64,000 bases of DNA from Sporocytophaga myxococcoides DSM 11118. GTDB lineage: Bacteria > Bacteroidota > Bacteroidia > Cytophagales > Cytophagaceae. Position 1 is the first letter of the stretch, and each line of letters opens with the position of its first letter. The translations under genes were made by a program, and so were the position numbers. Where the stretch lies: positions 372,001 through 436,000 of the forward strand of contig NZ_AUFX01000006.1 of NCBI RefSeq assembly GCF_000426725.1, read 5' to 3'. This document shows positions 1 through 64,000 of the stretch, one piece after another. Below the pieces are notes generated by a model. The model saw only the letters and a program-made list of their open reading frames with translations, made no database searches and was not told the DNA's origin.

Positions 1-206
1 AGCTTTGTAGCATCGTTTACATTTTCCTGATTAGCCAAAACCTGAAGATAATTCATCTCAAGCTCGGATTTCATGATAATTTCATTATCAACTTTTACTA
101 TTATTTTATCCAGTACCTGAGCGGCACTGTATTCAGATGTCAGAGTTAAAAGTATAAAAGTAAAAAATACTAAAAGTTTTATAGTGTTACTTGATTTTGA
201 TTTCAT
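1..206 (-). CDS. SurA-like peptidyl-prolyl isomerase, N-terminal part (runs off window)
   Basis: Partial gene whose start lies at 206 and whose body continues beyond the left edge. Translation gives a signal peptide (about 29 residues ending SAAQ) followed by VLDKIIVKVDNEII and a KSELE stretch, the usual opening of the SurA N-terminal chaperone domain. It should therefore encode a periplasmic chaperone/parvulin acting on outer-membrane proteins. The start overlaps the 3' end of the upstream lipoprotein gene by 20 bases, so it is the third gene of one operon. The catalytic domain is not in the window. Confidence 0.8.
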   Translation of the reverse strand, partial: MKSKSSNTIKLLVFFTFILLTLTSEYSAAQVLDKIIVKVDNEIIMKSELEMNYLQVLANQENVNDATK

Positions 207-1056
207 TGTTTTCCTTTGCCTGCTTATATAAATTTTCTTCAAGCGATTTAATAAGATTTATTTTTCTTTGATTCAGCAATGTTTCTCTGATTTGATTTCT
301 GGCAAATTCATATGGAGAAATCTGCTCGCTGCTTTTATAATCCTTAATTTTAATGAGATATAAATTGCTATTGTCCGCCCGCTCTCCTAAAACTGTTTTT
401 TCCAGAAATTGTCTTTTTCCGGAGATTTCATCAAAGGGCGTATTTTTTATCGTCTCGTCAAAATTATGCCATAGAGAATCTTCCACAATATAAAAAGAAG
501 CCAGACGAAGGCAAAGCAATCTTAGCTCTGTTTTATCTTTTTCGTTATTGGATGCCAGTAAAGATTTGATTTTATCAATTTTGGGAGCATCCTTAGGTAT
601 TTTAATAAAAGTGCCTTTAAAAATATTTTCCCTCAGTTCGAACGACTTGATATTCTTTTCATAGAAATCCTGGATTTCTTTTTCGGAAATCATAGTATCC
701 AACTTCTCACGAACATAGTGTTCCTTAAAAGTATGAATGAATAAGGCCTCTTTGTAATCCTGTAATTTTTGGTTAATTTCTTCATTGCTTTCGTCTATAA
801 TTGACTCAGCATGACTTAAAAGTATTTTTTGAGTTGTCCATTTCTGTATATAGGCATCCGCAATTGCAGCACTATCGGCTCCGTGCAAGCCAGATATAAC
901 GGATTCCAGTTCTGAAGGGTAAAGTGCGTAATTATAAACGCGTGCAAGAGGCTTGTCTTCAAAGCTGTCAGCATCCTGGTTTTTCGTAACGAAGAGCTGA
1001 CAACTTTGAGTGACAAATAATATTACTATTAAAAAGATTTTGAAGGGTATTCTCAA
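187..1056 (-). CDS. SurA/PpiC-like periplasmic lipoprotein
   Basis: A 289-residue protein with a short hydrophobic leader and lipobox TQSC (Cys19), so a predicted lipoprotein. The start is TTG: it overlaps the stop of the upstream gene (TTGA) and no ATG precedes the leader. The rest is helix-rich and charged, resembling the chaperone part of SurA-type proteins, with an IQDFYEKN stretch typical of such regions. I see no convincing parvulin catalytic domain, so a chaperone-only role is inferred. It sits between two PPIase genes in one operon, and assembly of outer-membrane proteins is the likely common task. Confidence 0.7.
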   Translation of the reverse strand: MRIPFKIFLIVILFVTQSCQLFVTKNQDADSFEDKPLARVYNYALYPSELESVISGLHGADSAAIADAYIQKWTTQKILLSHAESIIDESNEEINQKLQDYKEALFIHTFKEHYVREKLDTMISEKEIQDFYEKNIKSFELRENIFKGTFIKIPKDAPKIDKIKSLLASNNEKDKTELRLLCLRLASFYIVEDSLWHNFDETIKNTPFDEISGKRQFLEKTVLGERADNSNLYLIKIKDYKSSEQISPYEFARNQIRETLLNQRKINLIKSLEENLYKQAKENNEIKIK

Positions 1057-3353
1057 TTCTTTGTTTTTACTAGTTTCTGAATCTCAGGTTCGTTAATGGA
1101 TACCGGATATTTTTTCTTCATATCTTTAATCCACTCTTGCTCAAGGTAAGTTTGATAGTCAGAGATAGCCAGACCTCTTGATTCTTCGAAAGTTTTCGCT
1201 CTTGGCTCTTCTACTTTATTAATTTTGATAAAGTAGATTCTTCCGTCTTTTTCAATTTGCGAAGTTCCTTCTTTCCACTCTATAGAATTAAGAACTTCGT
1301 TATCGCCTTTCTGGAATTTACCTTCAGTTACCTGAAGAGTTAACGGAGCATTTTGATTGAAAGTATTTTCAAGAGATTTCTTTGATGTAGAGTAAACAAC
1401 AAGCCCTACTTTTCTGTCAGCATTTTTCTCTGCTTCTGTTTTCTTAGGAGTACCTTTTCCTAAATCTTTGATGATGATACGTGTTGAGTCTACACCTTTA
1501 GATTTGATATAGTTATAAACAGATGCACCTCTCATGAGAGATAGTGTAGCTGGTTCTTTCGCTTCAGCTGAAGCAGAAAGCTCTAGCACCAAATGCTTAT
1601 CTTTCTGTAACTGACTTACTACTTTATCAAGATCTTTTTTATATGATTCTTCAATATCCGAGGTATTCGCTTTATAGTTAATTGCTGATAACTTCTGATC
1701 TTTTACTTCAAATTTACCTTTAGCAAGTTCAGCCTTCAATTTATCAAGAGTAGCCTTATCTTTCACATTAAAGATAACAGCATCAGCTCTTCGGTCCCAT
1801 TTGAATTTATCTCTGTTCTGATTGAAATAACCTTTTAGTCCAGTAGTATCTTCAATTGCTTTTGACCATACCTTTTCATCCATTAACTGGAATAATAGAA
1901 TACCGTCTCTGTATTCTTTAACAAGCATTTTGTAATCTACATATTTGTCAGCAAGGTGAGACTCTTCATAACCTAGCAATTGCTGATCTGCATACTCTTT
2001 GTAAAGCACTTTCACATACTGAGCAGTAGATGTATTTTTTCTTGGTCTTTGTTTTTCTTTTACGAAAGTAAGGAAGTCGTTTACAGTGTAGTTTTGTTTA
2101 CCGACATTGAAAAGCACAGGATTATTTTTAGTATCCGGAGTAAAATTCCATTTACCGTCAAGTAGAGTAGAATCAGTTTTGCTGATAGCAACTTCAAGAG
2201 ATTTAGCATTTTCTGTGAAATTGTTTTCTCTCTTCAGTCTTTCAATAAGTCTGGTTTTATTCAACTCTGATCTTGAATCTTTAGATACTTTAGCTTTTAA
2301 TGTAGGTTCTAGTTCTTCGAAAGGCTCAAGTCCTTTTTTCTCAAGAAGTTTGATTACATGCCATCCGTAAGGAGTCTGAACAGGTTTGCTTACCTGGTTA
2401 ACTTCAGCAAGTTTGAATGCCGCATCTTCAAAAGAAGGGATCATGCGACCTGTAGAAAACCATGGAAGTTCACCACCTTTTGATTTAGAGTTAACATCGT
2501 CAGAAAACTGATTTGTCAATTGATTCCAGTCTTCACCCTTTTGAACCTTAGCGTAGATTTCGTCAATTTTTTGTTTTGCAGCCAAAGAGTCTGCTTCAGC
2601 AGTGCCGGTAGTAGCTCTCACCATGATGTGAGCCACCCTAACCTGTCCTTGAGATTTTCTCTTGTCTTTAACCTGAATAATATGATATCCAAATCTTGTT
2701 TTTACTGGCTGAGAAATTTGCCCTACTGGAGTTTTGTAGGCAGCATCTTCAAAAGGATAAACCATTTGAAGCGCCGTAAAATATCCAAGGTCACCACCAT
2801 TCGTTTTGGCAGAAGGATCTTGAGAATATTGTTTTGCAAGTTTTTCAAAGCTTTCTCCACCAAGAGCCTTTTGTCTGATTTCATTTATCTTATTAAATGC
2901 AGCCAGTGTATCTTTAGGATCAGCATCAGGATTAACATTAATCAGAATGTGAGAAGCCCTTACCTCCTCTTTCATTCTTTCATAAGCCTCTTTAATTAGT
3001 TGCTCTGTTACACCTTTTTCAGTAAGATACGGTTGAGCAAGTTGTTTTCTGTAACCTTCCAGTTCCTTTTTGAAAGAAGTAGTTGTGTCTATCCCAAGAG
3101 ATTCAGCCTCTTTGACCTTCAATTTAAAATTGATATAAAGGTCCAAATACTCTTTGATGCTTTTTTCAGTATAGGCATCAGGAGAGCTTGAATTGTTTTT
3201 GTTATAGACATAAACAAATTCATTTTCATTTACCGGCTGGCCACCGATAACAGCTACAGATGGATCTGTGGCAGTTTTTGAAGTTTTTTCGGAAGTTTTA
3301 CAACCTGATACGATCAGGGCAGCTGAAAGAAATGCTACAAAACTTTTTTTCAT
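1053..3353 (-). CDS. Lipoprotein peptidyl-prolyl isomerase with two parvulin domains and an OmpA-like segment
   Basis: I place the start at 3353, where MKKSFVAF leads a leader ending in lipobox VSGC (Cys18). The frame extends 31 codons upstream, but those residues do not fit the signal. Domains on the 766-residue product: a SurA-like N-terminal region, parvulin domain 1 (about 131-235, VRASHILINV and FGYHIIQV), parvulin domain 2 (about 240-350, VRVAHIMV and YGWHVIKL), then a long C-terminal region. Residues about 575-655 resemble an OmpA C-terminal domain (LSLMRGASVYNYI, GVDSTRI, NADRKV). It is first in a three-gene folding operon and probably acts at the periplasmic side of a membrane. Confidence 0.85.
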   Translation of the reverse strand: MKKSFVAFLSAALIVSGCKTSEKTSKTATDPSVAVIGGQPVNENEFVYVYNKNNSSSPDAYTEKSIKEYLDLYINFKLKVKEAESLGIDTTTSFKKELEGYRKQLAQPYLTEKGVTEQLIKEAYERMKEEVRASHILINVNPDADPKDTLAAFNKINEIRQKALGGESFEKLAKQYSQDPSAKTNGGDLGYFTALQMVYPFEDAAYKTPVGQISQPVKTRFGYHIIQVKDKRKSQGQVRVAHIMVRATTGTAEADSLAAKQKIDEIYAKVQKGEDWNQLTNQFSDDVNSKSKGGELPWFSTGRMIPSFEDAAFKLAEVNQVSKPVQTPYGWHVIKLLEKKGLEPFEELEPTLKAKVSKDSRSELNKTRLIERLKRENNFTENAKSLEVAISKTDSTLLDGKWNFTPDTKNNPVLFNVGKQNYTVNDFLTFVKEKQRPRKNTSTAQYVKVLYKEYADQQLLGYEESHLADKYVDYKMLVKEYRDGILLFQLMDEKVWSKAIEDTTGLKGYFNQNRDKFKWDRRADAVIFNVKDKATLDKLKAELAKGKFEVKDQKLSAINYKANTSDIEESYKKDLDKVVSQLQKDKHLVLELSASAEAKEPATLSLMRGASVYNYIKSKGVDSTRIIIKDLGKGTPKKTEAEKNADRKVGLVVYSTSKKSLENTFNQNAPLTLQVTEGKFQKGDNEVLNSIEWKEGTSQIEKDGRIYFIKINKVEEPRAKTFEESRGLAISDYQTYLEQEWIKDMKKKYPVSINEPEIQKLVKTKN

Positions 3354-3574
3354 AAATTTTTGCGTCTTTAATAAGAATACTGGTTCCAGTAAGTAAAAAA
3401 TAACATAAGAAACTGAAATTTTTCTGCTGAATTTTAGCATAAACAACGCTTGAATCAGGTAAAAAATTTCAATTAATTCTTTTTACAGGCGCAATTTTAG
3501 TGATTTTTTTTAAAAAAAATTAGTTTGGAGCAGGATAAAGTAAATTAGATAGCCTTAAACTATCTGAAAAGCAA

Positions 3575-3991
3575 TTAACAAATTGTTAATTTTTTAAATA
3601 GGCGATATACAGTGAGGTCTTTTTCTTTAAAAACTTCAATAGAATCCATAATACGATTCACCAGCATTAGCCCCAATCCACCTTTTTTCTTTTCTTTTAC
3701 AAGCTGATTAATATCAGGCTCGCTATATTGAGTATGGTCAAACGGAGCTCCCTGATCTGAAATTTCAAAAGTGAGACCATCACAGGTTTCTGAAATAAGG
3801 AGATTAAGGTGAAGGTTTTCGTCGCAGTTATTAGAATGGATAATTCGGTTTGCACAAATTTCGTCAACAGCAAGCACAAGCATATTCACCTCAATTTCAG
3901 GCAAATGAAGATCAGTGAGGGTTTGAGTGACAAACCTCCTGATTTCCTTAAGACTTTCTTTTGTACAAGCTATGCGCAATTTATGATTCAT
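3575..3991 (-). CDS. RsbW-type serine kinase / anti-sigma factor (HATPase)
   Basis: A 138-residue HATPase_c domain protein of the RsbW/SpoIIAB class. The N box is visible (VDEICANRIIHS), as are the G1 motif (ISDQGAPFD) and a glycine-rich G2 lid (GGLGLMLVNRI). Family knowledge: such proteins bind an output partner (often a sigma factor) and phosphorylate a STAS antagonist. The start overlaps the preceding STAS gene by 11 bases, so the two are translationally coupled. No sigma factor gene is adjacent, so the output target is not visible here. Confidence 0.85.
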   Translation of the reverse strand: MNHKLRIACTKESLKEIRRFVTQTLTDLHLPEIEVNMLVLAVDEICANRIIHSNNCDENLHLNLLISETCDGLTFEISDQGAPFDHTQYSEPDINQLVKEKKKGGLGLMLVNRIMDSIEVFKEKDLTVYRLFKKLTIC

Positions 3992-4322
3992 TTATTAGTG
4001 TCTTCGCTGCTTCTTTCGAATCTACAATCTGTATCAGTTCATCGAGGCCCAGAATCTGAAATACATTTTTTACCTTCTTACTTAGATTAAACAGAACCAT
4101 CGAGATTTTGTTATTTTCAAAGTCCTGTATGTAAGACATAAAGACTCCCAGCCCAGCTGAAGATATGTAATTTAGATTGGTACAATCGATAAGAATTTTC
4201 TTTTCTCCTGCAGAAACCGCCTCAGAAATTGCTTTATCTAAATTGATGCATGAACTGGCATCTAGATCTCCTTCAATTCCTATAAGGTAAATTTCCTCTT
4301 CTTTCCCAATTGAAATATTCAT
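3981..4322 (-). CDS. STAS-domain anti-sigma factor antagonist (RsbV-type)
   Basis: A 113-residue single STAS domain protein. The phosphorylation-site region reads NYISSAGLGVF; the serine in this SSAGLG motif is the usual target of RsbW-type kinases. In the partner switch the dephosphorylated form sequesters the kinase. It lies 37 bases downstream of the PP2C phosphatase gene and overlaps the kinase gene, giving the order phosphatase, antagonist, kinase. Confidence 0.88.
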   Translation of the reverse strand: MNISIGKEEEIYLIGIEGDLDASSCINLDKAISEAVSAGEKKILIDCTNLNYISSAGLGVFMSYIQDFENNKISMVLFNLSKKVKNVFQILGLDELIQIVDSKEAAKTLINES

Positions 4323-4359
4323 TGCTTTTTACGGTTATTCAATAAAGTTGGTTTTCAGC

Positions 4360-6411
4360 TTATACAAATTTGATTATTAAGAATGTATAATCGTCGTGAA
4401 GTGCCTGAGTTCCTGTGAATTCGTAGAACTTTTCGAGTATTAAGTTGCTGATTTCCTTGGTATTTAAGCCGTGGTGAATATATAAAAGATTTTTTAATTT
4501 ATCAAAACCGAACTCCTCGCCCGAGTCATTGGTAGCTTCGATAATTCCATCTGTATATAGAATCAATATATCCCCTTTATTATAGCTGATCTTCTTCTTT
4601 TCTATATGTTTGGAATAGTCCTTATTTCTTATGATTCCAAGTCCTAAACCTTTGCTTTTCAGATAACTTATCTCACTAGTTTGACTATTGAAGAATAAGG
4701 CAGGACAGTGGCCTGCTCTCGCGATTTCAATAGTTTGGTTTTCTGTGTCGATACTTAAAAAAGTCAGCGTAATAAATGAGGACTTTTCCAATCCTCTTCC
4801 CAAAGCCTTATTTGCCTGAACCATGAATTCGTCAGGTGGAATTTCGCTCTGGACCAAACTTTGGAATACGCCTTTCATCTGTGCCATGGTAAAAGCTGCT
4901 GAGGTTCCGTTACCGGAAACGTCTCCGATTACCATTGCTATTTTCTTGTCGGAATATTCGTAAAAATCGTAATAATCACCTCCTACTTCATCCGCAGCTT
5001 TAGTGAAAGCTGTGATTTGCAAGTTGATATTAAAAATCATACTTTGAGGTAGAAGGCTTTTTTGTACTTCTTTGGCGATTTTAAGTTCTTCCTGATACCT
5101 TTCCGTAGCTACTGCCTCATCAATCAGCCTGAAGTTTTTGATAGCTATACTCGCCTGACTCACAAAACTGCAGATAATATCCACCATCTCTTTATCAAAA
5201 GCATCGGTTTCGTTTTTAAGCAAAACGAGTGTCCCCAACTTCTGTTTGTGGCTGTATAAGGGAATGATCAGCAGAGACTTAAAAGGAAGCTTCTGAATTC
5301 TTTCCGAATGCTCCAGACTTTTCGCATCCTTTATATATTGAGGCTGATTATCAATATTAAAGTGATTTTTCCTTAGTACTTTTTTAATTTCGAAAACATC
5401 GATTTCACTTATCCCCTTGTTGATGAACGCTTTGAAATTGCCTTTTTCATCCACAATCTCGAGCCAGCCGGCATTGGCAAAAATGGTACTTAAGCTGCTG
5501 TCAATCAATATTTCATGCACTTCATCTTCCTTATTTCCAAGCTGAATGGACTGACTCAACTTTTGAAAGATCATTACCTCTCCAAACTTCTGTTCAAAAA
5601 CTGACGATGTTGGGAGGTTGAATAATAGTACAAGAAGTGCTGAAAAACAGTTCAATAGGATAAAGGAAGAAACCCCGCCTATAAATAAATTCTGAGCAAG
5701 ATCTATAATCAGGATTGTACCAAAGTGTTGCTCATAAATCTGCTGCAAAAAGGTAAAGCCGATTACAATGATCAATACTATCAGCAAAATACTCTGCCAT
5801 TTTTGCTTATAATTCAGAAATGCCACCCATTTAAGATTAAAAGAGAGTATCATTCCGAAAAGGAAAAGCGGAATGGCATATAGGTAAATCTTAAAATTAA
5901 AGATATCGAAATAGGCAAAATTGGATAACATGCTTAATAAAGCAAGTAATTCGAACACGAGCCATATCAAATTGAGCTGTTTACTCTTCTGATACAGGAT
6001 CATCTTTTTCCATACATAAAATCCATTGGCAAGGAAAACAGTTACCAAGGCTATGTTAAAATGGTATATGAGATTATTGAACAGCAGATTCTTCTTAAAG
6101 ACAGGCGTGCCGAACAAAAACAGCATAAACTTGACCAGCAGACTTATAAGAATGGTTGTTGCTCCGAATATGAATACCTGCCAGAGCATCTCTATAAAGT
6201 TAGAGCTCTTTTTCTGACCAATATTAATTTTAAACAGAAGGAACGTAAATAGAAAAAAACAAGTAAGAAGTGCATTTCTCCAGAAGTCAGTCAGATAAAA
6301 ATCAAAAACATGACTCAGAGAATATAATGTCAGCAGGTCTCCTATAACCAAGGCTAACCAACTGACAATTGAAATTATCAGATAAAGTTTAAAATATCCT
6401 TTAACAGACAT
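4360..6411 (-). CDS. Membrane PP2C (RsbU/SpoIIE-type) phosphatase with GAF domain
   Basis: A 683-residue protein. Roughly the first 270 residues are hydrophobic, with about eight membrane segments. A GAF-like domain follows (about 285-430), then a short linker and a C-terminal PP2C/SpoIIE phosphatase. Metal-binding motifs are visible: DEVGGDYYDFY, VIGDVSGNGTSAAF, LYTDGIIEA and HDDYTF near the C-terminus. The role is to dephosphorylate the adjacent STAS protein in response to a membrane or small-molecule cue; the cue is unknown. It is first in the cassette. Confidence 0.87.
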   Translation of the reverse strand: MSVKGYFKLYLIISIVSWLALVIGDLLTLYSLSHVFDFYLTDFWRNALLTCFFLFTFLLFKINIGQKKSSNFIEMLWQVFIFGATTILISLLVKFMLFLFGTPVFKKNLLFNNLIYHFNIALVTVFLANGFYVWKKMILYQKSKQLNLIWLVFELLALLSMLSNFAYFDIFNFKIYLYAIPLFLFGMILSFNLKWVAFLNYKQKWQSILLIVLIIVIGFTFLQQIYEQHFGTILIIDLAQNLFIGGVSSFILLNCFSALLVLLFNLPTSSVFEQKFGEVMIFQKLSQSIQLGNKEDEVHEILIDSSLSTIFANAGWLEIVDEKGNFKAFINKGISEIDVFEIKKVLRKNHFNIDNQPQYIKDAKSLEHSERIQKLPFKSLLIIPLYSHKQKLGTLVLLKNETDAFDKEMVDIICSFVSQASIAIKNFRLIDEAVATERYQEELKIAKEVQKSLLPQSMIFNINLQITAFTKAADEVGGDYYDFYEYSDKKIAMVIGDVSGNGTSAAFTMAQMKGVFQSLVQSEIPPDEFMVQANKALGRGLEKSSFITLTFLSIDTENQTIEIARAGHCPALFFNSQTSEISYLKSKGLGLGIIRNKDYSKHIEKKKISYNKGDILILYTDGIIEATNDSGEEFGFDKLKNLLYIHHGLNTKEISNLILEKFYEFTGTQALHDDYTFLIIKFV

Positions 6412-6485
6412 TCGAAATCAGCGATCCTTTGAGTTTAAAAAAATTTCTATTAATTCAATATATTTTTATCCCTATAGCAGGTAAA

Positions 6486-6516
6486 TCACCTTTTGAGTAG
6501 GTGACTCAAAAGGTGA
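6486..6516 (-). terminator. Hairpin downstream of guaB
   Basis: A perfect 13-bp inverted repeat (arms TCACCTTTTGAGT and complement) with a 5-nt loop AGGTG lies 35 bases after the guaB stop and before the phosphatase gene. There is no strong U tract, so termination is inferred from position and stem strength. An mRNA-stabilising or attenuating hairpin is the alternative. Confidence 0.55.
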
Positions 6517-6551
6517 AATTAACTAAAAGGTTTATATAACTTTTATTTTTT

Positions 6552-8024
6552 TTATCTGGAACTATAGTTTGGAGCCTCTCTTGTAATATGAACATCATGC
6601 GGATGGCTTTCTTTAACGCCGGCAGCTGTAATTTTTACGAATTTAGCTTTCTTAAGAGCGTCAATATCTTTTGCTCCACAATATCCCATCCCGGCTTTTA
6701 GCCCGCCTATCATCTGATAGATAACTTCCGATACCAGGCCTTTATATGGTACCCTTCCAACGATCCCTTCAGGGACAAGTTTCTTCACTGACTCCTCAGC
6801 ATCCTGGAAATATCTGTCTTTTGACCCATCTTCCATAGCTTCAAGAGACCCCATACCTCTGTACGACTTGAATTTTCTTCCTTCATAAATGATTACTTCA
6901 CCGGGAGCTTCTTCTGTTCCAGCCAGTAAAGAACCAACCATTACACTGCTTGCACCACCGGCAATCGCTTTAGCAATATCTCCGGAGAATCTCACACCAC
7001 CATCGGCAATGATTGGCACATTCAATTTTTCAACTGCTTTTGCAGATTCATACACTGCAGAAAGCTGAGGCATACCGACACCCGCAATGATACGAGTTGT
7101 ACAAATACTACCCGGACCTATACCAACTTTAACAGCGTCTGCTCCTGCCTGCGCAAGGCGAAGAGCCGCCTCGCCTGTAGCTACGTTACCCGCAACAACT
7201 TCAAGGCCTGGGAACTCTGTTTTTATTTTTTCTACAGCCTGGATCACATATATTGAGTGACCATGTGCTGTATCAAGACTTATAAGATCTACTCCTGCTT
7301 TTACAAGAGCTTTTATTCTGTCTATAAGATCAGGAGTTACACCAACCGCGGCGCCACATCTTAATCTTCCAAACTGATCCTTGCACGCCTCTGGTCTTCC
7401 TTTTTTCTTAAGTATATCTTTATAAGTGATAAGTCCGATCAGCTTATAGTTTTTGTCAACAACAGGAAGTTTTTCGATCTTGAATTCCTGAAGTATTTCT
7501 TCAGCCTTTAAAAGATCAGTACCTTCATTTGCAGTGATCAGGTTTTCTTTGGTCATGATCTCACTGACCTTCTTAGTCCTTGTCTTTTCGAATCTTAAAT
7601 CTCTGTTAGTTAAAATCCCTGCAAGAACTCCGTCTCCCTTGATAACAGGAATACCTCCGATTTTAAACTCTTCCATAATCTGAAGTGCCTCCCCAAGAGT
7701 AGCATCTTCACTCAAAGTGATAGGATCCAGGATCATACCGCTTTCTGAACGCTTTACTCTTTTTACCTGATCTGCCTGTTTTTCAATAGACATATTCTTA
7801 TGAATAAATCCAATACCTCCCAGGTGAGCCATAGCAATTGCCATTTCATATTCAGTCACTGTATCCATTGCTGAAGACACCAACGGAATATTGATTTGTA
7901 TATTCTTGGTAAGTTGAGATACGGTTGTAGTTTCGCGTGGAAGGATTTCCGAGAACGCAGGTAATAACAATACGTCGTCGTATGTTAAGGCCTCAAAAAG
8001 AAATTTAGAAGAATCTAGAGACAT
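6552..8024 (-). CDS. guaB: Inosine-5'-monophosphate dehydrogenase
   Basis: A 490-residue enzyme oxidising IMP to XMP, the committed step to GMP. The TIM-barrel opening ([19 protein letters not shown]) is followed by a tandem CBS pair (about residues 95-215), then the catalytic loop [11 protein letters not shown] with Cys308, the flap ([10 protein letters not shown]) and a C-terminal [10 protein letters not shown] segment. Length and motifs are standard. It appears monocistronic, with a hairpin after it and a possible promoter -7 element 33-40 bases upstream. Confidence 0.97.
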
Positions 8025-8056
8025 TGCAAATAAATTTAAAGTATCTATTTGCCGGC

Positions 8057-8064
8057 CAAAATTA
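8057..8064 (-). promoter_or_regulatory. Possible Bacteroidota -7 element for guaB
   Basis: On the minus strand the bases read TAATTTTG, matching the Bacteroidota -7 consensus TAnnTTTG, 33 bases before the guaB start codon. No clear TTG is seen at the -33 position, and this AT-rich sequence makes chance matches common. Confidence 0.3.
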
Positions 8065-8181
8065 ATTTAATTTTTTTAATATAAAAAGCTATTTAAGAAT
8101 AAATAAATTGGATTTTTTCTCTTTTGAAGTTCATTTAAGCCGGAAATATATCAGTATCAATTCTATCTTTTTAAGAATAGT

Positions 8182-9297
8182 TCAATACACTGGTACATTT
8201 GAATCAATTTGTTTGGACCAGGCGTGAATCCCTCCTTCCAGGTTATATAAATTTTTAAATCCAAACTCCTCTGTTAAAAACTTAACTACCATAGCACTTC
8301 TCATTCCCAAGTGACAATATACTACTACAGGTATATTCTCTGGAATCTGATCCACCTGCTGCTGAATTCTGCTAACAGGAATAAGCTTACCACCAAGATT
8401 GCAGATCTCATATTCATATTCTTCCCTCACGTCAAGCAAAAAGATCTGGTCCTTTTTATCCAACTTTGCTTTCAACTCCTGAACGGTCAGCTCTTTATAA
8501 CCTGGCTCAAATTCAAGCTCAGGTAATTCACAGCTGAAATCATAATTACCAAGACTAGTAATAGCAAAGTTTTCTTCGTTTCTCTGAAATGAAATAGTTG
8601 ACGACCTTAAGCTAAGCAGATCAAATATTAATAATTTTCCGGAAAGAGGTTCTCCGATTCCTGTAATGATTTTAATTACTTCATTGGCCTGTAAAGAACC
8701 TATTACTCCTGGCAATACTCCTATTACTCCTACTTCTGAGCACGAAGGCATCTCCCCAGGCGCAGGCGGCTCGGAAAAAAGACAACGATAAGATGGGCCA
8801 CCTTTATAATTGTATACCGAGAGTTGCCCTTCAAATTTAAAGATAGAAGCAGACACCAGCGGTTTGTTCAGGATAATTGACGCATCATTTGAAAGATACC
8901 TTGTAGAAAAGTTATCTGTTCCATCAACAATGATGTCGTAATTCTTAAGAATTTCCAATGCATTATCGGAAGTAAGTCTTTCCTCAATTGCAATGACGTT
9001 AATATATGGATTTGATTTCTTTAATTTTGCAGCTGCAGTTTCAGCTTTTGATTTTCGAACATCTTCCTGGCTGTATAAGACCTGACGCTGGAGATTACTT
9101 TCTTCAATGATATCTCCATCAATAATACCCAATGTACCAATACCTGCAGCAGCTAAGTACATCAAAACAGGACAACCCAATCCACCAGCGCCGATGACTG
9201 CAACTTTTGCAGTCTTCAGTTTCTGTTGCCCTTCCATTCCAAACTCAGGCAGGATGATGTGCCTGTTATATCTTCTTAGTTCTTCGCTGCTGAACAT
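8182..9297 (-). CDS. ThiF/MoeB-type adenylyltransferase fused to a rhodanese domain
   Basis: A 371-residue protein. The N-terminal E1-like domain has the ATP-binding motif GAGGLGCPVLMYLAAAGIG, then DGDIIEESNLQRQ and the DGTDNFSTRY loop. The C-terminal rhodanese domain (about 270-371) carries the persulfide motif YCHLGMRS. Family role: adenylation of the C-terminal Gly-Gly of a sulfur carrier (ThiS or MoaD) and sulfur transfer from the rhodanese cysteine. Its place at the end of the thiamine cluster, with thiS at the head, points to ThiF, although many databases would call such a protein MoeB. The zinc-site pattern is incomplete (PSYRCLF). Confidence 0.85.
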   Translation of the reverse strand: MFSSEELRRYNRHIILPEFGMEGQQKLKTAKVAVIGAGGLGCPVLMYLAAAGIGTLGIIDGDIIEESNLQRQVLYSQEDVRKSKAETAAAKLKKSNPYINVIAIEERLTSDNALEILKNYDIIVDGTDNFSTRYLSNDASIILNKPLVSASIFKFEGQLSVYNYKGGPSYRCLFSEPPAPGEMPSCSEVGVIGVLPGVIGSLQANEVIKIITGIGEPLSGKLLIFDLLSLRSSTISFQRNEENFAITSLGNYDFSCELPELEFEPGYKELTVQELKAKLDKKDQIFLLDVREEYEYEICNLGGKLIPVSRIQQQVDQIPENIPVVVYCHLGMRSAMVVKFLTEEFGFKNLYNLEGGIHAWSKQIDSNVPVY

Positions 9298-9349
9298 AGA
9301 TGTTAAATTTATTTATTGTTGTTTATCCCGTAAGACGGACATAACATAA

Positions 9350-9685
9350 TTAATGATCTGATTTCTTTAATTTATCAAATCCAATGGATGCACAAAAATT
9401 GACGCCATCAATTGATTTCACTCTATTCTTTTTTCGGTCAATCACAATCCTTCTGGCTAAGACATTATTACTTTCTTCCGAATTATAAATTACAAAAATT
9501 GTATCATTCCTTAATTTAAAAGTTCCCTCAGCCCAGTTAACCCCGTTATAGAGCATTTCAAATTCACTTCTGGATTTATATAAATCCAAAATATGTAATT
9601 CATCAGATGCAGAAAATACCAAATCTTGTCTTTTCTGACATGAGATTAATACCATGAAAATTATAATTGGTACTATCTTTTTCAT
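9350..9685 (-). CDS. Small hypothetical lipoprotein
   Basis: A 111-residue protein with a short leader and lipobox LISC (Cys16). The mature part is beta-rich (FKLRNDTIFVIYN) with no domain I recognise. It lies between thiH and the thiF-like gene, 52 bases upstream of the latter, and is separated from thiH by 174 bases containing a strong hairpin. It may be transcribed apart from the thiamine genes; a thiamine role is not supported. Confidence 0.6.
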   Translation of the reverse strand: MKKIVPIIIFMVLISCQKRQDLVFSASDELHILDLYKSRSEFEMLYNGVNWAEGTFKLRNDTIFVIYNSEESNNVLARRIVIDRKKNRVKSIDGVNFCASIGFDKLKKSDH

Positions 9686-9777
9686 TTAGATGGTTACAGA
9701 AAAATCAGGAAAGATATTTGTTTAATTTTAAGCCCCAGATTTCAACTCTTCTTATATCTTAAAGACCTCATCCTAAA

Positions 9778-9799
9778 TCCTTCTCCTGAAGGAGAAGGA
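9778..9799. repeat. Perfect short hairpin downstream of thiH
   Basis: Arms TCCTTCTCC and GGAGAAGGA flank a TGAA loop, embedded in a CCTCATCCTAAATCC context. It looks like the short C-rich intergenic repeats scattered in some Bacteroidota genomes. It could also act as a terminator of the thi operon, since it follows the thiH stop by about 60 bases. Confidence 0.4.
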
Positions 9800-9859
9800 C
9801 TTGAGCTTAGTGGAAACTTTAAAGTTTTTACTTCAAGCTTTGTGCCTTACGCTTAAAGC

Positions 9860-10969
9860 TTAAAGACCCTGATCCCAATCTTTCCAGACCACCTCGTACC
9901 CTTGCCCTTTAATCATCGAAGCTACTTCCTGAGGTGTTCGTTCATCCGAAATTTCGAATTGCTCTAACGCATCTGTATTTGAAGCATATCCTCCCGGATC
10001 CGTCTTGGAACCAGCGCTCACTGTGGTGATACCAAGCTTAATAATGTTATTTCTGAATTTCTCGCTTTCTCGGGTTGATATAGTCAGCTCCAATTCTTCA
10101 TTAAAAATTCTATACGCACAGATCAGTTGCACAAGCTCTCTGTCTGACATATCTACCTTAGGCTCTTTGTCTGCATACGGACGAAGGCGAGGAAAAGAAA
10201 CACTGTACTTTGTTTTCCAGTAAGTCTTTTCAAGGTAGTCGAGATGAAGTGCGTTGAAGAAAGAGTCTGTTCTCCAGTCTTCAAGACCGATCAATACACC
10301 TAGTCCGATTTTATGTACCCCCGCTCTTCCTAATCTATCAGGAGTATCAAGCCTGTATTCGAAGTTGGATTTTTTTCCTTTAGGGTGATGGAATTTATAG
10401 TTATCCTCGTGATAAGTTTCCTGATACACAAGAACACCATGAATACCAAGAGGAAGCAGCTTCTCATACTCATCCTGATCCAGAGGCTGCACCTCCATAG
10501 AGATATTGGCAAAATGAGGTCTGATTTGCTTAATAGCTTTTTCAAAATAGTCAACACCTACCGTTTTGTTTGCCTCTCCTGTTACCAGCAGAATATGGTC
10601 ATATCCATACGATTTGACTACCTCAATCTCTTTCTCTATCTGTTTCTCCGTAAGGGTTGTCCTCCTCATCGGATTGTCGAGGCTGAAGCCGCAATAAGTG
10701 CAGATGTTCTGACATTCGTTTGAAAGGTACATCGGCACGAACATCTGAATCGTATTTCCGAATCTTTTCAGCGTCAGTTCTCTGCTAAGCTTAGCCATCT
10801 CTTCTAGAAAAGGGGCAGCAGAAGGAGATATTAAAGCTTTAAAATCTTCAAGATCACGTTTCTTTTTATTCAAAGCAATGCGCACATCTGCTTCTGTTTT
10901 GGAATAGATGCTTGCCTTCACTTCTTCCCATGAATTTTGTTCGAAAACGTTGAGGAAGCTGTTCATCAT
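9860..10969 (-). CDS. thiH: 2-iminoacetate synthase (thiazole biosynthesis, radical SAM)
   Basis: A 369-residue radical SAM enzyme that cleaves tyrosine to dehydroglycine for thiazole formation. The cluster motif is CQNICTYCGF (CxxxCxxC), followed by RRTTL. Its start forms a TAATG overlap with the thiG stop, so the two are coupled. Use of ThiH rather than the oxidase ThiO means this route needs tyrosine and SAM and suits low-oxygen conditions. Confidence 0.95.
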   Translation of the reverse strand: MMNSFLNVFEQNSWEEVKASIYSKTEADVRIALNKKKRDLEDFKALISPSAAPFLEEMAKLSRELTLKRFGNTIQMFVPMYLSNECQNICTYCGFSLDNPMRRTTLTEKQIEKEIEVVKSYGYDHILLVTGEANKTVGVDYFEKAIKQIRPHFANISMEVQPLDQDEYEKLLPLGIHGVLVYQETYHEDNYKFHHPKGKKSNFEYRLDTPDRLGRAGVHKIGLGVLIGLEDWRTDSFFNALHLDYLEKTYWKTKYSVSFPRLRPYADKEPKVDMSDRELVQLICAYRIFNEELELTISTRESEKFRNNIIKLGITTVSAGSKTDPGGYASNTDALEQFEISDERTPQEVASMIKGQGYEVVWKDWDQGL

Positions 10970-11742
10970 TATAGTTCGTCAAGAAATGCCGTAAGCGGGC
11001 TGCTTGCCACTGCTTCTTTAACTGATTTGCCCATCTTTGCTTCGAATGCCATTCTTCCTGCTTCAACAGCCATTTTGAAAGCAATTGAAATTTTCACAGG
11101 ATCAGCAGAGACTGCCATAGCTGTATTGATAAGAACAGCATCGGCTCCCATCTCAAGAGCTTCCGCCGCGTGGCTCGGAGCACCTATACCGGCATCAATT
11201 ACTACCGGAACTTTGCTTTGTTCAATGATGATCTCAAGCATAGCTTTTGTCTGCAAACCACTGTTAGAACCGATAGGAGAACCTAAAGGCATTACAGCAG
11301 CTGTACCAACTTCTTCCAATCTCTTGCAAAGAACAGGATCGGCATTGACATAAGGTAATACAATAAATCCTTGTTTTACCAGCTCTTCAGCAGCCTTTAA
11401 GGTTTCTATAGGATCTGGGAGAAGGTATTTAGGATCAGGATGTATCTCAAGCTTGAGCCAGTTTGTTTCCAGAGCTTCTCTTGCAAGCTGTGCCGCAAAG
11501 ATGGCTTCTTTAGCATTTCTTACTCCAGAAGTATTAGGCAACAAATTAAACTGACTATGATTCAGGTATGGAAGAATTTCATCTTCCTGATTTTTAAGAT
11601 CAATACGCTTTAATGCAACTGTTACAAGTTCAGAGCCCGATGCCAGTAATGCATCCTGCATCAGTTTCCCAGAAGAAAACTTTCCTGTTCCTGTAAAAAG
11701 CCTTGAATTGAATTTTTTGCCTGCAATTACCAGTGGTTTCAT
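10969..11742 (-). CDS. thiG: Thiazole synthase
   Basis: A 257-residue TIM-barrel enzyme assembling the thiazole phosphate from deoxyxylulose phosphate, dehydroglycine and ThiS thiocarboxylate. Family motifs are visible: RLFTGTGKF near the N-terminus, [19 protein letters not shown] (with the imine-forming lysine) and [22 protein letters not shown] spread through the second half. It lies 8 bases after thiE and overlaps thiH. Confidence 0.96.
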
Positions 11743-11750
11743 ATGATTAG

Positions 11751-12392
11751 TTATTGAAGCGACACTTTTTCTAAATGCTGAATAAAATTTTTCATTGCTG
11801 CAGCTTTGTTTTCAGCAGCATTGACAATTGAAGCGATGGCAACACCATAAATACCTGTTTGAAATATCCCATCAAGATCATCTTCCTTAATTCCTCCTAT
11901 AGCAATGATGGGAATCTCTATCCCTGCATTTTTGCAGGAACTCAGAATTTGCTTATATCCCTCTGCACCAAGCACAGGACTAAGCTTTTCCTTTGTGTTG
12001 GTAAAACGGAAAGGCCCAAGACCAATGTAATTAACAAATTTACACTTGGATTCCAGATGAAAGAAAGTATTTGCTGTGCCACCAATAATAAACTGATCAC
12101 CCAGTTTTTCCCTTGCTTCTTCAGGATGCATATCATCATTACCTAAATGAACGCCATCAGCTCCTATTTCCTTAGCAATTCTTACATTATCGTTGATAAT
12201 GAGTTTTGCATTGTATTTTTTACAAACAGCTAGTGTCTCCTCTGCGATCTTTCTCCACTCTGCTGTCCCTTTACCTTTTACTCTTAACTGTATCCAGTCA
12301 GCACCGCCTTTACATGCTTCTTCAGCAAGCTGTGCATGTGTGAAGCCAGGAATATTATCTTGTGTTATATAATGTAATCTTGATATCCGCAT
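11751..12392 (-). CDS. thiE: Thiamine-phosphate synthase
   Basis: A 213-residue TIM-barrel protein coupling HMP diphosphate with thiazole phosphate. Diagnostic motifs are present: [30 protein letters not shown] and [11 protein letters not shown], with AIGGI near the end. This is the copy with a complete active site, unlike the paralogue encoded at 13156-13794. It lies 6 bases after thiD. Confidence 0.94.
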
Positions 12393-12398
12393 TTTTCT

Positions 12399-13154
12399 TT
12401 AACCTTTATGATTTCCCAGCAAAGTCTGATTACTTGCCAGAAACTTCGTGACATAGTCTTTAGCCCTGAGACTTGCTTTCTGCAAAGGATACCCTTTGGA
12501 GAGATTTGCTGTAATAGCAGATGAAAGCACGCAGCCAGAACCATGTTTGGGATTTGGAACAATCGTTTTCGGTTTAAATGGATAAACTTTTCCATCCGTC
12601 GAAAACAGATAATCCCTCGCTTCATCTTTACTATTATGGCCACCTTTCAGATAAACATTGCAAAAACCGCTAAGGTATTTACCTGCATCCATCGGATCCT
12701 TACCAGGAACAAGAAATTGTATTTCCTGCCAATTAGGTGTGATCATATATAGAGCTGAACACACTTCACTTATCTTCTCCTGGCTCTGATCTTCATGAAA
12801 CGTAAAGCCTGCGCTTGCTTTTATCACAGGATCCCAAACTATTTTTATCTTAGGATTGTGACCTTTTAATACTTCAGTAAGATTTAAAAGAACATCATAG
12901 CTTTCTATCAATCCGATCTTCACAAACTCTACTTTGTATTCTTTCAACAATACATTTATCTGCTGAATTATATGGTCAATCGGAATCCATTGGTTGGAAA
13001 GAAATTCTTTTTCATTCTGAACAGTCAATGAAGATACGACGCCCAGGCCATAAACTTTATGTGTTTCAAAAGTTTTGATATCAGCAAGAACTCCAGCTCC
13101 TGCGCTTGGATCAAATCCTGCAATGGAAAGAACTTTTGTTCTTATTCTGTTCAT
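12399..13154 (-). CDS. thiD: Hydroxymethylpyrimidine (phosphate) kinase
   Basis: A 251-residue ribokinase-fold enzyme that phosphorylates HMP and HMP-P. Visible signatures: SIAGFDPSAGAGVLADIKTF at the N-terminus, WDPVIKASAG, TPNWQE and the anion-hole segment PKHGSGCVLSSAI. It is spaced by one base from the upstream TenI-like gene and by six bases from thiE. Confidence 0.94.
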   Translation of the reverse strand: MNRIRTKVLSIAGFDPSAGAGVLADIKTFETHKVYGLGVVSSLTVQNEKEFLSNQWIPIDHIIQQINVLLKEYKVEFVKIGLIESYDVLLNLTEVLKGHNPKIKIVWDPVIKASAGFTFHEDQSQEKISEVCSALYMITPNWQEIQFLVPGKDPMDAGKYLSGFCNVYLKGGHNSKDEARDYLFSTDGKVYPFKPKTIVPNPKHGSGCVLSSAITANLSKGYPLQKASLRAKDYVTKFLASNQTLLGNHKG

Positions 13155-13155
13155 T

Positions 13156-13794
13156 CTACTGAGCCCCTTCGGCTATGGTTTCTCTAAGCAATGTAAATCT
13201 TTGAACTGCTTTTTTTATATCTGCATCTTCAGCAAACTGCTTCCAGATCATACCTAATACAACTACTCCTTTCAATCCTGTATTTTTCAGGCTGGAAATT
13301 GTTTTTTCATCAATCCCGCCCAATCCAAGTGTAGTCGCATTATGTTCTCTAAGAAATTTACTTAACTCATTAAGGTCGATACCTGCTTTGTATCCTGACT
13401 TTGAAATACTGTCAAACAGTGGACTGATAAACTGATAATCGGTTATCTCTTTAGCTGTTTTAAGATCTTCTACAGAATGACAGGAGCAACTTACCAAACG
13501 ATTGCTTTGCCTGAATTTATTAATCAGTTGTAGATCTCTATTGTCTTTTTTGAATGCGTCGTAACTGAAATGATAACCTCGCAAAGGAAATCTTTCTATA
13601 ATATCGGGCATACGATGAACAGAGATTCTATTGTAAAAAGAAGGATTGATATCTTCTAAATAAGACTCCAGTTCATAAAGAGTATAATAAGGCTTTCTGA
13701 TGTGCAAAACTTCCAGCCCTTCTTCAAAGAGTGCATGAAGTAAATCATGCTCTCTTTTTAAAGGTTGTTCATTCGTTATGACAATGAGTTGCAT
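13156..13794 (-). CDS. TenI/ThiE-like paralogue, possible thiazole tautomerase
   Basis: A 212-residue protein of the thiamine-phosphate synthase fold, strongly divergent from the thiE product nearby. It keeps a YQFISPLFDSISKSGYKAG segment aligned to the ThiE phosphate loop and a GLGGI segment. It lacks the HLG-x-D/DD motif of true ThiE (here GYHFSYDAF) and the RxKG region reads HIRKPYY. Known TenI proteins aromatise the thiazole rather than couple it, and the position between thiC and thiD fits such an accessory role. A second, degenerate ThiE is the alternative. Confidence 0.75.
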   Translation of the reverse strand: MQLIVITNEQPLKREHDLLHALFEEGLEVLHIRKPYYTLYELESYLEDINPSFYNRISVHRMPDIIERFPLRGYHFSYDAFKKDNRDLQLINKFRQSNRLVSCSCHSVEDLKTAKEITDYQFISPLFDSISKSGYKAGIDLNELSKFLREHNATTLGLGGIDEKTISSLKNTGLKGVVVLGMIWKQFAEDADIKKAVQRFTLLRETIAEGAQ

Positions 13795-13808
13795 GCATTC
13801 AGGGAAAT

Positions 13809-15894
<2,086 letters not shown>

Positions 15895-15957
15895 TTATTT
15901 GGAATTTAGTTGTATGCAACGATTTCAGGAGATTGGAGATAAAGAGAGAGGTCTTTA

Positions 15958-16032
15958 ACTTTTCCCTTCGTCAGTACTAACTGAATCAGGTTCCAAGGGT
16001 ATAATCTCAGCCTTTTCCGGCACCCCTAAAGT
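15958..16032 (-). promoter_or_regulatory. TPP riboswitch (THI element)
   Basis: Read on the minus strand, the leader has all THI-box landmarks in order: a P1 arm ACTTT, GGGGTGCC, CTGAGA, ATACCC, GAACCTGAT, the TTAGTACTGACGAAGGGA segment and a closing AAAGT arm that pairs with P1. Thiamine diphosphate binding should shut off the downstream thi genes. No clear expression-platform hairpin is obvious between it and thiS, so control at translation initiation is as likely as termination. Confidence 0.95.
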
Positions 16033-16117
16033 CGCTTGAAAGTAAAAATAAGTTAATTTTAATTCCGATCCAAATTAAACTTATTCTAATCCATAAGTCC
16101 TTGTCACTGTATTTTGT

Positions 16118-16996
16118 TCAATTATTTTTTTCTCCGGCAACGATCCGGTCTTTCCCATTCAGATCTTTAATGACCCGAATATTCTGAAAATCAAAACTTC
16201 TTAACACTTCGGCTGTTTCTTTTCCGAGTTGTTCATTGATCTCAAAATAGATTTTCCCGCCTGGTTTTAAGAGGTTAGTGGCAAGCTTAGTCAGGGCTTT
16301 GTAAAATATCAGAGGATTTTCATCTTCGACAAAAAGGGCAAGGTGAGGCTCATAATCAAGCACATTGGAGTGCATGAGTTTTTTTTCGCTTTCTTTTACA
16401 TAAGGTGGATTACTGACAAAAATATCCAGATTATCCGGAAGCTTACCTAAATCTGGTTCAAGAAGATTGTTCTGGATAAAAGTAACTGGGGCATTATTTA
16501 ATTCGGCATTTGACCAAGCTGTTTGCAACGCTTCATTGCTGATATCAACTGCAAATGCTTGTGAGTTATTTAGCTCAGCACCGAGACTGATAGCTATGCA
16601 CCCACTGCCTGTGCAGGCGTCTAATAGACGAAGGTTCTGTTTCTCCTTATATTCGTTAATGATGAGATGAACGAGTTCTTCTGTTTCAAACCTTGGAATC
16701 AATACATGTTTATTGACTTTAAATTTTCTATCGTAAAACCAGGTCTCGCCTGTGATATACTGGACAGGTTCTGCAGTGTTTATTCTTTTGATTAATGAAG
16801 ACAATTCTTCTTCATTGACTTCAGCTGCCCTTTGATTCAGCAATGCATCACTCCTACTGATATTCCAGAAATGCTCCATAAGAATGTAAGCTATACTTTC
16901 TGCTTCGCTTTTATCATAGACAGTAATGGCTGTAGCTATTTTTTTAAGGAGATCGGACGGGAGTAGTTGCACGGGTGATTTGGTTTGAGGAGGCAA
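16118..16996 (-). CDS. prmC: Release factor glutamine N5-methyltransferase
   Basis: A 292-residue class I SAM methyltransferase that methylates the GGQ glutamine of RF1/RF2. The catalytic motif VSNPPYV (Asn196) and the SAM-binding stretch LLDACTGSGCIAISLG are clear, as is the HVLIPRFETEELV region that precedes the fold in PrmC. It lies upstream of the thi leader on the same strand and is probably unrelated functionally. Confidence 0.94.
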   Translation of the reverse strand: MPPQTKSPVQLLPSDLLKKIATAITVYDKSEAESIAYILMEHFWNISRSDALLNQRAAEVNEEELSSLIKRINTAEPVQYITGETWFYDRKFKVNKHVLIPRFETEELVHLIINEYKEKQNLRLLDACTGSGCIAISLGAELNNSQAFAVDISNEALQTAWSNAELNNAPVTFIQNNLLEPDLGKLPDNLDIFVSNPPYVKESEKKLMHSNVLDYEPHLALFVEDENPLIFYKALTKLATNLLKPGGKIYFEINEQLGKETAEVLRSFDFQNIRVIKDLNGKDRIVAGEKNN

Positions 16997-17029
16997 GTTA
17001 GGGGAAAAATCTGATTATGTAAATTACAA

Positions 17030-17061
17030 GTAGAGACGACATGCATGGCGTTTCTCTTGGC
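17030..17061. repeat. Degenerate copy of a dispersed palindromic repeat
   Basis: The sequence around TAGAGACGACATGCATGG matches the perfect palindrome at 27677-27698 except for a few changes that weaken pairing of the arms. About 90 bases later both loci also share CTGTGAYTGAACGTTTT (17152-17168 here), so the copies share a flank as well as the core, though the spacing differs. Confidence 0.5.
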
Positions 17062-17385
17062 AATAACAATTATATTATTCAATGATTCCCCTATAATTTG
17101 TGAACTATTATAATTACAAAATTAAATGATTTTTGAAAGTTGAAAAGTTTGCTGTGACTGAACGTTTTAAGAAGCTTTCATGGATTCTCAACAACAATAA
17201 AGAATCTAACAATTAAAGATAAGTTATCACTCCTAACCTCTAATGCACACCCATTTACCCAAAAATGACTAAATTTGGCTATTTTTTTCTACAAAGGACC
17301 TACTCACTTTTGCATTCAATTATCAATCTAAAGAAGGATTAAAATTTTATTTGTCATATCGCAAATGGACTGCGATGTGAGATTT

Positions 17386-17393
17386 TAAGTTTG
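17386..17393 (+). promoter_or_regulatory. Possible -7 promoter element
   Basis: TAAGTTTG fits the Bacteroidota TAnnTTTG consensus, 172 bases before the M57 peptidase start. No correctly spaced TTG was found upstream, so this is weak. Confidence 0.25.
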
Positions 17394-17565
17394 AGTTATC
17401 TATCGCCAATAACCTCTGTTAAGACACAAGTAAAATTGAAAAAACCGGATTTCAAATCACCATGAAAAATATGATAGAATAGAAACCATGCTAGCTATCA
17501 TTACCTATCGGAGGACTTAAAGCACTCAACCTATTTTAATATAAACATTTTCAAACTAAATTTTT

Positions 17566-18777
17566 ATGATAAAAAAACGAATCACCTATATAGCGTTAAT
17601 GCTATGCTTAACAACAGGTTTGTTCTCTTGCAAAAAAAATGAAGGAGACCTTTCTAAATCTGATCAGAAAAAATCTCAAGTGCCGGATGATATCATTGCA
17701 TCTTTAAAATCTGCTGGCTATAATACCCGCTCTGTTATAAAACAAGACAATGGCTACATCGTGGAAGGAGATATTTTTCTTACAGAAGCTGACATAGCTA
17801 ATTCTTCTGCCCTTAGAACAAGCAAAACAGATCAATACCGCACAACAAATATCATTACAGGATTACCAAGAGTAATTACAGTAGCTGTTTCTTCGTCTCT
17901 GGGCTCCAACTTCGTTCAGGCAACAGACAAGGCAATTGCTAGATACAATGGAATAACATTGGGGCTTACATTTCAACGCGTAACAAGCGGGGCTAACATC
18001 ACAATAAATGGTTTTTATAACGTATCTGGTATATTGGGATATGCGGGTTTTCCAACAGCATCAGGTAATCCATACAATCTGATAAATCTGAATACTTATC
18101 AGTTTGGAACCGGGGCCAACATAGACTATCTAGCTACCGTTATCCAGCATGAACTTGGTCACACTATCGGAATGAGACACACAGACTATATGGACAGAAG
18201 CTATAGCTGTGGTGGTGCATATGACAACGAAGGGGCGTCGACTGAAGGTGCGATTCAAGTTCCAAACACTCCTTCTGCTGTGGATCCCAATTCTTTCATG
18301 TTAGCCTGCACAAATGGAGGAAACAGGTCATTTAATTCTTATGATGTTTTTGGACTTAATGCACTTTATCCGAAAAACTCAGACAGACGTCCTGTATTAT
18401 CGTTTTATAGTCCTCAGGGCGCTGACCATTATTTCGGCATGGGAGGTATGACCACAAACAGCTATTGGAATTATGAAAATATTCAATTTTACGCACACAA
18501 CTCCCAACTACCTGGTTCCATTCCGATTTACGTTTATTACAGTCCTCAAGGAGCTGACCATTATTACACCACTAATGGAAATATGAGTCTCAATAACTAC
18601 TGGCAAAATCAAGGTGTGGCTTTTTATGCATATAATTACCAGGCTCCGGGCACTATACCAATTCATGTTTATTATAGCGCACAGGGAGCTGATCATTATT
18701 ATATGACCTCAAAAGGGCTTGATGGACAAAGCTATTGGGCATACCAAGGAATAGCATTTTATGCATTCCCAAAGTAA
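17566..18777 (+). CDS. M57-type (HEIGH) zinc metalloprotease lipoprotein with three C-terminal repeats
   Basis: A 403-residue protein with a leader and lipobox FSC (about Cys22), so probably surface or periplasm anchored. The catalytic zinc motif HELGHTIGMRH spans His195-His205, with Glu196 as base, followed by HTDYMDRSY, as in Dual-action HEIGH metallopeptidases. From about residue 276 come three 40-45-residue repeats built on YYSPQGADHYY, SYW/NYW and IAFYA, similar to DUF5648-type repeats. The repeats probably form a beta-propeller-like or binding module. A perfect terminator follows the stop. Confidence 0.85.
   Translation: MIKKRITYIALMLCLTTGLFSCKKNEGDLSKSDQKKSQVPDDIIASLKSAGYNTRSVIKQDNGYIVEGDIFLTEADIANSSALRTSKTDQYRTTNIITGLPRVITVAVSSSLGSNFVQATDKAIARYNGITLGLTFQRVTSGANITINGFYNVSGILGYAGFPTASGNPYNLINLNTYQFGTGANIDYLATVIQHELGHTIGMRHTDYMDRSYSCGGAYDNEGASTEGAIQVPNTPSAVDPNSFMLACTNGGNRSFNSYDVFGLNALYPKNSDRRPVLSFYSPQGADHYFGMGGMTTNSYWNYENIQFYAHNSQLPGSIPIYVYYSPQGADHYYTTNGNMSLNNYWQNQGVAFYAYNYQAPGTIPIHVYYSAQGADHYYMTSKGLDGQSYWAYQGIAFYAFPK
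18391..18774 (+). repeat. Three tandem ~135-bp repeats in the M57 peptidase
   Basis: Each unit encodes a Y-S-x-Q-G-A-D-H-Y core, a following NYW/SYW and an aromatic FYA end with a PGxIP link. The third copy ends at the stop codon without the link, so the array closes the protein. Confidence 0.75.
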
Positions 18778-18798
18778 TCTGAACCATCGTTTATAATT

Positions 18799-18833
18799 AA
18801 AAAGGCTGTCCTGAATTTTTAGACAGCCTTTTT
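18799..18833 (+). terminator. Rho-independent terminator (bidirectional)
   Basis: Perfect 12-bp stem AAAAAGGCTGTC / GACAGCCTTTTT, with A and T tracts on both sides. It ends the M57 peptidase gene and could also serve the convergent slipin gene. Confidence 0.88.
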
Positions 18834-18876
18834 GGGGAAATTTGATATTTTTCCTATTATCTGTTATAAGATACTA

Positions 18877-18914
18877 ATGATGCCATCTATTTAAGCGATG
18901 GCATCATTTTTTTT
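18877..18914 (+). terminator. Second hairpin with T8 tract
   Basis: Perfect 11-bp stem ATGATGCCATC / GATGGCATCAT with a 9-nt loop, followed by a run of T. It backs up the first terminator in the plus direction, giving two tandem terminators between convergent genes. Confidence 0.75.
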
Positions 18915-18973
18915 CCTCTTTTTCTATCCCAGAGAACAGTAAGACTTTTATGCGAAGCTGCTTTAGTTCAACC

Positions 18974-19870
18974 TCACTGGGCCTGTACTTTGGGATTCTT
19001 GTTATTTATTCCATTTGAAAATCCTGTTACTCCTTCCTTTGCTCCTAACTGCATAGAATCTATCGCAGAACTTGGCACAATAACAAAAGTGGAATTTTTC
19101 TTTAATCCTTCATAAAGCATATTCATCGCTCTTAAATGAAGCGCAACAGGATCGTTTGCATAAGTTTTTGCTGCTTCTCCAAATTTTTCTGCCACTTGTC
19201 TTTCCGAATCTCCAAGGATAACTCTGGCCTGTCTTTCTCTTTCAGCCTGGGCCTGCATAGACATGGCATCTTCCAATCCCGGAGGGATCAATACATCTTT
19301 CACCTCTACGGAATTCACTCTGATGCCCCAAGGTTCTGTGCGTTCATCTATAATTGTCTGTAAAACATTACTGATTTTGTCTCTTCCTTCAAGCATTTCA
19401 GAAAGTAAGGTTTTACCAATAACATCACGCAGAGCAGTTTGAGCTGCCCAATTGATCGCACTATGATAGTCTGCAACTTCTAAGGAAGCTTTGACTGGAT
19501 CTAAGACTTTCCAGAATAAAACTGCGTCAACACTAACAGGCACTGAATCTTTTGTTAGTGTTTTCTCTGCATTAAAAGAAGTTGCGATTACTCTGGTATC
19601 AATCCAGTAAGGGATAGTTTCAATGATTGGTACAATAAAGAACATTCCGGGACCTTTTAATCTGCGAAAATTACCTAAATGAAGTACAAGAGCCTTATCC
19701 CAGGGATTTGCAATTTTTATGGAGGATGAAACAACTAAAGCAAGTATAAACGAAAATAAGCTGACCGAAATAAATGAAGGCGACATTCCGAAAGAAATAT
19801 ATCCCAATAAAATGCCTATAATAAGCATAACAAAGAAAATTAGCGTAGGAACAGCGTTTGATGACTTCAT
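18974..19870 (-). CDS. Slipin/stomatin-family SPFH membrane protein
   Basis: A 298-residue protein with two N-terminal hydrophobic segments (about 8-30 and 34-55), then an SPFH domain: LGNFRRLKGPGMFFIVPIIE, DTRVIATSF, LFWKVLDP and ALRDVIGKTLLSEMLEGRD. A helical AQAERERQARVILGDSE region follows. Slipins form membrane-anchored oligomers linked to microdomains and often act with an NfeD-type partner, none of which is adjacent here. Substrate or partner unknown. Confidence 0.9.
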   Translation of the reverse strand: MKSSNAVPTLIFFVMLIIGILLGYISFGMSPSFISVSLFSFILALVVSSSIKIANPWDKALVLHLGNFRRLKGPGMFFIVPIIETIPYWIDTRVIATSFNAEKTLTKDSVPVSVDAVLFWKVLDPVKASLEVADYHSAINWAAQTALRDVIGKTLLSEMLEGRDKISNVLQTIIDERTEPWGIRVNSVEVKDVLIPPGLEDAMSMQAQAERERQARVILGDSERQVAEKFGEAAKTYANDPVALHLRAMNMLYEGLKKNSTFVIVPSSAIDSMQLGAKEGVTGFSNGINNKNPKVQAQ

Positions 19871-20052
19871 TGAATTATCAATTTAATCAATACCAAACAT
19901 CGTTATTCGCGTTAATGTTTAGAGGAAATAGCTAAGGGATAGAATAATAGATACTCTTTATTAGACTCCAATTTAACTCATATACGTATCCCTATTTGAC
20001 ATTCCCTGCTTAACTATTGTGTTTTTTGCCCATAATTAAATAAGTCCGTTTA

Positions 20053-20350
20053 TTACTGATAATAACATCCATTGTCCAAGTTTGAGAAGATTGTAAGAAT
20101 AGTCTTTTTACAATTGAAGAAGTTTGTAAAATTAACGAGAGCAAGTGCAACTGTGCCACATAGCAAGTCAAAAGAAATCCAATACTCTGCATCTGGCCAT
20201 TGTCCATATCTCTTGTTTTTCATTCCAGTTTGTGATTGTAACCGCAGGCTGAATGCTGCTTATTTCCATATCTCCGACAAATGTTTGAGCTATAAAGGCT
20301 ACACCTGTGAGGACATTTGCTATCAAGATTGGAATATTAATTTTTCTCAT
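20053..20350 (-). pseudogene. Probable frameshifted small two-TM membrane protein
   Basis: The first frame starts at 20350 (MRKINIPILIANVLTGVAF) and stops soon after EIWTMARC. The adjacent frame continues without break as YWISFDLLCGTVALALVNF to a stop at 20053. Joined, they read as one protein of about 98 residues with two membrane helices. The total length is 3n+1, so one extra base near AGAG, around the MARC/YWIS joint, would explain it. I recall similar small Bacteroidota membrane proteins with an MxRC-WISFDLL stretch, but cannot check. A sequencing error is the alternative to a true pseudogene. Confidence 0.45.
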
Positions 20351-20486
20351 TGTGTATCTTTTTTTACAATGGTGATTTAAAAAGATCACAATTCATTTGA
20401 TAATCAAATTCGTCTTTTTGAGGGAATTACAAATTTGATATGTCACTCATTTAGACATCCATACATGGCATAACGAAGAAGGAAGG

Positions 20487-21782
20487 TCATTCATCTCTGA
20501 TTATTATTCTGTCTTGCATTATTACGTTTCCACCTTCCACTACTCGGATTAAATAGATACCACTTGTGAGGTGGTCTCGTTGTAAAACAAATGACTGACC
20601 GCAAATATTTTTTTCTTCTCTTACAAGTCTTCCAAAATTATCATACAAATGAAAGGAGGCCAGATTAAAATTCACTGACGCTTCTATAATAGCCAAATTC
20701 ATAGTTGGATTCGGGTAAATCGTATGACTGGCATTCTTCGAACCATGAAGCACTTCGATACCGGTGACAGGAACATTTGAGGAAGCATAACCAATACCGA
20801 ATTTTCCACTATTAAAAATATCATCTCCTGCAAACCACATTTTAATTACAGAACCATCCAACAGAACCGAAGGAGATCTAATCTCTCTTGATGTCCATGA
20901 AAAATCAGACTTCTCAAAAATATCAGATGGATCTTCAATGAAAGAATCTATGCCATTAGGAGAATAAGCATGATGCAGAGCTGTTTGATGCCATTGAGGG
21001 TTTTCAAGTACAACGTCATAATATAGATGTAGGACATTACTAATTACTACTGCTGCTGGTGTTGAATATCCGTAATAAGACTTTGAGGCTGGATATAAAC
21101 TGCTTTGACTAAGAACTTTTTGTGGTGTGTTAAACGTAAATCCATCCTCAGAAACACAAAGACCGATGACCGATTGTCCTGCAGGATAACTAGTATCCTG
21201 CCTTGCTCCTACTCCTGTAAAATAAAGGTATACTTTATTATTATAAACAACTGCTCCCGGTTCAGCTACAGAATAACTTTTCCAGTCCGTTGCAATTCCT
21301 GAAGGAGTCAGAATTATTTTATCTTTTACCCAGAATATACCATCAATTGAGGTGGCGTGACCGATAGCTGCCTGACCCGGTTGTCCACCTTCAGGAACAG
21401 CTGTGTAATACATATGATACAATGAATTAAAATGTATTACGGAAGGAGTCTCAACTCCCTTACTATCCCACGCTTCAGGATCTTCATCATTTACAAGAAG
21501 AGCACTTGAATCTGTAAGTGCCCATGTCAATCCATCAGCAGACTTCATCAGATAGGGTAAGACATTACCTTCAAAAGGGCCTTTTTTCCCGTTTGGAGAG
21601 GTAAGATACATCCAGTATTCCTTATCTACTTTTAATACACATGGATCATTCCAAACTCCTGGATTTGGCTGGGAGAACGATATAACCGGATTGCTAGAGG
21701 AAGGCGAAAAGTTTTGTCCAAATAACAAACATGGAAAAGCTAAACTTAAGATTCCAGCTATAAAAAATAGTTTCATATTCAA
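20487..21782 (-). CDS. Secreted five-bladed beta-propeller glycosidase-like protein with T9SS signal
   Basis: A 431-residue protein with a signal peptide ending LLFGQ. The body has repeated blades of the GH43/GH32/DUF4185 kind: WNDPCVLKVDKEYWMYL, ETPSVIHFNSLYHMYYTA, AEPGAVVYNNKVYLYFTG and RSPSVLLDGSVIKMWFAG. The N-D-P and E-T-P-S positions are where such folds place catalytic or binding residues. The C-terminus is a T9SS type A sorting domain (IYPNPTMNLAIIEA to GIYLIRVVEGG). Secreted carbohydrate-active enzyme is the likely role; substrate unknown. Confidence 0.75.
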   Translation of the reverse strand: MNMKLFFIAGILSLAFPCLLFGQNFSPSSSNPVISFSQPNPGVWNDPCVLKVDKEYWMYLTSPNGKKGPFEGNVLPYLMKSADGLTWALTDSSALLVNDEDPEAWDSKGVETPSVIHFNSLYHMYYTAVPEGGQPGQAAIGHATSIDGIFWVKDKIILTPSGIATDWKSYSVAEPGAVVYNNKVYLYFTGVGARQDTSYPAGQSVIGLCVSEDGFTFNTPQKVLSQSSLYPASKSYYGYSTPAAVVISNVLHLYYDVVLENPQWHQTALHHAYSPNGIDSFIEDPSDIFEKSDFSWTSREIRSPSVLLDGSVIKMWFAGDDIFNSGKFGIGYASSNVPVTGIEVLHGSKNASHTIYPNPTMNLAIIEASVNFNLASFHLYDNFGRLVREEKNICGQSFVLQRDHLTSGIYLIRVVEGGNVIMQDRIIIRDE

Positions 21783-21995
21783 AGTTTTATTATTTCAATT
21801 TATAAGGACCGGCAAAATACTTATTTCTACAAATCTTAAGAAAGATAAACCATAAATATTTGGATTTAAAGCCAATGCCCAAAATTTTCGAGATATTAAA
21901 AAGTATTATATGTTGATATTATTAAAGTATCCTAAGAAGGCACAAATGAGAGATATAACCGCTTATGAAATAAGCATCTTTAGCAAGTACATTCG

Positions 21996-22832
21996 CTACT
22001 TTTTATCCTTTAACCAGAAAAAATATAGTCCCATAAGAACCTGATACGCTGGCAAGTTTTTACCCTCACTATACACTGTAAATGCAGGTTCAATAAAAAT
22101 ATTAACGATTGTATTACCCGCTTTAAAGACCTGTCCGATACCTATTCCTATAGGAATTAATATTTTTTTGTTATTAAAGTCGAAGATACAAGTCGCCCCC
22201 ATACTTCTTCCATACAAGCCATTCCCCATACTCAATACCAATGCAGGTTGGAATGTCAGATATCCACCTCCATTTTGTAACGAATCATTGCCAAAGACGG
22301 AAGTCCGATAAGTAGCTAATCCACCTGTAATAATACCCGACGGGTTAACATGAGTAATGAGAGTGCTACCGCCAAACTGCCACTGATCAACTCCCAGTGC
22401 AGAACTACTGGCGCTAGGAATACTCACTAAGGGCCCTATTCCAAAATGTATTCTTGAACTATCATTTGTCAAACGTATAATATCGAAAATATTAATATTA
22501 CCAATGCCCGATTTATAACCATCAGGTGTAGCAATGGAGACAAACGGTAAAGTAGCTCGAACCATATGCCTCTTAGTTCCAAAAAGTCCACGAAGCAACA
22601 ATACATTTCCCACTTCTGCGGTACCCTGAATTTTAGGAGAATAATAATTATCAATATTCAGTGCGCTTGAGTGTTTCCATGGGCTACCAAATCCTTTAAA
22701 GGGATTTGGTGATTCCACATTTATCTTTGAAGGCACGGCATTTTGAGGATCCGGAGTCGAATAGGTATTGGTTTGCGCAATAGCTATTTTCGAAATGACA
22801 ACCACTCCAATAAACAGTAAGCCCCATTTCAT
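21996..22832 (-). CDS. Hypothetical outer-membrane beta-barrel-like protein
   Basis: A 278-residue protein with a signal peptide ending KIAIAQ and alternating beta-strand patterns rich in Gly and aromatic residues (VLLLRGLFG, GLYGRSMGATCIFDF), ending in FFWLKDKK. It resembles MetA-pathway/transporter-like barrel proteins with a fixed pattern of strands. It is third in a loose minus-strand run with a 4-TM protein and a Crp/Fnr regulator (gaps of 75 and 60 bases). No function assigned. Confidence 0.6.
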   Translation of the reverse strand: MKWGLLFIGVVVISKIAIAQTNTYSTPDPQNAVPSKINVESPNPFKGFGSPWKHSSALNIDNYYSPKIQGTAEVGNVLLLRGLFGTKRHMVRATLPFVSIATPDGYKSGIGNINIFDIIRLTNDSSRIHFGIGPLVSIPSASSSALGVDQWQFGGSTLITHVNPSGIITGGLATYRTSVFGNDSLQNGGGYLTFQPALVLSMGNGLYGRSMGATCIFDFNNKKILIPIGIGIGQVFKAGNTIVNIFIEPAFTVYSEGKNLPAYQVLMGLYFFWLKDKK

Positions 22833-22907
22833 TTGTTCAACCTATTTGCACGCAATGCGTGTATTGTTACACCACTAAAACAATGATTGCAAATATATGT
22901 TTATCAA

Positions 22908-23465
22908 TTACCTCATACCGTTTATATTCTTATAGGCTCCTGCTCTAATTTTTAAATAAAAGAATCTGATTAAAAATATGACTATAACGAGCAAGCAAAC
23001 CATCATTAGCATCATCTTCATCAAGGATGATGAGGATGAAATCAATACTATTATGCTATTGACAACAGGAAAACCCTTTAATAAAATTATCTGGCATATA
23101 TTTTCCGTGAGATCAAAAAATGCAGCTATGATTGGCAATAAACACAACCTGTTCCATTTGCTCTTTACCGTTAAATTATACATTATACCAATAAGAGCTA
23201 GAGTAGTGAACAAAACATAGACAAAATCCAATGTCAACATTTTTAAATATAGTGCACGACCTGATATTCCAAGGACGGAATACAAGTCGTATAAATATTC
23301 ATAGGAGTACCAGAACAATTGGTCAGGATTCTTAATGCCTGATGAATAGGTTAAAAATTCCGGAAGATATTTAGCAACCAAAATATATTGGAGTGCTAAA
23401 GACATTAAAAAAAAACACAAAGTATAATACCACTTTGAAATTCTGAAAATAACTTGAAAGAGCAT
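22908..23465 (-). CDS. Hypothetical four-TM membrane protein
   Basis: A 185-residue protein with four hydrophobic segments (about 10-32, 75-97, 108-128 and 142-170). Between segments 1 and 2 lies a hydrophilic loop of about 35 residues. Acidic DLTENICQI is visible in segment 3. I do not recognise a family. It may be co-transcribed with the Crp/Fnr gene 60 bases upstream. Confidence 0.6.
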   Translation of the reverse strand: MLFQVIFRISKWYYTLCFFLMSLALQYILVAKYLPEFLTYSSGIKNPDQLFWYSYEYLYDLYSVLGISGRALYLKMLTLDFVYVLFTTLALIGIMYNLTVKSKWNRLCLLPIIAAFFDLTENICQIILLKGFPVVNSIIVLISSSSSLMKMMLMMVCLLVIVIFLIRFFYLKIRAGAYKNINGMR

Positions 23466-23525
23466 TGTCTATCTTATTTAGGTTTATGAAGACAAAGCTA
23501 TTCATGTAGAATCCAGAAAGTATTA

Positions 23526-24119
23526 TCAATTGATAACACTTTTATCTGCGATTCTGATACTTCTCCTCAGCCTGCTTAAGGATACCGGTGTCATACCTAG
23601 ATAGGATGCAATATACTTATGGGAAATTTTATGTTCGAGACCAGAATAATACTCCTGAAACTTTATATATTTTTCCATATTGGCTTGTGGTAAGAGGGTT
23701 TCGTCCTTGTTGGCCAAACGTCTCTTCTCTTGTTCCTTTAAGGTATATCCCAATTGTTGAAGCAGAGGTGACTGAGCAAAAAAAGATTTAAGATCTGTTG
23801 ATTTGAACAATACCAATTCACAATCTTCAAGCGTCTCGTAATTGGCAATGGAATTTCCGTTTAAAGTTCTAAAAGTATGTGTACTCATGAATGTCCCCTC
23901 CTGATAAAAAGCAGTAGTCTTATCATTTCCAGTCTCATCAATCAAATAAGCTCTGACAGTTCCTTTTAACAGAAAAACTTCATGAGGAGTATATTGCATT
24001 GAAAATAAAAATGTCTGAGCTTTTTTCACTTGAAGCCTTTCTCCCATGCTTGCCAGCATTTCCCATTCTTCAAAGGACAAACTCCCTAATTCCATCAGAA
24101 AATCTTTTAGCTTATTCAT
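23526..24119 (-). CDS. Crp/Fnr-family transcriptional regulator
   Basis: A 197-residue protein with a cyclic-nucleotide-binding-like beta roll (about 15-120) and a C-terminal winged-helix part (ISHKYIASYLGMTPVSLSRLR). The phosphate-binding cassette of true CRP is not conserved, so the effector is unknown, as in most Bacteroidota members of this group. It could control the two membrane-protein genes downstream. Confidence 0.85.
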   Translation of the reverse strand: MNKLKDFLMELGSLSFEEWEMLASMGERLQVKKAQTFLFSMQYTPHEVFLLKGTVRAYLIDETGNDKTTAFYQEGTFMSTHTFRTLNGNSIANYETLEDCELVLFKSTDLKSFFAQSPLLQQLGYTLKEQEKRRLANKDETLLPQANMEKYIKFQEYYSGLEHKISHKYIASYLGMTPVSLSRLRRSIRIADKSVIN

Positions 24120-24492
24120 AATTAAAGTTAAGCAAATCTTATCAAAAGAAATTGAATGCTAATTTACAACTAAAAATATATGACTTAAAAAATATTTCCA
24201 TATCAAAAAAGTTAAGATACATTAATCCAGAAAGAAAGCTTTATTACCCATCTCATCCTCAACCTTACCGGACATATTTAAATAAAAAATCATTAAATGC
24301 TCCTTTCCAATTAATGAAAAATGGTTTCTGATTGACAAACGTATATCTTATCTTTTCATCATTAAAAGTAAAAAATACATCCGGTCAAGTTATAGTTTCC
24401 CTCCGTGTTTAAATGGCCGGCACCTATGGCTATAAAAATAATTTGTCGATATTGCATTCTCATCAAACATCCACAGATTTACATATTACAAA
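24120..24492. other. Divergent intergenic region
   Basis: This 373-base stretch separates the minus-strand Crp/Fnr gene from the plus-strand membrane protein gene and must hold both promoters. I see only a TACGTTTG match on the minus strand (24336-24343), with no partner at -33, and no gene or clear hairpin. Confidence 0.5.
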
Positions 24493-25878
24493 ATGGACGG
24501 TTATCAATTAGAAAGACTTTACATCAATACATTTGCTGTCATTGGGATAATAATTATTGCAACAATTCAGTTTGGTATTATCTACAAATTCGGATTGAAG
24601 GGAGGTATCATCTTTGCTATAGCATTTTCATTTTTATTCACTTTAGGAAGACAGGTTTTGCTTTCATATGCAAGAGGAATGGGAGACAGTAAAGGGACCG
24701 GCCCTTCCTATGAATTTGAAGTGTTTTCTTCTCAATTATTAATTTGTCTTGCTTTGTTCGCTGTTTATAGTTTTGGCATGTATTTCTACATTGTTTACCT
24801 TAAAACAGGAGTTCTTAACAAACCTGTATTTTTCTCCTGGCTGGCAATCTGTATTGGAATACCAGTTCTATTTTTTTGCATCCGATTAATAAGATCCCAA
24901 TTGACAGAAGAAGATCATAACAAAAATTATATAAGAGCACAATTTCAGCTTTTTCACTATAATGAACTTCCCTTATTTATTGAAACATTAAAAATAAAAA
25001 ATACAACCAACGGTAAGGAGGCTGAAATTCAGATTCTAAATCAAAGCCGGTATCGTTCTGAAGAATTTCTTAATCAACTTAATATATGGGACAAAACCCG
25101 ATATAGCAATCCTGCCGAAGAACCTAATACAACCTTTATCCCTCTAAACTCAAATGAATTATACTTATCGTGGTATTCCCCTGTTGAAGGCACCTATTTC
25201 AGCGATGTCCTGAAATTTCCAATTAATGATTTTGAGCCTAGCACGGAAGCAGATGGTCAAATGATATTAAATATCCAATTGGAAATATTTCCAAAAGGCA
25301 AGGTACACCTATACACCACAAAGGACGGGAACCGTCATACTTATCAAGTAAAATCAAAGGCGGTAAACGAAAAAGAAAAGACAAGATTTATTGAATTGTT
25401 TGATCTTTACACAGACAGCAAAAACCAAAATACTTTCACAGATACTCACAACGTTGAAGAGAACCTCAAAAGACTGCAGTCAAGGATTGATATAGAGGAA
25501 AGCCTTTTTCAATTGTCTTATAATATTTCAGCACCAGGAGATTTAAACAGCGTGTATTTTGATGACCGCCGATATTGGGGGTATAACAGCACTTACACTA
25601 CATTAAATACTTTAAGCCTCAAACCTCTTCCTTATAATATTACTTTAAATTTCACCAACACAGGAAAAGAAAACCTTAAAAGCACCACAATATTCTTTGA
25701 TAAAGAAAAACTATATAAAACTATTGAAAGTCTGACTAAGGAGAATAAAGATATGCCTGTTGAAATTATCATTTCTATTAAAGGCGTAGAAAAAGAAAAT
25801 TTTGAAGTTATAGTAAAAGGAGTTAATCAATCAGTTGTTTTTACTGATTGGGAGAGGCATATTGAAACGGGAGAATGA
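24493..25878 (+). CDS. Hypothetical membrane protein with large soluble C-terminal region
   Basis: A 461-residue protein with about four membrane segments in its first 140 residues (two around 11-50, two around 85-135). The remaining 320 residues are hydrophilic and beta-rich, with no motif I recognise. There is no signal peptide or lipobox. The next gene downstream, 79 bases on, is a Crp/Fnr regulator. Function unknown. Confidence 0.6.
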   Translation: MDGYQLERLYINTFAVIGIIIIATIQFGIIYKFGLKGGIIFAIAFSFLFTLGRQVLLSYARGMGDSKGTGPSYEFEVFSSQLLICLALFAVYSFGMYFYIVYLKTGVLNKPVFFSWLAICIGIPVLFFCIRLIRSQLTEEDHNKNYIRAQFQLFHYNELPLFIETLKIKNTTNGKEAEIQILNQSRYRSEEFLNQLNIWDKTRYSNPAEEPNTTFIPLNSNELYLSWYSPVEGTYFSDVLKFPINDFEPSTEADGQMILNIQLEIFPKGKVHLYTTKDGNRHTYQVKSKAVNEKEKTRFIELFDLYTDSKNQNTFTDTHNVEENLKRLQSRIDIEESLFQLSYNISAPGDLNSVYFDDRRYWGYNSTYTTLNTLSLKPLPYNITLNFTNTGKENLKSTTIFFDKEKLYKTIESLTKENKDMPVEIIISIKGVEKENFEVIVKGVNQSVVFTDWERHIETGE

Positions 25879-25932
25879 TTCTATAAAAAAACATTAATCC
25901 CCATTTCAATCTGAACAGCATTATAGGAGTAA

Positions 25933-25940
25933 TAACTTTG
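25933..25940 (+). promoter_or_regulatory. Possible -7 element for the Crp/Fnr gene
   Basis: TAACTTTG matches the Bacteroidota -7 consensus and lies 17 bases before the start codon at 25958, which would give a very short 5' leader. No -33 TTG is evident. Confidence 0.3.
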
Positions 25941-25957
25941 ATTTATACTTTCATACA

Positions 25958-26527
25958 ATGAATACCGATAGGGTCCTGAAAGCCTTAAATATAATTAAAC
26001 CAATCTCCAAAACAGAGGAAGAAGCCTTCTTAGGAATTACTCATGAAATATACTTGGATAAAGGAGTTTGCTGGATACAAGAAAATACTCTTTGTAATAA
26101 AATTGCCTTTATCATCAATGGCTATCTAAGAAAATTCTATAACAAAGATGGCAATGAAGTAACCGATTCATTTTACTTTGAAAACAGTTTCTGCGCTGAC
26201 CTGCCTTCAATTATCGGAAGATATCCTCTTACTTCAAGCACTGTAGCAATGACTCCTACAACGCTGATCGTTTTTGACTATTCTGATTTTATGAAACTTT
26301 GCGATATGTCACACTCCTTCGAAAAAATTTACAGGATATTACTAGAGCAGACTTTTTTACAGTTCTACAAAAGGACAACCTCATTTATTTTGCAAACTCC
26401 CAAAGAGCGATATGATGAGCTTATAAAAAATCAACCACTCGTTTTACAAAGAGCAACACAATACCACATAGCATCTTATCTGGGCATTAGCTATCAGCAT
26501 TTAAGCAGATTAAAATCTGAGAAATAA
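25958..26527 (+). CDS. Crp/Fnr-family transcriptional regulator
   Basis: A 189-residue protein of the same family as the one encoded at 23526-24119. It has an N-terminal cNMP-like beta roll (about 20-120) and a C-terminal DNA-binding part (QYHIASYLGISYQHLSRL). The recognition-helix segment differs from that of the other copy (ISYQHLSRL against MTPVSLSRL). An alpha/beta hydrolase gene follows 68 bases downstream and may be its target or partner in transcription. Confidence 0.85.
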   Translation: MNTDRVLKALNIIKPISKTEEEAFLGITHEIYLDKGVCWIQENTLCNKIAFIINGYLRKFYNKDGNEVTDSFYFENSFCADLPSIIGRYPLTSSTVAMTPTTLIVFDYSDFMKLCDMSHSFEKIYRILLEQTFLQFYKRTTSFILQTPKERYDELIKNQPLVLQRATQYHIASYLGISYQHLSRLKSEK

Positions 26528-26595
26528 TTTCTTCGCAAATGCGAACGAGATTTAAAGTTTCATGTTTTTTCTTTGAGCACAAAAGAAGGAAAAAT

Positions 26596-27543
26596 ATGAA
26601 GACTGAATTTCTCGAAAAAATTAAAATCAATAACTCCCAACAATGGATACTCATAAGAGGAAAGAACGCTGAAGCTCCACTTATTATCCAGGTTCAGGCT
26701 GGACCAGGCTTCCCTATGATATCGGAAGCTGATTCAATGAATAAACTTCTGAAATGGGAAGATGACTATTTAGTTGTCTACTGGGACCAAAGGGGTTGCG
26801 GAAAATCATTCAACAAGCAAACAAATCCTGAAAGCATCACCCTGGAACAATTAACGGAAGACTTAATCGATTGTACTCAATACCTTTTAAAAAAATATCA
26901 CAAGAAAAAGGCTATCCTGATTGGCTATTCAATTGGCGCAACAATTTCTCTTATGGCTGCGTCAAAAGCTGGAGAGCTATATAGCAATATTTTTTTGGTT
27001 GGAATAGATATTGATATACCTTATGCGAATAGATATGCAATTGATTTTGCAAAAAAGAAAGCGAGGGAAAAAGGCAAGACAAATCTTGTGAAGCATTTAA
27101 ATCACACAGACTACACTTCAGTTAAAACGTCGGATGTATTTCAAGAGCGGGCTAAGATTATTTCTAATATGGGTGGTATCATGATAAAGAAAAGATATGT
27201 TCACATACTATTGAAAACACTGACAAATATACTCTTCTGCAAGCATTATAAATTAACAGATATATTCAGAACACTGCAGGGAATGGAGTTTTGCCAAAAA
27301 GCATTGCTACCGGAAATGGATTCACTCAACCTTTTCAAAAAACAACTTAATATCATTGTTCCAGTTCATTTCATCCAAGGATTGCATGATGGAGTTGCTT
27401 CGTTTGAGACTTCAGTAAAATACTTTGAACTTCTTCAGGCTAAGCCTAAGACCTTTGAGACTTTTGAAAATTCAGCTCACATGCCACATTTAGAGGAACC
27501 TGAGAAATTTTATCGTTTGATCAAAGAGAAAAGTTTATTGTAA
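26596..27543 (+). CDS. Alpha/beta hydrolase, proline iminopeptidase-like
   Basis: I place the start at 26596 (MKTEFLEK); an ATG 57 bases upstream is in frame, but the residues there look random. The protein is about 315 residues. Motifs: QAGPGFPM (oxyanion region), YWDQRGCGKS, nucleophile elbow GYSIGAT (Ser112), an Asp in FIQGLHDGVAS and a His in ENSAHMPHLEEP. This pattern fits the prolyl aminopeptidase-like branch. No signal peptide, so cytoplasmic. Substrate not predictable. Confidence 0.8.
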   Translation: MKTEFLEKIKINNSQQWILIRGKNAEAPLIIQVQAGPGFPMISEADSMNKLLKWEDDYLVVYWDQRGCGKSFNKQTNPESITLEQLTEDLIDCTQYLLKKYHKKKAILIGYSIGATISLMAASKAGELYSNIFLVGIDIDIPYANRYAIDFAKKKAREKGKTNLVKHLNHTDYTSVKTSDVFQERAKIISNMGGIMIKKRYVHILLKTLTNILFCKHYKLTDIFRTLQGMEFCQKALLPEMDSLNLFKKQLNIIVPVHFIQGLHDGVASFETSVKYFELLQAKPKTFETFENSAHMPHLEEPEKFYRLIKEKSLL

Positions 27544-27676
27544 CAATTAATCGATATTGTGCATTATATCAGCAGTATTCACTTTCAAAACATATTTATT
27601 CATGACACAAAAAATTTTGAAAAAAATTCATAAAAAAGGTTAAAAAACTGAAAGGGTTTCTGTGATTGAACGTTTT

Positions 27677-27698
27677 GAGACGCCATGCATGGCGTCTC
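27677..27698. repeat. Perfect palindrome of a dispersed repeat family
   Basis: A 22-base perfect palindrome with arms GAGACGCCATG and complement, preceded directly by CTGTGATTGAACGTTTT. A degenerate copy and the same flank occur at 17030-17168. This looks like a small mobile or regulatory intergenic repeat. Confidence 0.7.
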
Positions 27699-27732
27699 TA
27701 CAAGAGCTTTCAATAATTTCTCCTAAAACAAA

Positions 27733-27765
27733 AAAAGAAATGCCCCCATTAAGAACATTTCTTTT
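27733..27765 (-). terminator. Terminator of the first FG-GAP-like gene
   Basis: Stem AAAAGAAATG / CATTTCTTTT, which in the minus direction is followed by a long T-rich run. It lies 18 bases after the stop of the gene at 27783-29216. Confidence 0.7.
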
Positions 27766-27782
27766 GTGTTTGAAAATATATA

Positions 27783-29216
27783 TTAAAGTACTGACAACTT
27801 TCTGCTTTCAACGCCATTAGCAGTTCTGATCTGTAAAGTATACAAGCCAGGAGCCAAAGATCTCACATCGATCTTATTTCCAGAGAACGATAATTTTGAT
27901 GAGCTACCGTTTTGGCTATAAGCATCAACCTCTACAATTTCTTCAGTGCTGTTAAATGTAATTTCTGAAAGAGTAGTTGGATTAGGATATAAATTATTTA
28001 CTTCAACTGCTTCTTCAAAATCACCAGCTTCCCTTGAGCTGCTGTAAATAGTGCTCCAGTAATCGTAAGATACCCCTGCGCCAACATTTACTATTCCGTT
28101 TTTATCAGCATACTTTCTTGAAACCAATACTTTGCTACCTTCGATATCTACATCAAATGCGAAGTTATCACCAGCTTCAGTGCTTGTTCTGGTTTTCTTC
28201 AGAACCCATCCATTCCAGTCTTTAAGATAGAATTGAGCAGCAATTCCGTTTACAGAATATTGACCATTGTCTACTCCAACCACTGCTTTCACATTTTCAA
28301 TAGCAACAGAAGTTGCCTTTAGATTTGAGATCTGAGAAGAAACCACCCATTGATTATTCTGAAGATCCAAAAAGAAAACACTTCCTGTACCATTATGATT
28401 TGGAGCACTTACAACCGCAGTATTATCTGATACATCAACTCTCTCACCAAGTCTGGCACCTGCATAAGTAGTTCCTGAAGGGAATACATTTAACTGTGAC
28501 CATGTTCCATTTTTACTGAAAGTATATACTCTACCTCCTTCACTTTGCGGAGCACCAACTATTAAATAATTGTTATGAAATGCGATAGATTTACCAAATC
28601 TGGAATTAGCAATAGCATTGGAAGGTACAAGCACTTGCTTTTTAACCCACTGATTACTGACGAATTCATAAATAAATACTGCTCCAGTCTGAACACCATT
28701 AACAGTTGAAAGAGGAGAACCGATAGCAAGCGTCCCATACCCATCCAAAGCTACCTGCAATTCAGTGTTGATTACTACATCAGGGTCTGTTATACTATAG
28801 CTATAGTTATTATTCCATACGCCATTGGTTTTACCGGCAATATATACACACGGTCTTGGACCTTGAGTAATAATAGTACCAGTAACAGTTGCTGCAATGA
28901 AGTTACTGTTCAATGTCACCGAACGTCCTACGTTTGCATAGCGAAGTGAGTCTGCAGTAAGCATATAACTTCTTTCAAGGACACCATTGCTATTAAAAAG
29001 ATAAACAGCGCCGGGAAGAGTTTTATTCCCATATTGATCCAGTAATATTCCATCTTCATAAGCACCGAACAAAGAGTAACCTCCAAATTGTGCCACACTT
29101 TCTCCCATATGCGCATAAGGAGTGTTAGAAGGATTCAGCATGTGAGTCTGTGAAATGGCTGAAAGCGACATAGCTCCCACCATTAAATTCATAAGAGTAA
29201 ATTTTAATAATTTCAT
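27783..29216 (-). CDS. Secreted FG-GAP-repeat-like protein with T9SS signal (copy 1)
   Basis: A 477-residue protein with a signal peptide ending SLSAISQ. The body repeats blades such as LDGYGTLAIGSP, FHNNYLIVGAPQSEGGRVYTF and SDNTAVVSAPNHNGTGSVF, resembling FG-GAP/integrin-type beta-propeller blades. The last 75 residues form a T9SS sorting domain (LYPNPTTLSEITF to GLYTLQIRTANG). It is highly similar to the next gene upstream, at 29558-30964, and is a tandem duplicate. Surface binding protein is likely; ligand unknown. Confidence 0.82.
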   Translation of the reverse strand: MKLLKFTLMNLMVGAMSLSAISQTHMLNPSNTPYAHMGESVAQFGGYSLFGAYEDGILLDQYGNKTLPGAVYLFNSNGVLERSYMLTADSLRYANVGRSVTLNSNFIAATVTGTIITQGPRPCVYIAGKTNGVWNNNYSYSITDPDVVINTELQVALDGYGTLAIGSPLSTVNGVQTGAVFIYEFVSNQWVKKQVLVPSNAIANSRFGKSIAFHNNYLIVGAPQSEGGRVYTFSKNGTWSQLNVFPSGTTYAGARLGERVDVSDNTAVVSAPNHNGTGSVFFLDLQNNQWVVSSQISNLKATSVAIENVKAVVGVDNGQYSVNGIAAQFYLKDWNGWVLKKTRTSTEAGDNFAFDVDIEGSKVLVSRKYADKNGIVNVGAGVSYDYWSTIYSSSREAGDFEEAVEVNNLYPNPTTLSEITFNSTEEIVEVDAYSQNGSSSKLSFSGNKIDVRSLAPGLYTLQIRTANGVESRKLSVL

Positions 29217-29557
29217 AAGTATTAAATTTTTATTGTCAATTTATAGGCTGTATTCTTGTCTTTTTTGCCTGATTCATATAAGCCTCTTTTGGATTTATAA
29301 TAGCTTATTCCTGATATACTAATGCATAATTGTTTATTATAGAAACACGGTATACTCTTATTGAGGCTTGTATCTTAGACAAGACTGATAAAATGGTAAT
29401 CATAAAATTGAGCTATCTAAAAAGTGGAATTACGAAAATAAATAAAAGTATTTGTTCGGATTTGAGCAGAGATAAAACATGTTCAAAACTTTTCACAGCA
29501 CAAATAAAAAAGGAGTGCCTGTAGAGAGCACTCCTTTCATTTAAAAAATAAACCAAA
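29217..29557. other. Spacer between the two FG-GAP-like genes
   Basis: 341 bases with no gene. It holds the terminator of the upstream copy (29506-29537) and should hold the promoter of the downstream copy. I see no clear -7 element. Confidence 0.5.
29506..29537 (-). terminator. Terminator of the second FG-GAP-like gene
   Basis: Perfect 10-bp stem AAAGGAGTGC / GCACTCCTTT; on the minus strand it is followed by a T tract. It lies 20 bases after the stop of the gene at 29558-30964. Confidence 0.85.
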
Positions 29558-30964
29558 CTAAAGAACTGACAGCTTTCTGCTTTCTATGCCATTAGCAGTT
29601 CTGATCTGTAAAGTATATAAACCAGGAGTCAAAGAACTTACATCAATCTTATTTCCAGAGAAAGTTAATTTTGATGAACTTCCATTCTGACCATAAGCTT
29701 CTACGTTAAGAATTTCTTCACTACTGTTAAATGTAACTTCTGAAAGAGTTGTTGGATTTGGATATAGATTATTTACTTCAACAGCTTCTTCGAAATCAAC
29801 AGCTTCTCTTGAGCTGCTATAGATAGTACTCCAATAGTCATAAGAAACACCTGCACCAACATTTGGAATTCCGTTTTTATCAGCATATTTTCTTGAAACT
29901 AATACTTTGCTGCCTTCAATATCAACATCATATCCAAAACTATCACCAGCTTCAGTGCTTGTTCTCGTTTTCTTCAGAACCCAGCCATTCCAATCTTTAA
30001 GATAGAACTGAGCAGATACTCCGTCTACCCCAACCACAGCCTTTACGTTTTCAATAGCAACAGAAGAAGCTCTAACATTAGAGATCTGAGAAGCAACTGT
30101 CCACTGATTATTCTGAAGATCTAAAAAGAAAACACTTCCTGTTCCATTGTGGGTGGGAGCACTTACAACTGCTGTATTATCAGAAACATCAACATTCTGT
30201 CCTAATGCACCTGCATAAGTAGTTCCAGAAGAAGGAAATACATTTAGTTGAGACCATGTTCCGTTTTTAGAATAGGTATATACTCTACCTCCTTGACTTC
30301 CAGGAGCACCAACCATTAAGTAATTATTATGAAAGGCTATAGATCTTCCGAAAAGCCCATCAGCAACCACATTTGATGGAGTAAGTACTTGTTTTTTAAC
30401 CCACGTAGAACCGTTAAACTCATAAATAAAAACAGCTCCGGTCTTAACACCATTTACCGTCGCATCAGGAGAACCGATAGCAAGCGTTCCATAACCATCC
30501 AATGCAACCTGTAGAGTTGTAGATATAGTAACATCAGAATCAATTATGCTATAGCTAAAGTTATTATTCCATACACCATTGGTTTTACCAGCTATAACTG
30601 CACAAGGTCTCGGAGATGAAGACATAACAAAACCAGTAAAAGATGCAGCAACGAAATTACTATTCAAGGATACAGAACGACCTACATTCGCAACCTGCAT
30701 AGAATCTGCAGTAAGTTTGAAACTTCTTTCAAGGACGCCATTATTGTAAAGATAAACAGCTCCATGATAAGTTTTGGATCCCGATGGAGTTATAATGCCA
30801 TCTTCGTATGCACCAAATGCAGAGTAACCGCCATACTGTGCTACACTTTCTCCCATATGCGCATAAGGCACATTAGAAGAGTTAATCATGTGGGTTTGGG
30901 AAATTGCTGAAAGCGACATCGCTCCCACCATCAAATTCATTAGAGTAAATTTTAATAATCTCAT
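29558..30964 (-). CDS. Secreted FG-GAP-repeat-like protein with T9SS signal (copy 2)
   Basis: A 468-residue paralogue of the product of 27783-29216. The signal peptides are nearly identical (MRLLKFTLMNLMVGAM here against MKLLKFTLMNLMVGAM), as are most blades and the T9SS sorting domain. Differences cluster in the blade loops: this copy lacks a short segment (about eight residues after VKAVVGVDG) and carries other loop changes. Its own terminator suggests the two copies are separate transcription units. Likely a surface protein. Confidence 0.82.
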   Translation of the reverse strand: MRLLKFTLMNLMVGAMSLSAISQTHMINSSNVPYAHMGESVAQYGGYSAFGAYEDGIITPSGSKTYHGAVYLYNNGVLERSFKLTADSMQVANVGRSVSLNSNFVAASFTGFVMSSSPRPCAVIAGKTNGVWNNNFSYSIIDSDVTISTTLQVALDGYGTLAIGSPDATVNGVKTGAVFIYEFNGSTWVKKQVLTPSNVVADGLFGRSIAFHNNYLMVGAPGSQGGRVYTYSKNGTWSQLNVFPSSGTTYAGALGQNVDVSDNTAVVSAPTHNGTGSVFFLDLQNNQWTVASQISNVRASSVAIENVKAVVGVDGVSAQFYLKDWNGWVLKKTRTSTEAGDSFGYDVDIEGSKVLVSRKYADKNGIPNVGAGVSYDYWSTIYSSSREAVDFEEAVEVNNLYPNPTTLSEVTFNSSEEILNVEAYGQNGSSSKLTFSGNKIDVSSLTPGLYTLQIRTANGIESRKLSVL

Positions 30965-31176
30965 AAGATTTTTTTTGTTTACGGCAATTTAGGCCATGAA
31001 TCCAAGAGCTTACTGACAGATTTATATAAGTATCTTTTGAGTTAACAAAGAAACAATTTCAATGTATCATTGTACATACTATTCAAATTTGAAAAATACA
31101 CCTAAGAATAATACAACCTAAAGGAAATTCACAATAAAAAGTGGAATTAAACTGTTAACTGAATAAATACATTTTT

Positions 31177-31845
31177 ATGAAGTATCTATATACTGTTTTT
31201 TGTTTATCATTATTGTCATATCTGGCAGAATCTGTGTATGCGCAGAATAGCATAAGTTTAGGACCCAAGGTCGGATTGGGGTTCAGCATCCCTATGCAGG
31301 CAGTCCGGCAAAGTATAAATGGGATGAGCTATAATTTAAGAGGTAATGCGTCCTATTCTTTTGGTTTTATGGGGCAGTACATTCTTGGAGACCGTTTGGG
31401 AATAGAAACAGGAACAGTTATTAGTTATCAGCAATACTCACGGATGGATTTAAAGAACTCCATAAAGAGTTTACTCAGCATCGATTCTTCTATTGGAATT
31501 ATCAATTATCAAATTCCAATTCAGCTATTTTATAAATTCAATCATCCAACTAATCCATATAAACATTTCAAGATTACATCAGGTATGTCTCTTGACATGC
31601 TTGAAGCGGAGTTCCTATATCAGCAATACAATCATCTGATTCTTTCAAAATACCTTATAGAGTTTCGGATGGGAAATGAAGGCAAGAGGTTCGGAAGGCT
31701 TGAATATGGATTGCAATATCAATGTTCTATCGGAGGAGAACATAACTTTCCAAGATCTACCAAAAATTCTTCAGATGCTCTCAGTATTAAATACAGCCTT
31801 ATCTCTTTCAATATTTATTATTTCTTTCTCAACAAAGATTTATAA
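31177..31845 (+). CDS. Outer-membrane beta-barrel protein (PorT/OmpW-like)
   Basis: A 222-residue protein with a signal peptide ending AESVYAQ and a short barrel pattern: SLGPKVGLGFSIP, FGFMGQYILGDRLGIETG and LEYGLQYQCSIGG, ending in the aromatic strand ISFNIYYFFL. This fits the PorT-family outer-membrane barrel of Bacteroidota. No specific role can be inferred; its divergent neighbour is an FG-GAP-like gene. Confidence 0.75.
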   Translation: MKYLYTVFCLSLLSYLAESVYAQNSISLGPKVGLGFSIPMQAVRQSINGMSYNLRGNASYSFGFMGQYILGDRLGIETGTVISYQQYSRMDLKNSIKSLLSIDSSIGIINYQIPIQLFYKFNHPTNPYKHFKITSGMSLDMLEAEFLYQQYNHLILSKYLIEFRMGNEGKRFGRLEYGLQYQCSIGGEHNFPRSTKNSSDALSIKYSLISFNIYYFFLNKDL

Positions 31846-31869
31846 AAGCCCGATGAGTACACCGGGCTT
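31846..31869. terminator. Short hairpin between convergent genes
   Basis: A 7-bp stem AAGCCCG / CGGGCTT with a 10-nt loop and A/T flanks, one base after the stop of the barrel gene. It could terminate in both directions. Confidence 0.55.
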
Positions 31870-31881
31870 AAAACTATTCAT

Positions 31882-32742
31882 CTATTTCAGATTCTTTAGA
31901 AAATCATCAATCAGCACAGAGACTTCTGTATGAAATTCCTCCAAAGCAAAATGTCCGCTATTCAATAAATGTAGTTGGGCATTAGGGAGGTCTTGCTTGT
32001 AGGCAACCGCACCGTTGCCTGTAAATAGTGCATCATTTTTTCCCCATGTGATCAAAGTTGGAGGTTGATGATCACGTAAGAATTTTTGCCAGGCCGGATA
32101 TTGCTTTAAATTATTCTTATAATCATACAACAAATCGAGTTGGATTTCTTTATTGCCAGGACGATCAAGGAAATACTGATCATAGTGCCATGCATCAGGA
32201 CTAATTTTCTTTATGTCTTCAGCTCCATCTACATATTGCATCCTAGTCCCCTCAAGTGAAAGCATGTTTCTCATAGCTCCTTCAGTTTCCGGATTCCTAT
32301 TTGCCCAGAAACGTTTGCCATCTTCTGTTGCAGGCCCTAATCCATCGAGATAGGTATTGCCATTTTGAATAAGTAATGCCTGCAACAGTTCTGGTCTGCG
32401 AAGGATAATCCGATATCCGACAGGTGCTCCATAGTCTTGCATAAAGAGGCTGAATTTTTTCAATCCAATAGCGTCAACAAACTTCTCAATTGTTACAGAA
32501 AGGTTATCAAACGTATATTGATATTCTGTACGAGCTGGCATGTCGCTGTTCCCAAAACCTGGATAATCCGGAGCAATGAGGTAGTAGCGATCAGCAAGAT
32601 CACGGATCAAATCACGATACATGTGGGATGAAGATGGAAATCCATGGAGCAATAAAATTGCTAGGTGATTTGGGTTACCAGCTTCACGATAAAAAATATT
32701 AACACCTTCAATACTGATGGTTTTATAGTTAATCGTATTCAT
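31882..32742 (-). CDS. Alpha/beta hydrolase, haloalkane dehalogenase/epoxide hydrolase-like
   Basis: A 286-residue protein. The oxyanion motif is LLHGFPSSSHMY, the APDYPGFGNSD loop is present, and the nucleophile elbow is MQDYGAPVGY with Asp103 in place of Ser, as in haloalkane dehalogenases and epoxide hydrolases. The acid and His fall in TWGKNDALF and SGHFALEE. It follows the NAD(P)-binding protein gene by 47 bases and may be in the same Rrf2-controlled transcript. Substrate unknown. Confidence 0.85.
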   Translation of the reverse strand: MNTINYKTISIEGVNIFYREAGNPNHLAILLLHGFPSSSHMYRDLIRDLADRYYLIAPDYPGFGNSDMPARTEYQYTFDNLSVTIEKFVDAIGLKKFSLFMQDYGAPVGYRIILRRPELLQALLIQNGNTYLDGLGPATEDGKRFWANRNPETEGAMRNMLSLEGTRMQYVDGAEDIKKISPDAWHYDQYFLDRPGNKEIQLDLLYDYKNNLKQYPAWQKFLRDHQPPTLITWGKNDALFTGNGAVAYKQDLPNAQLHLLNSGHFALEEFHTEVSVLIDDFLKNLK

Positions 32743-32789
32743 GACTTATCTGATTAATGGTTAATGAATATTTAAAAATCGATCCTGAA

Positions 32790-33443
32790 TTAATAGGCCG
32801 CAGTAAATCGCTTTTTGATAAACTTACCTTGTTCCACTTCGTCAAGTATAGCTACACTTAGATCTTCTACAGACAAACGACTCTCATTATTGGCATCGAA
32901 GACGGGAGTATCAAGGGCTGTTCTGTATTTCCCTGTGCGTCCATCTGTGATACCTGCATGCATGAGTATTGCAGGACTTAAGAATGTCCAATCAAGCTCC
33001 GTTTCTTTTTTCAGGATATTCAAATAATCACGTGCGGCAGTTGCTCCTGTTTTATATTCAGCCGGGAATTGTGGAGTATCAACGAGCTGAACACCTGGAG
33101 CGATCTCAAGGCTACCGGCACCACCCACAACAAATAAGCGCTTTACACCAGCCTTTTTTGTCGCGCTCTGAATAGCTTCAGAACCTTTGACAAAATCCTG
33201 GTACAAATTGGGATTCTCCCATCCTGCATTATAGGTGCTAACTACAACATCATGCCCCTTCAATACAGAGACCAGGCCATCGATATCAAACACATCCGCC
33301 TTTTTTACAGTGACCAGATTGCTTGTTATTTTTATATTTGCGGGATTACGTGCAATAGCTGTTACATTGTAACCACGTGATATCGCTTCATTAAGAACAG
33401 CAGTTCCTACAAATCCAGAAGCACCAATTAATGCAATTTTCAT
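32790..33443 (-). CDS. NAD(P)-binding NmrA/YwnB-like oxidoreductase
   Basis: A 217-residue Rossmann protein. The N-terminal dinucleotide motif GASGFVGTAV is followed by TAIARNP, the STYNAGWENPNLY loop, and VVGGAGSLE. It resembles the YwnB/NmrA atypical short-chain dehydrogenase group. In Bacillus ywnB sits beside the Rrf2-type gene ywnA; here too an Rrf2 gene lies directly upstream, and both genes carry the same operator-like dyad. Confidence 0.85.
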   Translation of the reverse strand: MKIALIGASGFVGTAVLNEAISRGYNVTAIARNPANIKITSNLVTVKKADVFDIDGLVSVLKGHDVVVSTYNAGWENPNLYQDFVKGSEAIQSATKKAGVKRLFVVGGAGSLEIAPGVQLVDTPQFPAEYKTGATAARDYLNILKKETELDWTFLSPAILMHAGITDGRTGKYRTALDTPVFDANNESRLSVEDLSVAILDEVEQGKFIKKRFTAAY

Positions 33444-33465
33444 AAGTTATGTATTTAAGTTTAAA

Positions 33466-33486
33466 TTGTAACTATTTTTATTACAG
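33466..33486. promoter_or_regulatory. Operator-like dyad upstream of the NAD(P)-binding protein gene
   Basis: TTGTAA, nine bases, TTACAG. It matches 19 of 21 positions of the dyad at 33918-33938, including the ACTATT spacer. Position: 23 bases before the start codon. Probable binding site of the neighbouring Rrf2 regulator. Confidence 0.65.
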
Positions 33487-33502
33487 TTATGGTAAAAAAA
33501 AA

Positions 33503-33910
33503 TCAACTAAAGTTTTTGTGGAAATCAGACAGGGATATATTTCCCAACTTTTTCAACACAGCGCTTTCGGCATCTTCATATAATGCATTGAGCTGTTCGT
33601 TAATTTGCTTTCCGATCTTACAATCAGGATTGGGATCATTGACTGATTTTCCTAAAACCGAATTTTGCCCTACAGCCTTATAAATATCAGCAACCATAAT
33701 CTTTGAAGCTGGTTTAGCGAGAGTAAATCCCCCCGCCTTCCCTTCTTTGCTTTCAACCAAACTGTGCTTCTTCAGATTAGCAATTTCCTTTCTGACCAGC
33801 ACAGGATTAATGTTTATACTACCAGCAATAAACTCGGACGAAAGCACCTCCCCTTTAAATCTCTCCAGGAGGGTAAGGATATGCATCGATATGGCAAAGC
33901 GTCCGTTCAT
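33503..33910 (-). CDS. Rrf2-family transcriptional regulator
   Basis: A 135-residue winged-helix protein (FAISMHILTLLERF, INPVLVRKEIANLKKHSLVESKEGKAGGFTL). Only one cysteine (PDCKIG) is present, so it lacks the three-Cys iron-sulfur site of IscR/NsrR and is closer to YwnA-type members. The GGFTLAKPA wing is conserved. It precedes the NAD(P)-binding protein gene and likely represses both itself and that gene. Confidence 0.88.
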   Translation of the reverse strand: MNGRFAISMHILTLLERFKGEVLSSEFIAGSININPVLVRKEIANLKKHSLVESKEGKAGGFTLAKPASKIMVADIYKAVGQNSVLGKSVNDPNPDCKIGKQINEQLNALYEDAESAVLKKLGNISLSDFHKNFS

Positions 33911-33945
33911 TTCTTTACTGTAACTATTATTATTACAGTAAAGAA
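33911..33945. promoter_or_regulatory. Long inverted repeat in the Rrf2 promoter
   Basis: Perfect 13-bp arms TTCTTTACTGTAA and complement separated by 9 bases (CTATTATTA), directly before the Rrf2 start codon. The inner 21 bases (33918-33938) recur at 33466-33486. Autoregulatory operator is the best reading. Confidence 0.72.
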
Positions 33946-34191
33946 AGTATAAAAGTTTTAACCTTCCAAAGAAATATTCACATTTTTAACAATCCAAAAC
34001 ACTGAACCTTGATTTACAACAACTTAAAAGATCAACAAAATCTTGAAAGGAAGCGAACTTCAAACTTCTCCAGGTCTGACTATAACATATCGATAAAAAT
34101 AACTTCCCTTCATTATACAAGTTATCACTTGGAACATTAAAGATTAATTCCAGAGGTAATAGTAGGTTAAGAACATTGTAGATCGCAGCAT

Positions 34192-35193
34192 ATGAAAAAC
34201 TTGTTAGGAATCTTGGGGTCTATATTAAAATCGGTTCTGATATTTTTCCTTTTGTTATGGGGAACACTGGCAATATACTTCTCAAACCTGCCTGTATTTG
34301 CTTTACGCATTGGACTTGCTACCATATTCTTAGCTTTCGGTATTTGGGCCTTGTGGATAAACAGAAATCCAAAATGGATCTTTCTATTCGCAATTGCCTA
34401 TGCTGGACTGATTGTGTGGTGGATGACAATCAAACCTTCACATAATAGACAATGGCGTCCGGAAGTTGCCGTAATGCCAAGAGCAACAATCAATGGAGAT
34501 TCCGTTCATATTACAGGATTTAGAAATTTTGAGTATAAGACATATAATGATTTTACAGTCCACTATGAAGATCGCGATTATTTGCTTTCCCATCTGACCT
34601 CTGTAGACTTTTTCATCTCATACTGGCACGTGGGCCCTGTGGGGCATACATTTGTAAGTTTTAATTTTGATAATGCATTACCCCTTTGTATTTCAATAGA
34701 AACGCGTCCCGAAGTTGGTGAAGGTTTCGCTCCTATAGCTTCCCTCTTCAAACAATTTGAGTTGATCTATCTGGTCGGAGATGAAAGAGACATTGTTGGA
34801 GTCCGAACCAACCACAGGCATGAGGAAGTATATCTTTATCCAATAAGAATCGCACCAGAAAATGCACGTAAACTTCTATTGATATATTTATCAAGAATTA
34901 ATGAGCTCGCTGATCATCCTGAATTCTATCACCTTCTGAGCAATAACTGTACAATTAATATAGTTCGCTATGCGAATAAAGCAGGACGAAAAGGTCGCTT
35001 TAATTTATATCACTTTCTCAATGGCTTTATTGATCAGTATCTTTATAGTGCGGGTTTTATTAACACAAAAATGCCCTTTGAAGAACTTCGTAAGTTATCG
35101 AAAATCAATGGCGTTGCTCAAGCGGGTGATGCAGAACATTCACCTGACTTCTCAAAACATATCCGTACTAATTTGCCCAAAGTAGAAGAGTAA
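34192..35193 (+). CDS. DUF4105 (Lnb N-terminal-like) membrane protein
   Basis: A 333-residue protein. The first 85 residues hold about three membrane segments; the rest is soluble and should face the periplasm. The conserved SNNCTINIVRYANKAG segment carries the cysteine and Asn of DUF4105, and YWHVGPVGHTFVSFNFD carries a His. Family knowledge links this domain to a papain-like fold; substrate unknown. It is flanked by the Rrf2 region and, convergently, by the nuclease-like gene. Confidence 0.8.
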   Translation: MKNLLGILGSILKSVLIFFLLLWGTLAIYFSNLPVFALRIGLATIFLAFGIWALWINRNPKWIFLFAIAYAGLIVWWMTIKPSHNRQWRPEVAVMPRATINGDSVHITGFRNFEYKTYNDFTVHYEDRDYLLSHLTSVDFFISYWHVGPVGHTFVSFNFDNALPLCISIETRPEVGEGFAPIASLFKQFELIYLVGDERDIVGVRTNHRHEEVYLYPIRIAPENARKLLLIYLSRINELADHPEFYHLLSNNCTINIVRYANKAGRKGRFNLYHFLNGFIDQYLYSAGFINTKMPFEELRKLSKINGVAQAGDAEHSPDFSKHIRTNLPKVEE

Positions 35194-35408
35194 TTTCGGA
35201 ATATTACTTTATACTTGTTTTATATAATTGAGACTTACACTACACTAATCTCCTATTTAGTTTTAAATTTTCATTCACAACCTTTTTTTTGCATATTAAA
35301 AAATTTCAAACATACTTCGACTATAATTATAGCCTGAGCCTACATATTTTTCATTCTTCCTAATTTGTAAAATAAAGTAAATCAGTATTTCTTTATGTGA
35401 ATATCACT

Positions 35409-36404
35409 TCAATTCTCATCCATTGGAATAAGAAAATAAGGTCCATCTAAGGGTGTAATTGGAGATGTTCTAATAAATGACCTGTAATTACTAAGGTTAC
35501 TATTGTAAGATGGTAAAATTCCTTCAATTGGAATTTTAGTATAATGAGGCGAGTTTGTATTTACAATTTCATTAGAAGTTAAAATACGTATTACCTTTTT
35601 TTCAATGTACTGCCATTCATCAACGAATATTATAAGTGCCACAATTCGCTTGGTCGTCCTTAAAAACTCATTAATAGCTTTTCCCAGCATATCAGGTAAA
35701 TCATTTATTCCAAGCCAGCTTCCAGGATAGCCTAAAAATATAACACCAGGTGAATTTTCAGGCAATTGCTTTCGTGCGTCTATTAATGTATTCAGAATAG
35801 TCCCTTTGGTCAATCCTGTTTTTTCAAGTTTACTTTTCATTTCGCAATACAGGATTTCACCATTTGCCAAGCAAATTTTGGTATCATAATCTTTTCTCTT
35901 TTCTCCCTGCGGCTTTACAAAATAAAAGTTTTGTTTACTCAAACAAAGAAGTTTAGCTCCCTGCAAGACTGCATAGTTAGCCTCTATATCTCCATTACTT
36001 ATTAGTTTAAAAACCTCTTCAATTCCTTCTATATTTTGCAGATTAAAAAGCATCTCAGCCAAATCTATAACCCTATTTTGGTGTTTAATTTCTTCTTCTT
36101 TATTCAGAGGAAATACATAAAGGAAATTATTTTTAACTTTTATTGTTGGAGTTTTCCAAGGTTGATCAAATAAGTTTACTTCAAGTTTACCTAATTTGGG
36201 CAGATATTTTAGTTGAACGTTGTTTTCGGACCAATTTGGACCGAAGAAATGTATAAGTGTATACTGGGCCATATAATAAGCAATGCATAAATCAGGTTCC
36301 TTAACTGATGGGTCATTTTTAAATGCTTGCAAATTATTTTCCCAAAAATCTAGAAGATCATGTGAAACTTTCTGTAAAGGGAATCTTTTCTCCACCTTAT
36401 TCAT
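35409..36404 (-). CDS. Hypothetical protein with PD-(D/E)XK nuclease-like motif
   Basis: A 331-residue soluble protein that I do not recognise as a named family. Residues 139-195 show the order expected of a PD-(D/E)XK nuclease: Glu141 on a helix, Asp172/Asp174 in KDYDTKI, then Glu188-x-Lys190 in YCEMKSK, followed by a helix. Hydrophobic strands (GVIFLGYP, IVALIIFVD) follow. It stands alone, with no methylase or other restriction partner nearby. Nuclease activity is an inference from motif order only. Confidence 0.6.
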   Translation of the reverse strand: MNKVEKRFPLQKVSHDLLDFWENNLQAFKNDPSVKEPDLCIAYYMAQYTLIHFFGPNWSENNVQLKYLPKLGKLEVNLFDQPWKTPTIKVKNNFLYVFPLNKEEEIKHQNRVIDLAEMLFNLQNIEGIEEVFKLISNGDIEANYAVLQGAKLLCLSKQNFYFVKPQGEKRKDYDTKICLANGEILYCEMKSKLEKTGLTKGTILNTLIDARKQLPENSPGVIFLGYPGSWLGINDLPDMLGKAINEFLRTTKRIVALIIFVDEWQYIEKKVIRILTSNEIVNTNSPHYTKIPIEGILPSYNSNLSNYRSFIRTSPITPLDGPYFLIPMDEN

Positions 36405-36687
36405 TTTTATATATTTTCTAAATTAAGACCTGTATTATTGAATAAATTATGTTGACCAATCTACAATTGTATATGCTTTTAAAGTGTTTTTTCAAGTGTC
36501 GAATAAAAAAGTTGAGACCATTTGAATAAAAGGTAGAAAAAAGAATTGATTTTACCTTAGGAAGTGCTGATGAATTATCTAGTTCCTTCTAATTTGATAA
36601 TCAACCTTTATCCACCAAAGCCTGGCACTTCATTTGTTTGATCTTTTTGTCGAACATCATATCATTTTTTTTTCAAACGTTCAAACT

Positions 36688-37272
36688 ATGAAGATCCGTT
36701 TTTTAATCATCTTTTTTTTCATGATAACTTTGAGTTCAGCATTTGCTCAAACAAACTTTTATGAAAGGTTAGCCGACTCTGCTTTTGTATTAACCAAACA
36801 GAAAGTAGTATATGATCCTACGTACTTTGTAATTAATTATCCTAATGGAGATATTCCTAATGGCAAAGGAGTTTGTACGGATGTCGTAATCCGTGCTTAC
36901 AGAAAGCTTGGCATTGACCTTCAGAAAGAAGTACATGAAGATATGAAAGTCAACTTCAAAATCTACCCTACCAAATGGGGGCTCACAAAACCAGACAAAA
37001 ACATAGACCACAGAAGAGTACCCAATCTCATGATGTTTTTCTCAAGACATAACAGTACAAAAATTATTTCTCAGAATCCAAAAGATTATCAACCTGGGGA
37101 TATCGTTTGCTGGAATTTATACGATGCTGTAACGCATATTGGCATTGTGGTTAAAAATAGATCCGCAGATGGTCAGAGATATCTTGTGGTGCATAATATA
37201 GGTGCAGGACAGGTTATGGAAGATTGTTTATTCAGCTACAAAATCATAGGACATTATAGATACAAAAAGTAA
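36688..37272 (+). CDS. DUF1287 (NlpC/P60-like) secreted protein
   Basis: I place the start at 36688 because MKIRFLIIFFFM begins a clean signal peptide ending AFAQ; an in-frame ATG 54 bases upstream gives residues that do not fit. The mature protein has the DUF1287 pattern: GVCTDVVIRAYR (Cys candidate nucleophile), HRRVPNLMMFF, YQPGDIVCW and ITHIGIV-type VTHIGIVVKNRS with His. The fold is papain-like; a cell-wall amidase or endopeptidase role is the usual guess. About 194 residues. Confidence 0.82.
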   Translation: MKIRFLIIFFFMITLSSAFAQTNFYERLADSAFVLTKQKVVYDPTYFVINYPNGDIPNGKGVCTDVVIRAYRKLGIDLQKEVHEDMKVNFKIYPTKWGLTKPDKNIDHRRVPNLMMFFSRHNSTKIISQNPKDYQPGDIVCWNLYDAVTHIGIVVKNRSADGQRYLVVHNIGAGQVMEDCLFSYKIIGHYRYKK

Positions 37273-37656
37273 AGATCACAATTGCGACTTTATTGCTTCA
37301 TCATTATACTTACTACTAACAAAAAGCCTGGAATTATTTTAAACCCAGTTTTTTTTAATTAGCCTCATAGAAAATAAATAACTACTTTTTTCAAACGCAA
37401 ATGATTTGCGACCTGGTCTGCTAAGTTTACACTACTAAATAAAAGGACGTTCTCTCGTCATATTCAATCAGTAGTAATTAATAAGTGTCTTAAAAAAATC
37501 TATTTCTAGCAGGACTGCGGATTAGCGAAAAAACTTTTGGTCAAAGACGGTGATCAAGATGTAACTTTTGTTAATACTCAATAGTGCTTGCAACGCATTT
37601 TCATTTTTAATTAAAATTTGTTCCAGTAAACATTTTTCACTTTTAAACAAAAACAT
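37273..37656. other. Intergenic region
   Basis: 384 bases without a gene. I see no strong hairpin, repeat or promoter match; it must contain the promoter of the hydrophobic protein gene that follows. Confidence 0.5.
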
Positions 37657-38166
37657 ATGTGCGATTTCAACTCAGTTTTAGCATTGCTAACCTCCGGAGG
37701 AATAGCAATTGCATTAGCAGCCGGACTCATTGGTACAGCTATTCTAAAAAATTCAGGGCTCTTTGCTGCCGGAAGATCTGTTGCTATAATGTTATCGGCA
37801 GCGGTATTTTCAACAATTGCGGCAACATTAATACTTTCGGCAGTAACAGAACTTGACAAGTTTCTTAGCTGTATTCTTATCTCTAATCCTTCAGCAGCAG
37901 TTTGCATCAGTGCATATAAGTCTTTAAGATTTGACATGAACACAATATCAACAATTCTTATAGCCCAATCTGTTTCCTGTATTGCAACTACAGCTGGAAG
38001 CTATACTCCGAGAGTTGGCGCAATATCTATGGTCGTTACTTCAACAACACTTATTGGTCAGGCAATCTCCCTGGCAGCATTAATAAACCACCTCAATAAC
38101 TTAAGAGATTGCATATTGAGCATACTAAACATGAATTTATCGCAGCATGGACATTGGCTGTTCTAG
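37657..38166 (+). CDS. Hypothetical small hydrophobic membrane protein
   Basis: A 169-residue protein with about four membrane helices (about 8-30, 40-65, 95-115 and 120-145), small residues and six cysteines (including CDF at the start, SCILIS, VCISA, SCIATT and RDCIL). I know no family. Codon use and unbroken frame support a gene, and a hairpin follows. Its tail is overlapped by another frame (38109-38369) that runs through the hairpin and is probably noise. Confidence 0.5.
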   Translation: MCDFNSVLALLTSGGIAIALAAGLIGTAILKNSGLFAAGRSVAIMLSAAVFSTIAATLILSAVTELDKFLSCILISNPSAAVCISAYKSLRFDMNTISTILIAQSVSCIATTAGSYTPRVGAISMVVTSTTLIGQAISLAALINHLNNLRDCILSILNMNLSQHGHWLF

Positions 38167-38485
38167 GGGGTGTTCCTGGCAACAGTCATATTGTATTGGG
38201 AAATTCAACATTAGATTGGGCAACAGGAATTGCACCATTCAATATTTTTAATATTTCAACTTTGAAAAAGTTATATGAAAGCCATACAAAAATAAAGCAG
38301 CCCACATTTAGTGGGCCACTTTATTCCAATCCATCTTTAGAATTTCATTTTGTTATCGTAATCATTTGATCACTATATCTTATTCCATCAACAATATAAT
38401 TATCAACTTCATAAACAAGCTTACTCCTCCAATACATCTATTTACAAACTGGTTAATGAAATGTATTCGATTAACTCAAAACATT
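38167..38485. other. Intergenic region with hairpin
   Basis: Holds the hairpin at 38291-38323. Otherwise I see nothing that I can support; the frame reading through it (IEHTKHEFIAAWTLAVL) has no recognisable features. Confidence 0.45.
38291..38323 (+). terminator. Two-part hairpin
   Basis: Outer stem AATAAAG / CTTTATT and inner stem GCCCAC / GTGGGC, separated by a CA/CA internal loop. It lies 125 bases after the stop of the hydrophobic protein gene. Confidence 0.6.
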
Positions 38486-38875
38486 CTAGTCCTCAACTTT
38501 AAAAATCTCAGACGTATATTTATACTCGTCAAAATTAGAACTAGTCAACTGTATATAAGAGTGTTCTTTTGCCTTGAGTATCCGTACTGTTAAAACAGCA
38601 TTTTTAGGGAATTTCGGAAATAATCTGACAGAGCCTTTTGCTGGTCTTAATGTATAAACACTGTCACTCTTCCATTTCACAATAAATTCAGCTTCCACTC
38701 CTATTTTTTCCATAAACTCAATCTGGCGCGAACCTTTACGAATGATAATATAATCTCCTTCGGTGTCTGACGGAACCCTAAATCTACCATTTCTAAATTT
38801 TCTTAAATCCGAAGATTGCCCGAACAGGCTTAAGGAAAACAAGAAGAATGCGGAAATAAAAAGTAACTGTTTCAT
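38486..38875 (-). CDS. Hypothetical secreted protein
   Basis: A 129-residue protein with a signal peptide ending SLFGQ. The mature part is short and beta-rich (GDYIIIRKGSRQIEFM, FIVKWKSDSVYTL), compatible with a small barrel or lipocalin-like fold. No domain is recognised. Confidence 0.6.
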   Translation of the reverse strand: MKQLLFISAFFLFSLSLFGQSSDLRKFRNGRFRVPSDTEGDYIIIRKGSRQIEFMEKIGVEAEFIVKWKSDSVYTLRPAKGSVRLFPKFPKNAVLTVRILKAKEHSYIQLTSSNFDEYKYTSEIFKVED

Positions 38876-39110
38876 TAAATGAATTCTGATTTAGCCATAC
38901 AATTTAATGAAATTTAAACTGGGATTCTGCATTTAAAAAAAATTCAGTGTTAATCAGTCCATTCGAAGTTAAAACCAGGTAATTGATTATGATGATTAAC
39001 AGGATTTTTCAATGGCCATTGCTTAATTCTGATAAAGAAAATACAAGTGCAAATTTTCAATGCCGACCAAAAACACCCACAACATACAGACAACTAACGC
39101 ATTGAAGCAT

Positions 39111-39144
39111 AAAAAAGGCTGTCGCAAAAAGCAACAGCCTTTTT
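39111..39144 (-). terminator. Terminator of the GH26 gene
   Basis: Stem AAAAAGGCTGT / ACAGCCTTTTT, 20 bases after the GH26 stop. T/A tracts on both sides make it potentially bidirectional. The core matches the terminator at 18799. Confidence 0.85.
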
Positions 39145-39164
39145 ACCAAATTCATTATTAAACC

Positions 39165-41225
39165 TTATTTTTTAATAACCTTAAATGTTTTAACCTCATT
39201 TACAACAACGAAATATATGCCTGGTCTTTGCTCTGAAAAAGGCATTACTAAATTATCTCTGTTGCCCTCAAATTTTCCGATCAGATCTCCCATTGCATTA
39301 TACACTGTAACCGAGCTTACTCCATCTGCCGCTTTTATGGTTAACTGATCTTCAATCAAAGTAGGATATACTTCAAATGCAGCATCTGTATTTATACTGC
39401 CATCCACACTTGTAACAGTGCATATGTCTTTGAGCGCTGGCATCTCATCCAGAGTGAGAACATAATCGTGACCAAAGTTTTTCTTCCACAAATCCCAGTT
39501 AGTATATTTTTCCAAATTTCCACTAGCAAACTCACCATACCATGGCATATACCATGACCAGGCCGCTTCGTCTCTAACCAGCAGATCGGCATCAGAACTA
39601 GTCCCAACTTCAGTCAATGCCAATATCTTCTTACCCTGGTATCTTTCATTCAAAGAATTAAACTTTAAAATCTGAGAACCATGATCGCCATCGACACCAT
39701 AGATATCAACACCAACCACATCTACATAAGCATCTCCAGGATACCATTGCTCATCATTACCATTATTTGTCCACACCCAGATAAGATTTCTCAGGCCATT
39801 TACATTTACCATTCTGTCATACATGAGCCTCCAAAGCTTCTGCAGATCTGCACCTGACTTAGCTCCCCACCAGAACCATCCACCGGCAGCTTCATGCAAT
39901 GGCCTCCACAATACTGGAATTTTATTATCCTGAAATTCTTTTAGCCGAACAGATATTGCATCTATATCGCTCACCATTGCCTTATATTCAGCAGAGGATG
40001 GATCATTTACTTTTGAAACATCAAAATTAGTTACTTCGTTTGCAGGTTTTTTCCCATCTGGCACATAAAAACCTTCTGTCTTTTTAAGCGGATCTCTCCA
40101 GTGCCAGGTCATCGCTACGATTCCATTTTTTGCAGTCCATGTTTTTGCATCTTTAAGGTTCAGCTGCTCATCATACCAGCCATATCCCCTGTTGTTATGC
40201 ATAAAATCAAGACCCATAAGTCCAGGCTCCTTTCCGGTTTGAGTCTTTAATTTATTTGTTTCATCAAAACTTGCAAGGGTCATAACACCGGAAATGATTT
40301 TCTTTCCATAGTTCTGAAGCAGGTAATTGTAAAGGCATGCTGCTTCATCAGTAGGATTTGGAGTTGACAAAGTTTGTGTCAGATTAAATCTGGCACCAAC
40401 GACTTCTTCAAGTTCAATATAGTCAACATTTACCCAACCCCAGCTCTTGCTGATCTCAATCACGTGCGTACCTGCAGTAAGCTTCTGATTGGAAACCACT
40501 TTAAGCTTTACGTATCCTGCCTCTGTGGTGCTGAAATCAACAGAAAGCGCGTTGGAAGTCCCCGGATTTAAAGTTAAGATATTTGTCTTATTGCCATTTG
40601 GAGATGCTACCATTAAGTAAATATTGTAATTCGCAGCTTTAGAGATAACAGCATCAATTTTAAAGCCGCTGTCTTTAGTTGATACAGCCTTGCCCCCTGA
40701 ACAGGTAGCACAAGAGATCACTTCTGCCCCATTTGCCAAAGGAGTAAGAGTACCATCCTCAGCTTCAAGCTTTGCAGAAAATGCTGCTTGAACTTCCTCT
40801 AATTCTATGTAATCTACATTTACCCAACCCCAGCTTTTAATAAAAGAAAATGTGTGTGTGCCAGCTGTAAGCTTAAGGTTACTCATTATCTTCACTCTTA
40901 AATAGGCAGGATTTGCTGCAAGCTCAAGCGAAGCCGTAAGATCATCAAGCTTTACTGTATTGACTTTTTGGCCATATGCAGCACTAACTTTAATATAGAC
41001 ATTGTACTTCGCTTCTTTTGTTACATTAATAGGAAGAGTAAAACCTGTCTCGCGAGTAGACACGACCTTTCCATTTGAGCAACTGTCACAAGCCATGATA
41101 TAAGCAGGCGAAGCAACTGATACGTCCAAGGTGGCATTTTCAGCTTCAAACTTCTGACTGTATGCCTGTCCTGCAAAAAACAGGACTGAAAACACAATTA
41201 AAGATCTTGTAAATTTTAAAATCAT
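39165..41225 (-). CDS. GH26 endo-mannanase with two CBM35-like domains and T9SS signal
   Basis: A 686-residue secreted enzyme for beta-mannan. Signal peptide ends QAYSQ. Two homologous carbohydrate-binding modules follow (about 24-142 and 150-275), each ending SWGWVNVDYIELEEV and each carrying a CxxC (CDSC, CATC), as in CBM6/CBM35. The GH26 barrel (about 285-590) has the acid/base in LWRPLHEAAGGWFWWG (Glu445) and the nucleophile in LALTEVG (Glu539). The C-terminus is a T9SS sorting domain (VYPTLIEDQLTIK to PGIYFVVV). A perfect terminator follows. Confidence 0.92.
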   Translation of the reverse strand: MILKFTRSLIVFSVLFFAGQAYSQKFEAENATLDVSVASPAYIMACDSCSNGKVVSTRETGFTLPINVTKEAKYNVYIKVSAAYGQKVNTVKLDDLTASLELAANPAYLRVKIMSNLKLTAGTHTFSFIKSWGWVNVDYIELEEVQAAFSAKLEAEDGTLTPLANGAEVISCATCSGGKAVSTKDSGFKIDAVISKAANYNIYLMVASPNGNKTNILTLNPGTSNALSVDFSTTEAGYVKLKVVSNQKLTAGTHVIEISKSWGWVNVDYIELEEVVGARFNLTQTLSTPNPTDEAACLYNYLLQNYGKKIISGVMTLASFDETNKLKTQTGKEPGLMGLDFMHNNRGYGWYDEQLNLKDAKTWTAKNGIVAMTWHWRDPLKKTEGFYVPDGKKPANEVTNFDVSKVNDPSSAEYKAMVSDIDAISVRLKEFQDNKIPVLWRPLHEAAGGWFWWGAKSGADLQKLWRLMYDRMVNVNGLRNLIWVWTNNGNDEQWYPGDAYVDVVGVDIYGVDGDHGSQILKFNSLNERYQGKKILALTEVGTSSDADLLVRDEAAWSWYMPWYGEFASGNLEKYTNWDLWKKNFGHDYVLTLDEMPALKDICTVTSVDGSINTDAAFEVYPTLIEDQLTIKAADGVSSVTVYNAMGDLIGKFEGNRDNLVMPFSEQRPGIYFVVVNEVKTFKVIKK

Positions 41226-41581
41226 ATTTTATCTGTTGTTTTTAATTGAAGTTCTTTTATTCTATTAAATATTTTATAAGCCGATCAAATTTCTGTTTTA
41301 AAAGTAAACAACTAACATCCAGCATCTTACACACCAGCACTTTTAATCAAAACCCAAGAATATATACTTCTACTTATTAATGGTATGGACAAAAGGTCAT
41401 TAAGTAAACATTCAAATCAGGGGAAATATGAAATTTTTCATGAAGCCCATAAAAACTCTTGGTTATAACAGAGTTAAAATTCATTCAAAGCAAAAAAGAA
41501 TTGACACTTCTACTGATACATTTAAATTATTTAAGAAATTGCCTATGAGAATTTTAAAAATAGAAGTAGCCTCTTTTAACT
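41226..41581. other. Intergenic region before the DKNYY gene
   Basis: 356 bases separating the divergent GH26 and DKNYY-type genes. An 89-codon frame from 41428 runs into the next gene in another phase; it has no recognisable features. No clear promoter match. Confidence 0.45.
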
Positions 41582-42262
41582 ATGAAACTAAAATTGCTTA
41601 CCCAGATTTTCTTTTTGATTATTCTGACTTCTGCGTGCTCACAAAAAAAAACAAAAGAAGACTATGCAAATGTGGAGACCATCAGGCCAGCTTCTAAAGG
41701 CTGGTTTAAGTTAAACAACAATAAAAAAATAAAAAGATATTTCAGAAGAGGTAGTGAAGTATACTGTGGAGATGTTGAATATAATGATCACCCCATGAAA
41801 GGCGCAGATACAGCATCATTTGAAGTATATCTGGGCACTGAATATGCTCGTGATAAAAATAAAGTTTACTACCCAATACAGATTAATTGCCAAGAAGGAA
41901 GGGATTATGGAGTTTGTTATTGCACCGATTACATAGTTAAAAATGCTGATCCCGGGACATTTAATTACCTGGGGAATGAATTTGGCTCTGATAAAAATTT
42001 CGCATTTTACAGTGGTATTATTATAAAACATAGCGATGGTCAATCATTCAGGATTTTTAATGAATCAGAATATCTTCCATTTGCTGTAGACAAAAACAAT
42101 GTATACGTTCGTGAGCAAATTTTCGAAAAAGCTGACCCGAAAACTTTTCATTATGATTATGCAAATCCTCTGAATGATACAATTACTCAAAACTTTATAT
42201 TTAAAGACAAAAATCATATCTGGAAATTTAATCCTCCAAATCAAATAATAGAGTTAAAGTAA
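41582..42262 (+). CDS. DKNYY-domain lipoprotein
   Basis: A 226-residue protein with a leader and lipobox LTSAC (Cys19). The body has repeated units where a D-K-N-x-V/A-Y-Y phrase alternates with ADPxTF: ARDKNKVYYPI, KNADPGTFNYL, SDKNFAFYSG, VDKNNVYVREQIFEKADPKTFHYD and FKDKNHIW. That pattern is typical of DKNYY-type domains of Bacteroidota lipoproteins. Function unknown. Confidence 0.78.
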   Translation: MKLKLLTQIFFLIILTSACSQKKTKEDYANVETIRPASKGWFKLNNNKKIKRYFRRGSEVYCGDVEYNDHPMKGADTASFEVYLGTEYARDKNKVYYPIQINCQEGRDYGVCYCTDYIVKNADPGTFNYLGNEFGSDKNFAFYSGIIIKHSDGQSFRIFNESEYLPFAVDKNNVYVREQIFEKADPKTFHYDYANPLNDTITQNFIFKDKNHIWKFNPPNQIIELK

Positions 42263-42525
42263 TTTTAGATACTATTCACATTAATCTCCTTTATTTTAAT
42301 AGGCATTTAATATTTTTATCAGTGCATTAACTTTTCACTACATCCTCCAATTCTGCATCCTACCGAGATCTAAAAAATTGAATTTCAAAACCCTAAATAT
42401 CTTAAACAGGATATCTTACAATTTTTTAAAATAAAAATTCAAAAATCGTTACCTCCGAAATATTCAATGGTATTAGCAATACAATTGAACACATCTTTAA
42501 ACGAAAACAACTAATACAATATAAC

Positions 42526-45189
42526 ATGAGAAGAAGTATACGATTACTCTTAGCCTCAATTGTTTTATTCACTTCAACTATTGCTTATTCGCAGGACCAG
42601 TGCAAAGTAGTGGGATGGGCAACACAAAACGGAAGTGTGACGGGAGGAGGTTCAGCGACACCAAAAGTTGTAAGTACTTATGCTGATTTAAAATCTGCAT
42701 TAACTACGGCATCTGTAAAAGTGGTACATGTACAAGGTACTATTACATTTCCTACAGCAGGCCGGATCAATATTCAGGACCAAAGCGGCAAAACCATCAT
42801 CGGTTTACCAGGTTCCAAAATAGTCTCTGTCGACATGACAGCAAGCGGATCCGGAATTTTTTACATTAAGAGATGTACAAATTTTATCATGCGTAACCTG
42901 ACATTTGAAGGTCCGGGTGCTTATGATACAGACGGGAATGATAACCTTACACTTGAAAATTGTCAAAATTTCTGGGTAGACCATTGCGATTTCAGAGATG
43001 GTATGGATGGCAATTTCGATATAAAAACAGCGTCAGATTATATTACTGCTACATGGTGTAAATTCAGTTATCTAAAACCTCCAAAAGCTGGCGGATCCGG
43101 AGGATCTAACGACCACAGATATACAAACCTAATAGGAAGTTCTGATGGAGCTACCGGGGATGATGGAAAGCTTAGAATTACATTTCAATATTGCTGGTGG
43201 GGTCAAGGATGCGTAGAAAGAATGCCTCGAGTGCGATTTGGGAAAATACATCTTGCAAACAACCTTTTCAATAGCACAGTTTCAAACAGCTGCATCAGAG
43301 CAGGATATAAAGCCGATCTATTAATTGAAAGTAATGTTTTCATTGGGGTCAACAAGCCTATAGACCTTTATGAAAATGACTTTACAGCAGTTACTGCCAG
43401 AAACAATATCTTCACAAACACTTCCGGTAATACTGTAGGTAAAAACACTTCTTTTACTCCTCCATATTCTCTAACAATAGCTAATGCAAGTAACGTTCAA
43501 AGCCTTGTCACCAATACAACATGTGGAGCTGGCGCAACACTTGACGGGCCAACACAATGTGGCTGTGATACTCCTGTAAATAAAGCTCCAACTGCAACAT
43601 TGAGTTCTTCTACATCATCTACATGTGTGGGGACTAAAATAACGCTCAGCGCCACTGCCACTGACACAGATGGAAATATCTCCAAAGTTGATTTTTATGA
43701 TGGCTCAACCTTACTAGGCTCTGACAATTCATCTCCATATTTATATGAGTACGCTCCAACTGCTGCTGGTACCCTATCGCTTAAAGCAGTAGCAACCGAC
43801 AACGACAATGCTACAGGTGAGTCATCTGTTATAAGCATAACTGTGTCTGCCTTGCCCACTGCTACCATATCTTCAGCTTCCAGCAGTTTTTGTGAAGGAG
43901 AATCACTTGTTCTGACTTCCAGTTCAGGTTCTTCGTACATATGGAAGAATGGAACTAATCAAGTAGGAACAGCATCAACATATAGTGCTAAAACTGCTGG
44001 AACTTATACTGTTGAAGTGACGAACTCCAGCGGTTGCAAAGCAACATCAGCAGCAAAAGAAATAACTGTAAATGCTTTACCTTCTGCTACTATCACAGCG
44101 CCTGCAAGCAGTTTCTGCGAAGGTGAATCGATAGTGCTTACAGCTAGTTCAGGTTCTTCCTACAAATGGTTAAATGGAACTACACAGGTAGGCACCTCTT
44201 CTACTTATACAGCGAAAACTGCCGGTGCATATACCGTTGAGATTACAAACTCTAATGGCTGTAAAGCAACTTCTTCTGTAAAACAAATAGGAGTAAATGC
44301 TTTACCTTCTGCGACAATCACAGCGCCTGCAAGCAGTTTCTGCCAAGGTGAGTCTTTAGTACTTACAGCTAGTTCCGGATCTTCTTATAAATGGTTGAAC
44401 GGCACTGCACAAGTTGGAACAGCTTCCACATATACAGCTAACACTTCTGGTGCTTACACTGTTGAAGTTACAAATGCCAATGGATGTAAATCAACTTCCG
44501 AGGTAAAACAAATTTCTATAATTTCATTACCAATAGCACGTATTACTGCGCCTGCAAACAATTTCTGTTCAGGCGGATCCATAATACTGACGGCAAGTGT
44601 TGGTGGAACGACCTACAACTGGTATAAAGGCAGCAGTAAGGTTGGAGAAAATCCTCTATATGAAGCAAAATCTGCTGGTGCTTATAGCGTGGAAATAACC
44701 GATGCTAATGGATGCAAAGCGACATCCGGGATTACTCAAATTGAGGAAATCACATCAACTATATGGTATCAGGATACCGACAATGATGGCCAGGGAGATC
44801 CGAGAATAACCATTGATGCATGCACTCAACCTACAGGTTACGTTGCTTCTGCTGGCGACGAATGCCCAAATGATCCTAACAAAATAGCTCCGGGAAACTG
44901 TGGCTGCAATAAATCTGAAACAGAATGCGTTACATCAACTGTAGGAGTTATTAAGTCAGAGATCACTGTATCACCACTTCCATTTGACAACTTCACTTCT
45001 ATTAGCCTTGAAAATAAAGGCACAATAGAATCAGTGACAATCATATCGGCATCTGGAGCAATTGCAGGAAAAATTACAGGCATTCACTCCAATGAAATTT
45101 TGATAGGTGAAAGCCTTGCTCCTGGCTTCTATTCAGTGATTGTACAAACCGAAACAGAAATCATTGCAACAAAAATCATCAAGAAATAA
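42526..45189 (+). CDS. PL1 pectate lyase with Ig-like repeats and T9SS signal
   Basis: An 887-residue secreted enzyme. Signal peptide ends IAYSQ. The beta-helix pectate lyase domain (about 24-350) shows the family-1 signatures: VDHCDF and RMPRVRFGKIHLANN, with catalytic Arg in that region. An Ig-like domain (about 352-440) precedes four 75-residue repeats (about 442-741, each FCxGxS ... YxWxxG ... NxxGCK). Then a DTDNDGQGDP calcium-loop segment with several Cys, and a T9SS sorting domain (SGAIAGKITG to PGFYSVIVQ). The repeats probably space the catalytic domain from the cell surface or bind polymer. A 13-bp terminator follows. Confidence 0.9.
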   Translation: MRRSIRLLLASIVLFTSTIAYSQDQCKVVGWATQNGSVTGGGSATPKVVSTYADLKSALTTASVKVVHVQGTITFPTAGRINIQDQSGKTIIGLPGSKIVSVDMTASGSGIFYIKRCTNFIMRNLTFEGPGAYDTDGNDNLTLENCQNFWVDHCDFRDGMDGNFDIKTASDYITATWCKFSYLKPPKAGGSGGSNDHRYTNLIGSSDGATGDDGKLRITFQYCWWGQGCVERMPRVRFGKIHLANNLFNSTVSNSCIRAGYKADLLIESNVFIGVNKPIDLYENDFTAVTARNNIFTNTSGNTVGKNTSFTPPYSLTIANASNVQSLVTNTTCGAGATLDGPTQCGCDTPVNKAPTATLSSSTSSTCVGTKITLSATATDTDGNISKVDFYDGSTLLGSDNSSPYLYEYAPTAAGTLSLKAVATDNDNATGESSVISITVSALPTATISSASSSFCEGESLVLTSSSGSSYIWKNGTNQVGTASTYSAKTAGTYTVEVTNSSGCKATSAAKEITVNALPSATITAPASSFCEGESIVLTASSGSSYKWLNGTTQVGTSSTYTAKTAGAYTVEITNSNGCKATSSVKQIGVNALPSATITAPASSFCQGESLVLTASSGSSYKWLNGTAQVGTASTYTANTSGAYTVEVTNANGCKSTSEVKQISIISLPIARITAPANNFCSGGSIILTASVGGTTYNWYKGSSKVGENPLYEAKSAGAYSVEITDANGCKATSGITQIEEITSTIWYQDTDNDGQGDPRITIDACTQPTGYVASAGDECPNDPNKIAPGNCGCNKSETECVTSTVGVIKSEITVSPLPFDNFTSISLENKGTIESVTIISASGAIAGKITGIHSNEILIGESLAPGFYSVIVQTETEIIATKIIKK
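43849..44748 (+). repeat. Four in-register 225-bp repeats in the pectate lyase gene
   Basis: Repeat starts fall at 43849, 44074, 44299 and 44524, exactly 225 bases (75 codons) apart. Units 2 and 3 are the closest to each other at the amino-acid level; unit 4 is the most diverged. Each encodes one Ig-like domain with two conserved cysteines (FCxG and NGCK). Confidence 0.9.
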
Positions 45190-45230
45190 GTTATATCTTC
45201 TTATTGATTAGGTTCAGAAAAGGAAATAAA

Positions 45231-45262
45231 TGAAACAGGCTGCTTTTAGGCAGCCTGTTTCA
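45231..45262 (+). terminator. Terminator of the pectate lyase gene
   Basis: Perfect 13-bp stem TGAAACAGGCTGC / GCAGCCTGTTTCA with a TTTTAG loop, then a T-rich run. Confidence 0.9.
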
Positions 45263-45421
45263 TTTTATATAATTAATATTTTATTCATTTTTTTTGAACC
45301 TTTGTGAAATATTTATCAAAATTGCGATTTGCGGAAATTAATATTTAATTGAAAATATCAGAATTATATAATCTATCAATCTGCAAATCTTATTTCTTTT
45401 AGTAACAGCTTTAGTCAATTT

Positions 45422-45643
45422 ATGCAAAACCAATACCGCAAGAACATCAAACCCGGAATGGAAGTAGAGATCGTTCTAAAAAAAGATCAGGCCACCGGAA
45501 AACTCACGAATGGAATCGTTAAGGCCATTCTTACCAGCTCTCTTCACCACTCAAGAGGCATAAAAGTTAAACTTGATGACGGACAAGTAGGAAGGGTACA
45601 AAAAATTCTTACAGATGAAATAGGAAACCCTTTGGAAGACTGA
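45422..45643 (+). CDS. ywbE: YwbE family protein
   Basis: A 73-residue basic protein resembling Bacillus YwbE: IKPGMEVEIVLKKDQATGKL, GIVKAILTSS and DDGQVGRVQKI are the family signatures. Function is not established in general; the fold is small and KOW/SH3-like. It stands alone between two secreted-protein genes. Confidence 0.9.
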   Translation: MQNQYRKNIKPGMEVEIVLKKDQATGKLTNGIVKAILTSSLHHSRGIKVKLDDGQVGRVQKILTDEIGNPLED

Positions 45644-45843
45644 TAATCTATAACCATACTAAATCGCTACAACGCTTCTGACTTTTAAACCATTTCAATT
45701 AAAAATTAATACCCGAAAGCCTCCGATATAACCATGTGTTAAATAATTGTTAAGCAATTTTAAGGAATTAGGCAACGTGAAGGGACATTTATAAAGTCTT
45801 CAGGTCACATGCATAATCAAATCTTAATCTTAACAAAAAACAT

Positions 45844-47520
45844 ATGAAGTATTTTTTCCTTCATCTTCTATTACTCACCAGTGCACTCTGTTTTGCACAG
45901 GTAAATTTTACTTCTTCAAATCTTCCTATCGTTGTACTGGAGACAAACGGGCAAACAATTGCGGATGACCCGAAAATTACAGCGACTATTAAGATCATTT
46001 ACAATGGCCCAGGAAAGCGCAATCAAGTCACGGATACCCAAATTAACTATAAGGGATCTATTGGAATAGAACTTAGGGGGAACAGCTCTCAAAGTTTTGA
46101 TCAAAAACAATATGGTTTTGAGACCCGTGATGCCGCTGGCAATAACTTAGACACCTCATTACTAGGAATGCCGAAAGAAAAAGACTGGGTCCTATACGCA
46201 CCATGGAACGATATATCTATGATTCGTAATGTTCTGGGCTATCACCTGTGGAACAAAATGGATCATTGGGGGCCCAGAACACGCATGGTCGAAGTTTTAT
46301 TAAATGGAAATTACCAGGGAGTATATGTATTAACAGAAAGCATTAAACGTGGAGACAACAGAGTACAAACTGCTTCTTTAAAAGCTAAAGACATTTCAGG
46401 AATTGATCTCACCGGGGGATATATCATGAAGATTGATGCCAAAAACAGTGATGAAGATAAAAGTTTTAATTCGACGGTTCCAGGAATTGTCTCAGGCAGC
46501 GGTGGGTTCGGAGGTACGCCCTCCACTACTGTTACATGGCTTTACCATTACCCCGAACCAAAAAATATTCAGCCTGCACAGGAAGAATATATCCGAAAAT
46601 ACATTGACACAGTAGAAACACTTATTCAATCCCCGAATTTTAATGACCCTGTAAATGGGTATGAAAAGTATATCAGCTTGCAATCCTTCCTGGATTACCT
46701 TATTCATACAGAAGTGAGTTTGAATTCAGATGGACTGAAGAGAAGTGCATTCTTCTACAAAGAGAAAATGGACAAGGATGGGTCCAAAGGAAAACTAAAA
46801 GCAGGACCAGTCTGGGATCTCAATCTTGCATACGGGAACTGTAATTTCTGCAAGGGGAATCAGGTAACGGCTTGGGTACATAAAGGGTGTGAAACACTTC
46901 CCGTTCCTGCTATGTGGGGTCGATTGCTGCAAGATCCAAAATTTGCCAATGAATTAAAATGTCGTTATCTGGAGCTACGTCAAGGTATTTTAAGCGACGC
47001 TTATATACATTCCTTTATCAACGCTTATGCTGACACTCTTAAAGAAGCACAGGCCCGCCATTTCAGCAAATGGACTAAATTACTACAAACTAGTTCTGGC
47101 GGTGGTGGCGGATTTCCCGGCTTCCCCGGCGGAGATCTGTGGTTTAGTGCATACCGTGTATCTTCATATGCAGCAGAAATAGATACTTTAAAGAAATGGT
47201 TTACTGCAAGATTAAAATTTCTGGATAATAATTTACCGGGAACCTGCGTCATTACTTCAACCGCACAGAAAGCTCAGTTTAATAATCTTCAGGTTTTACC
47301 TAACCCGGCTGATGACATGTTAATAATTGAAGCGGAAGAAAGAATTAATACAGTCCAGTTATTTTCATCTATCGGGCAATTGATAATTGATAAACCTATA
47401 ACTGGAAATGAAAGGCGCTTAACTTTACCGGAAATTGAAAGCTGTTCTCCTGGAATTTATAGTCTGATTATCTATGGGGATGATGGAAAAATCGGGAGAC
47501 AGTTAATTATGGTTAAATAG
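45844..47520 (+). CDS. CotH-family protein with T9SS signal
   Basis: A 558-residue secreted protein with a signal peptide ending LCFAQ. The CotH domain (about 25-445) shows GIELRGNSSQSFDQKQYGFE, DWVLYAPWNDISMIRNVLGY, YQGVYVLTESIKR, GGYIMKIDAKN and GPVWDLNLAYGN. A Gly-rich insert GGGGGFPGFPGG (about 419-431) is in the C-terminal half. The final 75 residues form a T9SS sorting domain (VLPNPADDMLIIE to PGIYSLIIYG). CotH proteins are atypical protein kinases in some bacteria; here a surface role next to CAZymes is inferred, and kinase activity is not shown. Confidence 0.85.
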   Translation: MKYFFLHLLLLTSALCFAQVNFTSSNLPIVVLETNGQTIADDPKITATIKIIYNGPGKRNQVTDTQINYKGSIGIELRGNSSQSFDQKQYGFETRDAAGNNLDTSLLGMPKEKDWVLYAPWNDISMIRNVLGYHLWNKMDHWGPRTRMVEVLLNGNYQGVYVLTESIKRGDNRVQTASLKAKDISGIDLTGGYIMKIDAKNSDEDKSFNSTVPGIVSGSGGFGGTPSTTVTWLYHYPEPKNIQPAQEEYIRKYIDTVETLIQSPNFNDPVNGYEKYISLQSFLDYLIHTEVSLNSDGLKRSAFFYKEKMDKDGSKGKLKAGPVWDLNLAYGNCNFCKGNQVTAWVHKGCETLPVPAMWGRLLQDPKFANELKCRYLELRQGILSDAYIHSFINAYADTLKEAQARHFSKWTKLLQTSSGGGGGFPGFPGGDLWFSAYRVSSYAAEIDTLKKWFTARLKFLDNNLPGTCVITSTAQKAQFNNLQVLPNPADDMLIIEAEERINTVQLFSSIGQLIIDKPITGNERRLTLPEIESCSPGIYSLIIYGDDGKIGRQLIMVK

Positions 47521-47586
47521 TTATAATAATGATTGGCTAAAGATCGAAAATAAAAGAAGGTCAAAATCAAAAGAGAATCTTATATC

Positions 47587-47624
47587 TCAAAAGGCTGAAT
47601 TCTCAATAGATTCAGCCCTTTTGA
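47587..47624 (+). terminator. Terminator of the CotH gene
   Basis: Stem TCAAAAGGCTGAA / TTCAGCCCTTTTGA with one bulged C and a loop of 11 nt. It lies 67 bases after the stop. Confidence 0.75.
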
Positions 47625-47708
47625 TTTTGAGAAGCTGAGCTCTATAAATATTCAACAAACTTCGCCAATTTATTCTTCCGGTTGAAATCATCACCTTTAA
47701 CAAGAATA

Positions 47709-48581
47709 TTAAAATAACCTGATTACTCCCACTAATGATATCACCGGAAGATTCATTTTAATTTCCCCTTTGAAATTTTTCTGATGAATGTCTTTAATAA
47801 AAACGTTCATATAATCCATCCTAAGTCCTACGCCAACATTCTTTGTAAGGTGATATTCTATGTAGGGTTTAAAAGTAAAATAGGTATAAGCATATTTATT
47901 AAAAGGAGATGCAGAAAGCTTAACAGCTGCACGATAAAAAATTTTCTTTGTCAGATAACCATATACATCCAATCCAACGATAGGATTTGCAAACCATAAT
48001 GATCTTTCTATAGAAATATTTTTTACTTCATCATTAAGATGGAAAAATGCATGTGCCCCGGCTAAGCCAAATAATGCGCCTAGATTATATTTTTTATTTT
48101 TACTCAGGGGCTGGATGTAAGAGAGATTGCCTGCAAAAAAATTGAATCGCATATAAATCTCCGTGCCACTCTCAAGGAAATAATTCCCAAACTGAATATC
48201 CCTTTCTAAAGTTGAAGATTTTCTGCTCATGATAAAGTAAACATCGGAAGTAAAACGATAAGAGTTTTTGAGAGCAATCATCACATTGATTTTGGGAACA
48301 AAAAAATTACTAGAATGAAGAAAATCTTTTTGAACGTGCATAGAATGATCTGCATTCGGATTATCAGCAAATCGAATGCTGGTTGATGGTAATGCCAATG
48401 CACAACCCACATGAAATGTTAAAAATGGAAGTTTCGATTTTGTGCTATCACTTTTACTCTTAAAAAAGGAGTGTGAATGTTGAATATTTTTATCAGGGGA
48501 ATATGCGGCAAGGTCTATTGAAAATTGAACACAGAGAATCAGAATGAAAATTTTGATATATATTCTATTTCTGTGGTTCAT
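47709..48581 (-). CDS. Hypothetical outer-membrane beta-barrel-like protein
   Basis: A 290-residue protein with a signal peptide ending SIDLAA and amphipathic strands rich in aromatic ends (FVPKINVMIALKNSYRFTSDVYFIM, in pieces; YIEYHLTKNVGVGLRMDYMNVF). It ends ISLVGVIRLF, an aromatic C-terminal Phe of the barrel type. No family is recognised. It is convergent with the CotH gene and divergent from the giant gene. Confidence 0.6.
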   Translation of the reverse strand: MNHRNRIYIKIFILILCVQFSIDLAAYSPDKNIQHSHSFFKSKSDSTKSKLPFLTFHVGCALALPSTSIRFADNPNADHSMHVQKDFLHSSNFFVPKINVMIALKNSYRFTSDVYFIMSRKSSTLERDIQFGNYFLESGTEIYMRFNFFAGNLSYIQPLSKNKKYNLGALFGLAGAHAFFHLNDEVKNISIERSLWFANPIVGLDVYGYLTKKIFYRAAVKLSASPFNKYAYTYFTFKPYIEYHLTKNVGVGLRMDYMNVFIKDIHQKNFKGEIKMNLPVISLVGVIRLF

Positions 48582-49068
48582 TTTATTTTCTCAACTAAAA
48601 TATATGGGGATTAAATTTAATTAAAACTTATTGGATACCAAACACCATTGATCTGGCATTAATCCAGATTCAGACAACTTAAAAGTAATCGATTTGAGCT
48701 TTAGAGTCATCAAATACCGATAGTCCTTAGCTTGGACCCAGGCGGTATAAATCCTCTAATAATTTTCATTTTTTCATGAAAAATTATTTATCAAACCTTT
48801 TACTATTTATTCACCAACTCTTAATTAGTCCTTAATTCAATAAAATTTATAGACTTAAAATAGCAAGACGCCGAAAATTAGTTTTGCATATTCATTATAA
48901 ATAAGTATCCAAATCCCTATTTCTTCTCAAAAAACAAGAAAAGAATTTCCTGTTATCACGTATTTATGGGTAAATTGGTACTCTTTTTCAAGGAATTAAA
49001 TATTTTATTGACCCGATCTATTCGGAATAATTTTCAAGACTAATTTTTATTAAACTTATTGGAGCTTT
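48582..49068. other. Intergenic region upstream of the giant gene
   Basis: 487 bases without a gene. It must hold the promoters of the barrel gene (minus) and the giant gene (plus). A TAGTTTTG -7 match sits at 48879-48886. No repeats or hairpins stand out. Confidence 0.5.
48879..48886 (+). promoter_or_regulatory. Possible -7 element for the giant gene
   Basis: TAGTTTTG fits TAnnTTTG, 182 bases before the start codon. No TTG was seen at the expected -33 spacing; the match may be chance. Confidence 0.25.
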
Positions 49069-52000
49069 ATGAAAAAAGTTTTTTACACATTGTTGTGTGT
49101 CTTATTATTGTCTTTAACCATCGATACAAAAGCGGCTATCACTGTCACTTCGCCTAATTCAGGTGGTTCTTATCTTGGTTGTACAGTCCAGGATATCACC
49201 TGGACAGTCTCTTTCTCTGTAAGCAGAATTAACATCTACTACTCGCTTGATGGAGGTAAAATATGGAAGCCTGTCGCACGATCGGTTAGTTATTACCCTC
49301 AATCCTATTCGTGGAACCTGCCTCAGGTAAACTCCAACAAATGTCTTATCAAAATTGAAGACTATTTCACACCAACAGATTTTGATATCAGCGACATTCC
49401 GTTTTCGATTACAAGTACAACGAGTTCATCGCTTCAACTATTAAGTCCTATAGGTGGTGAAAAATGGGGTACAACTAGCGAACAATTGATTAAATGGAAT
49501 AAAACCGGTTCCATTTCAAAAGTCAGGATAAGATACTCGTCCGACAGAGGGGCTTCCTGGGCAAACATTGACACTGCTGCAGAAAACACAGGTTCCTATC
49601 GCTGGGTTCTACCTTATAATAATATAAGCTCCAATTGTATTGTAAGGGTCAGTGACTATACTAATAACTGTATTTTTTCAGAAAGCGACTCTGCCTTTAC
49701 TATTCTGGAACAGGCCAATTACTCAGTCACCAGACCCAATGGAGGTGAGACATTTTATACTAATTCTACAGCAAAGATATTTTGGGAAAGAAGCTCAAGC
49801 AGCTCTGCATTTGTATCATTGCATTATTCCACTGATGCTGGAGCCACATGGAAGAAAATCAGTACTGCAGAATCCAATTATGGAGTATTTGATTGGATCA
49901 TTCCAAATACTGTATCTGACAAATGCCTCATAAAGGTTTCCGGCTATCCTGACGGAACTCCTGTTGATATCAGCAATGCTGTATTTTCAATTGCCAATCC
50001 TTCTATCACAATTTCTCAGCCTGCTAGTGGTGAAGCGCTCACAGGCTGCAGTAAAAAATCCATTAAGTGGACCAGCAAGGGAACTTCACCTTATGTAAAC
50101 GTTTATTACTCTGCTGACAATGGTAACACCTGGAATCAGGCAGGAAACTCTGTACTAAATTTCATAGGAAACAACTCTTTTGAATGGACAACACCTGAAT
50201 TAAGCTCTAATAAATATCTTGTAAAAATATCAGACTTTTATACACCGTCTATTTCCGGAACTAGTAATAATTTCAGCATAACAAAAAGCTCTACTGCAAA
50301 CATTAAATTAACCTCTCCAAATGGCGGAGATAGTCTCAAAACAGGTCAAAGAATTAATCTCACCTGGACTGGCACAGGTCTTTCTGATAAAGTAAATATA
50401 TACTACTCCGGAGATGAAGGTAAAAGCTGGACCACGGCTACTACAGCTCCGAACACAGGCAAATACCTTTGGACAGTTCCTCCAGCTACTACATCAAAAG
50501 GATTAGTTAAAATTACAGATGCTCAAAATGAATGCATCATAGATATGAGCGATAACTACTTTAATGTTGTCCCTGCTCCTTTCTTCAGAATTGATTTCCC
50601 TAATACTTCAAAGGATACTGTATTCCCTTCAAATTATAAAGATATACGCTGGATCAGCGGCAATATGAGCAGCAGCTATGTCAGCGTCAGCTATTCCATT
50701 GACTCAGGTTCCACCTGGGTCCCACTAAGTTCATTTGCAAGCAATGTCGGATATTATGGATGGACACCTCCTAATTTGTATTCAACAAAATGCCTTGTAA
50801 AAGTAAGTACAACAAGCACCGGTGATGGACTTGCAGAAGATATTTCCGACGAAGTTTTTACAATTGGAAAACCTAATTTAAATATTATAACTCCTAACGG
50901 AGGAGAGTCGATCAGTGGCTGTGCGACAAACAATATTACATGGAGCAGCAAAGGTGGTTCATCCTACATAAATCTGTTCTACTCTACAGATATGGGAACC
51001 AGCTGGAATCAGGTCGGAACAAGTTCATTTTCAAATAAAGAAGGTAACAATACGGCACAATGGACAGCGCCAGGAATTGCAGTTGAAAACTGTCTTATAA
51101 AAATAAAAGATGCCAGCAACCCTGCGAATGAAGATGTAAGCGATAAGGCATTTTCAATTGTTAAAACAGATACTTCTTACATTAAAATCACATATCCTAA
51201 CGCAGGTGAACCACTTGGCACTTCCAGATCGGAAAACATCACCTGGACATCATCTAAAAATGTCACGTATGTGAGTTTGAAATATTCAATTGATGGTGGT
51301 AATGCATGGACGACTATCTCTTCCTATAATGCCAATACCGGGAGTTACAAATGGCAGGTGCCGAACACTCCTTCTCAGAACTGTATCATCAATGTAACCA
51401 GTTACTCAAACTCTTGCACAACTGACATCACTGACAAGCCTTTTTCAATAGTTAAAGTACCAACTATTACTGTCAGTTCCTTTATGGACAGACAAACATA
51501 CAGATCAGGGGTTAATACAACATTATACTGGACCCCAACCAATGTTGATTCTTCCCTGGTAAAACTGGAATATTCAGTTGATTCAACGAAAACATGGAAA
51601 TTGATAGATGTTGTGAAAGGCAAAAGCAGTTATAACTGGAATATCCCGGCAGAAGCTTCTACTAAAGCTTTCATAAAGGTAAGCCTGGCTTCTAACCCAG
51701 ATATTTACGACATTAATGATGCGGCATTTACCATTCTCAAATCAGGAATAAAACTGACCTCCCCTGCAGGAGGTGAAGTTTTAAACGGATGTACAGCCCA
51801 GACCATAAAATGGAATGGCCCATCTCCTGGTGGATATGTAAAGATTGAATACTCTGCTGATGGAGGCAATAACTGGGTAACAATTAATTCCAGCGCATCT
51901 TCATCTGCTTCAGAAAATTCCTTCCAATGGACAGTTCCCGGAATACAGTCAAATCAATTCAGGATAAAACTGACAGATACAAACTCTTCTCAGAAAGACA

Positions 52001-55000
52001 GCAGTGCTAACTTCTCAGTTAATCACACAGGTAATGCCTTAACTATAACGAGTCCGACAGACAACGAAGTGATTAATACAGGAAGCGCAAAAAAAATCAC
52101 CTGGACAACCAAAGGAACTGTCAATAATGTGACATTACAATTCTATACTACAAGCAGTATATACTGGACAACTATCGCTCAGGGAATTCCAAATACCGGT
52201 TCCTATTTATGGACTGCGCCAACCATTGCTGGTGATAATTACAGGCTTGCAATCAATGACAATTCACAACCTTGTATTGTTGATTACAGCGATAAAAATT
52301 TCACTATCAAAGAAAATCCTTATATCAATGTCACCTGGGATGAATCCAACAGAAGCGTTAAATGGTATAGCAACAAACTTGACAGCAAAGCACTTCTTAA
52401 CATTGAGTTTTCATCTGACTCAATGAAGACATGGAGTACTATAGCTACTAATGAAGCAAATGACGGCACATATAGCTTCTCGTCTCCTAATAGCAATTTA
52501 ACAAACTGCTTCTTCAGAGTCAGTGAAGCCGGAAACCCATCCTTAACCGGAACTAACTTCACACCGCTCTCTTTAAGTAAACATACGACGTTAACTTTTC
52601 CTGCAGGTGGAGAAACAGTAACGGGTTGTATATCCAAATCTATTACATGGACAAGCAAAGGGTTAAATGAATTTAACATCCTTTTCTCCGCCGACAATGG
52701 AGTTACGTGGAAAATCATTGCTGATGGTGTTAAAAGTTATGGAGGAAGCAATTCCAGATACTGGAACCCGGAAGGAATAAATTCAACAAAATGCCTGATC
52801 AGGTTAGTGAGCAAAACTAATCCAGGAGTTACAGAAACCTCTGCACCTTTCACAATTCAGTATTCCGGAGGTACCTTAAAAGTTGTTGCGCCCAACGGGG
52901 GAGAAAGCTTTGGGACTTCAAGCCAGTCAGAAGTTAAATGGACAACAACTGGCAGTGTGCCCTCTGTTTATGTATCATATTCTTATGATGCAGGCCTCAA
53001 CTGGTCCAATGCTCACCCTTTCTCAATAAATAATACAGGAAAATACAAATGGACTATACCAAACAAAGCTTCAACAGACTACCTCATAAAGATATCTGAT
53101 AATTCAGGATGTATAACTGATATCAGTGATGCCAAATTCCGCGTAACAGAAACTGGAAACATTAGCATTACATCACCAAGTGCTGGAGATTCATATTATT
53201 CACGCGATAATGGTTACATCAACTGGAGTTCATTTGGCCTTTCTGAATTTGTATCACTAGATTACTCATTAGATTCTGGTTCAACCTGGACGGCCATCTC
53301 AGCAAAGGAACCTAACAATGGAAGCTACTATTGGAAAACACCTGATGTAGGGTCTGTTAAAGCAAAAGTGCGAGTCAAAGATTTTTCAAATCCTTCCAGG
53401 TCTGCAATATCTGACAGTGTATTTACCATTATCAGGCAATACATCACAATAACATCCCCTAATGGAGGAGAAACATTTAGCGGATGTACTGTTAATCAGA
53501 TTAAATGGACCAATGTAGGGCCATATTATTATAACTTGTTCTATTCAACAGACGCGGGCGCTACCTGGAATACCATTGCATCTTCTGTTTATGCCAATTC
53601 ATATAACTGGACTGTTCCGGCAACGAGTTCTGCCAAATGCCTGATTAAAGTAGTTAGTGGCTCAAACCCTGATTTGTTTGATATATCCGACGCTCAATTT
53701 ACAATTACCAATCCCGCATCTCCTGGTTTATCTCTGGTAACGCCAAATGGAGGAGAAATTTATAAGGCAGGAACAGACAAAACAATCTTCTGGACAACAG
53801 CAGGAACAATTAGTTATGTTAACATCAAATATTCATCTGACGGCGGCACAACCTGGACTGCGATAGCCAACAATACTTCAAATACAGGAAAATACAACTG
53901 GTATTTTCCTACTGTGACCTCATCGTCATACAAGGTTTCCATAGCAGATGCTTCCAACGCTTGCGTCTCAGACATCAGTGAAGCGTCATTCGCTGTACAA
54001 AGCATTCCTACAATCATTGTATCTGCACCGAAAACCGGTGATTCATTGTATAGTTATTCTACTTTCAGAGCCACAATAAGCCGGTCAACGGATATTCCCA
54101 ACTATATTGTCGAGCTCTCTACAGACTCATTAAGAACCTGGAAGAGAATATCATCTGCTTACTTTGATCCTTCAGAAAATTACAAAGTGCCTGACATAGT
54201 TTCTCACAACTGCTTTATCAGAGCTAGTTATGGAACGGCATATGGTATAAGTTCAAAATTCAGCATCGTTAGACCTGTACTCACATTAACCGCTCCTGCA
54301 GGCGGCGAAAGCTGGTTGGGATGTACTTATCAAACCATCAGCTGGTTCAGCAAAGGCAATACAGGATATGTCAATTTATATTATTCGACTGACAATGGTT
54401 CCACATGGAAAACAATTGCGAATGATTTATCAAATGTAAACGGCAAGAATACCTATCAATGGACAATTCCTGCCATAATTTCGAAGTCATGCCGAATCAA
54501 AGTTGTAAGCACAACATCAAACATGTCTTCAGAAAATGCAACTCCATTTACTGTCAATAATGGTTTGAAGTCATTTGAAGTGCTAAGTCCAATTGGTGGA
54601 GAAACATGGCCAACCGGTTCTGCTAAAACAATTTTATGGGAAAGCACAGGTAGCATTGCAAATGTTGATCTTAAATATTCTGTTGACGGAGGTACAAGCT
54701 GGAACAACATTGCTTATAATATCAAGAACTCTGGCTCCTATAACTGGACTCTCCCGGCAACAGCAAGTACCAATGCACTTGTAAGAATAAATGACAACAG
54801 CAATTCCTGCGTATTCGATCAAAGTAATTTTGCATTCAATATAAATTCTGCCCTAACATTAATTTATCCGAATGGAGGAGAAAAATTAAATGGATGCAAT
54901 AACGTTTCGATAACCTGGTCAAGCCTTGGTATTTCTAGCTACTCAAATCTTTACTATTCTATTGATGGTGGTACATCATGGAACCTGATTGCCAGCGCTG

Positions 55001-58000
55001 TTCCGACAACTACCGGCAATAATACTTATTCATGGAAGGTTGTAGGCAATGCTTCTTCAAACTGTCTTGTTAAAGTTGTTGATTATTATAATAAAGCTAT
55101 TTCAGATGCTAGTAATGCAAAGTTCTCTATAGAGGGCACTGGTTCTTCCACAATTACAGTAACCAGTCCTAATGGTGGTGAAAGCTGGGGTACAGGAAAA
55201 CAAAAACTCATTACATGGACAGGAGTAAATGTTAGCGATAAAGTCAACATAAGTTATTCATCTGATGCAGGAAACACCTGGTATACACTTGCAACTGGAA
55301 TTACAAATACTGGTTCCTTCGACTGGCGACTCCCAGGAGATGTTACTTCAAAATACCTAGTAAGAGTTTCTGACAATGCCAACAGTTGTGTGACAGATCA
55401 GAGTGATGCTCTTTTCAATGTGATACCAATGCCGTTTATCACCATTAACTCATTGAATAGCTATGAGAAAATATATTCCAAGAATTATAAAACCTTGTAC
55501 TGGTCAAGCGGAAGTCTGAAGTCAATCAACCTGACGCTTGAATACTCTGTTGATAGCATGAAGACTTGGAAAAGCATTACAGGAGGATACAATTTCGGAG
55601 GGAACTTCGATTGGTATGTGCCAAACGAGAAATCTGATAAATGCTTTATCAGAATCTACGACACTAACGATCCTTCTACATTTGATATCAACAATGCAGC
55701 GTTTTCAATATCCAACCCTAATATTACTTTAACCTCTCCGAATGGAGGTGAAAACTGGGCTGCGTGTTCTGAGCAGAATATAATATGGACAAGTGAACAG
55801 ACTTCCAATAAAGTAAACATAAGTCATTCTACTGATAATGGAGTAAGCTGGAGTACAATAGCCAGCGGCATCAATAATTACACCTACAATACCTACACAT
55901 GGAAAGTGCCATCAACCGCTTCCGGGCAAAATAAGATCAGGGTGCAGGATTATAATAATTCTTCCCTGAATGATATATCTGAACAGGTATTTACCATCAG
56001 CAATAATGTTGCAACCATTACACTTACTAGTCCGAATGGAGGAGAAGTACTGAAAGGTAATACTCAGAAAAATATTACCTGGACAAACACAGGTAGTATC
56101 AGCACTGTGAGAATTAGTTACTCCACCAACAACGGTGTGTCATGGACCAGCATTATTAATAGTTTACCAAACAACGGCTCATACAATTGGACTATCCCCA
56201 ATAACATCTCTTCTACACAGACCCTTATTCAGGTGAGTGATAATGGAGGTTGTGCTACAGATCAAAGTAATGCTCCCTTCTCTATTGAAGCCATCCCGCT
56301 TTTTACTCTGACGAATCCTAATGGAGGACAAATACTCGGAATCGGAACAACAACTTATATCGTGTGGAATCTGATCAATGCCCCAATGCAGTCTGTTAAT
56401 GTTGATTATACAACCGACAATGGGCTGACCTGGACAAACATCGCAACACAGCAACCATCAACAATGGAGTATCTCTGGTTGATTCCTAATACCCCATCTA
56501 GCCAATGTAGGGTAAGAGTTACTTCAGCTTCAGATCCTTCCTTGACGGTAATGAGTAGTAGTACATTTACCATAGCTCCGGCTGAAATGAGACTACTATC
56601 GCATAATGGTGGCGAAATACTTTCGTCCTGTGCTTCATCAACTATCACCTGGACAAATACATTGTTTAATACTGTTAGTTTATATTTCTCTTCCGATAAT
56701 GGAAAATCGTGGTCAAAGATCACCACACGGGACAGACAAAGCGGCATTAGTTCATTGAACTGGACAGTCCCTCCTATCAACTCTGATCATTGTCTCTTTA
56801 AAATTACTTCAGAGTCTGACACTACAATGTCTGATGTAAGCAACAGTACATTTACCATCAAAAATAGTTTTGTACCAACGATTAAAATTACAAGTCCTGA
56901 TGGTGGAGAAAACTGGGCAAATGGAACCCAAAAGACAATAACATGGACAAGTGACGCCTCAGTAAAGTCAGTTATCATAAAATACTCTTCTGACAATGGA
57001 ACGACCTGGACATACATTGACAGATATGTTACCAATACAGGCTCTTACAACTGGACATTGCCATCCAGAGTTTCTTCTTCAAAAACATTGGTGCAAATAT
57101 CTGACGTTGACAATATCTGTAACTTAGACGTTAGCAATGCCTCATTTAATATCACAGGTACACCTATACTAAATTTGATTTCGCCAAACGGAGGAGAAAA
57201 AATAGTTGCCGGAAGTTTAACTACAATAAACTGGGATGCATCATTTATAGCAGGGAAAATAAAACTTGAATATTCACTGAATTCAGGAACTTCATGGACA
57301 CTCATTTCTGATACCATAAGCAACATCGGAAACTATAACTGGCAAACTCCTACTTTAGAGTCAACATCTGGTCTTATCAGAATCAGTGATGCGGGGAATG
57401 CTTCAGTTTCTGACATAAGCAGTTCAGCATTCACACTAGAATATGCAAAAATAAGAGTATCAAGACCTAATGGTAAAGAAAGCTGGTATGGCAATACTGT
57501 TAAGTCGATATTCTGGAGTTCAACGAATATGGGTTCTTCTTTTGTAAAGATCGAATACTCGATAGACTCTGCAAGGACATGGAAAGTCATAACTGATAAA
57601 GAAGTAAATGATGGTGCCTATTCCTGGACCCTACCAAACTCAGGATCTATAAATTGTTATGTAAAAGTCAGTGATTACAATAACCCTGCGATATATGACA
57701 TGAACGATACCGTCTTCACAATGATAAGACCAGCATTTACGATCCTTTCACCTAATGGAGGAGAGACATTAAAGTCATGTACTTTCACCACTGTAACCTG
57801 GACAGGAAACAGTACCGGTAACCTATATTATTCAACAGACGGTGGAACCAGCTGGACAAGCTTCCCTGGAGGGCTTATAGGAAACTACAGCTCAAGCTGG
57901 AATGTTCCAAACATCAGTTCCAGCAAATGTCTTGTAAAAATTGTAGATCCAAATGATGCTACTCAATTTGATATCAGTGACGTAGCATTTACCATTGATA

Positions 58001-61000
58001 ATACCAAACCAACTATTAAATTAACTTCACCTAATGGAGGAGAAACATGGGGAACCGGAGAAAGCCGCAATATTACCTGGACTGCACCTGAAGAAGTTAA
58101 GTTTATTAAACTGGAAGTTTCTATAAATAATAGTTCTTACGGTGATCTCTTTTATAGTGAACAAGTTGCTAATACAGGTTCAAAAGCCTGGACAGTTTAT
58201 AATAACCCCGGTACTGCCAAAGTACGAATCAGCGACAAAGGAAGCTGCGCATCAGATGAAAGTGATGCTGCATTTACAATTAAAGCAGCTCCGTTCATTT
58301 CTGTGAAAAGCCCCGACGATGTACATCAATGGACCGCCGGAACATACCATGAAATAGAGTGGAATAGTGGCAACCTTACGAATGGAAAAGTAAATGTTCA
58401 CTATTCAACAGACGGCGGAAGATCATGGATACTTATAGAATCCAATTACAGTGGTTCCACTATTTACTGGAAAGTTCCTTATACATACACGGATAATTGT
58501 GTTATCAGAGTTGCGGATGCCGGAAATTCTTCAGTGTTTGCGACATCACAATATATATTCAAGATTGTCAAGCCAACGTTCTCCTATATAAGTTTCAGTA
58601 ATGGGAAAGAGTTAAGCGCTTGTATGAGAACCAATATTTACTGGAGTTCCCCAAGCAGTGCCGTTAATATATATTATTCCACAGATAGCGGTGCTACATG
58701 GAAAAACATCGTTAGAAATGTAAGTCCAAATCAATATGAATGGACTGTGCCTCAGGAAAATTCAACAAAATGTTTTGTAAAAATTACAGACTCAGGGGAT
58801 GAAAGTGCCTTTGGCATTGGTGATGTAATGTTCAGCATTAACAATCCTGTACGTACTTTAAAATTAACAACAACATTCAATGACACGAAGACTGGTAGTC
58901 TTAAAACAATCAGTTGGGAAAATACAGGTAATGTTTACAATGCTTTACTCGAATATTCAACAGATGGAGGCACAAGCTGGAAACTTATTGAAGACGTATA
59001 CTCTTATGGTCCGTATAAATGGAGAGTACCGAACGATCCATCAGTCAATGCTCTCTTCCGCATATCAGACAAAGCAAGCTGTGCTGTAGCGCAAAGCAAT
59101 CCATTTAAAATTGAGGCAGTGCCATATATTTATACTGTCAAGCCGGAAGGCAATGAAAATTGGGACGCAGGAACCACACAGTATCTATATTGGTCTACTG
59201 GAAACCTTGCCAGTCAGGCTGTAAATCTATATTACTCTGCTGATTCAGCAAAAACCTGGACCAAATTCGGATCTACAAGTGAAAGCTATTTTGTATGGAC
59301 TGTTCCCTACATCTCATCTTCAAAGGTGTTTATCAAAGTAAGCTCTGCAACTAACCCAGCTGTTTACGGGATGAATGAAAAGCCATTTACCATTTCAAAG
59401 CCAGAGATTACGGTTAAGTTTCCGAACGGAGGAGAGAAGCTTACAGCATGTGTCAACAATGTCATTCGTTGGGAAAATAAAGGAGTAGGCTCTGTATACC
59501 TCTATTACTCAACAGACAATGGTCTGACATGGACAAGAATTTATTCCAACCCAAGTTACAAAGACGGATATGAAAACTGGGCATTGCCGGAGCTAAGTTC
59601 CTCTAAAGTTCTTATAAAGGTTGCCGATGCTAAAGATCCTATGATATATGATGTGAGTGATGCGGTATTTGAGATTCAAAATGTAAACACAACTTCGACT
59701 TTGAAGCTTTCCGCTCCTAATGGAGGAGAAGTATGGGACACTTATAGTGAACATGAAATTAAGTGGACAACTACAGGTACTGTCAAGAATGTCAATCTGA
59801 TGTACTCCACCTATGGAGGGCTTGATTGGCAATTCATTACATCCATACCTAATACAGGTTCCTATACATGGCAGATTCCCAATACACCTACCCTATCAGG
59901 AGTTTTAAAGATCATGGATGCAGAGAGCTGTGTAAGTGATGTCACTGATAATCAGTTCGACATCAAAATAGTACCATCAATCAAAATCGAGTATCCGAAA
60001 CTGGGAGATGATCTTACCCAGTCTGCAGAAGTATATGTTGGCGGAAGAGCAGCAAATCTTAGCTCAGACTATGTAAAGCTTGAATATTCTACTAATGGTG
60101 GAGCCTCATGGATATTTATAACAGAGAATGCAACAACATCTTTTAACGCATTCTATTATTATTGGAAAATACCTATGATTACTTCGTCCAATGTGTTGCT
60201 AAAAGCCAGTGATCCGTTGGATCCAAAAGTCTACTACATCAGTGAAATTTTCAAAATTTCTCCCGCAACTAATGTATGGCCTGGTGACGTTGATAATAAT
60301 GGTGTAGCAGATGTTTATGACATGCTTCCTATTGGTTTGAATTTTGGAGAAACAGGAATCCCAAGAGCATCCATATCCACTGAGTGGAAGGCTTTTGATG
60401 CACAGAACTGGAACAAGTTACAGAGCAATGGTCTTGACATGAAGTTCAGTGACTGCGATGGCAATGGTAGTGTTTACTTCCAGGACACACTAGCTATCAT
60501 CAAAAACTACGGGCTTACCCATCCGAAGTCAAGTAACTTAAGAATAGCTGCAGAAGCTGACCTGTTCCTAATTTTCACACAACCACCTGTGCCTGGAGAA
60601 ATCATAGAGGCAGAGATTTGGGCTGGTAAAAGTTCTGCTCCGGTAAACAGCCTTTATGGAATTGCATTCAACCTAGAATTTAATGCAGATGCAGTAGAGC
60701 CAAACTCAGCATCCTTATCATTCAAAGAAAACTGGTTGGGTACTATAGGTTCACAAGCAATAGGTGTCTATAAAGCATTTGAATCTATCGGAAGAATTGA
60801 CGGATCACTTGTAAGATTTGACAAGACTTCAAAGACAGGTTATGGAAAAATTGCCAACCTGAAAATGAGGCTGAAGCCAACTGCACAATATTTATCAATA
60901 GGCTTTACAGCTAACAAGGCAGTGAATTCCAATGGCACCCCTATTATCCTGTCTCCGAAGTCAGAGAGCGTAGTAATGATTGCGACATCAGCTCATGGCA

Positions 61001-61242
61001 CAACTAATACACTTCAGGCTGAAATGTATCCAAATCCTACAAGTGGTGAGGTATATATCAAAACTTCGCTTGAAGGCAAGGTTGATATTACAATCACCAA
61101 CACACTTGGAGAAGTTGTATTCAGAGAAACATCTGAGGAAAATAATCTTCATTTAAGTCTGAATGACTTGCCAGGCGGTGCATACTTCGTGAAGATTGAT
61201 CATGAAAGCGGAACAACGATTAAAAAGTTAATTCTTCAATAG
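49069..61242 (+). CDS. Giant modular surface protein: 39 Ig-like modules, dockerin pair, cohesin-like domain, T9SS signal
   Basis: A 4057-residue secreted protein. Signal peptide (about 1-23, ending TKAA), then 39 modules of about 95 residues (24 to about 3732), each built on SPNGGE, IxW, a YSxDGGxTW turn, W-x-(V/I)P, a (C)LIKVSD strand and D-(I/M)SD-xxFxI. The modules resemble the Kre9/KNH-type Ig-like domains known from some prokaryotic surface proteins. They fall into three classes repeating A-B-C. Residues 3737-3815 hold two dockerin-type calcium loops (DVDNNGVADVYD and DCDGNGSVYFQD), 3825-3970 a cohesin-like domain, and 3980-4057 a T9SS sorting domain (YPNPTSGEVYI). No catalytic motif was seen, so an adhesin or scaffold role is inferred. 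Confidence 0.9.
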   Translation: MKKVFYTLLCVLLLSLTIDTKAAITVTSPNSGGSYLGCTVQDITWTVSFSVSRINIYYSLDGGKIWKPVARSVSYYPQSYSWNLPQVNSNKCLIKIEDYFTPTDFDISDIPFSITSTTSSSLQLLSPIGGEKWGTTSEQLIKWNKTGSISKVRIRYSSDRGASWANIDTAAENTGSYRWVLPYNNISSNCIVRVSDYTNNCIFSESDSAFTILEQANYSVTRPNGGETFYTNSTAKIFWERSSSSSAFVSLHYSTDAGATWKKISTAESNYGVFDWIIPNTVSDKCLIKVSGYPDGTPVDISNAVFSIANPSITISQPASGEALTGCSKKSIKWTSKGTSPYVNVYYSADNGNTWNQAGNSVLNFIGNNSFEWTTPELSSNKYLVKISDFYTPSISGTSNNFSITKSSTANIKLTSPNGGDSLKTGQRINLTWTGTGLSDKVNIYYSGDEGKSWTTATTAPNTGKYLWTVPPATTSKGLVKITDAQNECIIDMSDNYFNVVPAPFFRIDFPNTSKDTVFPSNYKDIRWISGNMSSSYVSVSYSIDSGSTWVPLSSFASNVGYYGWTPPNLYSTKCLVKVSTTSTGDGLAEDISDEVFTIGKPNLNIITPNGGESISGCATNNITWSSKGGSSYINLFYSTDMGTSWNQVGTSSFSNKEGNNTAQWTAPGIAVENCLIKIKDASNPANEDVSDKAFSIVKTDTSYIKITYPNAGEPLGTSRSENITWTSSKNVTYVSLKYSIDGGNAWTTISSYNANTGSYKWQVPNTPSQNCIINVTSYSNSCTTDITDKPFSIVKVPTITVSSFMDRQTYRSGVNTTLYWTPTNVDSSLVKLEYSVDSTKTWKLIDVVKGKSSYNWNIPAEASTKAFIKVSLASNPDIYDINDAAFTILKSGIKLTSPAGGEVLNGCTAQTIKWNGPSPGGYVKIEYSADGGNNWVTINSSASSSASENSFQWTVPGIQSNQFRIKLTDTNSSQKDSSANFSVNHTGNALTITSPTDNEVINTGSAKKITWTTKGTVNNVTLQFYTTSSIYWTTIAQGIPNTGSYLWTAPTIAGDNYRLAINDNSQPCIVDYSDKNFTIKENPYINVTWDESNRSVKWYSNKLDSKALLNIEFSSDSMKTWSTIATNEANDGTYSFSSPNSNLTNCFFRVSEAGNPSLTGTNFTPLSLSKHTTLTFPAGGETVTGCISKSITWTSKGLNEFNILFSADNGVTWKIIADGVKSYGGSNSRYWNPEGINSTKCLIRLVSKTNPGVTETSAPFTIQYSGGTLKVVAPNGGESFGTSSQSEVKWTTTGSVPSVYVSYSYDAGLNWSNAHPFSINNTGKYKWTIPNKASTDYLIKISDNSGCITDISDAKFRVTETGNISITSPSAGDSYYSRDNGYINWSSFGLSEFVSLDYSLDSGSTWTAISAKEPNNGSYYWKTPDVGSVKAKVRVKDFSNPSRSAISDSVFTIIRQYITITSPNGGETFSGCTVNQIKWTNVGPYYYNLFYSTDAGATWNTIASSVYANSYNWTVPATSSAKCLIKVVSGSNPDLFDISDAQFTITNPASPGLSLVTPNGGEIYKAGTDKTIFWTTAGTISYVNIKYSSDGGTTWTAIANNTSNTGKYNWYFPTVTSSSYKVSIADASNACVSDISEASFAVQSIPTIIVSAPKTGDSLYSYSTFRATISRSTDIPNYIVELSTDSLRTWKRISSAYFDPSENYKVPDIVSHNCFIRASYGTAYGISSKFSIVRPVLTLTAPAGGESWLGCTYQTISWFSKGNTGYVNLYYSTDNGSTWKTIANDLSNVNGKNTYQWTIPAIISKSCRIKVVSTTSNMSSENATPFTVNNGLKSFEVLSPIGGETWPTGSAKTILWESTGSIANVDLKYSVDGGTSWNNIAYNIKNSGSYNWTLPATASTNALVRINDNSNSCVFDQSNFAFNINSALTLIYPNGGEKLNGCNNVSITWSSLGISSYSNLYYSIDGGTSWNLIASAVPTTTGNNTYSWKVVGNASSNCLVKVVDYYNKAISDASNAKFSIEGTGSSTITVTSPNGGESWGTGKQKLITWTGVNVSDKVNISYSSDAGNTWYTLATGITNTGSFDWRLPGDVTSKYLVRVSDNANSCVTDQSDALFNVIPMPFITINSLNSYEKIYSKNYKTLYWSSGSLKSINLTLEYSVDSMKTWKSITGGYNFGGNFDWYVPNEKSDKCFIRIYDTNDPSTFDINNAAFSISNPNITLTSPNGGENWAACSEQNIIWTSEQTSNKVNISHSTDNGVSWSTIASGINNYTYNTYTWKVPSTASGQNKIRVQDYNNSSLNDISEQVFTISNNVATITLTSPNGGEVLKGNTQKNITWTNTGSISTVRISYSTNNGVSWTSIINSLPNNGSYNWTIPNNISSTQTLIQVSDNGGCATDQSNAPFSIEAIPLFTLTNPNGGQILGIGTTTYIVWNLINAPMQSVNVDYTTDNGLTWTNIATQQPSTMEYLWLIPNTPSSQCRVRVTSASDPSLTVMSSSTFTIAPAEMRLLSHNGGEILSSCASSTITWTNTLFNTVSLYFSSDNGKSWSKITTRDRQSGISSLNWTVPPINSDHCLFKITSESDTTMSDVSNSTFTIKNSFVPTIKITSPDGGENWANGTQKTITWTSDASVKSVIIKYSSDNGTTWTYIDRYVTNTGSYNWTLPSRVSSSKTLVQISDVDNICNLDVSNASFNITGTPILNLISPNGGEKIVAGSLTTINWDASFIAGKIKLEYSLNSGTSWTLISDTISNIGNYNWQTPTLESTSGLIRISDAGNASVSDISSSAFTLEYAKIRVSRPNGKESWYGNTVKSIFWSSTNMGSSFVKIEYSIDSARTWKVITDKEVNDGAYSWTLPNSGSINCYVKVSDYNNPAIYDMNDTVFTMIRPAFTILSPNGGETLKSCTFTTVTWTGNSTGNLYYSTDGGTSWTSFPGGLIGNYSSSWNVPNISSSKCLVKIVDPNDATQFDISDVAFTIDNTKPTIKLTSPNGGETWGTGESRNITWTAPEEVKFIKLEVSINNSSYGDLFYSEQVANTGSKAWTVYNNPGTAKVRISDKGSCASDESDAAFTIKAAPFISVKSPDDVHQWTAGTYHEIEWNSGNLTNGKVNVHYSTDGGRSWILIESNYSGSTIYWKVPYTYTDNCVIRVADAGNSSVFATSQYIFKIVKPTFSYISFSNGKELSACMRTNIYWSSPSSAVNIYYSTDSGATWKNIVRNVSPNQYEWTVPQENSTKCFVKITDSGDESAFGIGDVMFSINNPVRTLKLTTTFNDTKTGSLKTISWENTGNVYNALLEYSTDGGTSWKLIEDVYSYGPYKWRVPNDPSVNALFRISDKASCAVAQSNPFKIEAVPYIYTVKPEGNENWDAGTTQYLYWSTGNLASQAVNLYYSADSAKTWTKFGSTSESYFVWTVPYISSSKVFIKVSSATNPAVYGMNEKPFTISKPEITVKFPNGGEKLTACVNNVIRWENKGVGSVYLYYSTDNGLTWTRIYSNPSYKDGYENWALPELSSSKVLIKVADAKDPMIYDVSDAVFEIQNVNTTSTLKLSAPNGGEVWDTYSEHEIKWTTTGTVKNVNLMYSTYGGLDWQFITSIPNTGSYTWQIPNTPTLSGVLKIMDAESCVSDVTDNQFDIKIVPSIKIEYPKLGDDLTQSAEVYVGGRAANLSSDYVKLEYSTNGGASWIFITENATTSFNAFYYYWKIPMITSSNVLLKASDPLDPKVYYISEIFKISPATNVWPGDVDNNGVADVYDMLPIGLNFGETGIPRASISTEWKAFDAQNWNKLQSNGLDMKFSDCDGNGSVYFQDTLAIIKNYGLTHPKSSNLRIAAEADLFLIFTQPPVPGEIIEAEIWAGKSSAPVNSLYGIAFNLEFNADAVEPNSASLSFKENWLGTIGSQAIGVYKAFESIGRIDGSLVRFDKTSKTGYGKIANLKMRLKPTAQYLSIGFTANKAVNSNGTPIILSPKSESVVMIATSAHGTTNTLQAEMYPNPTSGEVYIKTSLEGKVDITITNTLGEVVFRETSEENNLHLSLNDLPGGAYFVKIDHESGTTIKKLILQ
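49138..60264 (+). repeat. A-B-C super-repeat array (39 modules, 13 of each class)
   Basis: Class A modules begin at about 49138, 50002, 50875, 51745, 52582, 53440, 54277, 54850, 55720, 56584, 57733, 58576 and 59404. The usual step is 828-873 bases (three modules). Two steps differ: 573 bases (one C module missing at 54850) and 1149 bases (an extra C-type module at about 57447-57732). Class A has a Cys at (G/S/A)C near its N-terminus, class B a Cys before xDxSD near its C-terminus, and class C starts mostly with Pro and often has YSxDSxxTW. Confidence 0.85.
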
Positions 61243-61264
61243 AAGGATTGGTTATATTATATAT

Positions 61265-61296
61265 AGAGGCTGCTGAAAGGGCAGCCTCTTTTGTTT
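61265..61296 (+). terminator. Terminator of the giant gene
   Basis: Perfect 9-bp stem AGAGGCTGC / GCAGCCTCT followed by TTTTG and more T, 22 bases after the stop. Confidence 0.88.
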
Positions 61297-61340
61297 AACA
61301 AATACTTCAATTTTGTCTTCTTACAAAGAAAGTAAATAAC

Positions 61341-61676
61341 TTAAAGATTATATTGCCAAGTAATATTTTTATGAACCCTAAGCACTTCTTTTAACTTCGC
61401 CATTTCTTTATCAGATCCACTAAGGTGATAATATTCACCATCATATTTAATTGAATAACTTCCTATTTGACCAATAAATATAACTAGTCCTTGAAAATCA
61501 TAATCAACACATAAGAAGTCATCTACTGTTTTAAAATCTTTAAAATAAGACCCATCTACAAAGCCACTTGCAGGATGCCATGTATCTCCTAATTCAATGA
61601 TTTTAACTTCGTCTTGTATACTGAAGAATGAAAGGAATAATTTAAAGGGAATATTTTGTATTAATATTTCGTTCAT
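61341..61676 (-). CDS. Small hypothetical protein
   Basis: A 111-residue soluble protein without signal peptide. It is rich in acidic and aromatic residues (YFKDFKTVDDFLCVDYDFQGLVIFIGQIGSY, in pieces) and ends in a beta strand (NITWQYNL). The size and composition resemble SMI1/immunity-type small proteins of Bacteroidota, but there is no toxin gene beside it and I do not claim that function. Confidence 0.55.
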   Translation of the reverse strand: MNEILIQNIPFKLFLSFFSIQDEVKIIELGDTWHPASGFVDGSYFKDFKTVDDFLCVDYDFQGLVIFIGQIGSYSIKYDGEYYHLSGSDKEMAKLKEVLRVHKNITWQYNL

Positions 61677-61757
61677 GTTTTTACATTTATAGATATCCCT
61701 GTTCTATCTTCCGCACGGGTGACAAAGGGTTACAAGAATAAAATATTCTCTTGCCTA

Positions 61758-63575
61758 TTATTTCCCTCTTTCATTTAATCTCAATGCAAAATCCATAACA
61801 ACGTCTCTTCCGGCAATAACATCCTCAAGAGAAGGCTTTATTTCATAGTCAGGTATAATTCCTCTGTTTTTAGGCATGGGCTTTACATCTACAACATTGG
61901 TCATTTGAGCAACGCTTAAATTCAATTTCGTATAGCTTAATACAAAATTCTTAGAAGCTGCATTGCACGTATAGGTTGCACAGGTCTCCTGACCTATAAA
62001 CTTTCCTAACTTATGGTACTTAATCAATGCATTAAGGTGTCCAGATGTTGAACCTCCTCCATTATCAATGAGTATAAATAATTTGCCATTGAAAGCATTA
62101 GTTGCTGGACCTATAGGAGCTTTAAGCTTATCATAGTATGGATGTGCTTTATCAAAATATTTAATAGGCTTATTGATGAGATAAGAAAGCAAATAAGATG
62201 AACAATAAGGATCACCGCCTCCAATACCTCTGTGGTCAAAGATCAGATTACTTATATTTTTTTCTTTAATCTTTTGAAAATAGTCATCAACAAAAGCTTT
62301 GAAATAATCCAGCCTATCGTAATAAACAAAAGACTTGATAGTTATAACTGCCGTATTCTTATCCTCCAATATAGAAAAACAAAGATTGGCATCAAGGCAC
62401 TTTGTACTATCATATAACTTATTTTCAACAACTTTAAAATCGGCAATAGTAAAAGAACATACTTTTGCTTCTTCCCTTTTAAAAGCTTTATACTTCAGAA
62501 TATACTTATCATAAGCTCCATAATACAGGGCATAAAAATAGCTGAATGAATTATTCAGATACCATAGTTTACCGCTTTTATTATAACCATCCGCAGGAAT
62601 GTTATTATATATTGTTGAATAAATTTCAGATACAGGTTTACCATTTATTTCTATAATTTCTGCCCCTGGTGTTAACTCTGGAACGAGTTCATTTGATTTA
62701 ACCACATACATTCTTTCATTTTCAAAATAAACATTTAATGGAAAGAATGAGGACGCAGGCAATATCGAAAGCCTTCTATCGATTAATAAAGTATGACTGC
62801 ATCCTACCTTTGCCACAACAGGGCTACAAATCGAATAGAATTCTGTAAGGTTTAATGAATCCTTAATTTTATTAAACTGAAGATGACTCAGCTTCTCGAA
62901 CTCTTTCTTAGAAGTAAATTCATTTGGGGCAGGATGAGATTTCAAGTAAGAGATCATTTCTAAATAGTCACTTTGCAGTTGATTTTTTGAATAAACGAGA
63001 GGTTTACTTTCTTTAATAGACTTCAAGCCCTCGGCTAGTGTATCTCCTGCTTGATTAAAAAATAATACATTTAAATCATCAAACCATGCTGTGCCAGTGC
63101 AGTTGCTTAAGAAGCAAAAAACTTTGATCTGACTCGCGCCTTTTAAGATCTCGTAGCTGTTTTTGTAGTAAGTCCATTCTGTACTCCCCTTTTGTTGCCC
63201 GACAGGGCTTACTTCTCCTTTAGCTAATTGTCCGTATTCATCTTGAATTTCCAATGCTATACTAGCTTTCCAATAAGGGGAGAATCCCTGGATTACATTT
63301 TCAGTTTTCATCCATCCGGAAACTTCTACCCTGCTTATTCCTTGTGGAAAAGCTATTATTTGATAAGCCCCGCTAAATTTCGGTGTAACTTGAGAAACTT
63401 TTAATGCAAAAGTACCGCTGTGCACAATTTCCGTTTGATAATCTCCTGCATTTAAAATTGCCCATTCATTGTAATTATTTTCAAAGCCTGGATCTTTTAA
63501 AACGTTTTTAGATTGAGAGAACGCTGTTATAGAAAGGGTAACAGTTGACAGAAATAGAAATATTCTTTTCATCAT
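61758..63575 (-). CDS. S41-family (C-terminal processing-like) secreted peptidase
   Basis: A 605-residue protein with a signal peptide ending TAFSQ. Residues about 22-175 look like a carbohydrate-binding/galactose-binding-like beta sandwich (DPGFENNYNEW, then WFDDLNVLF). A PDZ-like segment follows (GAEIIEINGKPVSEIY), then the S41 domain with DHRGIGGGD and the nucleophile in NGGGSTSGHLNA (Ser511 most likely), with a Lys/Gln region KFIGQETC behind it. There is no T9SS sorting domain, so it is periplasmic or uses another route. Substrate unknown. Confidence 0.82.
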   Translation of the reverse strand: MMKRIFLFLSTVTLSITAFSQSKNVLKDPGFENNYNEWAILNAGDYQTEIVHSGTFALKVSQVTPKFSGAYQIIAFPQGISRVEVSGWMKTENVIQGFSPYWKASIALEIQDEYGQLAKGEVSPVGQQKGSTEWTYYKNSYEILKGASQIKVFCFLSNCTGTAWFDDLNVLFFNQAGDTLAEGLKSIKESKPLVYSKNQLQSDYLEMISYLKSHPAPNEFTSKKEFEKLSHLQFNKIKDSLNLTEFYSICSPVVAKVGCSHTLLIDRRLSILPASSFFPLNVYFENERMYVVKSNELVPELTPGAEIIEINGKPVSEIYSTIYNNIPADGYNKSGKLWYLNNSFSYFYALYYGAYDKYILKYKAFKREEAKVCSFTIADFKVVENKLYDSTKCLDANLCFSILEDKNTAVITIKSFVYYDRLDYFKAFVDDYFQKIKEKNISNLIFDHRGIGGGDPYCSSYLLSYLINKPIKYFDKAHPYYDKLKAPIGPATNAFNGKLFILIDNGGGSTSGHLNALIKYHKLGKFIGQETCATYTCNAASKNFVLSYTKLNLSVAQMTNVVDVKPMPKNRGIIPDYEIKPSLEDVIAGRDVVMDFALRLNERGK

Positions 63576-63804
63576 AAAAGATATCTGCTTTTAAAATCAT
63601 CTAGTGAATAATTTGTGCCAACCCAAATTCCCGCCAATAGGGTAACTATAAAGAATAAAGTAATGAAAATTAATATTATCCTCCAATTCATCTTATTCTT
63701 CGTTATCTATCTCCCAATTTTTCAAGTCATCCACTGGTCTTGGAAGCGGCCTTCCAGCCATTCTAACATATCATACGGAGTAAACTCTTTATTTCTGGAT
63801 TCTA

Positions 63805-64000
63805 TTATCCAGGATAAGCAGAAGGTCCTCCATTCATATATGGAGGTGGAGAGACTGGATAAAAAGAAGTTGGCATTGGCTGTTCAATCGATACATAATT
63901 TACGATATGCTCCAGTTCCTGAACTACATTCCAGGCCAAATCATGTTTAATGTCCATTTTAAATTTAACCCACCAATTGCCATCATCATAAACACCAGTA
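63805..64000 (-). CDS. 3' end of a conserved-looking gene running off the right edge
   Basis: The minus strand is open from the right edge to a TAA at 63805. The 64 visible residues read TGVYDDGNWWVKFKMDI, then HDLAWNVVQELEHIVNY, SIEQPMPTSFYPVSPPPYMNGGP in pieces and PG at the end. The WWVKFxxDI, LAWNVVQELxH and FYPVSPPPYxNGGP phrases look like a conserved hypothetical protein of Bacteroidota. The plus-strand frame covering the same bases is therefore a shadow. Confidence 0.6.
   Translation of the reverse strand, partial: TGVYDDGNWWVKFKMDIKHDLAWNVVQELEHIVNYVSIEQPMPTSFYPVSPPPYMNGGPSAYPG

Follow-up and report, generated by a model that had tools for sequence, protein, structure and literature searches.

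Features of the locus

The window, a stretch of 64,000 nucleotides from Sporocytophaga myxococcoides DSM 11118, a soil bacterium with cellulose-degrading relatives, contains the open reading frame of a giant protein of 4057 residues (Table 1). Its translation begins with a visibly hydrophobic N-terminus and ends in a C-terminal sorting domain that identifies it as type A cargo of the type IX secretion system (T9SS; TIGR04183, 51.4 bits against a cut-off of 23). Between these lies a tandem array of β-sandwiches with an Ig/FN3-like fold. The whole protein belongs to the Kre9/KNH-like Ig family (PF10342, 61.9 bits against a cut-off of 24.6), and among the single modules 21A, 22B and 23C compared with this family 22B alone was matched, slightly below the cut-off at 23.0 bits. 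The top Pfam match of the whole protein is the Reelin subrepeat B (158.3 bits against 27), of which no single stretch passes. The protein does not qualify as a gliding adhesin of the SprB type, SprB repeats (which we take to be PF13573) being absent among the six Pfam families found at E ≤0.01 with the whole protein.

A sequence profile search of solved structures recovered no convincing relative of the module, the matches being mainly short sialidase and Reelin stretches; the sole PDB match of the 39-module protein is its T9SS-tail stretch in 8glk_D. The best 50 Foldseek matches have query TM scores of 0.18-0.27, and thus offer no useful match at the level of the chain. The accessible parts of the Sporocytophaga proteome and transcriptome literature do not mention this protein.

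Table 1. The giant open reading frame and its parts, in window coordinates
Feature	Coordinates	Strand	Cysteine codons (proposed staple)	Remarks
ORF of giant protein, 4057 aa	49069..61242	+		N-terminal start hydrophobic; T9SS tail
Units 1A-2B	49138..49716	+	49180, 49669	
Unit 3, class C	49720..50004	+		
Units 4A-5B	50005..50580	+	50047, 50533	
Unit 6, class C	50584..50877	+		
Units 7A-8B	50878..51462	+	50920, 51415	
Unit 9, class C	51466..51747	+		
Units 10A-11B	51748..52320	+	51790, 52273	
Unit 12, class C	52324..52584	+		N-terminal strand region partly missing
Units 13A-14B	52585..53157	+	52627, 53110	
Unit 15, class C	53161..53442	+		
Units 16A-17B	53443..54009	+	53485, 53962	
Unit 18, class C	54013..54279	+		Longest end branch of 39-module tree
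Units 19A-20B	54280..54852	+	54322, 54808	Without following C
Units 21A-22B	54853..55434	+	54895, 55387	Adjoins 20B directly
Unit 23, class C	55438..55722	+		
Units 24A-25B	55723..56298	+	55765, 56251	
Unit 26, C slot	56302..56586	+		Atypical (resembles B, or A lacking the staple Cys)
Units 27A-28B	56587..57165	+	56629, 57118	
Unit 29	57169..57450	+		Atypical, likely extra filler
Unit 30	57451..57735	+		Typical C
Units 31A-32B	57736..58293	+	57778, 58246	
Unit 33, class C	58297..58578	+		
Units 34A-35B	58579..59124	+	58621, 59080	
Unit 36, class C	59128..59406	+		
Units 37A-38B	59407..59976	+	59449, 59929	
Unit 39, class C	59980..60270	+		
Non-module C-terminal region	60271..61023	+		Partly weakly dockerin-like (PF00404, 10.0 bits, under cut-off)
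T9SS sorting domain, type A	61024..61233	+		PF18962, 56.7 bits; TIGR04183, 51.4 bits

Module classes and their history

An iterated HMM delimits exactly 39 modules (the weakest scoring 55 bits), and these fall into three classes, A, B and C, with 13 members each, as the original prediction had claimed. Successive A modules are 867, 873, 870, 837, 858, 837, 573, 870, 864, 1149, 843 and 828 bases apart; the normal range of 828-873, the odd gaps of 573 and 1149 and their sum of 1722 had all been given exactly. The C module said to be missing near 54850 is indeed absent at the junction of 20B and 21A (54853). Of the 13 blocks, 11 have a single C after A-B, and the length of the linker is almost constant for each type of junction.

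The classes are also distinct when the two diagnostic cysteine columns are masked, the excess of within-class over between-class similarity being greater than in all 5000 label shuffles. On the tree of the 39 modules there are 3, 3 and 4 class changes for A, B and C, compared to about 11 after shuffling, and none of 500 shuffles was as low. The expected grouping by class held up, in that none of the three classes is rejected as a single clade (p-AU 0.41, 0.21 and 0.27); a grouping by position, which would have spoken against it, is rejected (units 1-20 as one clade, p 4e-91). A and B are tight classes and C is looser, mean identities being 0.376 for A-A, 0.379 for B-B, 0.299 for C-C and 0.293 for A-C.

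An extra C-type unit had been placed at about 57447-57732. The module there, unit 30 (57451-57735), is a proper C, and it is its neighbour, unit 29, that is odd. The 39-module tree places units 29 and 26 with the B modules (99/93); in a tree of 211 modules unit 29 is back among the C modules, and the copies of unit 26 from three of the four orthologs lie next to 24A, that from the fourth grouping with C modules 12 and 36. Class HMMs assign both 29 and 30 to C in 3/3 trainings, agreeing with the expectation for unit 30, and unit 26 to C in one training and B in two; as classifiers, Cys-masked class HMMs were discarded, being right for 26/39 modules after training on distant Bacteroidota, 34/39 on paralogs and 29/39 on both.

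Descent from a trimer is supported by a paralog in the same genome, which has the order C-ABC-ABC-ABC-ABC and the same two cysteines, and whose A and B modules nest inside the A and B groups of the tree. Block duplication of trimers is seen as a process in a relative (P0122), where two trimer copies are 97-100% identical per module. Within the 39-module protein the order of such duplications is unrecoverable (Mantel test of A against B, r 0.10, p 0.33), the Mantel tests being negative for all of A-B, A-C and B-C. Units 29 and 30 are not sisters in the tree, which rules out a recent tandem copy of a C module as the origin of the extra unit and leaves the suggested move of one C from one place to the other unsupported. 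All five full-length orthologs found have 39 modules in an identical layout; the comparison of homologues, proposed as a way to find differing trimer numbers, yielded none, and the loss and gain of C are old because the layout is common to all five.

Cysteines at presumed facing poles of neighboring modules

Besides the buried position 68, the cysteines of the 39 modules sit at only two HMM positions, 15 and 79. The 45 module cysteines comprise 19 at position 68, 13 at position 15 and 13 at position 79; each A module has one in the AB loop (13/13), each B module one in the FG loop (13/13), and no C module has either, giving a one-to-one coupling between modules in 13/13 pairs. These 26 cysteines are all retained in each of the five orthologs, whose modules are 87, 82, 61, 49 and 42% identical; in the one at 42%, 15/19 buried cysteines and 107/123 tryptophans are retained.

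The strand order of the structural model puts C15 in the AB loop and C179 in the FG loop, and in the standard Ig topology these loops are at opposite poles. As they would then occupy facing poles of neighboring modules, we propose a disulfide "staple" running from the AB-loop cysteine of A, at its C-terminal pole, to the FG-loop cysteine of B, at its N-terminal pole. The confidence of AlphaFold in the A-B packing is modest, with a pTM of 0.63 for the A-B pair alone and 0.60 for ABCA, the lowest block pLDDT (75) being at the A-B linker. The genome encodes DsbA-family proteins, and neither DsbB nor VKOR was found in it with Pfam, a point against the proposed bond. Histidines show no class-linked enrichment among the 39 modules, which speaks against a metal site, and this candidate was rejected. 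The A-B joint has the longest linker in this protein, mostly 2-3 residues versus 0-1; a longer linker is not general in stapled proteins overall, where the median is 1 at AB-FG joints and 0 at unstapled ones.

Coupling across relatives

The same coupling recurs in many proteins of a set of 290 proteins and locus ORFs with 8126 modules. Where an AB-loop cysteine has a next module, a cysteine is found there in the FG or BC loop in 1042 of 1062 cases, whereas after the 6774 other modules an FG cysteine occurs in 39 and a BC cysteine in 98. The exceptions thus comprise 20 AB-loop cysteines with no facing cysteine in the next detected module, the 39 FG-loop cysteines with no AB-loop cysteine before them, and the 98 such BC-loop cysteines, of which 27 follow a position-64 cysteine, while for another 60 the preceding module has none outside position 68. 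Only 19 of the 8126 modules combine AB and FG cysteines, and a disulfide within single KNH modules was rejected on this ground. AB-to-FG neighbors number 877; when the modules were shuffled 1000 times inside the 133 stapled proteins, the count averaged 376 and never exceeded 417. The coupling persists after clustering (435/447 at 60%; 49/53 at 45%).

A scan of all pairs of cysteine positions except 68, over 7545 neighboring modules, recovered 15 to 79 (819 versus 94 expected), 16 to 27 (141 versus 3.6) and 64 to 25 (27 versus 0.1), each of which links a presumed C-pole loop with an N-pole loop in the module that follows. Other couplings were also strong, namely 79 to 16 (143 versus 15), 27 to 79 (156 versus 21) and 54 to 79 (36 versus 4), and are presumably by-products of array order.

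Arrays of different period share the coupling: 66 start with three trimers and 14 with tetramers, and it also holds in period-4 and mixed arrays. The stapled pairs of relatives are separated by 0, 1 or 2 fillers, and from this variation we take the A-B pair to be the unit and C a spacer. The original prediction had favored the whole A-B-C trimer as one packed unit with a regular twist, to which the nearly invariant single C and the steady linker lengths described above would be suited. We regard this as very improbable: relatives show that the trimer is not indivisible, C is the loosest class, and the structure prediction of a multi-module segment, suggested as a check on such packing, gave a pTM of just 0.60 for ABCA.

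A second alternative is that the period is a mere trace of an old three-module duplication, and the cysteines inherited class marks that form no bond. The sharing of the classes with the paralog and the many columns that vary by class are in keeping with this; nevertheless, retention of 26/26 cysteines down to 42% identity, coupling in period-4 and mixed arrays and through two other loop pairs, and array ends that mostly lack an unmatched cysteine make it improbable.

Ig_7 arrays

Modules in the interior of Ig_7 arrays have both cysteines. Runs of these modules end without an AB-loop cysteine in 33/36 cases if there is no cysteine within the next 100 residues, versus 7/45 if there is one (18/21 versus 4/23 by clusters, p 1e-5). 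Because the last module usually lacks the AB-loop cysteine when no cysteine follows, this pattern suggests a disulfide ladder. The terminal AB-loop cysteines of 108 arrays had appeared to be unpaired, a view overturned for 51 runs by at least three Ig_7 modules starting right after. Thirty Ig_7 runs have no detected AB-loop cysteine ahead of them, and in every one the first module has the FG cysteine (both cysteines in 13, FG only in 17).

These 30 runs would fit bonds between separate chains, in side-by-side bundles or dimers; neighbor coupling by itself is compatible with that arrangement, as these surfaces could serve equally well in a staggered bundle. The facing-pole and end rules follow directly from bonds within a chain and need extra assumptions between chains, and we consider inter-chain linkage unlikely.

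A proposed stapled rod and its relation to known systems

On the sequence evidence it is the cysteine pattern that would explain the A-B-C period. The likely explanation of the whole protein is an Ig-like (FN3/Kre9-KNH-like) rod, secreted or at the cell surface and exported by the type IX system, in which the unit would be the A-B pair with its predicted inter-module disulfide and a free module C would separate successive stapled pairs. The disulfide might stiffen the A-B joint, and the rod could hold the cell at, or reach toward, plant polysaccharide. On balance we also favor a wider reading, in which giant rods of Bacteroidota would use a "staple code": cysteine pairs at facing poles would bolt each module to its successor, and stiff and flexible joints would alternate with a period that depends on whether 0, 1 or 2 free modules lie between bolts. 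KNH arrays running into Ig_7 arrays would continue as a ladder at every joint, giving a single chain covalent reinforcement along the greater part of its length, and the protein of the window would be the 13-bolt, period-3 case.

Myelin-associated glycoprotein has an inter-domain disulfide that is presumably of the Siglec type, and RTX adhesins leave the cell by type I secretion, whereas the giant protein carries a type IX signal. In the former, as described in the accessible part of the report, the C37-C165 disulfide between Ig1 and Ig2 joins consecutive domains, as proposed here, and contributes to restricting their movement within a semi-rigid rod (PMC5150538); that is a single bond in an animal receptor, as opposed to a periodic series of 13 predicted ones, and no homology is claimed. 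The extender domains of RTX adhesins likewise form tandem β-sandwich surface rods with stiffened joints, with linker calcium, according to the available text (PMC7493085), in place of the disulfide predicted here; one such adhesin is described as having ~120 identical repeats (PMC4083281), as against three diverged classes. A giant Mobiluncus adhesin is a comparable covalently reinforced chain, with 51 Ig-like domains and ester, isopeptide, thioester and disulfide bonds, but in the accessible part of that report its cross-links are intradomain and the interdomain linker flexible (PMC10619420), while the coupling seen in the present protein links one domain to the next.

Calcium linkers and intradomain cross-links are known means of stiffening long bacterial Ig-like stalks; periodic inter-module disulfides at specified joints, predicted from sequence alone, would be another. 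The open-access titles and starts of abstracts covered by our literature searches contain no description of such staple arrays. The super-repeat becomes a checkable rule, which would explain the three- or four-module periods of many unnamed giant proteins.

Kre9/KNH-like Ig arrays (PF10342) share the module family, yet 157 members of the set of 290 carry at most one AB-loop cysteine and hence no staple array. The Ig_7 array of the pectate lyase encoded in the window, representing the second family with the ladder pattern, matches the repeats of the Aureispira grappling hook protein A (GhpA; PDB 9flp among other entries) at E 3.8e-150, but the 39-module protein itself has no match to GhpA at E 0.01.

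Three module classes in the giant protein

The giant protein runs from a hydrophobic start through 39 Ig-like modules (units 1–39, repeating in three classes A-B-C) and a C-terminal stretch, which includes a weak dockerin-like piece, to a type A T9SS sorting domain. The module counts and spacings of the original prediction were all correct on re-measurement, and the three classes are real: with the two cysteine columns masked, class similarity exceeded that of all 5000 shuffles, and class HMMs trained on the paralog family only, cysteines likewise masked, placed 34 of the 39 modules correctly (A 9/13, B 12/13, C 13/13). When class was set against position in a tree, a single clade per class was not rejected, whereas a clade of the first twenty units was. 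A quick 211-module tree covering four orthologs and three paralogs, built without the two cysteine columns, has one branch that sets apart all 64 B modules (SH-aLRT 94), with 6 class changes for A and 7 for C against about 55–57 in shuffles; support in the module trees is weak at many forks. C modules resemble each other no more than they resemble A modules, and units 26 and 29 shift between class groups from one analysis to another.

Coordinates of features discussed in the text
Feature	Coordinates	Strand	Remarks
Giant protein ORF	window 49069-61242	+	4057 residues
Four Ig_7 repeats, each with both cysteines	window 43864-44757	+	in pectate lyase ORF 42526-45189
P0122, protein of Cryomorphaceae MAG	L106:2384-7237	-	two trimers 97-100% identical per module

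A predicted disulfide between A and B modules

The giant protein contains 47 cysteines, one in its start, one near the C-terminal stretch and 45 in modules, namely 13 in A (HMM position 15), 13 in B (position 79) and 19 at position 68 of strand F. In the standard Ig topology the AB loop of one module would be opposite the FG loop of the next. The predicted model (pLDDT 90.8) places position 15 in the AB loop, which follows the first strands, and position 79 in the FG loop, which precedes the last strand, and we propose that each A cysteine is bonded to that of the next B module in a disulfide staple. The A-B linker is the longest in the protein (0–4, mostly 2–3 residues, vs mostly 0–1 elsewhere) and the model is least confident at the A-B joint (block pLDDT 75 vs 91–93 at other joints), which would fit a joint that is loose unless bonded; across the stapled proteins as a whole, linker lengths differ little (median 1 vs 0). 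The AlphaFold pTM values, obtained for segments that carry the predicted staple (A-B 0.63, ABCA 0.60), do not demonstrate a fixed interface, and the A-B staple is a predicted bond.

Cysteine coupling was examined in 273 proteins, for which the three protein searches list the best 120 each of 371, 1401 and 351 matches, and in 17 locus ORFs (8126 modules together); the ORFs of loci L055, L106 and L104 were dropped as duplicates of P0002, P0122 and P0233, and paralogs and three pieces of an ortholog from genome G003 were retained. Among the matches listed, 1042 of the 1062 AB-loop cysteines that have a next module are followed there by a facing-loop cysteine; the background is 39 FG and 98 BC cysteines in 6774 modules preceded by a module without an AB-loop cysteine. 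AB-to-FG neighbours number 877, vs a mean of 376 and a maximum of 417 in 1000 within-protein shuffles (375 and 413 in an earlier set of shuffles). As the proteins share ancestry, these counts are not independent events and clustered counts are safer: 435/447 at 60% identity and 49/53 at 45% (neighbours at most 12 residues apart). Four of the 20 partnerless AB-loop cysteines adjoin gaps of 104–1638 residues. A scan of all position pairs also couples 16 to 27 and 64 to 25, each linking a C-pole loop to the next module's N-pole loop. It yields further couplings, such as 79 to 16, 27 to 79 and 54 to 79; we read these as effects of fixed module order. Stapled relatives with a taxon name, a minority, are all Bacteroidota among the matches listed (e.g. 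Cryomorphaceae, Flavobacteriales, Aureispira, Brumimicrobium, Ferruginibacter, Bacteroidales).

Two further sets of cysteines were observed. The strand-F cysteine at position 68 occurs in 3044/8126 modules (1539/2816 in stapled arrays, 1505/5310 in others) with no obvious partner. Cysteines at both positions 73 and 81, a second and perhaps intradomain pair, occur in 22 modules vs 0.1 expected (P0033, P0059, P0078, P0092 and eight other proteins).

The genome encodes three DsbA-family proteins (L110, L111, L112); the two that were read by eye (L111, L112) show a hydrophobic or lipobox-like start and a CxxC motif; neither DsbB nor VKOR was found in it. PMC12635249 describes disulfide bonds that join envelope proteins involved in the gliding of Bacteroidota.

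Variable spacing of a fixed pair

The suggestion that each trimer is the structural unit gives way to one in which the A-B pair is fixed and the spacing between pairs is variable. Arrays in the scan set start with three trimers of a stapled pair and one further module (bt-) in 66 cases and with tetramers having two such modules (bt--) in 14, and P0063 and P0071 show the order btbt, as does the window protein. In the latter both irregular places involve C only and spare every A-B pair, as the pair model expects; C is therefore called a filler, a module outside the staple. In btb[bu] arrays there is also a coupling from C to the A that follows it.

The 39-module layout is old, since five full-length public orthologs (P0002–P0006), at 42–87% module identity to the giant protein, each carry 39 modules, with the 13 pairs at identical places; trimer number does not vary among these five. 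Their only extra AB- or FG-loop cysteines are in P0004 (unit 13) and P0006 (units 4 and 19). The array is absent among the 18 matches in G001, one of four searched genomes of the genus Sporocytophaga (Cytophagaceae); these matches fall in the shorter paralog and other, smaller groups. The paralog L009, with relatives in G001–G004 and G066, has the order C-ABC-ABC-ABC-ABC, followed by another five or six modules that lack class marks. In the G003 MAG the 39-module ortholog (L056:3865-16064) is split over three overlapping frames, reflecting either sequencing error or decay.

Duplication of the trimer as a block, as originally predicted, is seen in relatives. The trimer pair of P0122 is a fresh block duplication; in a third copy A and B are 92–96% identical and C only 38%. 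Blocks likewise duplicate with period 4 (P0228, P0264) or 8 (P0063). The four-module period of P0228, P0264, P0253 and their relatives comprises a staple and two fillers, with up to 94% identity between modules four apart in P0228.

A predicted disulfide ladder in Ig_7 arrays

The Ig_7 modules form a second family with an inter-module ladder predicted from sequence. A cysteine lies within the next 110 residues in 108/108 arrays ending in a module with an AB-loop cysteine. Directly behind such a module begin 51 runs of at least three Ig_7 modules, and the first module has both cysteines in 51/51 of these. Both are present in 625/629 interior modules of Ig_7 runs. The last module lacks the AB-loop cysteine in 33/36 runs having no cysteine in the next 100 residues and carries it in 38/45 runs having one (18/21 and 19/23 when a single run is kept for each 60% cluster and run number). 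Intradomain pairs would leave both cysteines in the last module. Where no AB-loop cysteine was detected ahead of a run, the first module still has the FG cysteine (30/30 runs), for which a ladder would require a partner in the preceding domain. The Ig_7 repeats of the window's pectate lyase are matched by GhpA (grappling hook protein A of Aureispira, with a solved structure); in this lyase a cysteine (residue 367) about 13 residues into the preceding Big_7/PKD domain might occupy an AB-loop position.

Genomic context

Near the giant-protein gene are genes for a GH26 protein with CBM35, the pectate lyase with its four Ig_7 domains, an S41 peptidase and a CotH protein with a T9SS tail just below the cut-off (25.8 vs 27). 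Further upstream, T9SS tails exceed the cut-off in three ORFs that lie within 20487-30964. From the T9SS tail, architecture, neighbours and genus, we infer that the giant protein may be a stiff stalk on the cell surface of a bacterium that glides and degrades cellulose. In the ortholog (L114 and L117; G002:C44:14391-16189) of the S41 peptidase gene (window 61758-63575), the match falls in two separate frames, the second of which has three stops.
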